A stretch of DNA of 28,338 nt from a virus. This document shows positions 1 through 28,338 of the stretch, in pieces. The notes under the pieces were generated by a model. That model did not search any database. It was not told the origin of the DNA and saw nothing but the letters and a program-made list of their open reading frames with translations. The DNA is taken from the IMG/VR virus record IMGVR_UViG_3300025896_000151, positions 1 through 28,338 of that record; one strand, written 5' to 3'. A program made the position numbers and the translations under genes. The first letter of the stretch is position 1, and the number at the start of each line of letters is the position of its first letter.

Positions 1-27
1 CCAGGCGTTGATTTCGTTTGTTGTCAT
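1..27 (-). CDS. Possible start of a minus-strand gene running off the left edge
   Basis: An ATG at 27-25 opens a frame reading MTTNEINAW before the window ends. The upstream DNA (28-60) is AT-richer than the surroundings, which suits a leader or promoter. Only nine codons are visible, so product and reality are both uncertain. It would lie downstream of the 99-311 gene on the same strand, beyond a hairpin. Confidence 0.3.
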
Positions 28-64
28 TGAAGAAAAGTAATTCGGAAAAGACCGCTACCAGTCG

Positions 65-83
65 GTAGAGCCAACGGCTCTAC
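65..83. terminator. Perfect 8-bp hairpin downstream of the last small gene
   Basis: GTAGAGCC (65-72), loop AAC, GGCTCTAC (76-83). It lies 16 bp past the stop of the minus-strand gene at 99-311. There is no clear U-tract, so it may be a REP-like chromosomal palindrome that only acts as an mRNA 3' end. Confidence 0.45.
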
Positions 84-98
84 GCGCCGCGGCTCACC

Positions 99-311
99 TC
101 AGTGGTAGACGAGGGGGAGGGTGCCGCGGCGGCGGCGGGATACTGCAAGCACGCGCATCGCGGCGTGGCGGCGGTGCTCGAAGTCCACACGGTGGTCGTC
201 CATTGCCTTCCGGTCGTAGGTGCCAGCCACGGCGGTCTCGCACGCGAGGCAGAGCATCGTGTCGGTGAGTTTCTTTTCGCCGCAGGGGCAGGCTGTGTTT
301 TCGTAGCTCAT
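99..311 (-). CDS. Small cysteine-rich, putative zinc-binding protein (70 aa)
   Basis: The N-terminal half has C8-x-C10 followed by C21-x-x-C24 (CPCGEKK and LCLAC). This spacing resembles a small zinc knuckle or a truncated zinc ribbon. The C-terminal half is rich in Arg and His. The ATG at 311-309 sits just downstream of the preceding gene's stop (315), so the two are probably translationally coupled. I do not recognise a family. Zinc binding is inferred from cysteine spacing alone. It belongs to a run of small minus-strand genes (99-1080) at the left end of the phage region. Confidence 0.6.
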   Translation of the reverse strand: MSYENTACPCGEKKLTDTMLCLACETAVAGTYDRKAMDDHRVDFEHRRHAAMRVLAVSRRRRGTLPLVYH

Positions 312-314
312 GGC

Positions 315-686
315 TCAATCCCGCAGCAGGTGGGCGGGGACGCGGGGGGCGAGGCTCGCGGCGTGGGCGAGTTGGTGGCGGTGGATTTCGTCGAGGGCGG
401 CTTCGATTTTGCGGCGGTGCGCGGGGGTATCGTTGCGCAGGCAGGCGGTGATCGCTGCGCGTTGGGCGGTGAGTTCATCCGTCAGGCTCGTGGCTTCGCT
501 CGCCCACGTCTTCTGGAGGCCGAGCTGGGCTCGCGTCCATTCGACGAGGAGGGTCGCACTTTGGCGGATCTGCGGAAACACGCTGCGGAGGCGCAGGGAG
601 AGGAAAAGGGCGAGGAGGAGCGGCGAGGGCTCGAGGGCAGGCCTTTCGACCGCGGCGGTGACGAGGGGAGCGATGACGTGTTTCAT
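315..686 (-). CDS. Hypothetical protein with hydrophobic N-terminus and helical C-terminus (123 aa)
   Basis: I chose the ATG at 686 (MKHVIAPLV). The in-frame extension upstream is almost pure Pro/Arg and looks like non-coding GC-rich DNA. Residues about 20-35 (LLLALFLSL) could be a short membrane helix or part of an amphipathic one. The remainder is predicted helical with alternating charged residues and may form a coiled coil. It ends 3 bp from the start of the 99-311 gene and begins 8 bp before the stop of the 695-934 gene, so it is likely co-transcribed. No family recognised. Confidence 0.5.
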   Translation of the reverse strand: MKHVIAPLVTAAVERPALEPSPLLLALFLSLRLRSVFPQIRQSATLLVEWTRAQLGLQKTWASEATSLTDELTAQRAAITACLRNDTPAHRRKIEAALDEIHRHQLAHAASLAPRVPAHLLRD

Positions 687-694
687 GGTGGGAA

Positions 695-934
695 TCAGGC
701 TTGGTGGACGCTGAGGGGGCCGAGGGGGCGGAGTTGGAGGGTGTCGAGTTGGCGGTCGGCGAGCAGGTGGGCCATCGTTTGCCCGAGGGCCCAAATCGTG
801 AGGGTGATCGGGCGGGCGGGGCCGGCGGCGGGCCGCACGATGCCGGTCACGCGCCAGGGGCGCATCTCGGAGAGGGACCGGCGCGGGAGCGTGGTGGCGG
901 GGCGGAGGGGGCTAAGGGTGGCGGTGGTGTGCAT
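695..934 (-). CDS. Hypothetical protein (79 aa)
   Basis: The reading frame starts at ATG 934 and lies tightly between two other small minus-strand genes. The protein has a basic N-terminus (residues 1-30) and a more hydrophobic middle (PITLTIWALGQTMAHLLADR). No motif is recognised. The case for a real gene is its packing with neighbours and a non-repetitive composition in its second half. Confidence 0.45.
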   Translation of the reverse strand: MHTTATLSPLRPATTLPRRSLSEMRPWRVTGIVRPAAGPARPITLTIWALGQTMAHLLADRQLDTLQLRPLGPLSVHQA

Positions 935-945
935 AGTGGAAAAGT

Positions 946-1080
946 TTAGAGGAGGCCGGCGAAGTGGGCGAGGAGGAGGGAGGCGGCGGTGGTGAGGAGC
1001 ATCACGAGAACGGCGGCCAGGAGGCAGGCGCGGTCGGTGCGGGCTTGGTGTCGGGTGTAGGGGCGGCCAGCGGAGGGCAT
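946..1080 (-). CDS. Small single-pass membrane protein (44 aa)
   Basis: ATG at 1080-1078, TAA at 948-946. The first 18 residues are basic (MPSAGRPYTRHQARTDRA) and are followed by about 25 mostly hydrophobic residues (CLLAAVLVMLLTTAASLLLA and onward). This gives an N-in single transmembrane topology. It fills the gap between the 695-934 gene and the RHH gene at 1102. It could be an accessory lysis or superinfection-exclusion peptide, but nothing in the sequence decides this. Confidence 0.45.
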   Translation of the reverse strand: MPSAGRPYTRHQARTDRACLLAAVLVMLLTTAASLLLAHFAGLL

Positions 1081-1101
1081 GGGGGTTGGGGTTGAGCCGG
1101 T

Positions 1102-1356
1102 TTAGGTGCCGGAGTGTTGAGCGAGGAATTGGTCCCGCTGGACTTCGGCGAGTTTGTCGCGGAGGGCCATCACCGGGTCGGCGCCGAGGGCGCGGAGTTC
1201 GGCGGATGCTTCGACTTCGGTTTGAGTTTGCGCGATGCCTTCTTCGATCAGCTTGACCGCCAGATTGCTCGCGGACCGGCGCTCGAGCCGGGCTCGGGCG
1301 ATCAGGCGTTTTTTCACGTCGCGGGGGAGGTTGACCATCACTCGGGCGTTGCTCAT
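1102..1356 (-). CDS. Ribbon-helix-helix (Arc/CopG-type) DNA-binding protein (84 aa)
   Basis: Residues 4-40 match the RHH pattern. A short beta strand (ARVMVNLP) is followed by helix A (RDVKKRLIARARLER), a Ser-Ala-Ser-Asn turn, and helix B (LAVKLIEEGIAQ). The C-terminal 40 residues are helical and acidic. The ATG at 1356 is preferred because the frame upstream runs into a set of TGTTGCA half-sites, and a shorter protein begins exactly at the RHH strand. It is divergently oriented from a second RHH gene (1437-1670), as in Arc/Mnt-type phage switches. The 80-bp gap between them holds an operator-like array, so autoregulation is likely. Confidence 0.75.
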   Translation of the reverse strand: MSNARVMVNLPRDVKKRLIARARLERRSASNLAVKLIEEGIAQTQTEVEASAELRALGADPVMALRDKLAEVQRDQFLAQHSGT

Positions 1357-1382
1357 GTTGCAGAGTGTTGCATCGTGCAACA
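1356..1382. promoter_or_regulatory. Operator-like array: three TGTTGCA half-sites at 10-bp spacing
   Basis: TGTTGCA occurs at 1356-1362 and 1366-1372, and inverted as TGCAACA at 1376-1382. The last two form a perfect palindrome, TGTTGCA-TCG-TGCAACA. Centres are 10 bp apart, about one helical turn, as expected for RHH dimers binding side by side on one DNA face. The array overlaps the start codon of the 1102-1356 gene and lies upstream of the divergent 1437-1670 gene. Confidence 0.6.
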
Positions 1383-1436
1383 TCGCGTTACAAGTCTTTT
1401 CTTTTCTTTTTCGGTAAATTTTCCGTAAGATGCGAA

Positions 1437-1670
1437 ATGGCTATCGATCAAAAACGGGGCGTGGATCGGCTAATGGTGGATCTTCCATTGGCGGCGGCGG
1501 CGCACATCAAGCGCATCGCCAAAGACCAAAAACGCAGTGTGAACTTCATCCTTTGCGAGATGCTGATTGACGCGCTGCACGATGTGAGCCCGCGCGGGAT
1601 GTTCGAGGAGGAGCAGGCGCCTTATGAGGCGTCGCCGCGGCCGAAGAAGCCGAGGGGGGGCGCGGTATGA
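1437..1670 (+). CDS. Second ribbon-helix-helix-like protein, divergent (77 aa)
   Basis: The start is placed at ATG 1437 (MAIDQKRG). The codons upstream encode a Phe-rich stretch matching an AT-rich promoter-like tract (1388-1430). Residues 9-45 fit an Arc-like RHH: strand (DRLMVDLP), helix A (LAAAAHIKRIAKDQKR), turn (SVN), helix B (FILCEMLIDALHDV). The tail is acidic then basic (KPKKPRGG). Its stop overlaps the start of the next plus-strand gene by 4 bp (ATGA), so both are one transcript. It probably works against the 1102-1356 repressor across the shared operator. Confidence 0.65.
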   Translation: MAIDQKRGVDRLMVDLPLAAAAHIKRIAKDQKRSVNFILCEMLIDALHDVSPRGMFEEEQAPYEASPRPKKPRGGAV

Positions 1671-1864
1671 AGCCAGAAGACTACCTGCCACGACAGTCGG
1701 GAGGATTTAATCCAAACCTAAAAGCATGTGACGCGTGCGGAAAAGATATGGCAAAGGGAGCACGGACTTGCCCGCATTGCGGTAAGAGCTACACCTCGGT
1801 TGGCGGCGTATTCATCGCCGTCATACTGGGATTAATTTTGGCAGGATTATTTTTCCGCGGGTGA
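1667..1864 (+). CDS. Zinc-ribbon membrane protein (65 aa)
   Basis: Two CxxC knuckles, C21-x-x-C24 (CDACG) and C35-x-x-C38 (CPHCG), form a compact zinc ribbon. A C-terminal transmembrane helix follows (about residues 46-63, VGGVFIAVILGLILAGLFF). The architecture matches small zinc-ribbon domain proteins common in bacteria and prophages, with the ribbon in the cytoplasm. The gene is translationally coupled to the upstream RHH gene (ATGA overlap). Its composition is noticeably more AT-rich than neighbouring genes, which suggests separate acquisition. Function unknown. Confidence 0.7.
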   Translation: MKPEDYLPRQSGGFNPNLKACDACGKDMAKGARTCPHCGKSYTSVGGVFIAVILGLILAGLFFRG

Positions 1865-1868
1865 TCAT

Positions 1869-1888
1869 CACGGGCTGGAAAGCCCGTG
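1869..1888. repeat. REP-like hairpin, CACGGGCT family, copy 1
   Basis: CACGGGCT (1869-1876), loop GGAA, AGCCCGTG (1881-1888): a perfect 8-bp stem. An identical hairpin lies at 3207-3226 and a diverged relative at 22503-22525. It lies between convergent genes. Confidence 0.7.
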
Positions 1889-1895
1889 CCATTTC

Positions 1896-1916
1896 GGGCG
1901 CGCACGAGGCGCGCCC
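1896..1916. terminator. Strong hairpin between convergent genes
   Basis: GGGCGCGC (1896-1903), loop ACGAG, GCGCGCCC (1909-1916), immediately before the stop codon (1919-1917) of the minus-strand late operon. On the plus strand a short T-run follows at 1921-1925 after CTAC, so it could terminate the plus-strand transcript. Together with the neighbouring hairpin it separates the two operons. Confidence 0.5.
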
Positions 1917-2156
1917 CTACTTTTTGACGGGCTTGGGGCGGTAGGCCGTGGTGCGGGTGATGCGTTTGGTGATCGCACACCACACGGGGAAGACGTTGGT
2001 CTCGATCTCGCCAGCTTTGATCGCAGGAGCCAGGGCGCGGCGGACACCATCCGCGGAGCAGTCGAGTTGCTCGGCGATTTTCTCGCGGCTGTCCCAGCCT
2101 TCGGGGAGGGTGTAGGTGCGGGCGTTGGTCTTTTCGACGTGGAGTTTCCAGTTCAT
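1917..2156 (-). CDS. Small winged-helix/HTH-like protein (79 aa)
   Basis: The ATG at 2156 begins a frame starting MNWKLHVEK, which lies 4 bp downstream of the phosphoesterase stop. Residues 20-55 read as a helix-turn-helix with a wing: GWDSREKIAEQL, a DCSADGV turn, RRALAPAIKAGEIE. This is the pattern of small winged-helix domains in which a strand-rich wing (VFPVWCAITKRITRTTAYR) follows. Family not identified. Being the last gene of the late operon, it could be a late regulator or simply a moron gene. Confidence 0.6.
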   Translation of the reverse strand: MNWKLHVEKTNARTYTLPEGWDSREKIAEQLDCSADGVRRALAPAIKAGEIETNVFPVWCAITKRITRTTAYRPKPVKK

Positions 2157-2160
2157 AGGG

Positions 2161-3180
2161 TTAGAGGAAGATGGGGAAGGTGCCGGTGCGGCCGCGTTTG
2201 CTGTCGAGGAGGAAGAAGGTTTGTTGCGGGGGTTCGTAGCCGGCTTTGATCGCGAGCGAGAAGGGGCCGTAGCCGATGAGGGAGCCGTTCGAGATGAAGC
2301 GGGGGTTTTGCATGGCGGTGTGGTGGTGGCCGAAGACGTCGAGGTAAGGCGTCTGCTCACGGCCGCGATTCCACCCGGCGATCGCTTTCTCCATGGGGAT
2401 GGTGAGGCCGCCAATGCCGCCCGAATACATCACGTTATCGCCATGGTGGAATCGAATGACGCGGCCGCAGACGGTGAGGTTGAGGTGGTAGCCGTCGGCA
2501 ATGCCCCATTCGACCTCCGGCACGTCTTCTTTGAGGACGTGGTAGAGCATCCATTCGTAGGAGTTGGCGGCGCCGGTGGCGTGGCGGGGTTTCTTCGTGG
2601 TGCGGCCGTGGTTGCCGTAGCAGCAGGGGACGAGGATGCGTTTGAAGCCGCCTTCTTTGAGGAGGAGGCGGAGGCCGGCGACGATGCGGCGGCGGAGCCA
2701 GAGGACGGTTTGCGTGGGGCTGAGGCCGTTGGACTCCTGGAGTTCTTCATGGATGTAACCCGTCATCAGGTCGCCGAGGAGGGCGAGGACGAGGTGGTCG
2801 ATCTTGGTGCCGGCGCGTTCGATCTCCACGAGGCGGAGGATGGAGCGGAAGAATTTCTCGATGCGGGCTTCGGCGATTTCGAGGTTGAACTCGTTCAGGT
2901 GGTTTACCGTTTTGCCTTCGACGGTTTCTTCGACGTGCCAATCCGAAGCGATGGCGAAGGCGGTGGCTTCGGATTCTTCGGCGGTGAGGGGGGCGATGGG
3001 CGCGAGCGGGCCGAGGCGGGCATGACGGAGCGCAAGGGCGGTGTCGCGTTCCTTCGCGAGATCCGCGAGGAGGGCGGCTTGCGACGCGATGAGGCGGTCT
3101 TTTTCATGGAGGGCGGCGGCGTGGACTTTGTCGGCGGTCGCGCGTTGGACGGCGGTCCAGTTGGTTTTTTTCGTGGGCAT
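2161..3180 (-). CDS. Calcineurin-like metallophosphoesterase (339 aa)
   Basis: All the metal-binding blocks of the calcineurin-like superfamily are visible: D80-x-H82 (SDWHVE), G136-D137 (LLGDLM), G189-N190-H191 (YGNHGR), H245 (FHHGDN) and G284-H285-x-H287 (GHHHT). An N-terminal helical segment (about 15-70) precedes the catalytic domain. The enzyme should hydrolyse phosphomonoesters or diesters using two metal ions; the substrate is unknown. Stand-alone proteins of this type are frequent in phages of high-GC hosts. It lies between the lysis genes and the terminal winged-helix gene and is probably co-transcribed with both. Confidence 0.85.
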   Translation of the reverse strand: MPTKKTNWTAVQRATADKVHAAALHEKDRLIASQAALLADLAKERDTALALRHARLGPLAPIAPLTAEESEATAFAIASDWHVEETVEGKTVNHLNEFNLEIAEARIEKFFRSILRLVEIERAGTKIDHLVLALLGDLMTGYIHEELQESNGLSPTQTVLWLRRRIVAGLRLLLKEGGFKRILVPCCYGNHGRTTKKPRHATGAANSYEWMLYHVLKEDVPEVEWGIADGYHLNLTVCGRVIRFHHGDNVMYSGGIGGLTIPMEKAIAGWNRGREQTPYLDVFGHHHTAMQNPRFISNGSLIGYGPFSLAIKAGYEPPQQTFFLLDSKRGRTGTFPIFL

Positions 3181-3206
3181 GGGCGGGGCGGAGGCGGTGG
3201 GGGAGA

Positions 3207-3226
3207 CACGGGCTGGAAAGCCCGTG
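3207..3226. repeat. REP-like hairpin, CACGGGCT family, copy 2
   Basis: Perfect stem CACGGGCT / AGCCCGTG with loop GGAA, identical to 1869-1888 and followed by the same CCA. It lies between the 3231-3413 gene and the phosphoesterase start (3180), inside the operon. Confidence 0.7.
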
Positions 3227-3230
3227 CCAC

Positions 3231-3413
3231 TCAGTCGCGGCGGGCGCGGCGGCGGTGGAGGAGGTAGCCGGCGACGCTAAAGCCGATGGCGCTGAGGCTG
3301 GCGGCGATCTTGAGCCCCCACTCAATATTTTCCTGCCAGGGGGCGATGGCGGAGATGAGGCTGGCGCTGTAGAGGAGGCCGGGGGTGGTGTGCTCGGTGA
3401 GGCGGTCGATCAT
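3231..3413 (-). CDS. Small membrane protein of the lysis region (60 aa)
   Basis: A predicted amphipathic N-terminus (MIDRLTEHTTPGLLYSASLI) is followed by a transmembrane helix (about 33-51, LKIAASLSAIGFSVAGYLL) and a basic tail (HRRRARRD). The tail gives a positive-inside C-terminus. The start overlaps the stop of the 3410-3619 lipoprotein gene by 4 bp (ATGA). Size, topology and position suit a second holin, an antiholin, or another membrane accessory of lysis. There is no sequence proof of that role. Confidence 0.6.
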   Translation of the reverse strand: MIDRLTEHTTPGLLYSASLISAIAPWQENIEWGLKIAASLSAIGFSVAGYLLHRRRARRD

Positions 3414-3619
3414 GGGCGGGCGGCGAGGTCGGTCTCGAGGGCGGTGATGGTGGTGAGGGCGGCGCGCACCCAGGCGGGGGAGGCGCGGGCGACGGCGGGA
3501 AAATCCGGGTGCGCGATCAGGGCCGCGGTGGCGTCGGGGGAAGGGCGCGAGGCGGGCGTAGTGGCGCAGCCGCTACACGCGAGGAGGAGGCTGAGGAGAA
3601 GCGGGCGGGCGGAGGGCAT
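3410..3619 (-). CDS. Small lipoprotein, Rz1-like outer-membrane spanin candidate (69 aa)
   Basis: The start is placed at ATG 3619 (MPSARPLLLSLLLAC). This gives a lipoprotein signal peptide with a lipobox ending at Cys15 or Cys18 (LLLACSGC). The mature part begins with a Ser/Pro/Ala-rich linker and continues as a helix (HPDFPAVARASPAWVRAAL and onward). Its first 47 bp overlap the 3' end of the 3573-3764 gene in another frame, the nested arrangement typical of Rz/Rz1 spanin pairs. Spanin assignment is inferred from architecture and overlap. Confidence 0.6.
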   Translation of the reverse strand: MPSARPLLLSLLLACSGCATTPASRPSPDATAALIAHPDFPAVARASPAWVRAALTTITALETDLAARP

Positions 3620-3764
3620 CGGCGAGGGCGGCGGCGTTGCGGGCGTCTTTGGCGGTGCGGGCGGCTTCGGCCTGGCGGGCGCGGCGGGCGGCGGCGATCT
3701 GCTCGAGGAGCTTGGGGAGCGCGGAGAAGAGGGCCGCGAGCAGATTGAGGATCGCCGTGACCAT
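3573..3764 (-). CDS. Small membrane-anchored helical protein, Rz-like candidate (63 aa)
   Basis: A hydrophobic N-terminal segment (residues 2-18, VTAILNLLAALFSALPK) is followed by an Ala/Arg/Glu-rich helix likely to form a coiled coil (LEQIAAARRARQAEAARTAK) and a Pro-rich end. That is the layout of an inner-membrane spanin, although 63 residues is short for the class. Its 3' end overlaps the downstream lipoprotein gene by 47 bp. Only 3 bp separate its start from the holin stop. It could instead be an unrelated small membrane protein. Confidence 0.5.
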   Translation of the reverse strand: MVTAILNLLAALFSALPKLLEQIAAARRARQAEAARTAKDARNAAALADALRPPASPQPPPRV

Positions 3765-3767
3765 GGA

Positions 3768-3953
3768 TCAGGGGGTGGCGGGCGGTGGGGTTTTCTTCGA
3801 CCAAATGGACCAGACGGCGACGATGACGGTGCCGATGGCGGCAGTGCTCTCGGGGGAGAGGAGGCCGGTGATGTCGATGCCTTTGCCGGCGAGGTAGCCG
3901 GAGGCACAGGCGAGGAGGGTGCGGACGATGCCGGCGAGGGTCGAGGCGTTCAT
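3768..3953 (-). CDS. Putative holin, Pam3-gp28-like (61 aa)
   Basis: Two hydrophobic segments (about 6-24, LAGIVRTLLACASGYLAGK, and 37-51, TAAIGTVIVAVWSIW) flank a short Gly-Ile-Asp-Ile loop. The protein ends in a basic and Pro-rich tail (SKKTPPP). An Arg plus Gly-Tyr-x-x-Gly in helix 1 and a Gly...Trp-Ser-x-x-Ser-Lys end to helix 2 match what I know of the Pam3-gp28 family of small phage holins. It would oligomerise in the inner membrane to release or activate the lytic enzyme. Its position directly after a lipoprotein and a peptidase-like gene supports a lysis role. Confidence 0.7.
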   Translation of the reverse strand: MNASTLAGIVRTLLACASGYLAGKGIDITGLLSPESTAAIGTVIVAVWSIWSKKTPPPATP

Positions 3954-3954
3954 G

Positions 3955-4083
3955 TTAGGAGGGGGGAGGAGTTGCGGAGGCGGGAGAGGCGGGGGCGTAG
4001 TCGACGGGAGGCAGGGGCCGGGTGGCGCAGCCGGGGAGGGTGAGGGCGAGGAGGGCCGCGATCAGAAGCGGGCGAAGGTGCAT
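3955..4083 (-). CDS. Tiny proline-rich lipoprotein (42 aa)
   Basis: ATG at 4083-4081, TAA at 3957-3955. The signal peptide MHLRPLLIAALLALTLPGC has a lipobox ending at Cys19. The mature peptide is only about 24 residues and very Pro-rich (CATRPLPPVDYAPASPASAT and onward), the hallmark composition of Rz1-type outer-membrane spanins. Its start overlaps the end of the 4062-4460 gene by 22 bp and its stop lies 1 bp from the holin start. With 3410-3619 this makes two spanin-like lipoproteins in one lysis region. Confidence 0.6.
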   Translation of the reverse strand: MHLRPLLIAALLALTLPGCATRPLPPVDYAPASPASATPPPS

Positions 4084-4460
4084 GTGGCGATTTCGGCTGG
4101 GTTGAGCGGGAGCACGGCGCCGGTCTGAGGCTCAAGGAAGGTGACGCCGTGCTCGGTGATCGCGACGGCGATGGCGTGGGAGGCGCCGCTGGCGCGCGTG
4201 TAGAAAAACTCACCCACGGCGACGGCATCGTCGTCGTTGCCATTGCTCACGGCGTGGCAGTCTTGGGCGTGTTGGGCGTAGGCGCGGGCCCAGTTGTCGC
4301 AGTCGTTTTTGCGGGTGTAGCGGCCGACCTTGGCCCAGCGATCCTCGCGGAAGGACTCCCAGAACGGGCCTTGCAGCCAGGCGAGCGTGGGGCGCGCATA
4401 GGTATCATCCGCGAAGGGCGCGGTGACGATCACGAGGGCGTTGAGTTCGGCGCGCGTCAC
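4062..4460 (-). CDS. Papain-like/MOA-C-type cysteine peptidase domain protein, lytic candidate (132 aa)
   Basis: A compact domain with NDC54DNWARAY, SH95AIAV and a following FLE110PQTG strand. This Cys-His order and the EPQTG segment resemble phage proteins annotated as related to the C-terminal cysteine-peptidase domain of the MOA lectin. Cys54 and His95 would be catalytic, with Glu110 or Gln112 nearby. The start is a GTG at 4460; the next in-frame ATG lies too far in. It precedes the holin and spanin candidates, so it may be the endolysin of an otherwise endolysin-less region. The enzymatic role is inferred. Confidence 0.5.
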   Translation of the reverse strand: MTRAELNALVIVTAPFADDTYARPTLAWLQGPFWESFREDRWAKVGRYTRKNDCDNWARAYAQHAQDCHAVSNGNDDDAVAVGEFFYTRASGASHAIAVAITEHGVTFLEPQTGAVLPLNPAEIATCTFARF

Positions 4461-4470
4461 GGGCGGGTGG

Positions 4471-4830
4471 TTACGGGGTGGCCGGCGCGGCCTTGGCCGC
4501 TTGCGCGGCTTCGTAGGCGGCTTTGACCTCGACGAGCACTTTGGCGACGAGTTCGGCGCTGAGCGGGACGGTGAAGCCGGCGGAGGTGTCGAGGCGGGTG
4601 GAGATCACTTGCCCCGCGCTGTCGAGCAGCGTGACGGTGGGGTAGATCTGAAACGTGACCGAGCCATCGGCATTGATCGCGGCCTCGGCCTGGACGCGGC
4701 CGGTCGTGACAAGGGTGGTGACGCCGTTCTTCGTGGACGTGGCGAGGACGGCGGGCGAGGGCGCGTCGGCGGCGGAAGCGGCTGCGCAGAGCGCGACCGC
4801 GAGGATGAGGAGGGCAGTTAGTTTTTTCAT
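4471..4830 (-). CDS. Exported protein of unknown function (119 aa)
   Basis: The start at ATG 4830 yields a textbook Sec signal peptide (MKKLTALLILAVALCAAASA, then ADAPSP), cleaved after residue 20. The mature domain is mostly beta with Thr/Val alternation (GVTTLVTTGRVQAEAAINAD) and ends in a helical Ala/Lys-rich tail. Longer versions of the frame add residues typical of non-coding GC-rich DNA. It lies 13 bp downstream of the fibre-like gene, which also starts with a signal peptide. Exported proteins in a late operon suggest an envelope-acting function. No family recognised. Confidence 0.6.
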   Translation of the reverse strand: MKKLTALLILAVALCAAASAADAPSPAVLATSTKNGVTTLVTTGRVQAEAAINADGSVTFQIYPTVTLLDSAGQVISTRLDTSAGFTVPLSAELVAKVLVEVKAAYEAAQAAKAAPATP

Positions 4831-4843
4831 GGTTGGAAAATGC

Positions 4844-6514
4844 TTACCAAGTGGCGATGGCGACCCGCTTCCAAGTGTTGGTCGCGGTGCAAATATAAAT
4901 GTAGTTAGCATCCCATGACATCGTGCCGACGGTGCCCGCTGCCGTGGCGCTGGCTGGCGTGGCGCTGAGGGTGTGGATGACCGTGCCTCCCACCGTCACC
5001 GCGCCCCCCACATTCATCGCCCCGCCCACGCCCACGCCACCAGTCACGACGAGTGCGCCGTTGGTGGTGAGGGTGGAGGGGGTGGTGGAGGCTAGGGACA
5101 GATTGCCGGTATTGCCGAGGGTTGCCCACACGTCGCCGTTGGTCTTGAACTGCATCGCATTGGTTGAATGCGTGTAGATGATAGCGCCTGATGCTCCACC
5201 GCTGTCGGTGAACTGAATGTTTTGTGAGGTGGTGGTTCCGCTAGTCACGAAATCCAAGAAAGCGGCGCTTGTGCCGGTCGAAATGCTCGCGACGCCGCCC
5301 ACGGTCAGCGTCCCACCCGCATTGATATTCCCCCCACCAATCGCCACGTTGGTTGCGGCGGTGCCGTTGCCGACTGTGAGTGCGCCTACGGTGCTGGAGG
5401 AGGCGGAGGTGGTTGAGTTGAGGTCAATGTCTCCCGTCGTAACCGCAATGGTGAGTCCCTTTGCGGCAGCGTTAAAGAGCCGCGTGATAACGGAAGACCT
5501 AGCTTGCAGCGTCAGCGTCGTGGCGGAGTCCGCTATGAGGTAGCCGGGGGTTGTTCCTGCATAGTAGGGAGCAATGATACCGCCAGCCGCGTCGTTTACG
5601 CTGATTGCCACATTGCCGAAAGCTACCGGCGTGAATGATGCCCCGGCAGTGATCGCGCCCCCTACATTCATCGCCCCGCTCACGCCCACGCCGCCGCCAA
5701 CGATCAACGCGCCGGACGTGGTGTTCGTGGAGGCAGTGGTGATCGCAGATAGATTGAGCGATGCCGTTGCCGCCGATGTGCCTGTGAGCCTTAGCGGAAC
5801 ATAGCCGTCTGTTGCGTTTGTGATTCGGAACTCTCCGGTCGCCGCGCCGAAGGAGCTGATTTCATACTGCCTGCCTCCGGTTCCCGTGTTGCGCAGCGTG
5901 ATCTCGGGCCGGTCGCCTGAATTGGCGTTAGTAATTTCGATGCCGTAAAGACCGCGATTTCCACCGGAAGCGATGTAAACCGTGCTTTCAAGCCCCGTGA
6001 TTTGAACCGCGCGATTGAAGGTCGCGATTCCACTCCCCTGCCCCAGCACCAGACTCGCGCCCGTGCTGCCGCCGGTGAGGGTGAGGTCGGTGGTCGTCGG
6101 GCCGGTGACGCTCGTCGCAGTAGCGGCGCCGAGGATGGGGGTGGTGAGGGTGGGGCTGGTGAGGGTTTTGTTGGTAAGCGTTTCCGAGCCGGCGAGGGTC
6201 GCCAGGGTGCCGGTCGTCGGGAGGGTGACGGTGGTGTTGCCGCTGAGGGAGACGCCGAGATTGTAGGCGCCCACGGTCGTGACGTTGCCGCCGAGGGTGA
6301 TCGTTTTGCCGGTGTTCGCCACGCCGGTGCCGCCGCTCGCGCCGAGGAGGGTGCCGGTGGCGTTGCCGAGGGGCGTGACGAGGTTTGTCGGGCGGAAGAG
6401 GGCGCCGGTGGTGGGGTCGGCCAGGACGGGGGCCGGCTGGGCGGCGAGATGGCCGATGGGCGATTGGCAAAGGCCGATTGCGGCCACCAAAAGAAGGAGA
6501 CGGGGGAGGTTCAT
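4844..6514 (-). CDS. Fibre-like repetitive beta protein with N-terminal signal peptide (556 aa)
   Basis: Gly/Thr/Ala/Val-rich low-complexity beta repeats run through the whole protein. LTNKTLTSPTLTTP occurs at about 113-126, and a repeated TT(S/N)GALxVxGGVGVxGAMNVGG unit at about 255-277 and 493-515, with a looser copy at about 374-407. The C-terminal end (SWDANYIYICTATNTWKRVA) is of a type common at the ends of phage tail-fibre and appendage proteins. Unusually, it begins with a hydrophobic leader (MNLPRLLLLVAAIGLCQSPI...AA-QP) that looks like a Sec signal. It is probably a receptor-binding fibre or tip appendage, or else a secreted adhesin. Confidence 0.65.
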   Translation of the reverse strand: MNLPRLLLLVAAIGLCQSPIGHLAAQPAPVLADPTTGALFRPTNLVTPLGNATGTLLGASGGTGVANTGKTITLGGNVTTVGAYNLGVSLSGNTTVTLPTTGTLATLAGSETLTNKTLTSPTLTTPILGAATATSVTGPTTTDLTLTGGSTGASLVLGQGSGIATFNRAVQITGLESTVYIASGGNRGLYGIEITNANSGDRPEITLRNTGTGGRQYEISSFGAATGEFRITNATDGYVPLRLTGTSAATASLNLSAITTASTNTTSGALIVGGGVGVSGAMNVGGAITAGASFTPVAFGNVAISVNDAAGGIIAPYYAGTTPGYLIADSATTLTLQARSSVITRLFNAAAKGLTIAVTTGDIDLNSTTSASSSTVGALTVGNGTAATNVAIGGGNINAGGTLTVGGVASISTGTSAAFLDFVTSGTTTSQNIQFTDSGGASGAIIYTHSTNAMQFKTNGDVWATLGNTGNLSLASTTPSTLTTNGALVVTGGVGVGGAMNVGGAVTVGGTVIHTLSATPASATAAGTVGTMSWDANYIYICTATNTWKRVAIATW

Positions 6515-6523
6515 GGTGCTGTC

Positions 6524-7321
6524 TTAGCCTTGCCAATACACGGCGTTGGTCGTGGCGTGGTAGTTCGTGGGGCGGATTTTGAGGGCGCTGAGGTCTGTGG
6601 CGCTGGTCGTGCCGGCGAGGAGACGCCAGGTGCGGAAGATGGGGGTGGCGCCGCCGTCGCTGGTGATCACGATGCTGCCGACGGGGAAGGTGGCGGTGCC
6701 GGCTTCTTGGCCGTCGAGGGTGGTGGCTCCGCCGCCGGTGAGGCTGGTGACGCCGCTGAGGTTGATCACGTAGCCGGCGCGCGCGGCGGTGGTGGTGACG
6801 TAGCTGGGAGGGGTGGTGTCTTGATCTGTGCCGCTGAAGACGGGGGCGGCGATTTGGATCGGGAGGAGGCAGCGGGTTTCGGTGACGCCGCTCGTGGTGC
6901 TGCGGATCTGGAGGGTGAAGGGCGCGGGGCGGGCCATGCGGCCGCGGTTGCAGGCGGCGGCGAGGGCGGTGGTGTTGAGCGCGAGGGTGGCGAGGCGGGT
7001 GTTGCCGCTGATGGTCGAACTAAGGGTGGAGGCGTAGAGGGTGCCGCCGTTGGGGTCGGGGTCGCCCACCGCGATGGCGAGGGTGGTCGAGGCGTCGGTG
7101 ACCCAGGAGGAGTAGGTGCCGGCGGTGTCGTCGATCGAGGACAGCGTGAGGGGTTCGCCGGTGTCGCCTTGGGTGAGGGTTTCGAGTTTGCCGCAGATGC
7201 GGCTGATGGCGTAGGCGTTGGCCTCGGTAGCGGGGTCGTCGAGGGCGGCGAGGAGGAGCTTGGCGTCGGCCCAGGTGGTGGCGGCGACGTCGAGGTAGCC
7301 TTTAACGAGGTAGATGGTCAT
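6524..7321 (-). CDS. Putative virion protein, tail-tip/baseplate region (265 aa)
   Basis: The N-terminal 50 residues are helical (LVKGYLDVAATTWADAKLLL). The rest is Thr/Ser/Gly-rich beta sequence, ending with a strand-rich domain (GSIVITSDGGATPIFRTW). It lies between the fibre-like gene and a repeat copy, within the tail-tip block, and its stop is 10 bp from the fibre start. Composition and position suggest a structural appendage or a carrier for the adjoining fibre. No named family recognised. Confidence 0.55.
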   Translation of the reverse strand: MTIYLVKGYLDVAATTWADAKLLLAALDDPATEANAYAISRICGKLETLTQGDTGEPLTLSSIDDTAGTYSSWVTDASTTLAIAVGDPDPNGGTLYASTLSSTISGNTRLATLALNTTALAAACNRGRMARPAPFTLQIRSTTSGVTETRCLLPIQIAAPVFSGTDQDTTPPSYVTTTAARAGYVINLSGVTSLTGGGATTLDGQEAGTATFPVGSIVITSDGGATPIFRTWRLLAGTTSATDLSALKIRPTNYHATTNAVYWQG

Positions 7322-7389
7322 GTGCGCAGGGAGACCGGGGAGGGGTCACTCGTGCGCGGGGTGTCAATACGGGGGATGGCTCGGACGTT

Positions 7390-7467
7390 TTGACCACGGA
7401 TGGCACGGATCTAACGGATAAAGGCAGGGGGATTGCATCCGTGTGATCCGTGTAATTCGTGGTGGTT
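7390..7467 (-). repeat. REP-like palindrome, copy R1
   Basis: Outer arms ACCACGGAT (7393-7401) and ATTCGTGGT (7455-7463), with inner CACGGAT and ATCCGTG arms around a GGCAGGGGGATTG centre. It lies 6 bp past the stop of the 7474-7833 gene. Given the strand of the transcript it follows. Confidence 0.85.
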
Positions 7468-7473
7468 TGCAAT

Positions 7474-7833
7474 TCAGAGTTTGGGGACGAGGCGGTTGAG
7501 TGCTTCGCGGCGTTGGGCGCAGGGTTGGCAGCCGACGAGGTGGGTGCCGAAGAGGGCATCGCTTGCGCGGGCGATGGGATCGGCGAGGGTGGCGACGAGG
7601 TCGCCGAGGCCGCGGGGGGGGGCGGGCTCGGGGGCGGGCGGCGGGGGGGCGGCCTTGAAGTCGGGGTGCGGCCTCGGGATGGGTTTGAATTTTACCGAGA
7701 GATGAGCGAAGCACTCAGAGGGCAGTAGGACTGCGGTGGCGGTGATGATCGCGCATTGACGGGCCTCGTGCTCAAAAGCGGGGTCGAAGCGTGCACAGAG
7801 GTCGGCGAAGCGAGTGGGGGTGAGCGTGATCAT
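7474..7833 (-). CDS. Conserved-type small phage protein with CxxC tail motif (119 aa)
   Basis: The start at ATG 7833 (MITLTPTRFADL) overlaps the stop of the upstream Ig-like gene by 4 bp (ATGA), which fixes the choice. A helical N-terminal half, which includes Cys residues, is followed by a Pro-rich linker (PPPPAPEPAPP). The end has a C-x-x-C-x-x-R-R-E-A-L-N-R-L motif (CQPCAQRREALNRLVPKL). Such CxxC-(K/R)RxEALN tails occur in small proteins encoded near phage tail genes. Function unknown. Confidence 0.6.
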   Translation of the reverse strand: MITLTPTRFADLCARFDPAFEHEARQCAIITATAVLLPSECFAHLSVKFKPIPRPHPDFKAAPPPPAPEPAPPRGLGDLVATLADPIARASDALFGTHLVGCQPCAQRREALNRLVPKL

Positions 7834-8711
7834 GCACAAGTAATGCCGACTAACCAAAAGGTGCCGCTGCCGCCGGTGCAATTGGGGACGATCACCACGC
7901 GGCAGGAGGTGGTGCCCGATGGGATCGAGACCGTGGGCGTGACGTGAGTGCCAATACAGCCGGAATCGTAGACGAGCGATCCGTTGGCGTAGATGAGCAA
8001 TTGGTCCTCGAAGATGTAGGCATCATAATCGACGTAGATATTGCGCGTGCTGGTGAATTCGCCGGTGACGTTGAAGGTGTTATCATAGCCAGCAGCGCCG
8101 CCAGAGATGATGAGATTGCAAAAAATCGAGGCAACAGTGATGACGAGGGTGTTGCGCGCGTAGCAGGTCGAGGTATCGTAGGCGGTGACGGTGATGTAGG
8201 AGGTGCCCGCGGCGGTGGGCGTGCCGCTGATGACGCCGGTGCTGGAATTATAGCTGAGGCCGGAGGGGAGGCCGGTGGCGAGGTAGGAGATGGGCGAGCC
8301 GCTCGAGGTGATCGTGTAGGAGAAGGAAGAGCCGACGGTGCCGCTGGCGGTAAGGCTCGAGGTGATCGTGGGGGACTGGGCGAGCGTGAGGACGAAATTG
8401 CAGGTGGAGGAGCCGCAGCCGTTGGCAGCGGTGATGGCGATGTTGTAATTGCCAGACCCAGCGGAGGGCACGGTGCCGCTGATGAAACCGGTGCTGGAGT
8501 TGATCGAGAGGCCGTCGAAGGCGCTCATGGACCAGGTGGCGCCGGTGAGGAATTGGCCGGAGGAATAGGCCAACCACGAGCCGAAGCTGCCGACGCACCC
8601 GCTGCCCGAGCCGCACGCGGTGAGATTGGGCGCGGCGCCGGCGCAGGGGTTGGGGGCGGCGCAGTTTTGGCAATTGGCACAGCCGCCGAGGCCTGGGATC
8701 ACGCCGTCCAT
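7830..8711 (-). CDS. Cysteine-rich putative Ig-domain (He_PIG) virion protein (293 aa)
   Basis: A Cys-rich N-terminus (residues 11-40, CANCQNCAAPNPC and onward) is followed by two Ig-like units. Each carries the He_PIG signature GLSxNSSTGxISGTxPxAG (about 67-86 and 151-169). A C-terminal beta domain (about 195-293) holds four further cysteines. He_PIG units are beta-sandwich spacers common in surface and phage adhesion proteins. The protein lies in the tail-tip block and could bind the cell surface. The high cysteine count is odd for a virion protein assembled in the cytoplasm. Confidence 0.7.
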   Translation of the reverse strand: MDGVIPGLGGCANCQNCAAPNPCAGAAPNLTACGSGSGCVGSFGSWLAYSSGQFLTGATWSMSAFDGLSINSSTGFISGTVPSAGSGNYNIAITAANGCGSSTCNFVLTLAQSPTITSSLTASGTVGSSFSYTITSSGSPISYLATGLPSGLSYNSSTGVISGTPTAAGTSYITVTAYDTSTCYARNTLVITVASIFCNLIISGGAAGYDNTFNVTGEFTSTRNIYVDYDAYIFEDQLLIYANGSLVYDSGCIGTHVTPTVSIPSGTTSCRVVIVPNCTGGSGTFWLVGITCA

Positions 8712-8714
8712 AAA

Positions 8715-9056
8715 TCAGGTGCGGAGAATGGTGATGGTCGTATTGCTGCCGGCGGAGCAATACAGCACGTTTTGCCGGCTCATGCCGGTGGTGAGGTTTT
8801 GGAGGGTGGTCACGTTGCTCGTGAGGCCGGTGGTGGTGTTTTTCAGGGCGGAGATGTTGGCCAGGATGCCGGTGAGGTCGACGTTGCCGCTGGAGGTGCC
8901 GCCGCCGATGATCTTCATATTGCGCTCTGCCACCACGACGGTGATGCCGTTTTGACCGGTGGTGGCTTCGAGGAGGTCAATCAATTCGTTGTGCTTCGCC
9001 GCGAAGCTGGCGAACGCGAGGGGGCAATCCGTGATGCGGAGGCGGTCGAGACTCAT
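8715..9056 (-). CDS. Small structural tail-tip protein (113 aa)
   Basis: It begins MSLDRLRITDCPLAFASFAA and continues with a helix (KHNELIDLLEATTGQNGITV), a beginning I associate with small phage appendage proteins. The middle is Gly/Ser-rich. The C-terminal half is a Thr/Asn/Leu-rich predicted trimeric coiled coil (LTGILANISALKNTTTGLTS). It is packed 3 bp from both neighbours in the late operon. Probably a short fibre or stalk component. Exact role unknown. Confidence 0.6.
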   Translation of the reverse strand: MSLDRLRITDCPLAFASFAAKHNELIDLLEATTGQNGITVVVAERNMKIIGGGTSSGNVDLTGILANISALKNTTTGLTSNVTTLQNLTTGMSRQNVLYCSAGSNTTITILRT

Positions 9057-9059
9057 GGA

Positions 9060-9965
9060 TCAGGTGGCGCGCACGAGGCGCACGGTGCGTTCGTAGATGT
9101 TGCCGAGGTAGCGGCGGCGTTCGCTGGGGAGGGCGACGAGGAAGGAGCCGGCGGCGACCATGCTTTCGTAATTCGCGGCGGTGGGGAGGGTGCCGGTGCT
9201 GAGGGTGGTGACTTCGAGGCCGGAGGCGCCGAGGGAGACCGAGACGGGGGAGAAAGCGGGGATCTGGGGGAGGTCGGTGTCCTGCGCCGCTTCGGAGCTG
9301 AGGGCGTAATCGTGCACGACGAAGGAGTCGACCGAGTAGGCGGTGGGTGTGCCGCGGCCGCGGTTGCCTTTGCGCACGGTGCCGGTGACGGAAGTGAAGA
9401 CGTTTTGACCAGGGAGGATATTGGAGACGGTGACGCTGGAGCCCGAAGAGGCGGCGACGGCGCTCGTGGTGAAGGTGAGTTGGTAATTCTGCGCGGAGCG
9501 GACGTAGTTCAGATTCAGGTAGATTTGATCGGCGGAGGAGATGCCGGTGGCGGTGGTGGTGAGGACGTAGTTGGCGGCTGAGGCGGCGATGGCGGTGACG
9601 GCGAAGGAATTGCCAAAGGTGGTGGCGGCGGTGAAGGCGGGGAAGCTGTAGGCATAGGTGCCGCCGGGCTCGGTCCACGAGGCGGGGACGGTGGCCCAGA
9701 GGCGAGTGAAGGATTGGAGGCCGCCGCGTTCATCGGTGAAATCGGTATCGTCGAGGAAGTAGGCGGTGGCGCTGCCGTAGGTGAGGGTGGTGTTGGCGGC
9801 GGGGCGGCTGTAGGAGGTGCGGTAGATTTTGAAGCGGGCGCGGATCAGGAGGTGGGTGGGCTCGCTGGCGCCGAGGGGATACTCGACGGTGTAGTCGCCG
9901 TCTTGGGTGGCGGTGGTGAAGGCGGGTTGGCCGGAGCCGAGTTTCTCGTAGATGGCGGAGGGCAT
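9060..9965 (-). CDS. Putative tail-tip/distal tail protein (301 aa)
   Basis: Beta-rich, Thr/Ser-heavy sequence in several segments. The N-terminus (GDYTVEYPLGASEPTHLLIR) suggests a beta-barrel. The C-terminal 60 residues are more charged (SFLVALPSERRRYLGNIYER). It directly follows the tape-measure gene in transcription order (9-bp gap), the place where siphophages encode the distal tail protein or a tip component. No motif is recognised, so the assignment rests on gene order. Confidence 0.5.
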   Translation of the reverse strand: MPSAIYEKLGSGQPAFTTATQDGDYTVEYPLGASEPTHLLIRARFKIYRTSYSRPAANTTLTYGSATAYFLDDTDFTDERGGLQSFTRLWATVPASWTEPGGTYAYSFPAFTAATTFGNSFAVTAIAASAANYVLTTTATGISSADQIYLNLNYVRSAQNYQLTFTTSAVAASSGSSVTVSNILPGQNVFTSVTGTVRKGNRGRGTPTAYSVDSFVVHDYALSSEAAQDTDLPQIPAFSPVSVSLGASGLEVTTLSTGTLPTAANYESMVAAGSFLVALPSERRRYLGNIYERTVRLVRAT

Positions 9966-9974
9966 GGGGAGAGA

Positions 9975-11288
9975 TCAGGGTTTGCCGGGTTTGGCGGGGG
10001 CGAGGTTTTTAGAGATGTCGGTGAGGGTCTTGTTCGCGGAAACGAGTTCGGATTTGAGGCCCATGGCATCGTCGCGGGCGACGGCGGAGGTGGAGGTAGC
10101 GACTTTGCCGCCGACGGTTTTGAAATCGCGGTTGGCGGCGGCGGTGAGGCTGGCGACGTAGGCGGGGGAGGCGCCGGAGCGGATGGCGGCATCGGCGCGG
10201 GCGGCGAAGCCGGCGCCGCGATCGGCGAGGCGTTCGCGTTCGGAGCGGCGGCCGACGGTGCCGCCGGCGAGGGTTTGGCCGACGGCGGAAAGGGTGGCGG
10301 AGCGTTGTTCGCGGGCTTGTTTGTCGAGAAGGAGGAGTTGCGCGCGGACGGCGTTTTGCTCGTTGCGGTTGGTGGTGGCTTCGGGGGACAAGCGTTTGTT
10401 TTTGGTGACCAGGACGTCGTATTCGCGGCGGAGGGCGGTGAGTTTGGCGAGGGCTTGGGCGCGTTCGCCGGCGTCTTTTAGCTCGAGGGCGGCTTGTTCG
10501 CGTTGGGCGAGGCCGGTGCGTTTGATGCCTTCGACTTGGTCGTTGAGGAGGCGGTTGGCGCGGGCTTCTTCCTGGTTGAGGGTGGCGAGGGCGTTGCGGT
10601 TTTCCTGCAGCACGGAGGGCATGGCGCCGCGGGTTTTCAGGATCTCGTATTCCGTCTCGATGGCTTCGCGGCGGGCTTGGACGATGCGGCCTTGGGCGAA
10701 GTTCTTGGACTCGGCGTCGGCGATTTGTTTGGCGAGGGCGGCTTGGCGCTGGAGGTCGCCGGTGCGGCGGGAGTCGGCGAGGGCGACCATCTGCGCGGTG
10801 GTGGCCATCTCGGCTTGTTTGAGGATGAGGGCGTCGAGACCGGCTTCGGCTTCTTTGATCGCGGTGCGGGTTTCGGCGTTGATGAATCTCAGGGGGTTGG
10901 CGTTGAGGTCGGCGACGAGTTGGCGCTGGAGGGAGATTTCGGTGTTGAGGTCGTTGACTTGGCGGACTTGGAGTTCGAGTTCGCGGCGGGGGCCGCCGAG
11001 GGCACTGAGCCAGCGGTTGGTGTTGTCGGAGAGGGAGCCGGTGAGGCCGACGAGGGCGCGGGCGCGTTCGGCGGCGGCTTCGAAGGGGGCGACGATCATG
11101 TCGGTGATCGATTGGACGGAGCCGATGCCGATGCCTTGGAAGATGCCTTTGATGGCGTCTTTGAGGCCGAGTTTCTTTTGGATCTGCGCGCCGGCGGTGG
11201 CGGCCACGGATTGCAGGCCGACGAAGGCTTTGCTGAGAGCGGAGGTATCGGCGCCGATTTTGAAGCGGATTTCGGAGGAGGCGGCCAT
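9975..11288 (-). CDS. Tape-measure-like tail protein (437 aa)
   Basis: The N-terminal start, IRFKIGADTSALSKAFVGLQ, is a classic opening for tape-measure proteins. Residues about 44-60 (DAIKGIFQGIGIGSVQS) form an amphipathic segment. A long, almost continuous helical and coiled-coil region follows (about 95-340), rich in Ala, Glu, Gln, Arg and Leu. At 437 residues it predicts a short tail by the usual roughly 0.15 nm per residue rule. Position after the chaperone-position gene and before the tip genes matches siphophage order. Its ATG lies 1 bp from the upstream stop. Confidence 0.75.
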   Translation of the reverse strand: MAASSEIRFKIGADTSALSKAFVGLQSVAATAGAQIQKKLGLKDAIKGIFQGIGIGSVQSITDMIVAPFEAAAERARALVGLTGSLSDNTNRWLSALGGPRRELELQVRQVNDLNTEISLQRQLVADLNANPLRFINAETRTAIKEAEAGLDALILKQAEMATTAQMVALADSRRTGDLQRQAALAKQIADAESKNFAQGRIVQARREAIETEYEILKTRGAMPSVLQENRNALATLNQEEARANRLLNDQVEGIKRTGLAQREQAALELKDAGERAQALAKLTALRREYDVLVTKNKRLSPEATTNRNEQNAVRAQLLLLDKQAREQRSATLSAVGQTLAGGTVGRRSERERLADRGAGFAARADAAIRSGASPAYVASLTAAANRDFKTVGGKVATSTSAVARDDAMGLKSELVSANKTLTDISKNLAPAKPGKP

Positions 11289-11289
11289 G

Positions 11290-12105
11290 TTAGGAGGGGG
11301 AGGGTTCGGAATTTTTGACCACGGATGGCACGGATTGAATGGATGAAGGCACGGGGATTGAATCCGTGTGATCCGTGTGATCCGTGGTGGTTTGGGTCTG
11401 GCGGGCGGCGGCGTTGAGGGTGTTGACGCGGTCCATGCAGCGGTTGCGGAGGGAGTCGATTTCGGTGTAGTGCTTTTCCTCGGACGTGCGGGCGGCGATC
11501 GTGCGCTGATACTGGGCGAGGCGGGGGAGGGGGGTGTGCGCGAGGAGGGCGCCGCTCATGGGGTCGAGGTGGCCGATGTCGCTGGCGACTTGGACGAGGA
11601 GGCCGCTGAGGAAATAGGTGGGGGGTTCGGGGGCGAAGGCGTCGGTGGTGGGGGTGGGGGACTCGGCGGGGGTGGTGTCGGCGCCGGGGAAGTCGGCGAA
11701 CATTTTGGCGACGTAGGCGAGGAGGGCGGTGATTTGGTCGTCGTGGGGGATGCGGGAGATCCGGCGGAGGAAGCGGGTGCGGCGCCAGAGGTTGGCGAGG
11801 GTGGCTTCGTGGGTGTTGAGGGCGGCGAGTTGCCAGAGGAGGGCGGCGGAATCGAGGGGGGTGATCTCGGCGAGGGGGGCGCCGCAGACGTAGGGGTTTT
11901 CGAGGGCGTCGAGGTGGAGGAGGTCGGCGGGGGTCATCTGCCGGAGTTCTTCGCCGCAGACGGTGTGGGTGATCTCGAGGAAGGCTTCGGTGCGGCGTTC
12001 GGTGGTGGCGCGGCGTTGGGCAGCGACTTGGGGGGCGAATTCGCGTTGCCACACTTCCTCGAAGGTCACGGGGGCGAGAGGGGGAGCGGGAGTGGAAGGG
12101 TCCAC
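11290..12105 (-). CDS. Tail-assembly-chaperone-position protein with a repeat-encoded C-terminus (271 aa)
   Basis: Mostly helical (residues 14-130, with WQREFAPQVAAQRRATTERR and LLWQLAALNTHEATLANLWR). It lies between the tail-tube and tape-measure genes, where siphophages encode tail-assembly chaperones; the function is inferred from that position. The start is a GTG at 12105, since no ATG fits. The last 35 or so residues (from about 237, TQTTTDHTDHTDSIPVP and onward) are translated from repeat copy R2, and the frame stops 21 bp beyond it. Either the repeat inserted in frame near the original stop, or it replaced the native C-terminus. I see no slippery site. Confidence 0.55.
   Translation of the reverse strand: MDPSTPAPPLAPVTFEEVWQREFAPQVAAQRRATTERRTEAFLEITHTVCGEELRQMTPADLLHLDALENPYVCGAPLAEITPLDSAALLWQLAALNTHEATLANLWRRTRFLRRISRIPHDDQITALLAYVAKMFADFPGADTTPAESPTPTTDAFAPEPPTYFLSGLLVQVASDIGHLDPMSGALLAHTPLPRLAQYQRTIAARTSEEKHYTEIDSLRNRCMDRVNTLNAAARQTQTTTDHTDHTDSIPVPSSIQSVPSVVKNSEPSPS
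11312..11393 (-). repeat. REP-like palindrome, copy R2, inside a coding sequence
   Basis: Arms ACCACGGAT (11318-11326) and ATCCGTGGT (11380-11388). It lies within the 3' end of the 11290-12105 reading frame and is translated as part of its C-terminal tail. Confidence 0.85.
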
Positions 12106-12142
12106 GAGAGGGGGAGACGGAGAGAGGGGGAGAGGGGGAGAG
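12106..12142. repeat. Purine-only G/A-rich low-complexity tract
   Basis: An uninterrupted GAGAGGGGGAGA-type run, broken only by a C at about 12118, upstream of the chaperone-position gene's GTG start. Similar runs occur at 13261-13295, about 22480-22502 and 17050-17092. Downstream of 12142 is a terminator. Confidence 0.6.
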
Positions 12143-12145
12143 CGG

Positions 12146-12188
12146 AAAAAAGCCCCCGTCCCCGCGACTCATGCGGAAAGCGGGGGCT
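12146..12188 (-). terminator. Rho-independent terminator after the tail-tube gene
   Basis: Stem CGGGGGCT (12181-12188) and AGCCCCCG (12151-12158), with an A-run on the plus strand at 12146-12151 that becomes a U-tract on the minus-strand transcript. It lies 33 bp past the stop of the 12221-12592 gene. A terminator here would raise tail-tube mRNA relative to downstream tail genes. Confidence 0.8.
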
Positions 12189-12220
12189 CGACGGGCCGGT
12201 CTGAAGGTGGAGGCGAGTCG

Positions 12221-12592
12221 TTAGACTTTTTCGCGGAAGGTGATTTCCACGACGTCGAAGTCGCGCTGCTTTTTCGGGAGGCCGATTTCAGTGAAGAAAA
12301 AGGTGTTGGCGTTCGCCCCGGGGCGGAGGCTGCGCGTGAACTCGTCGAAGACGTAGGGGGCGACGACGTTGGCATTCGCAAGCTGGAGGGTGCCGCGGCC
12401 GGTGATCGCTTCGACACCGCCGAGGGAGCCGTTGGGGTTGCCGACGTTGTCTTTGCGCTCGGCGAGCCAGGTGGGGGCCGTCGACATGAAATCATCGGCG
12501 ATGAAGCCGACGCCGTTGGCGACGCCAGAGGAGGGGGTGAGGACGAAGGTGCCCCAGGCGTAGTTGCTGGTGGTGGTGTAGGTGAGGGCCAT
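12221..12592 (-). CDS. Putative major tail (tube) protein (123 aa)
   Basis: Compact beta-rich sequence (MALTYTTTSNYAWGTFVLTP ... FFFTEIGLPKKQRDFDVVEI) with no low complexity. It lies between the tail-terminator-like gene and the chaperone-position gene, and is followed at once by a strong terminator. That arrangement fits a highly expressed tail-tube subunit. At 123 aa it is at the small end for siphophage tube proteins. Assignment is by position and size, since no sequence signature is visible. A TTGACA motif lies at 12659-12654 on this strand, 61 bp upstream of the start. Confidence 0.5.
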   Translation of the reverse strand: MALTYTTTSNYAWGTFVLTPSSGVANGVGFIADDFMSTAPTWLAERKDNVGNPNGSLGGVEAITGRGTLQLANANVVAPYVFDEFTRSLRPGANANTFFFTEIGLPKKQRDFDVVEITFREKV

Positions 12593-12670
12593 GGGAGGGC
12601 GGAAAGCGGGGGGAGGGTGGTGAGTAGGCGGGGGCCTAAAACCTTGGGGCGGGTGTCAAGGGGACGGAGT

Positions 12671-12750
12671 TTTTGACCACGGATGGCACGGATCTAACGG
12701 ATAAAGGCAGGGGATTGTATTCGTGAAATCGGTGTAATCCGTGGTGGTTT
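12671..12750 (-). repeat. REP-like palindrome, copy R3
   Basis: Arms ACCACGGAT (12676-12684) and ATCCGTGGT (12737-12745). It ends 1 bp from the stop codon (12754-12752) of the 12752-13252 gene. Confidence 0.85.
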
Positions 12751-12751
12751 G

Positions 12752-13252
12752 CTACTGGGAGGCAGCGTAGAGGGCGGCGGGGATGATGAATTCGAGGTCG
12801 AAGGTGCGGAGGGTGCGGTCGGTGTCGGTGTCTTCGGATTCGGTGGGGGTCACGCCGCGGTCGTCGAGGTCGAGGAGGACGAGGCCGCCGGTGGCGGCGG
12901 GGGTGAACTTCTGTTGGTCGCGACGGCAGAGGAGTCCGATGCGGCCGAGGGCGTAGGCGTGGTTATCCGTGGTTTGCTGATCCGTGCGGGCGGTGATCAC
13001 CGTGAAGGCGAGGGTGGCGCGGTGGTGGTTGTAGAAGGGGGTCTGGATGTTCGCGATGGTGGCGAGGTCCATGTGGTCGGAGGCACGCTCGGCGCCGGTG
13101 CAGATGACTTCGACGCGGTTGATGTTTTGCTGGATGAGTTCGCGGGGGCCGTAGACGGGGAAGGGGAAGGCGGGGTCGGCGAGGAGGATGGTTTTGGCGG
13201 TGTTCGCGAGGACGTCGGCGGGGGCGTTGAGTTGGGCGGCAGTGAGGGGCAT
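12752..13252 (-). CDS. Putative tail terminator protein (166 aa)
   Basis: An alpha/beta domain: an N-terminal helix (AQLNAPADVLANTAKTIL), central strands (ATLAFTVITAR), a helix with Cys-Arg-Arg (ALGRIGLLCRRDQQKF), and a final strand pair ending FDLEFIIPAALYA. The order, after the tail-completion gene and before the tube gene, matches the tail terminator (lambda gpU position). That family also has a similar length and a beta-rich end with a conserved final strand. Function inferred from synteny. Confidence 0.55.
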   Translation of the reverse strand: MPLTAAQLNAPADVLANTAKTILLADPAFPFPVYGPRELIQQNINRVEVICTGAERASDHMDLATIANIQTPFYNHHRATLAFTVITARTDQQTTDNHAYALGRIGLLCRRDQQKFTPAATGGLVLLDLDDRGVTPTESEDTDTDRTLRTFDLEFIIPAALYAASQ

Positions 13253-13260
13253 GGTGCGGA

Positions 13261-13295
13261 AGAGGGAGAGATGGAGGGAGGGAGAGCGGGGGAGA
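13261..13295. repeat. Purine-rich G/A tract
   Basis: AGAGGGAGAG-type run between the tail-terminator-like start (13252) and the stop of the next gene (13298), of the same type as 12106-12142. Confidence 0.5.
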
Positions 13296-13297
13296 AA

Positions 13298-14116
13298 TCA
13301 GGCGGCGGTGCGGAGGACTTCGAGGTAGGGGTAGGCGCGGGCGGTGCGGGACGCGCTGAGGAAGGTGGCTTCGGCGAGGTTGCGCTCGAAATACTTGAGG
13401 CGGCCGGCGATGACGCCGGTGAGGGTGCGGTCCATGCCGAGCTGGCCGCCTTTGGGGTAGCGGTTGATGAGGGTGAGGCTAAACTCTTGGGCGGTCTTCG
13501 AGGTCACGCCGCGGCCGTTGGCGTAGTGCTGGCCATTGGACGCGAGGGCGGCGCGGGCTTTGGCGAGGCCGGCGGCGCTGAGGGAGCCACCGCCGCGGAC
13601 ACTCTCGAGGCGGAGGCCGAGTTCATCGGCGATTTGGACGATGGATTGTCGCGCGAGGCCGATGGCGCGGCGGGCGGTGGGGAGGGCTTTGGAGACGGCG
13701 AGGCGGGTGGCGGCGATGGCTTCTTTGAGGTCGATCCAATCGCCTTTTTTGTAGTGGTCGCCGTTGCCTTGGCCGCGGGCGCCGGAGACGGGGCGGAAGC
13801 CGGCTTCGTGCGTGCGGCGGTATTTGCCGCTTTTGGTGCGCATAAAAACGCGGCCGTAGGGGGCTTTGAGGCCGGTGTTGACGGTGATGTCGCCGCCGCG
13901 GGTGAGGTCGAGGCCGCGGATGGCGCGGTTGCGGGCGTTGCGGTCGACTTTTTGTTGAGTGGCGACTTGGGTGCGGCCCGCCCAGGTCTTGAGGATGACG
14001 CCGGCTTCGGCGCGGGCCCAGACTTCGACGCTGGTGCCGAGGGCGGCGGCGATGACGCGGCCGGATTCGGAGAACTTGCGGAGTTCTTCGGGGGGGAAAC
14101 CGGTGTCGTTAGCCAT
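13298..14116 (-). CDS. Putative tail completion/minor tail protein (272 aa)
   Basis: A helical N-terminus (PEELRKFSESGRVIAAALGT) is followed by a basic segment (KVDRNARNRAIRGLDLTRGG) and a Gly-rich loop (about 110-125). The second half is helical and basic (ARRAIGLARQSIVQIADELG). The basic, HK97-gp10-like character and the location between head-closure and tail-terminator candidates suggest a tail-completion or neck protein. It is longer than typical gp10 proteins (about 130-180 aa). No definitive motif. Confidence 0.5.
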   Translation of the reverse strand: MANDTGFPPEELRKFSESGRVIAAALGTSVEVWARAEAGVILKTWAGRTQVATQQKVDRNARNRAIRGLDLTRGGDITVNTGLKAPYGRVFMRTKSGKYRRTHEAGFRPVSGARGQGNGDHYKKGDWIDLKEAIAATRLAVSKALPTARRAIGLARQSIVQIADELGLRLESVRGGGSLSAAGLAKARAALASNGQHYANGRGVTSKTAQEFSLTLINRYPKGGQLGMDRTLTGVIAGRLKYFERNLAEATFLSASRTARAYPYLEVLRTAA

Positions 14117-14126
14117 GGGGAACGGA

Positions 14127-14208
14127 ATTTTGGACCACGGATGTCACGGATCTAACGGATAAAGGCAGGGGGATTGATCCGTGTGATCGGTGTAATCCGT
14201 GGTGGGTT
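14127..14208 (-). repeat. REP-like palindrome, copy R4
   Basis: Arms ACCACGGAT (14134-14142) and ATCCGTGGT (14195-14203). It lies 4 bp from the stop of the 14213-14551 gene. Confidence 0.85.
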
Positions 14209-14212
14209 GGGT

Positions 14213-14551
14213 TTAGCTGCCGGGGACGCAGGTGAGGACGTAGTGGGCGTCGGCAGGGGTGAGGGCGACGAGGGTCCAGGTTTGGCCGCGGGCGTAGAGT
14301 TTGGGGCGGGTAGCGGCGTTGGGGGCACTCGCGAATTGGGCGCGGGTGGCGGTGATGCGGAGGGTGGCGCGGTATTCGAGGCCGGTGGGGCCGGGGACGA
14401 GCACGTCTTGCGGGGCGGCGATGACGCCGGTGTAGGTGGTGCTGGGGGCGCTCGTGAAATAGAAGACGCCGTCGCCATCGCCATCGGCCATGGGGGCGAG
14501 GATGGATTGGGCGATGGCAGCGGAGGACGAGAGGAGGGAGGCGTAGGACAT
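14213..14551 (-). CDS. Putative head-closure (head-tail joining) protein (112 aa)
   Basis: An N-terminal helix (ASLLSSSAAIAQSILAPMAD) precedes a small beta domain with an LEYRATLRITATR strand and a closing RGQTWTLVALTPADAHYVLT hairpin. This is typical of head-closure proteins of the lambda FII/HK97 gp7 type. It is the first virion gene transcribed after the metabolic cassette and precedes tail-completion, terminator and tube candidates. The fold reading is by eye, so the assignment is mainly positional. Confidence 0.5.
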   Translation of the reverse strand: MSYASLLSSSAAIAQSILAPMADGDGDGVFYFTSAPSTTYTGVIAAPQDVLVPGPTGLEYRATLRITATRAQFASAPNAATRPKLYARGQTWTLVALTPADAHYVLTCVPGS

Positions 14552-14578
14552 GACGGGGGCGGGGGGCGGAAATGAATT

Positions 14579-14607
14579 GCCCCGGCCCCGCTAAGCAGGA
14601 CCGGGGC
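14579..14607 (-). terminator. GC hairpin upstream of the head-closure gene
   Basis: GCCCCGG (14579-14585) pairs with CCGGGGC (14601-14607) around a 15-bp loop. The minus-strand downstream sequence has only scattered Ts, so it is a weak terminator or processing site between the cassette and the tail genes. Confidence 0.4.
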
Positions 14608-14675
14608 GTGTTGGGCACGAATGAACTGGGCTGGCAATAGGGGCGGGACTGTCAATGTCCCATCCCGGGCGCGGA

Positions 14676-14760
14676 ATTTTTGACCACGGATCGCACGGAT
14701 CTAACGGATAAAGGCAGGGGATTGTATCCGTGAAATCGGTGTAATCCGTGGTGGTTTGGG
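14676..14760 (-). repeat. REP-like palindrome, copy R5
   Basis: Arms ACCACGGAT (14683-14691) and ATCCGTGGT (14744-14752). It lies just past the stop (14762) of the SGQLRT protein and marks the downstream edge of the metabolic cassette. Confidence 0.85.
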
Positions 14761-14761
14761 T

Positions 14762-15493
14762 TCAGCGGAGGGCGCAGTGGGCGAGGTCGATGGGGCTGAT
14801 TTCGGGGGGGCGGCTCGTGCCATCCAGGCGGAGGGTGCTGAATTCGGCGCGGAGGGTTTGACGGACGTGGATCTGCGCGATTTCGAGGCGGGCGAGGAGG
14901 AGGCTCTCGGGGTGGAAGGGGCACTGGTAGCTGCCGAGGAGTTCGGGGATCTTCGGGTAGATGTCGAAATACGCGCGCGCGGCGGCGGGGCCCATAATGG
15001 CGAAGCGGTCGTTGAGGCCGCCGAAGCGGCCCCACCAGGGGGTGAGGCAGAAATCATCCAAGACGATTCCCGCGCATTCGGAGTCGAAGGAGTGGAAAAA
15101 AAGGTCGGGGCGGAGGCGGATGATGGTGTCGATTTGCAGGCTGAGGGTTTCGCGGTGGCCGCAGAAGTTTTCCCACACTTGGGCCTGATACCAGTGTTGG
15201 AGGAGGAGGCGGTGAGCGGGGGCGGCGTTGGCGTAGGGGGCTTGGTGGTAGGCGGCCGAAAGGGCGGGGGTGAGGTCGGGGGTGAGGTCGGGGTCGGTGA
15301 GTTGCTGGAGGTGGACGCGGGCGGCGCCGTAATCGGCGATGAGGGGCGCGAGGATTTGGGCGGCGTCGGGTTGGGCTTGGACGGTCAGGAAGAAATGCGG
15401 GTCGGCGAAGTGGCGGAGGACGTGCCAGCGTTGGGTGGGGTAGCAGCGGGCGAAGGTGCGGAGTTGGCCGGAGTAGAGAATTGCTGTGCTCAT
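14762..15493 (-). CDS. Putative glycosyltransferase-like protein, SGQLRT type (243 aa)
   Basis: The N-terminus (TAILYSGQLRTFARCYPTQR) and an internal Arg-x-Arg-Pro-Asp-Leu motif (IIRLRPDLFF, about 124-133), followed by NDRFAIM, are the marks of a protein group found in surface-polysaccharide loci and large phages. These are usually thought to be glycosyltransferases. A central helical region (about 80-120) carries Trp and Tyr residues. It lies between repeat copies R5 and R6, at the downstream end of the cassette. Transferase activity is inferred; donor and acceptor are unknown. Confidence 0.6.
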   Translation of the reverse strand: MSTAILYSGQLRTFARCYPTQRWHVLRHFADPHFFLTVQAQPDAAQILAPLIADYGAARVHLQQLTDPDLTPDLTPALSAAYHQAPYANAAPAHRLLLQHWYQAQVWENFCGHRETLSLQIDTIIRLRPDLFFHSFDSECAGIVLDDFCLTPWWGRFGGLNDRFAIMGPAAARAYFDIYPKIPELLGSYQCPFHPESLLLARLEIAQIHVRQTLRAEFSTLRLDGTSRPPEISPIDLAHCALR

Positions 15494-15511
15494 GGAAAAA
15501 ATGAATCGGAG

Positions 15512-15590
15512 TTTTTGACCACGGATGGCACGGATCTAACGGATCAAGGCACGGGGATTGTATCCGTGAAATCGGTGTAATCCGTGGTTA
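15512..15590 (-). repeat. REP-like palindrome, copy R6
   Basis: Arms ACCACGGAT (15518-15526) and ATCCGTGGT (15580-15588). The last bases of the repeat form the TAA stop (15590-15588) of the E1-alpha-like gene. Confidence 0.85.
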
Positions 15591-16262
15591 ATTCTGGGCG
15601 GATTTCAGGCGGGCGATCGCGGCGGGGGCGAAGGTGACGCTGCCGGGGGGGAGGCCGGCGCCGCCGTGGGGATAGGTGGGGGTGTAGTGGTAACGCTCGA
15701 CGCAGGCGAAGTGGTCGAGGGGGCCGGAAACGGGATACTCGGTGCGGCGGCGTTCGCTCTTGGTAGTGTCGACTTGGCGGGCGTTGTCTTCGATGATGAA
15801 GGTGATGGGGAGATCGTTGGCTTCGGCGAAGAGGGCGGCTTCATAGTAGTGGCCTTCTTCTTCGGCGCCGTCGCCGAGGAAGCAGTAGACGTGGGGAACG
15901 GTGGCGGGGTCGGATGTGGCGCAGGGGGCGGCGTTACGAATTTCCCAGGCGACGCCGGCGGCGATGCAGCAGGTGCCGGCTAGGATGGAGGAGGTGAGGA
16001 AGTTGTGCTCGCGGCTGTAGATGAACATGCTGCGGCCGGCGAGGATCTCGGCCTCGAGGTGGTCGGCGGGAATGCCTTTGAGCAGGGCGTGGTAGTGGTT
16101 GCGGTGCGTCGAAAAAACCCAGTCTTGCGGGCGGATGCGGGAGAAGATGTCGAGGAGTTGCGTCTCGTTGCCGCCGCTGAGGTGGATGAGGCAGGGGAGC
16201 GCGCCGGCGGCGAAGTGGTCGCGGATGCGGGTTTCAAAGGCGATGAGGTCTTGGGAAGTCAT
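15588..16262 (-). CDS. Thiamine-diphosphate dehydrogenase E1 alpha-like / transketolase N-terminal subunit (224 aa)
   Basis: The ThDP-binding motif is intact: G130-D131-G132 (GDGAEEEGHYYEA) followed 28 residues later by Asn160 (FIIEDN). Upstream blocks DWVFSTHRNHYHALLKG (about 47-63) and EILAGRSMF (72-80) match the E1-alpha pattern of an Asp-x-Val, Arg-x-His, Gly and Gly-x-(S/D)-x-H region. The start at ATG 16262 (MTSQDLIAFE) is chosen because the upstream extension is repeat-derived. The protein is about 100 residues shorter than pyruvate/acetoin E1 alpha, mostly at the C-terminus. It would cleave or transfer a ketol/acyl unit together with the 17478-18002 beta subunit. Substrate unknown. 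Confidence 0.85.
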   Translation of the reverse strand: MTSQDLIAFETRIRDHFAAGALPCLIHLSGGNETQLLDIFSRIRPQDWVFSTHRNHYHALLKGIPADHLEAEILAGRSMFIYSREHNFLTSSILAGTCCIAAGVAWEIRNAAPCATSDPATVPHVYCFLGDGAEEEGHYYEAALFAEANDLPITFIIEDNARQVDTTKSERRRTEYPVSGPLDHFACVERYHYTPTYPHGGAGLPPGSVTFAPAAIARLKSAQN

Positions 16263-16271
16263 GGGTGCGGA

Positions 16272-16350
16272 ATTTTTGACCACGGATGGCACGGATCTAA
16301 CGGATCAAGGCAGCGGGATAGTATCCGTGAAAGCGGTGTAATCCGGGGTT
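16272..16350 (-). repeat. REP-like palindrome, copy R7
   Basis: Arms ACCACGGAT (16279-16287) and the slightly decayed ATCCGGGGT (16341-16349). It overlaps the TAA stop (16351-16349) of the dehydrogenase gene and lies 10 bp from the E1-alpha start. Confidence 0.85.
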
Positions 16351-17443
16351 AAATGGTTGCGGGCATTTCGATCAGGATGCGGCCGGCGGAGCCGGAGCGG
16401 ACGAGGTCGAGGGCGTGATTGATTTCGTCCAGGCGGAGGCGGTGCGTGACGAGGCGCGTGCTGTAGATGTCTCGCTCGGCGAGGACGCGGAGATAGCGGG
16501 GGATATCGAGGTCGGGGCGGAAGCCTCCCCCTTGGGTGGCGCGAATGCTTTTGCCTTCGCCTTCGAAGAGGTGGCGGGCGTTGGAAATGCAGACGGGTTT
16601 TTGCGGGGCGTGTTGGCCGATCAGCACATACCGGCCGGAGGGGGCGAGGCGTTCGAGGGCGGTCTCGGTGGCGGTGGTGGCGCCGGCGGTGTCGAGGATG
16701 AGGTCGTAGGTGCCGGAGAGTTTTTCCGTGGCGAGGTTTACGAACTGCGCGCCGGCGAGGCGGGCGGGGGCGCGTTTGCTTTCGTGAATATCGCAGGCGC
16801 AGACGGCGGCGGGGGCGGCGAGGTTGAGCGCGGAGAGCATCGCGAGGCCGAGGCCGCCGCAGCCGAGGACGAGGACCGACTCCCCCCAGCGGGTGGCTTC
16901 GCTTTCGATGGTGGCGAGGGCCGTAGAGAGGCTGCAACCGAGGAGGGCGCAGAGTTCGGGGTCGGTGTCGGGGGGGACGGGGGTCAGGCGATTCTCACTA
17001 CAAATTGAATGGGTCGCTAGCGTGGTTACGCGGCCGCTGGTGAAGGTTTGGGGAAGAGGGAGAGAGGGGGAGAGGGGGAGAGTGGGAGAGGGTTCGATCT
17101 CTCCGTCTCTCTGTCTCTCTTTCTCTCCTTCTCCGGCGATCAGGCGGTAGCGGGGGATGGGAGATTCGAGGCCGGCGGCTTTGCGCCAGTGCATCACGAC
17201 TTTGTCGCCGGGGCGGACGCGGGTGACGGCGGGGCCGATGTCTTCCACGATGCCGCAGCCTTCGTGGCCCATGAGGTGCGGGAGGGGGCCGCCTTTTTCG
17301 CCGCGGATCTCCTGGAGCTGCGCGCCGCAGAGGCCCGACACGAGCACGCGGACGAGGACTTGGCCGAACTCGAGGGGGCCGGCGGGGGCGATTTCCGCGA
17401 GGGTGAGGGGGGCGTTGTGCGCGGTGAGGAGGGCGGCGAGCAT
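16349..17443 (-). CDS. Zinc-type medium-chain alcohol/polyol dehydrogenase with an in-frame low-complexity insertion (364 aa)
   Basis: MDR-family layout: Cys39 (SGLCGAQ), His60-Glu61 (GHEGCGIVEDIG) and Cys170 (LLGCSLSTAL) are the catalytic zinc ligands. A Rossmann motif lies at G194-x-G196-G197-x-G199 (VLGCGGLGL), with Asp-x-x-x-Ser-Lys about 20 residues on. The four-Cys structural-zinc lobe is absent. Residues about 104-132 (GEGEKERQRDGEIEPSPTLP and onward) are translated from a purine/pyrimidine palindrome and interrupt the catalytic domain between otherwise ordinary segments. The insertion keeps frame, so the enzyme may still fold. It lies between the alpha and beta E1 genes, suggesting one oxidoreduction step on the E1 product or substrate. 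Confidence 0.85.
   Translation of the reverse strand: MLAALLTAHNAPLTLAEIAPAGPLEFGQVLVRVLVSGLCGAQLQEIRGEKGGPLPHLMGHEGCGIVEDIGPAVTRVRPGDKVVMHWRKAAGLESPIPRYRLIAGEGEKERQRDGEIEPSPTLPLSPSLPLPQTFTSGRVTTLATHSICSENRLTPVPPDTDPELCALLGCSLSTALATIESEATRWGESVLVLGCGGLGLAMLSALNLAAPAAVCACDIHESKRAPARLAGAQFVNLATEKLSGTYDLILDTAGATTATETALERLAPSGRYVLIGQHAPQKPVCISNARHLFEGEGKSIRATQGGGFRPDLDIPRYLRVLAERDIYSTRLVTHRLRLDEINHALDLVRSGSAGRILIEMPATI
17050..17134. repeat. Imperfect purine/pyrimidine palindrome inside the dehydrogenase gene
   Basis: A G/A run (17050-17092) is followed, after a short GTTCGAT centre, by a C/T run (17097-17134), together a long imperfect hairpin. It encodes the odd Glu/Pro/Ser/Leu insert in the dehydrogenase. 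Related purine runs occur at 12106-12142 and 13261-13295. Confidence 0.75.
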
Positions 17444-17459
17444 GTTTCGGGAATCCGGT

Positions 17460-17477
17460 GCAGGGGCGGGCCCCTGC
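17460..17477. repeat. Perfect GC hairpin after the E1-beta stop
   Basis: GCAGGGGC (17460-17467), loop GG, GCCCCTGC (17470-17477), directly abutting the stop codon at 17480-17478. No U-tract follows. A REP-like element or mRNA-end stabiliser is likely. Confidence 0.65.
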
Positions 17478-18002
17478 TCACCAGAGGTCTTTGTATTCCA
17501 CGACGGCGCAGGGTTGGCCGTTTTCGGTGGCTTGGGCGGCGAGGGCGTAGGTGCTCGCGATTTGGTCGGCGTGGTGGAGGGTGAGGACGGGGAACGATAC
17601 GAGGGTGCGGAGGGCGGCGGTGACGTCTTGGGTGTGCGTCGCGCCGGTGAAGAGGGGTTTTTCGGTATTGCCGACGGTGATGCGGAGGATCACGCCGGGG
17701 AGGAATTGGCCGCGGCTGAGGGTGGCGAGTTTGTCGAGGTGGTTCACGATCGCATCCATCGCGTTGAGGACGAAGTCGGCGCGTTCGAAGTAGACGACGG
17801 GTTTGCGTCCGCGGAGGGCGGCGCCGATGGCGAGGCCGGTCATGAGGTTTTCGGCGACGGGGGTTTCGAGGAGTTGGGCGGCGGGCACGCCGGCGAGGGT
17901 GCCGGCGGCGCGGCCGTGGGTGAGGCCGTAGCCGATGAAGAGGCGCGCGGGATCGGCGGCGAGGGCCGTCATGGCGGCGGTGAGTTGGGTTTTGTAATTC
18001 AT
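17478..18002 (-). CDS. E1 beta-like / transketolase pyrimidine-domain subunit lacking the C-terminal domain (174 aa)
   Basis: The block LLETPVAENLMTGLAIGAAL contains Glu51, equivalent to the catalytic glutamate that activates the ThDP aminopyrimidine in E1 beta subunits. It is followed by the expected GRKPVVYFERADFVLNAMDA region and an RITVG segment (about 107-111). The protein ends at residue 174 (VVEYKDLW), where normal E1 beta (about 325 aa) continues into a transketolase C-terminal domain. So only the pyrimidine-binding domain is present. With the short alpha subunit it should form a minimal heteromeric ThDP enzyme rather than part of a 2-oxoacid dehydrogenase complex; no E2 or E3 gene is present. 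Confidence 0.85.
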   Translation of the reverse strand: MNYKTQLTAAMTALAADPARLFIGYGLTHGRAAGTLAGVPAAQLLETPVAENLMTGLAIGAALRGRKPVVYFERADFVLNAMDAIVNHLDKLATLSRGQFLPGVILRITVGNTEKPLFTGATHTQDVTAALRTLVSFPVLTLHHADQIASTYALAAQATENGQPCAVVEYKDLW

Positions 18003-18017
18003 CGGAAGGAGCGGAAA

Positions 18018-18866
18018 TCAGAGGAGGCCGCGGTCTTTCAGGAGTTCGGGGACGAGGCTGAGGTGGTTCGCGTGCAGCGTGTGCTCGGGGAGGAGGTCCA
18101 CGCGTTCCGTATCGAGGAGGAGGAGGCGGAGTTTGATCGTGTCCGCGTTCCAGATGTTGAAGGTGGGCCAGATGGGGCCGGTAGGGACGCCGATGATGGC
18201 GTCGATGTGATCGGTGCTGAGGCGGCCGATGTCCGTGACGCTCGAGCCGAGGTCGAGGGTGCAGAGGGCGTCTTTGGTGCGGCTGGGGGCGGTGGTGTAG
18301 ACGCAGTGGCCGGCGGCGTGCAGGAGGGCGACGATGCGGTCGAAGCCGTCGTGGGAGAAGGATTGGAACTGGCCGGAATTCGGGGCGCTGTTGATGACGA
18401 GGATGCCGCGCATCCCGGTGTAGGCGGTGGTGGCGGGGGCGAGCGCGGGGTAATCGAAGAGGAGGGCGCGGGGATCGGCGCCGGCGAAGGGGCAGGCGAG
18501 GCCGAGGGCGCGGCTGAGGTTGGCGAAGTGGCGGTGGTAGATGGCCACGAAGTCGTGGCGGTCGGGCTGGCTGTAAAACCAGCCGGCGGCGCCGAGCCAG
18601 GTGTCGAGGGGGCCGTAGCTGTGGCAGGAGGGGAGGAGGCTGAGCGCGGAGAGACTGAGGTTGGGGAGATCGGCAGTGAGGGGGGCGAGTTGGGTGAGGT
18701 ATTCGGCGCGGGAATGGTGGAGGAAGTGAATCTCTGGATACGACTTTGCGAGGGCGCGGAGGTAGTGGAGGGTGAGGAGGTTGTCGCCGAGGTGGTAGGC
18801 GTTGAACGTGGCGATGACGCGAGCCACCGGGGGAGCGTCGAGGGGGAGGCGGTGTTGTGCGATCAT
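18018..18866 (-). CDS. GT-B/heptosyltransferase-like glycosyltransferase (282 aa)
   Basis: The N-terminal Rossmann segment HLGDNLLTLHYLRALAKSYP (about 25-44) resembles the GD-x-L-x-x-x-P start of family-9-type transferases. The second half has a Rossmann-like strand (GILVINSAPNSGQ), a helix with DRIVALLHAAGHCVY, and IIGVPTGPIWPTFNIWNA near residues 223-240, the usual donor-site region of such enzymes. It lacks obvious DxD. Located 15 bp upstream of the E1-beta gene in the same operon. Donor sugar unknown; it may also be a nucleotide-sugar-independent relative. Confidence 0.65.
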   Translation of the reverse strand: MIAQHRLPLDAPPVARVIATFNAYHLGDNLLTLHYLRALAKSYPEIHFLHHSRAEYLTQLAPLTADLPNLSLSALSLLPSCHSYGPLDTWLGAAGWFYSQPDRHDFVAIYHRHFANLSRALGLACPFAGADPRALLFDYPALAPATTAYTGMRGILVINSAPNSGQFQSFSHDGFDRIVALLHAAGHCVYTTAPSRTKDALCTLDLGSSVTDIGRLSTDHIDAIIGVPTGPIWPTFNIWNADTIKLRLLLLDTERVDLLPEHTLHANHLSLVPELLKDRGLL

Positions 18867-18894
18867 CGGAGTAAAACCGAGAGAACGAGAACGA

Positions 18895-19797
18895 TTACGA
18901 GGAACGAGTAACGAGGGCGGCGTGCTTGGAGAGGGCCGCGGAGAGCTTGGCGCGGTCGACGGCGGGGTTGCCGGACTCGATCATCGCGACGGTGGCGTCG
19001 ACCAGCTCGGAGATCGCGGGGGGAAAGAGGAGGCGGCCGAGGTGGCGGAGTTTAATTTGGGTATCGCCCACGACTTTGCCGCCCAGCTCGCGCCAATACT
19101 CGCAGACCATCCAGTCTTCGCTTTGCCAGTTTTTCAGGCCGTCTTTGGGGTCGATGTCGCCGTGCACGCCGCTCGTGAAGTAGGCGTAAAACTTTTCGCC
19201 GGGCCAAGGGGTGTTGGGTGCGCAGCGGTAGGGTTTGACGTTGGGGTGGGTGCGGAGAGTGGTGAGCACGCTGCGATTCCACGCCATGCAGCCGGTGGCG
19301 CCGTGGAGGAGGGCGATCAGGCCGGTCTCGGGGTCGGGTTTGGCGCCGGGGATGATGTTCGCCACCCAGGTGGGCAGGAGGCACTTCATCGCGTAAAACC
19401 CGCAGACGAAGGGATGGCCTTTTTGGAGGTGCACGTAGAGGCGCATGATGTCGCTCGGGTCCATGGGGATATCGGCGTCCCACCAGAGGCAGAAGGTGGT
19501 GGTGTTTTCGCGCTCCCACATATTCGCGAGGACATTACGCGCGCGGTCGATGTGGGAATCGTTGGGCAGGCTGAGGCGGTGCGAGATGAGCGACATGAGC
19601 TCGACGGAGCCATCGGGCTGGCGAAACCAGGCGCGGGCTTCGCGGCAGGCGGTGAGGCTGTTGTGGTAATACTCCGTGAGGGAGTAATCGTAGCAGGGGG
19701 TGAGGATCGTGATGCGGTCGCGGGCATCGAAGATCTGGGCGCCGGCGGGGGGGGTGAGGGCGGGCTGAGCCGCCGCGGGGAGTGCGGGAGTGTTCAT
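18895..19797 (-). CDS. GT-A-fold glycosyltransferase (300 aa)
   Basis: Strand one is ITILTPCYDYSLTEYYHNSL (29-48). A DSHIDRARN motif follows at about 80-88, then the metal/nucleotide-sugar DxD at D107-A-D109 (WWDADIPM), GATGCMAWNR (166-175), E227-D228 (SEDW, general base region) and His252 (RHLG). These are the ordered features of GT-A transferases of the type found in phages and polysaccharide loci. It is the first cassette gene transcribed after the capsid terminator and repeat R8, and has TTGACA 20 bp upstream of its ATG. It could glycosylate the virion or host glycans. Confidence 0.8.
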   Translation of the reverse strand: MNTPALPAAAQPALTPPAGAQIFDARDRITILTPCYDYSLTEYYHNSLTACREARAWFRQPDGSVELMSLISHRLSLPNDSHIDRARNVLANMWERENTTTFCLWWDADIPMDPSDIMRLYVHLQKGHPFVCGFYAMKCLLPTWVANIIPGAKPDPETGLIALLHGATGCMAWNRSVLTTLRTHPNVKPYRCAPNTPWPGEKFYAYFTSGVHGDIDPKDGLKNWQSEDWMVCEYWRELGGKVVGDTQIKLRHLGRLLFPPAISELVDATVAMIESGNPAVDRAKLSAALSKHAALVTRSS

Positions 19798-19842
19798 GCG
19801 TGCAATGAGCGCGGGGGTGTCAAGTGGGGGCAGAATTCGGAA

Positions 19843-19924
19843 GTTTTGACCACGAATGGCACGGATCTAACGGATCAAGGCAGGGGGATTGGATCCGTGG
19901 GATGCGTGTAATCCGTGGTGGTTT
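19843..19924 (-). repeat. REP-like palindrome, copy R8
   Basis: Arms ACCACGAAT (19849-19857) and ATCCGTGGT (19911-19919). It marks the upstream edge of the metabolic cassette, between the capsid terminator and the GT-A gene. Confidence 0.85.
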
Positions 19925-19944
19925 GGGGGTTTGGGTTTGGGCAG

Positions 19945-19975
19945 AAAAAAGCCCCACCGTTTGACGGGTGGGGCT
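19945..19975 (-). terminator. Rho-independent terminator after the major capsid gene
   Basis: Stem AGCCCCACC (19950-19958) and GGTGGGGCT (19967-19975), with a plus-strand A-run at 19945-19950 that gives a U-tract on the transcript. It lies 40 bp past the capsid stop. It should cap most capsid transcripts and lower expression of the cassette beyond it. Confidence 0.85.
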
Positions 19976-20015
19976 GCGGCCGATACGAGCCTCGGCGGGG
20001 GCGGGGGTGAACCGA

Positions 20016-20894
20016 TTAGGCGCTCTTGAAGAGGTAGCCGGCGGCGGTGTCGCCGGTGGCCGACGCGCCGAGCATGACGTCGAAACTGACCCAGCGGGTG
20101 CGGGTCGCCATCGAGAGCCAGGTCGACGTGAGGACCGGGAGGACCGGGCCGGTCGGACCTTGGCCGAGGGTGCCGCGGCCGCCGAGCTGGACGGAAACGA
20201 CGGATTGCTCGAGGCCATCCATGCCGTCGCTGTTCGTCTCGGGGAGACCGGAGACCATCGCGACCGCACCGGCACCGCCGGCGAAGCCGTAGATGTTCGT
20301 CCCGGCGCCCGTCCAGCGGGTGTTGAGGTAGATGCCATCGAAGCCGGCGAGGCCGGGGCGCGGGCCGATCTCGGTCGTGAGGCTCGTGGGGAGGAGCTTG
20401 CTGTAGGCCGTGCCGTCGAGGATGAGGTTCTTGACGGGAACCTTGGCGATGGCGGCCCACGCGGTGGCGAGATTGGCGCCGACGAGCGAGGACTGGGCGA
20501 CGGTGATGTTGCTGAAGTTCGTGGTGGTGAACGGCGTGAAGGCGACGTCGATCAGCTTATTGCCGAAGTTCTGGAGGTTAATGTCGACGAGCTGATTCAG
20601 GCGGAAGCCGTTGTTGAGCTCGCGCGGGGTGAGCTGGAACGAAACGGAGTATTGGGACACCAGGACGTTGACGTTGCTGATGTTGGAGTCGCCGGATTCC
20701 CAGTTCGTTGGGTTGGTCTGCACCGTGGCGCCGACGGTGGCGACGGGGATGCGGACGTTTTGGCCTTGGGTGAAGGACTCCGTGGAGAAGTCGGTCGAGA
20801 AGGCGTTGAAGGGGGCGAGGACGTTGCCGAGATACGTGAGCGAGCGTTTGCCGATCGTATCGAGAATGAGGGAGGAAGTGAGGTTATTTGCCAT
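20016..20894 (-). CDS. Major capsid protein (292 aa)
   Basis: The N-terminus MANNLTSSLILDTIGKRSLT and the following FNAFSTDFSTESFTQGQNVRIP (shown here as parts: STDFSTESF, GQNVRIPV) match a capsid-type opening with an early strand. The body has alternating strand and loop segments (VSFQLTPRELNNGF, FTPFTTTNFSNI). The C-terminal LSMATRTRWVSFDVMLG resembles the end of coat-protein domains. It follows protease and scaffold-like genes and precedes a strong terminator, as expected for the most abundant virion gene. Its codon use is cleaner than neighbours. The exact coat family was not determined. Confidence 0.8.
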   Translation of the reverse strand: MANNLTSSLILDTIGKRSLTYLGNVLAPFNAFSTDFSTESFTQGQNVRIPVATVGATVQTNPTNWESGDSNISNVNVLVSQYSVSFQLTPRELNNGFRLNQLVDINLQNFGNKLIDVAFTPFTTTNFSNITVAQSSLVGANLATAWAAIAKVPVKNLILDGTAYSKLLPTSLTTEIGPRPGLAGFDGIYLNTRWTGAGTNIYGFAGGAGAVAMVSGLPETNSDGMDGLEQSVVSVQLGGRGTLGQGPTGPVLPVLTSTWLSMATRTRWVSFDVMLGASATGDTAAGYLFKSA

Positions 20895-21040
20895 GATCGA
20901 GGGCCAGCCCGATCAGGTGTGCGTGAAGAGTGAGGGGTGAGGGTGAGGGTGGAACTGACGGGAAAGTGCCCCGCTGCATATCTAGCCGCACTTAAGCGGA
21001 CCCGGCATGGAGCCAGATTCAATATGAGCAGGGAAGGGGT
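20895..21040 (-). promoter_or_regulatory. Capsid upstream intergenic region
   Basis: 146 bp without a gene, AT-richer around 20976-20990 and 21020-21035. It contains CCGC-ACTTAA-GCGG (20983-20996), a small palindrome. On the minus strand a CTAGATATGC stretch could hold a -10, but I find no convincing -35 at proper spacing. It is a likely place for a capsid promoter or RNA-processing site. Not decided. Confidence 0.35.
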
Positions 21041-21640
21041 TTAGCGGCGCTGGGTGCGGCGAGCGATGTCGGCGCGCCAGAGGGCTTCGCTGTGGGCTTT
21101 GAGGTAGGATTTGGCTTCGGCGCCTTCGAGTTTCTCGTAGGCGGCGAGGTGGGTTTCGTCGCTCAGTTGCTCGGCGGCGGGGGCGGCATTGGGGTCGATT
21201 TGCTGGACGGGCGGGTGGCCCATCTTGGCGTTGGCAAGGGTGACTTGCTTGGCGACGTGGGCGGAGAAGGCCGCGGTGATCTCGTCCGGCGTGGCCGTGT
21301 GGGTGACGTTGACGCCGATTTGCGTGAGGATGCCGTGGGAAGCTGAGAGCTGATCGCTGAGGGCTGAGAGCTCGGAGGCTTTGGTGGCAAGTTCGGTGTC
21401 GAGGCGTTCGTTTTCGAGGAGGGCTTCGGCGAGGGCTTCGTCGGCACCACTGAGGGACTCGAGGTGGGATTTCAGGGACTCGGGGCCGGCGGCGAGGAGG
21501 GTTTCGAGGTTCAGGCCGGCGGACGTGAAGAGGGCGTTGACGGACTCGGCGAAGGCTTTGGACTGATCGAGGCCCGTCTTGGCTTGGTCGAGGGTCTTGG
21601 GGGCGAGGCCGAGGGTGGAAAGGAGGGTGGAGAGGGACAT
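21041..21640 (-). CDS. Scaffold-like capsid assembly protein (199 aa)
   Basis: The start at ATG 21640 (MSLSTLLSTLG) is preferred, as the frame before it runs through a TTGACA motif and Pro/Thr-rich DNA. The protein is highly helical and acidic. An Ala/Glu/Leu-rich coiled-coil stretch (about 65-105, ADEALAEALLENERLDTELA and onward) is followed by a Pro/Gln linker and a basic C-terminus (WRADIARRTQRR). It lies between the S49 protease and the coat gene, and its charge pattern fits a scaffolding protein removed by the protease. No sequence family identified. Confidence 0.6.
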   Translation of the reverse strand: MSLSTLLSTLGLAPKTLDQAKTGLDQSKAFAESVNALFTSAGLNLETLLAAGPESLKSHLESLSGADEALAEALLENERLDTELATKASELSALSDQLSASHGILTQIGVNVTHTATPDEITAAFSAHVAKQVTLANAKMGHPPVQQIDPNAAPAAEQLSDETHLAAYEKLEGAEAKSYLKAHSEALWRADIARRTQRR

Positions 21641-21682
21641 GGGGGCGGTTGCTGTGGCGGGGGGTGTCAAGGGATGGGGGGA

Positions 21683-22477
21683 TCAGGCCGCGGCGGCGGC
21701 GAGGTTGGGGGCGATGAAGTTGGCGAGGCCGCGGGTGAGGGCTTCGCGGCCCATGTAGACTTGGCCGGTCATGCTTTCGGCTTGCACGGCGGGGCGGGCG
21801 GTCTGGACGTGGGTGCGGAACATGGTGCCGATCGCATCGACGCGGGCTTGGGCGGTGGCGGCTTGCTCGGGGGTGAGGGGGGCATCGGCGCCGGCGAATT
21901 TATCGGGGCCGGAGCGGAAGACGCGGAGGCGGGTGCGGCCGTCGGGCGAGGTGGTGTCGAGGGTCTCGCGCACCTGGAGGACGGCGCCGATGGAGCCGAC
22001 TTGGGTGGTGGGGGTGACGGTGATTTTGTCGGCGGCGGAGGCAAGCCAGTAGGCGGCGGAGCCGATGAGGGTATCGGAGATGGCTTCGACGGGTTTGGTC
22101 TTGGTGTTAAAAATCTTTTCAGCGAGTTCGGGGACGCCGGTGACGGTGCCGCCGGGGCTATCGACGTGGAGGAGGATGCGGGAGACGGTGGGGTCGGCAT
22201 TGGCGGCATCGAAGGCGGTTTCGAGTTCGCCTATGTCGCAGCCGCCGCAGGCCATTTCCATCGGCGAGAGGCGTTTGCCGATCACGCCGTGAATGGGGAT
22301 GACGGCGACGCCGGGGCGGGGGGCGAGGGCGGGGCGCGGGGTGGGATCGGGGGCGGGGAGGAGGGCGGCCGGGGCGGTGAGGCGGCTTTCGATGAGGAGG
22401 GTGATGTTTTCAAGGGCTTCCGCGGTGATGAGCCAGGGGGTGCCGGTGAGGCGGGAGAGGAGGTGGAGGAATTTCAT
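21683..22477 (-). CDS. S49-family prohead protease / head maturation protease (264 aa)
   Basis: The start is placed at ATG 22477 (MKFLHLLSRL). Family S49 features: VAVIPIHGVIG (57-67), HVDSPGG (104-110), Ser140 in TLIGSAAYWLAS as the nucleophile, GSIGAV (151-156) and Lys193 in SGPDKFAGAD as the catalytic partner. This is the lambda gpC-like class that processes the portal, scaffold and coat. Located directly downstream of the portal gene, as in lambda. The region before residue 50 is Pro-rich and may be a linker. Confidence 0.9.
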   Translation of the reverse strand: MKFLHLLSRLTGTPWLITAEALENITLLIESRLTAPAALLPAPDPTPRPALAPRPGVAVIPIHGVIGKRLSPMEMACGGCDIGELETAFDAANADPTVSRILLHVDSPGGTVTGVPELAEKIFNTKTKPVEAISDTLIGSAAYWLASAADKITVTPTTQVGSIGAVLQVRETLDTTSPDGRTRLRVFRSGPDKFAGADAPLTPEQAATAQARVDAIGTMFRTHVQTARPAVQAESMTGQVYMGREALTRGLANFIAPNLAAAAA

Positions 22478-22502
22478 GTTTGGGGGAGAGGGCGAGGGGG
22501 AA

Positions 22503-22525
22503 AGCACGGGCTGAAGCTCCGTGCT
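22503..22525. repeat. Diverged CACGGGCT-family hairpin
   Basis: AGCACGG (22503-22509) pairs with CCGTGCT (22519-22525) around GCTGAAGCT. It lies between portal stop (22529) and protease start (22477) and is preceded by a purine-rich run. Confidence 0.6.
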
Positions 22526-22528
22526 ACG

Positions 22529-24088
22529 TTAGGCGGCGGGCTCGGGGGTGGCGGGCGCACCTTGCGCCCCGGTGCGTTGGACGGTCATGCCGAGGTCGCC
22601 CATGATTTGGTCGAGGGGGACTTCGGGATACTTCTTCTGGATGCTGAGGGCTTCCATGTAGGCGCGGGCGCGTTCGGTGTAGACTTCGGTGCTGGTTTTG
22701 CCGTCGCGGGCGTGGAGGGTGCTCATGCTGACGCGGCCGGCGGCGACGTCGTCGAGGTCGTATTTGGCCGAGGCTCGGTCGACTTCGAACCAGGGGGGCG
22801 GGGCGATGCCCCACCGCATCGTCTCGGGGTGGAGGGGGAGGGCGGCGATTTCGGGGCTGGCGAGGCACGCGGCGATGTAGTTGCAGGCGCGGGTGGCGGC
22901 GCGGTCGAGGGTCGTGAAGGTTTCGCGGATCAGCGTGTTGATTTGATCCTGAAGGGCGCGGTTACTCGCGCCTTTGAGGGCGGCGGGGTCGAGCATCTCG
23001 GCGCGCCAGCGGATGCCGGCGGCGCCGCGGGAGTGGACGCGGCTGTCGAAATTCATCCATTGATCGGAGGGGCGGTCGGTTTCGTGGGCTTTGACGGAGT
23101 AGCCGGTTTTGATGAATTTGGTGCGGCCGCGTTTGCTCTCGACGGTGGGGGAGCCGGGTTTGGAGGCGTTGGGGTTGGCTTGGCCGGGGAGGAAGGCGCC
23201 GGCGGCGTTATAGGTGCCGGTGGCGTTTTCTTCGATGAGGGTGAGGCGGGAATCTTCGATTTGTTGGTCGAGTTGGGCGGATTGGGCCATTTCGAGGCCG
23301 ATGAAGTCGAAGAGGGCGGCGGCGATTTCGGGGGGGGTGGTGCCTTCGCTGTAGCTACGGGGGCGGGCGACGCGGTAGAGGTCGCGGGCGGAGATGTCGT
23401 AGTCTTCCGAGCCTTTGGGATCGGCGCCGAGGACGCGGTAGGCGACTTCGGTGCCGGCGCGGTTGTAGATCTGGCCGCCGGTGATGCGGAGGCCGCGGTA
23501 GGCGCCGCGGATGGTCTTTTGTTTGCCGGATTCGTCGGTGATGGTGGTGAGGGCATCGGTGGGGCCGACGATTTGAGCTTGGTCGTCGCGTTGGCCGATG
23601 CGGTGGCGCTCGAGGATTTGGAGGGCGGGGTAGCCGGTTTCCCAGCGGGTGAGGAGGACGTAGAAGGAGCCGTCGGTGCCGAGGGTGGGGACGCCGAGGC
23701 GCCAGGTGGTGCGCCAATCGTAGAGGCAGCCGCGGAGGTTGGCGATGTTCAGGGCGGATTCGAGGAGGGGGAGGGCGGTGGCGCCGTAGTCGTGGTCTTG
23801 GCCGCGGAATTGGGGGCGGTAGTCGGAGGCGGAGACGTAGTCGGCTTTTTGGTCGAGGAGGGAGGAGGGTTGGCCGCGGGTGCCGATGGCGCGGCCTTCG
23901 GAGACGAGGCGGCGGGCGTTGCGGGGGCTGAGGAGGTCGATGTAGTCGCCGTAGTGATTCGGGGGGGCGGGGCGGAGGCGGTCGTCGTCTTCGGTGCGGC
24001 GATAGGCGGTGCCTTGGGGGCCGGCGGGGTAGGGGTTGCCGCGGGGGTCGAGGATGGTGAGGAAGCCGGGGGCGGTTTGGTTAGGCAT
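22529..24088 (-). CDS. Portal protein, lambda gpB type (519 aa)
   Basis: Typical lambda-type portal length and layout. The N-terminal NHYGDYIDLLSPRNARRLVS region leads into a core with LYDWRTTWRLGVPTLGTDG and EILERHRIG-like (LQILERHRIG) strands, then a helical stem (LFDFIGLEMAQSAQLDQQIE). The C-terminal domain includes RWRAEMLDPAALKGASNRAL and WGIAPPPWFEVD. The final segment (TVQRTGAQGAPATPEPAA) is Pro/Ala-rich and disordered. The dodecameric ring would receive the terminase. It precedes the S49 protease and follows the gpW-position gene, the classic lambda order. Confidence 0.9.
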   Translation of the reverse strand: MPNQTAPGFLTILDPRGNPYPAGPQGTAYRRTEDDDRLRPAPPNHYGDYIDLLSPRNARRLVSEGRAIGTRGQPSSLLDQKADYVSASDYRPQFRGQDHDYGATALPLLESALNIANLRGCLYDWRTTWRLGVPTLGTDGSFYVLLTRWETGYPALQILERHRIGQRDDQAQIVGPTDALTTITDESGKQKTIRGAYRGLRITGGQIYNRAGTEVAYRVLGADPKGSEDYDISARDLYRVARPRSYSEGTTPPEIAAALFDFIGLEMAQSAQLDQQIEDSRLTLIEENATGTYNAAGAFLPGQANPNASKPGSPTVESKRGRTKFIKTGYSVKAHETDRPSDQWMNFDSRVHSRGAAGIRWRAEMLDPAALKGASNRALQDQINTLIRETFTTLDRAATRACNYIAACLASPEIAALPLHPETMRWGIAPPPWFEVDRASAKYDLDDVAAGRVSMSTLHARDGKTSTEVYTERARAYMEALSIQKKYPEVPLDQIMGDLGMTVQRTGAQGAPATPEPAA

Positions 24089-24108
24089 CGGGAAGGACGG
24101 AGACGGAG

Positions 24109-24190
24109 TTTTTGACCACGGATGGCACGGATCTAACGGATAAAGGCAGCGGGATTAAATCCGTGAAATCGGTGTAATCCGTGATGGATC
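24109..24190 (-). repeat. REP-like palindrome, copy R9
   Basis: Arms ACCACGGAT (24115-24123) and ATCCGTGAT (24177-24185, one mismatch). It lies 3 bp from the stop of the 24194-24460 gene and 20 bp upstream of the portal start. Confidence 0.85.
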
Positions 24191-24193
24191 GGG

Positions 24194-24460
24194 TCAGAAG
24201 CTGGCGAGGGATTGAGTGGGGCTGGGGGTGCCGTATTCGGTGACGCCGAGTTGGTTGTAGGCGTCGGCGAGGGCGTCGGCCCACTCGGGGAGGGTGAGTT
24301 CGCGGCCGTTGGTGAGAAACTGATACGATTGGCCGTTGATGCTGGCACCCGTGAGCTGGGTGTTGCTCTTTTTCACCTCGGCTTTGTAGCGGATGCGCTC
24401 GGCGTCGAGTTCGGGGCGCGTGAAGAAGCGGTAGAGGCCGGTTTGGACGGTGGCTTGCAT
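24194..24460 (-). CDS. Small head protein in the gpW position (88 aa)
   Basis: The middle, IRYKAEVKKSNTQLTGASIN, followed by GQSYQFLTNGRELTLPEWAD, has the basic-then-beta-then-helix pattern of small head-tail joining proteins. It is encoded between terminase and portal, as lambda gpW is, and its size (88 aa) is slightly above gpW (68 aa). The sequence similarity is too low to be sure, so the call rests mostly on synteny. Confidence 0.5.
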   Translation of the reverse strand: MQATVQTGLYRFFTRPELDAERIRYKAEVKKSNTQLTGASINGQSYQFLTNGRELTLPEWADALADAYNQLGVTEYGTPSPTQSLASF

Positions 24461-24501
24461 CGGGCGGTGGGCGGTGGGGGTGTGGTGGTGGTGTAGAAAC
24501 G

Positions 24502-24530
24502 AAAAAACCCGCGGCTCCGGGGAGCGCGGG
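24502..24530 (-). terminator. Strong rho-independent terminator between terminase nuclease and portal genes
   Basis: Stem CCCGC(G)GCTCC and GGAGCGCGGG (24508-24530), with a plus-strand A-run at 24502-24507 that becomes a U-tract on the transcript. It separates packaging genes from head genes. Confidence 0.8.
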
Positions 24531-24584
24531 TGGTGATCCGAGCGCGGGGGCGCTTGGAAGGGGGGCGAGTGTCAAGGGGCCGGA

Positions 24585-24664
24585 GTTTTGACCACGGATG
24601 GCACGGATGGCACGGATAAAGGCAGGGGGATTGGATTCGTCTGATCGGTGTAATCCGTGGTTAA
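24585..24664 (-). repeat. REP-like palindrome, copy R10
   Basis: Arms ACCACGGAT (24591-24599) and ATCCGTGGT (24653-24661). It overlaps the TAA stop (24663-24661) of the terminase nuclease gene. Confidence 0.85.
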
Positions 24665-25338
24665 GATTGAAGGGCTAAGGGGGGAGCGGGATCGGTAAGG
24701 GTTTCGGCGCCGGTGAGGCCGAGGGCGGTGGCCACGACGACTTGCATGGCTTCGCAGTCGTCGGCGTGGTCGTCTTTTTGGCCGTGCCAGACGTAGTGGT
24801 GGCTGCCGTCGGGGTTTTCGATGCGTTTGCGGTAGTGGGCGTTGATTTGTTTGTAATACCAGTCGGGGGCGTCGCTGGCGGCGGTCCAGACGGGTTCGCC
24901 GGTGGGGGTTTTGGCTTCGGGGGACCGGAGGGCGTGGAGGCGGTTGAGGGCGGAGTTTTTGCTGAAGAGGGTTTCGACGACGCAGGAGCCGGTGGCGCCT
25001 TGGAGGAGGGTGCCGGTGTAGGCGTCGATGATTTTGGGTTCGGCGTAGATGCGGCGGATGCCGTCGGGGTGGGCGTAGTCGCGTTCGGCTTTGTCGCCCA
25101 TCATCGTGCGCCAGCCCATGCGGGCGCAGATGGTGCGGACGCGTTGGGTGTCGTGTCGGACGTCGAGGGCGATGCGTTCGGGGGGGGTGTTTTCTTCCGA
25201 GCAGATGCGGGCGATTTCCGAGGGGGAAAAGGCGATGAAGGCGAGGTGGAGGCGGCTCGCGGAGTAGCGGCCCCACTTGCGGATGACGGCGACGTAGTGG
25301 TCGAGTTGGACGTCGATGGTGCAGATGCGGGTTTCCAT
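24661..25338 (-). CDS. Terminase large subunit, nuclease domain encoded separately (225 aa)
   Basis: The opening, METRICTIDVQLDHYVAVIR, matches the start of the lambda gpA-type nuclease domain (lambda: IDSQLDRYE); Asp9 is a metal ligand. Further conserved features are Asp59 (ALDVRHD), G81-D82-K83 (MMGDK) and the C-terminal DDHADDCEAMQ block (Asp193/Asp194, Glu196). There is no ATPase domain; that is in a separate gene, 25935-27077. The ATG at 25338 is the first codon of the domain. The two genes together give a full-length large terminase of about 605 aa. Confidence 0.9.
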   Translation of the reverse strand: METRICTIDVQLDHYVAVIRKWGRYSASRLHLAFIAFSPSEIARICSEENTPPERIALDVRHDTQRVRTICARMGWRTMMGDKAERDYAHPDGIRRIYAEPKIIDAYTGTLLQGATGSCVVETLFSKNSALNRLHALRSPEAKTPTGEPVWTAASDAPDWYYKQINAHYRKRIENPDGSHHYVWHGQKDDHADDCEAMQVVVATALGLTGAETLTDPAPPLALQS

Positions 25339-25350
25339 GGGATGGAATGA

Positions 25351-25378
25351 CTAATGACTAATGTCTAATGTCTAATGA
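25351..25378. repeat. Four tandem CTAATG(A/T) heptads
   Basis: CTAATGA, CTAATGT, CTAATGT, CTAATGA at 25351-25378, preceded by a partial AATGA. The last unit contains the TAG stop (25374-25372) of the 61-aa gene. It sits at the join between the inserted small genes and the nuclease gene. Confidence 0.85.
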
Positions 25379-25557
25379 CGGGCGGGGCGCCGTTCCCATC
25401 GGTCTATGATTTTCACTAGATCGGATCGGCGCGGGGCATATTCAAAAGCGGCGTTATCTTCACCAAGAATCACCCACTCCTTTCGCGTGCGATATAGGTT
25501 GTAGGCTCGATAATTATAGAGGCCGGCTCTGATGCGTGCGATGCGGTGGGTTTTCAT
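25372..25557 (-). CDS. Small unknown protein inserted between the terminase halves (61 aa)
   Basis: Basic, Tyr/Arg-rich sequence (MKTHRIARIRAGLYNYRAYN, then LYRTRKEWVILGEDNAAFEY). Base composition is lower in GC than the flanking terminase genes, pointing to a different origin. Its stop is inside a run of heptad repeats at 25351-25378. It begins 9 bp after the 25567-25923 gene. No family recognised. It may be a small nucleic-acid-binding moron, but this is only a guess from its charge. Confidence 0.6.
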   Translation of the reverse strand: MKTHRIARIRAGLYNYRAYNLYRTRKEWVILGEDNAAFEYAPRRSDLVKIIDRWERRPARH

Positions 25558-25566
25558 GTTTGGAGT

Positions 25567-25923
25567 TCAAGGTTTCGGCCAAATCAGGGTAGCGGTGCGC
25601 GGCGGTGATTTGCGGCAAATATCCAAGGCCGTGCGCGCAGCAGAGAGCCACGATTCGGGCTTTTCATAGATCATCGGAGCGCGCTCACATTCTGCCATCA
25701 GCGCGGCGATGCTTCCGGGGCCGAGCAGGAAATCGAGGCGGGCAGTCTCAGCCTCGGCGTGAGTTTCCCAAGTGTCGCGGATCACGACGGCGCCATGCAT
25801 AAGGTTTGTTTCTGGCGCGCGCTCGACGTGTTCGCGCCAATAGCGCATCGCCTCCCATTCGGTGTCGAAACTGATAAAGATGCCGTCGTGGTTTGCGTTT
25901 CGAATTTGGTATTCAGTTTTCAT
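25567..25923 (-). CDS. Small unknown protein inserted between the terminase halves (118 aa)
   Basis: Begins MKTEYQIRNANHDGIFISFD, alternating strand and helix, with an acidic central helical part (AEAETARLDFLLGPGSIAAL). No catalytic motif (HNH, GIY-YIG or LAGLIDADG) is visible, so it is not a recognisable homing endonuclease. GC content is lower than the surrounding terminase genes. It starts 11 bp after the ATPase stop and lies just before the 61-aa gene. Function unknown. Confidence 0.65.
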   Translation of the reverse strand: MKTEYQIRNANHDGIFISFDTEWEAMRYWREHVERAPETNLMHGAVVIRDTWETHAEAETARLDFLLGPGSIAALMAECERAPMIYEKPESWLSAARTALDICRKSPPRTATLIWPKP

Positions 25924-25934
25924 TGCAAAAAAGG

Positions 25935-27077
25935 TTACTCACCGGGCCACACTTCCCGCATTTTGTAGGGGGTGGGGTGTTGGTGTTTGGATTGGTTTTC
26001 GGGGCGGTGGTAGAACTCGGGGTCCCAGGTGTCGGCGTCGCGTTTGAGGACGATTTGTTCGAGGAGGGTCACCGTGCCGAGGGTGGTGCGTTCGCGTTCG
26101 GCGTTGACCATTTCGCAGGCGATCACGGCCCAGCTGCTGAAGGGTATCCCACTAATCCACCAGCCGATGGTGCGGGGGGTGGTGGAGGGGGTGGGGTTGA
26201 GGGCGATCCAGCGGCCGCGGGGTTTGTCGGCCGTGCCGTTCATGGCGAGGCGGGTGGCGGGGGTGTCGGGGTGGCGGTGGCGGCAGTGGGGGCATTGGTA
26301 GGCGACGGTGGGGGCGATGCGGGCGTTATCGGCGAGGCCGCGGGGGGTGTGGTGGGTCTCGTAGACGATGCCGCCGGTGCGTTCGCCGGTGGTGGGGTCT
26401 TTGTGGGTGCGGCGGGGGACGAAGTGGCGGCCACAGGCGGGGCAGAGGGGGTGCCAGGTGCGTTGGTCGGAGGCTTGGAAATATTGGTCGGCTTCGGAGC
26501 CGGCTGCCGTGCCGGTGAGCATGTGGATCTCGCGCCAGGTGCCTTGTTCGGAGTAGCTCTCGCGGCGTTTGGCGATGTCGGCGCACCAGCCGGGTTCGTA
26601 GGTCCAGGATTCGTCGAGGTAGAGGTCGCGGGCGGTCTTGGATTGGCGTTGGAGTTTGATGCCGGCGGAGCGGAAGAGGAAGTTGTGGCCGGCGGGGAAT
26701 TGGAGGCGGGTGCGGGCGCGTTTGTTGGGGTCGGCGTAGAGGAGGGGGTGGAGGATGGGGAGGGCGTCGAAGAGGGGGTTGAATTTCTCGTCGCAGAAGT
26801 CGTCGATGGCTTTCTCGGGGTGGGAATACCAGAGGGAGGGGCCGGGGTTCACGAGCATGGAGCGCGTGGCGTAGAGTTGGCCGACGAGGGTCTTGATGAG
26901 TTGGGTGGCGCCGCGGATGATGAAGCGGGTGCCGGGGGTGCGGTCGATGGTGTCGAGGATGTCGGGGGCGATGGGGAGGTCGAGGGCGTCCATGATGGTG
27001 GGGACGCCGGCGAGGTGCTTGCGGGCGAAGGCGAGGGTGGATTTGCGGCGGAGGGGGGCGATATCCGCGGGGGTCAT
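25935..27077 (-). CDS. Terminase large subunit, ATPase domain encoded separately (380 aa)
   Basis: The lambda gpA/PF05876-type motor: a Walker A-like GATQLIKT (56-63; usual form GxTQxGKT, here Ile replaces Gly before Lys), Walker B region DLYLDESW (141-148, with Asp145-Glu146), and GTAAGSEADQYFQASDQRTW. Two CPxC motifs follow (C202/C205 and C252/C255), as in the gpA zinc element. The start is ATG 27077, which overlaps the 27074-27232 stop. It ends KMREVWPGE, exactly where gpA continues into its nuclease domain, now encoded at 24661-25338. Confidence 0.9.
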   Translation of the reverse strand: MTPADIAPLRRKSTLAFARKHLAGVPTIMDALDLPIAPDILDTIDRTPGTRFIIRGATQLIKTLVGQLYATRSMLVNPGPSLWYSHPEKAIDDFCDEKFNPLFDALPILHPLLYADPNKRARTRLQFPAGHNFLFRSAGIKLQRQSKTARDLYLDESWTYEPGWCADIAKRRESYSEQGTWREIHMLTGTAAGSEADQYFQASDQRTWHPLCPACGRHFVPRRTHKDPTTGERTGGIVYETHHTPRGLADNARIAPTVAYQCPHCRHRHPDTPATRLAMNGTADKPRGRWIALNPTPSTTPRTIGWWISGIPFSSWAVIACEMVNAERERTTLGTVTLLEQIVLKRDADTWDPEFYHRPENQSKHQHPTPYKMREVWPGE

Positions 27078-27232
27078 GGGCGGGGCGCGTAGAGAAGCAC
27101 GATGGCAATCGCGCAAAGGGTGGCGCGGGCGGCAGAAAACCAATACTGCGCATCACGGCGCGGGCGGCGAAGAGCATCGCAACTCCACCAGCCGAGGCCG
27201 ACGGAAAAGAAATAGAGGAGGGTGGGAATCAT
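27074..27232 (-). CDS. Small membrane protein (52 aa)
   Basis: ATG at 27232-27230 overlaps the stop of 27229-27762; the stop (27076-27074) overlaps the ATPase start (ATGA at both ends). A hydrophobic N-terminal helix (MIPTLLYFFSVGLGWWSC) and a C-terminal one (AARATLCAIAIVLLYAP) flank a basic loop (ALRRPRRDAQ), giving two transmembrane segments with the loop inside. Overlap at both ends strongly supports a real gene. Function unknown. Confidence 0.65.
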   Translation of the reverse strand: MIPTLLYFFSVGLGWWSCDALRRPRRDAQYWFSAARATLCAIAIVLLYAPRP

Positions 27233-27762
27233 GCGCAGGATGGGAAGTCGGTCTCGAGTTGGAGGAGGTCGGCTTCTTCTTTGGCAAGTTGCGCGCGGCG
27301 TTTGGCTAGGTCTTTTTCAGCTTTGGCGACGGCTTCGTGTGCCCATTTGACGCCTGAGTTTGCATCGCGTTTGGCCCATGCGATGACTTGGCCCATGTTG
27401 GTCGAAAAAGTGTTTTCATACATCATCAGGCCGTCGTGCGTGCAATTGGGCCAGCCGAGTTTCTCGCATTGTTTTTTGAGGATGTGGGGGCCGTCGTAGG
27501 TGTAGACGGTGATGGAAGCGGCGAAAGTGTCGGGCTCGGCGATGAGGGCGCGGAGCTTGGCAAGGTCAGCGGTCATCTCGGCGTGGTAGCGCATCAGCTC
27601 GGCGTTTTCATGGGCCGGGCCGAGGTTTCCCCATGAGACCTGGCCTTCGAAGGTGACGCGGATGAGGTCGGAAATGTAGGGCGAGCCGATGCAGATGCGG
27701 CTTTCGCGGATCTGGACTTGGTGGCCAATGCGGTAGTGGTCTTTGACGTTTTTCCAGCTCAT
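27229..27762 (-). CDS. Conserved-type phage protein with C-terminal coiled coil (177 aa)
   Basis: The N-terminal domain begins MSWKNVKDHYRIGHQVQIRE, and includes ICIGSPYISDLIRV and ITVYTYDGPHILKKQCEKLG, then WPNCTHDGLMMYENTFS. I have seen this pattern in uncharacterised phage proteins. Residues 135-170 form an Ala/Lys/Glu-rich coiled coil (HEAVAKAEKDLAKRRAQLAK). It starts 4 bp inside the stop of the upstream gene and lies before the terminase genes, so it may help packaging or early late-gene functions. Role unknown. Confidence 0.65.
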   Translation of the reverse strand: MSWKNVKDHYRIGHQVQIRESRICIGSPYISDLIRVTFEGQVSWGNLGPAHENAELMRYHAEMTADLAKLRALIAEPDTFAASITVYTYDGPHILKKQCEKLGWPNCTHDGLMMYENTFSTNMGQVIAWAKRDANSGVKWAHEAVAKAEKDLAKRRAQLAKEEADLLQLETDFPSCA

Positions 27763-28338
27763 GGTGTTTGGTAAGCGGACGGTGTTACGGTTGGCACAGA
27801 CTCAGGGGACGGACTTGGGATCGCGTTGGCGTTGGCGGCTGATTGGTAGAGGTGGTCGAAGTGGGCGGCACCGTGGTCGAGGTAGTCGTCGACGGTGTCG
27901 CGGAGTTTGGCGTGGAGCCAGGGGGGGAGGGTGTTGCGGGCGGGGGTCGCGGCGGCGCGCGCAAAGGGGACGAGGAAGCGGGCGGAGAGGAGTTCGGGTT
28001 CGAGGAGGGCGCGGGCTTCTTCGGGGTAGGAGAGGTTGATCAGGCGGCGGGAGAGGTGGTCGAGGTGGCCGTCGATGGCGCGGAGGGTCCAGTAGGCGAG
28101 CGCGGCGACGAGGGCTTCGGCGGCGGGGCGGGGGAGGGTGTCGCCGGCTTCGCGGCCGAGGCGGCTGGCAAGGGTCTCTTCGTCGTAGAGGACGGAGGAG
28201 ATCAACTTGAGGGCGTCGGTGGCGTCTTTGATGCCGGAGAGGTCGCCGCGGGATTGGGCGAGGCCGAGTTTGTGGTCGGCGAAGGCGCGGCGGTGGCGGA
28301 GGGAGGGGATGACGTTGGTGGCGTCGGGGGGCGGGGCG
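27759..28338 (-). CDS. Unidentified protein upstream of terminase, truncated by the window edge (at least 193 aa)
   Basis: The frame is open to the right edge (no start codon is required inside it) and has plausible protein sequence throughout, for instance AFADHKLGLAQSRGDLSGIK and LKLISSVLYDEETLASRLGR, then a helical body (YWTLRAIDGHLDHLSRRLIN). The stop overlaps the next ATG by 4 bp (ATGA). It is helical, with neither HTH nor catalytic motif visible in the part present. Its place just before the terminase cluster would suit a small terminase subunit or head-completion accessory, but this is a positional guess. Confidence 0.55.
   Translation of the reverse strand, partial: APPPDATNVIPSLRHRRAFADHKLGLAQSRGDLSGIKDATDALKLISSVLYDEETLASRLGREAGDTLPRPAAEALVAALAYWTLRAIDGHLDHLSRRLINLSYPEEARALLEPELLSARFLVPFARAAATPARNTLPPWLHAKLRDTVDDYLDHGAAHFDHLYQSAANANAIPSPSPESVPTVTPSAYQTP

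Follow-up and report, generated by a model that had tools for sequence, protein, structure and literature searches.

A predicted MOA-type protease and its coupled micro-lipoprotein in a candidate phage lysis cassette

Lysis of Gram-negative bacteria by phages is described in terms of a holin, an endolysin and a spanin. In the cyanophages Pan4 and Mel-JY03 the gene before a holin of the Pam3 gp28 type (Phage_holin_10) encodes a canonical enzyme, Peptidase_M15_4 or Amidase_2, and the holin homologue lies directly downstream of the endolysin gene in two of three cyanophage records matched, these two being both of those inspected. The window analysed here, a stretch of 28,338 nucleotides of viral DNA recorded as a linear contig and possibly a fragment, has a holin above the cut-off of the same family. 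Unlike in the cyanophages, the slot beside this holin is occupied by the genes of a protease and of a very small lipoprotein.

The closest described relative of the protease is the C-terminal domain of the Marasmius oreades agglutinin (MOA), a mushroom protein, for which excerpts of PMC8244254 describe the residues Cys215, His257, Glu274 and Gln276, a requirement for Ca2+ or Mn2+, and a site A that superimposes on the calcium site of LapG. LapG is a periplasmic protease under the control of LapD. More remote are the pseudomurein endoisopeptidases PeiW and PeiP (C71), lysis enzymes with a papain/transglutaminase-type fold whose targets are archaeal cell walls (PMC10318531, in extract).

All six genes of the lysis region are confirmed as real and lie on the minus strand between positions 3231 and 4460. 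Together with the gene upstream of the protease they are:

3231..3413, minus strand: small membrane protein, 60 aa, with a C-terminal hydrophobic segment (hydropathy) and an Arg-rich end
3410..3619, minus strand: lipo2, 69 aa, in the +1 frame, with a lipobox at Cys18; o-spanin candidate of the Rz1 kind, weakly matching PHROG 456
3573..3764, minus strand: Rz-like i-spanin candidate, 63 aa, from hydropathy, conserved in the relatives G002 and G003
3768..3953, minus strand: holin, 61 aa, Pam3 gp28 family, from Pfam PF23987 (Phage_holin_10) and hydropathy
3955..4083, minus strand: lipo1, micro-lipoprotein, 42 aa, lipobox Cys19, with a Pro-rich mature part of 24 aa that has LPPVDY
4062..4460, minus strand: predicted MOA-type papain-like cysteine protease, 132 aa, GTG start, from AF2 model, Foldseek, profile and hydropathy
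4471..4830, minus strand: flanking protein of 119 aa, encoded next to the protease on the upstream side, with a Sec-type signal judged from hydropathy and by eye

From the protease to the small membrane protein the genes are spaced by −22, +1, +3, −47 and −4 nt. Each of them has a full-length homologue in G002 (locus L004) with dN smaller than dS, the ratio for the Rz-like gene being 0.83, and in G003 (locus L005) the holin, the Rz-like protein and lipo2 are conserved. The holin scores 30.3 bits against a family cut-off of 27, has two hydrophobic segments (at 6 and 31 by hydropathy) and is 49% identical to its homologues in Pan4 and a Microcystis phage. A first-pass annotation of this DNA is partly supported by the present analysis: the six small overlapping or abutting genes, the holin, the additional membrane protein and the papain/MOA-like peptidase that it described are all borne out. 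With a GC content of about 65%, the window commonly shows long antisense frames.

In single-sequence family searches the protease gives only weak matches to the papain fold, and a family profile and a structure model were therefore used instead. The AF2 model (pLDDT 86.9) superimposes on residues 158-293 of MOA with Z = 15.1 and an rmsd of 2.7, with 125 of 132 residues aligned (VIA-align), and Foldseek pairs the two with E = 1.5e-6 and a TM-score of 0.77 by query length. When the family profile is compared with PDB sequences, MOA is the best match (E = 1.2e-6), and MOA and PSL are the only ones below E = 0.4. The candidate catalytic residues C54, H95, E110 and Q112 align, in the HMM alignment, with the four MOA residues named above; the motifs D-C-D, H-A and E-P-Q are invariant in all eight members of the protease family, and the oxyanion position, Trp208 in MOA, is Tyr or Trp in the phage proteases (by eye). 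Since the single sequence scores 13.1 bits against Pfam Agglutinin_C, below the gathering cut-off of 26.8, while the profile match to MOA is strong, the protein is called MOA-type rather than a curated member of the family. It has the fold of the MOA/PSL1a protease domain over its whole length, together with the Cys-His-Glu residues and the glutamine of the EPQ loop. In contrast to MOA/PSL1a, it lies in a phage lysis region and has no N-terminal beta-trefoil lectin domain, its entire length aligning to residues 158-293 only. As modelled, it is thus a stand-alone MOA-type cysteine protease domain.

The next family by fold is LapG/Peptidase_C93, to which the overall match is weak (Z = 6.0, rmsd 3.6, 95 residues aligned); one of six family members tested matches PF06035 (E = 0.0036). 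Among the predicted structures of BFVD, the viral proteins A0A886NIR5 and A0A0C5KAM4 are found by Foldseek with E = 9.0e-5 and 9.5e-5 and TM-scores by query of 0.62 and 0.65, but with identities of only 14 and 13%, which means that similar folds exist in other viruses.

The gene of lipo1 overlaps the 3' end of the protease gene by 22 nt, and its dN/dS relative to G002 is 0.46. A gene for a lipoprotein of 33-42 aa follows the protease gene in seven of seven contigs tested, against 1 of 362 other genes, in a test that was written after several examples had been seen and whose limits on length and lipobox were not blind. The same 22-nt overlap is found in six of the seven, while in the seventh (L019/G006) the lipoprotein gene lies 6 nt past the protease stop. 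An eighth protease, found later (L053), gave no match in the automated lipoprotein test from −60 to +120 nt, and the lipoprotein candidate beside it was seen by reading only. Ribosome sites (GGAG) precede lipo1 in L016, L017 and L021; no clear one precedes it in the window. In G003 lipo1 and the protease are absent as a unit, and the holin follows directly after the gene of the flanking 119-aa protein. Because lipo1 follows the protease gene, and because G003 lacks both while keeping holin and spanins, lipo1 is better read as the partner of the protease than as a second Rz1. The link between them could also be one of translational coupling only.

As in lambda Rz/Rz1, the Rz-like product is a small N-anchored membrane protein and lipo2 is a lipoprotein encoded by an overlapping gene in the +1 frame; unlike in lambda, the i-spanin candidate is very short, lipo2 is not Pro-rich, and lipo1 is coupled to the gene of an enzyme. 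The Rz-like protein has an N-terminal hydrophobic segment (Kyte-Doolittle mean 1.94 for residues 1-17, from a simple scan rather than a dedicated predictor), followed by charged residues, and it ends in a Pro-rich tail. An Rz-like peptide with a nested lipoprotein had been described at first pass. An overlapped Rz/Rz1-like pair is supported, but lipo2 is not nested, since it overlaps the Rz-like gene by 47 nt and extends beyond it. The lipobox of lipo2 is deviant (CSGC, and SSGC in G003), its dN/dS is 0.23 relative to G002 and 0.29 relative to G003, and it matches the Rz-like spanin family PHROG 456 weakly (E = 0.0039). When relatives are searched with lipo2, G002 is found again and nothing else. 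The periplasmic parts of the two proteins comprise about 46 and 52 residues (counted by hand), a sufficient combined length given that the shortest in the survey reported in section 8 of PMC6139136 is 62 residues. From their sequences, the Rz-like protein and lipo2 likely form an overlapped two-component spanin.

The reading favoured here, to which we give a probability of roughly one half, is that these genes make up a two-part lysis cassette of a phage of Gram-negative cells. One part would be ordinary, with a holin of the Pam3 gp28 type, an overlapped Rz-like/lipo2 spanin and a further small membrane protein. The other would be the stand-alone MOA-type protease with lipo1, the gene of which overlaps its 3' end, placed in the position of the endolysin. 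To see how such a cassette might work, consider a protease that carries no signal, is synthesised in the cytoplasm and is idle there owing to a need for calcium such as MOA and LapG have. A lesion made by the holin would then admit it to the periplasm, where calcium is plentiful, and where it may cut protein or peptide targets of the envelope. Lipo1, attached to the outer membrane on its periplasmic side, would dock, place or restrain the protease, and the spanin pair would afterwards finish the outer membrane. By analogy with MOA and LapG, the favoured role of the enzyme is that of an envelope protease which the holin releases and calcium activates.

The strongest alternative, in line with the first-pass suggestion that the peptidase may be the lytic enzyme, is that the protease is a true endolysin, which cuts a wall peptide as PeiW and PeiP do in pseudomurein (PMC10318531, in extract), and that lipo1 is incidental. 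The position of the protease near the holin and the lack of a signal peptide on the window protein fit this as well. So does the scarcity of canonical lysins: as had been stated at first pass for the lysis region, no classical endolysin family is found among 38 proteins scanned in the window, which may be a fragment of its genome, and none in six of the seven protease-bearing contigs, on partial protein sets. The sets scanned in relatives comprised proteins of about 85-400 aa from genes called with a home-made caller: 47 of 56 listed proteins in G001, 41 of 53 in G005, 21 of 26 in G006, 9 of 13 in G007, 14 of 66 in G002 and G003 together (where the rest was judged by eye to be homologous to scanned window genes, or too long), and 24 of 34 in G004 plus one hand-added frame, the SLT gene. 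Left out were longer proteins, those crossing a fetch border and, in G001, G004, G006 and G007, the protease itself. Against an endolysin stand the facts that G004 has an SLT transglycosylase alongside its protease, that G003 is without the protease, that MOA and LapG cut ordinary proteins, and that PeiP resembles the model only weakly in structure (Z = 4.2, rmsd 4.0, 90 residues aligned). The protease (P0002) itself has no match up to E = 1 among Pfam peptidoglycan hydrolase families. A true endolysin is accordingly possible but doubtful.

That G003 keeps holin, Rz-like protein and lipo2 without the protease and lipo1 means that these two are not essential to the cassette, and this also agrees with a role outside lysis, as a late modifier of the envelope, e.g., in superinfection exclusion, in LapG-like receptor shedding or in the release of progeny from adhesins. 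LapG cleaves surface adhesins (PMC4694147 and PMC4933386, in the parts used), and the upstream neighbours of the protease are often tail-fibre-like or secreted proteins. The window protease has, however, no N-terminal hydrophobic segment by hydropathy (that of L021 is weakly hydrophobic, 1.38), and it follows that the protein can enter the periplasm only through the action of the holin or once the cell lyses. A function of this kind is therefore considered unlikely.

Still less probable is that lipo1 acts as an additional o-spanin, a genuine Rz1 with the Rz-like or another inner-membrane protein as partner, in which case the overlap with the protease gene would be a matter of packing. The first-pass annotation had described two Rz1-like lipoproteins in one region. 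Two lipoproteins there are, with lipoboxes at Cys19 (lipo1, Pro-rich and 42 aa long as described) and Cys18 (lipo2), but only lipo2 has the architecture of a spanin. Lipo1 is indeed a Pro-rich lipoprotein within a lysis region, and the suggested comparison with spanin families gives it weak PHROG Rz-like matches (E = 0.079, 0.35 and 0.37). Its gene overlaps, however, that of the protease and no i-spanin gene; it follows the protease in contigs where the neighbouring membrane genes differ; the mature parts of the protease-linked lipoproteins are merely 15-24 aa, as calculated from lengths and Cys positions; and G003 has the Rz-like protein and lipo2 without it. A plain second Rz1 is disfavoured, since the gene that lipo1 accompanies is that of the peptidase rather than one for an i-spanin. 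That the small lipoprotein frames are chance products of GC-rich DNA with many long antisense frames is rejected as very improbable, given the coupling counts, which include contigs of 56-63% GC, the excess of dS over dN, the ribosome sites in three relatives, and a home-made six-frame scan of the 28 kb that yields just three lipoprotein candidates: besides lipo1 and lipo2, a single frame that lies antisense to a structural gene.

If the two-part cassette is correct, the enzyme slot by a recognised holin is filled by a protease of a class in which the members studied are toxins of fungi. What is new is that protease genes are repeatedly joined to a micro-lipoprotein gene, and the pair gives a hint that there is a variant, so far overlooked, of the way in which Gram-negative cells are opened by phages. 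We suggest, tentatively, that a two-gene module, in which a calcium-activated MOA-type protease is posted to the outer membrane by lipo1, replaces or supplements the endolysin in a group of environmental phages, whose lysis would then rely on the cutting of envelope proteins. Should the protease drive lysis, the entry of calcium would serve as an inherent timer, and the attack would have a new target in the proteins of the envelope. Ordinary gene callers easily overlook a lipoprotein as short as 33-42 residues, and a protease gene with an overlapping micro-lipoprotein gene is a searchable signature for phages that seem to have no endolysin.

With six of the eight family members as tblastn queries, no relative of the protease is found in 50,697 records of isolated phages; 20 stretches matched in genome contigs gave no confirmed cellular relative. 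Two further scans for protease relatives added none. A pattern scan returned 14 stretches, two from known contigs and 12 that were read, among which L053 is a relative (E = 8e-11). MOA is not joined with phage lysis among the literature matches listed, which is weak evidence of absence, and the P8625 paper nowhere mentions lysis, lysin, holin or lysozyme. The host is possibly a Verrucomicrobia-like bacterium; an exact 30-mer match to a dispersed repeat was not found in genome contigs.

The small membrane protein at the end of the region is 98% identical in G002. At the same place in G003 there is a dissimilar small membrane protein, with 25% identity and dN larger than dS, which judging from these values is probably unrelated. 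As a guess, the window protein is possibly a second holin or an antiholin.

The window record is linear, 28,338 bases long and possibly a fragment. Between 3231 and 4460 it holds six genes, head to tail:

4062-4460, minus strand, peptidase, 132 aa
3955-4083, minus strand, lipo1 lipoprotein, 42 aa
3768-3953, minus strand, holin, 61 aa
3573-3764, minus strand, Rz-like protein, 63 aa
3410-3619, minus strand, lipo2 lipoprotein, 69 aa
3231-3413, minus strand, small membrane protein, 60 aa

The spacings in this order are -22, +1, +3, -47 and -4 nt, and all six genes are conserved in a related viral contig, G002 (IMGVR 3300032331_004470), so that the overlapping or abutting genes described in the first-pass annotation are real. 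Between window and G002, dN is smaller than dS for 6/6 genes; the Rz-like gene, with few changes and a ratio of 0.83, counts as dissent. The small membrane protein has only 25% identity to the protein in the same place in contig G003 (IMGVR 3300017766_004787), with dN larger than dS, which we read as a replacement.

A family search with the single peptidase sequence gives only sub-threshold papain-fold matches (Gln_amidase, E 0.0078; Peptidase_C58, 0.032; Agglutinin_C, 0.13). With an AlphaFold2 model built from a six-member family alignment (mean pLDDT 86.9), Foldseek ranks 1-10 are all structures of Marasmius oreades agglutinin (MOA) and PSL (best E 1.5e-6), and VIA-align superimposes 125 residues on MOA 158-293 with Z 15.1 and rmsd 2.7, the next match being LapG (Z 6.0, rmsd 3.6, 95 aligned). 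The family sequence profile, which is independent of the model, finds MOA at E 1.2e-6, PSL at 3e-4 and nothing else below E 0.4. Fold and profile thus bear out the earlier naming of a papain/MOA-like peptidase. In the alignment, C54 lies opposite MOA Cys215, His and Glu-Pro-Gln are also placed, and the D-C-D, H-A and E-P-Q positions are invariant across 8 family members. A paper on MOA describes His257, Glu274 and Gln276 as catalytic or substrate-binding, a requirement for calcium or manganese, and a site A that superimposes on the LapG site (PMC8244254); by analogy, we infer that the phage protease may also be calcium-dependent. Since two unnamed proteins among predicted viral structures match the model (E ~9e-5; TM-score by query length 0.62 and 0.65), the fold has distant viral relatives outside this phage group.

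Protease relatives occur in six further viral contigs, where G002 was first reached via its holin, and in each a lipoprotein frame of 33-38 aa lies 3' of the protease; its C-terminus is a short motif of Pro and aromatic residues, for instance LPPVEY or FPIEY (RPPRVRF in stretch L021). When lipoprotein frames of 25-60 aa, starting at most 60 nt from a gene stop, were sought after 369 called genes in eight contigs (the seven with protease, window included, and G003), with limits chosen once examples were known, they followed 7/7 proteases versus 1/362 other genes. The lipoprotein start is offset from the protease stop by exactly -22 nt in 6/7. A GGAG site precedes it in three relatives, and no clear ribosome site was found upstream of the window lipo1 start. 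In L053, a held-out relative found later, the automated test for a lipoprotein after the protease failed; an overlapping frame (12539-12727) reads as a lipoprotein ending SKPLIYEK and gives a faint hint of coupling there too. Its sole ATG is 44 codons ahead of the lipobox Cys, and its GTG codons ahead of this Cys are within the hydrophobic stretch.

A six-frame scan of the whole window record gives three lipoprotein candidates; besides lipo1 and lipo2 there is a frame that runs antisense to a structural gene. The earlier observation as a whole was right, its interpretation half right. Two lipoproteins exist, but only lipo2 has spanin architecture, while lipo1, judged by gene order, is better read as partner of the protease. 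A division of labour in the window, with one lipoprotein serving the spanin and the other the protease, is likely. In an automated scan, 5/7 protease contigs have lipoprotein frames near the cassette in addition to lipo1 (one in the window, G001, G002 and G006, two in G005), from which follows that two lipoproteins recur in this group. In G004 and the short G007, lipo1 is the sole such frame near the cassette; G003 has lipo2, and L053 has two lipoproteins upstream of its protease.

The rest of the cassette is ordinary. The holin, already recognized in the first reading, passes the Phage_holin_10 cut-off (30.3 vs 27 bits), and the Rz-like peptide and its lipoprotein, likewise noticed then, have the architecture of overlapped spanins, with an N-terminal membrane segment, a lipoprotein out of frame over 47 nt, and ~98 combined periplasmic residues. 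The shortest combined length among surveyed spanins is 62 in a survey which also states that o-spanin genes are often overlooked and lipoboxes variable (PMC6139136). Lipo2 is weakly similar to PHROG 456 (E 0.0039). Holin, spanins and enzyme slot being standard, only the enzyme class and its lipoprotein partner are new; the literature matches listed contain no description of an MOA-type protease with a coupled micro-lipoprotein in phage lysis, and the pair merits a bench test.

That no classical endolysin is visible holds, in that no peptidoglycan hydrolase family occurs among 38 proteins scanned in the window, possibly a fragment, and, apart from an SLT domain in G004, none among those proteins of the other contigs that the scan covered. 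The further proposal, that the protease itself is the endolysin in the strict sense, gains from its position in the endolysin slot beside the holin. Holin homologues occur in three cyanophage records, two of which were inspected: immediately ahead of the same-type holin there is a gene matching Peptidase_M15_4 in Pseudanabaena phage Pan4 and one matching Amidase_2 in Microcystis phage Mel-JY03. The wall-lysing enzymes PeiW and PeiP share the general fold class (PMC10318531), but PeiP superimposes only weakly on the model (Z 4.2, rmsd 4.0, 90 aligned). Moreover, MOA and LapG work on proteins, G003 is without protease, and G004 has another candidate beside its protease cassette:

L016 4206-4610, minus strand (G004 9610-10014, plus strand), SLT transglycosylase, convergent with the protease cassette

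This gene, with a signal-peptide-like N-terminus by eye, exceeds the Pfam SLT cut-off and matches EmtA at E 3.7e-4, under EmtA's own cut-off. Weighed against these points, the slot evidence leaves the strict endolysin reading unlikely. Upstream of the protease and two lipoproteins of L053, a protein (11229-11696) without Pfam match at E up to 0.1 resembles permuted NlpC/P60-like enzymes.

The module of protease and lipo1 comes and goes among relatives. G003 shares the window's holin at 85% identity and also has an Rz-like protein and lipo2, but no protease match within its 26.5 kb; its holin starts directly after the upstream secreted-protein gene. Between window and G002, the protease (72%), lipo1 (78%) and upstream secreted protein (78%) are more divergent than the Rz-like protein (86%), holin (92%), lipo2 (93%), small membrane protein (98%) and PHROG-284 exonuclease-like protein (2161-3180; 99%). 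Higher divergence thus extends beyond the module to its upstream neighbour, and this block was possibly exchanged separately. Near 26.4-26.5 kb, close to its contig end, G003 has a long homopolymer run of C/G that probably arose in sequencing or assembly.

Only one phage, Verrucomicrobia phage P8625 (present as two records), matches the window portal, with 29% identity across 85% of the portal's length. An annotated metallophosphoesterase gene follows the tail-fibre region in P8625, as the PHROG-284 exonuclease-like gene follows the lysis cassette in the window; portal match and gene placement together suggest a Verrucomicrobiota host. Lysis genes are nowhere named in the P8625 paper, and no Pfam lysin was found in its four proteins gp25-gp28.

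Upstream of the protease region, a tail-fibre-like or Ig-like protein has, by eye, a Sec-type signal start in several phages, which would be odd for a virion fibre:

window 4844-6514, minus strand, tail-fibre-like or Ig-like protein
L002 2685-5990, the same
L017 794-2950, the same
L021 2624-2962, the same

Between coat and tail genes (window 14762-19797, minus strand) lie metabolic and sugar genes, of dehydrogenase E1, transketolase pyrimidine domain, zinc alcohol dehydrogenase and glycosyltransferase-like types, and G002 and G003 have genes of like order and length. A dispersed repeat of ~120-130 nt, whose ends are inverted (ACCACGGAT...ATCCGTGGT) and which is unusual in a phage, occurs at ten mostly intergenic places in the window (7358, 11283, 12660, 14118, 14667, 15483, 16244, 19814, 24080 and 24556), and an 18-mer of it has 7 copies in the window and 7 in G002.
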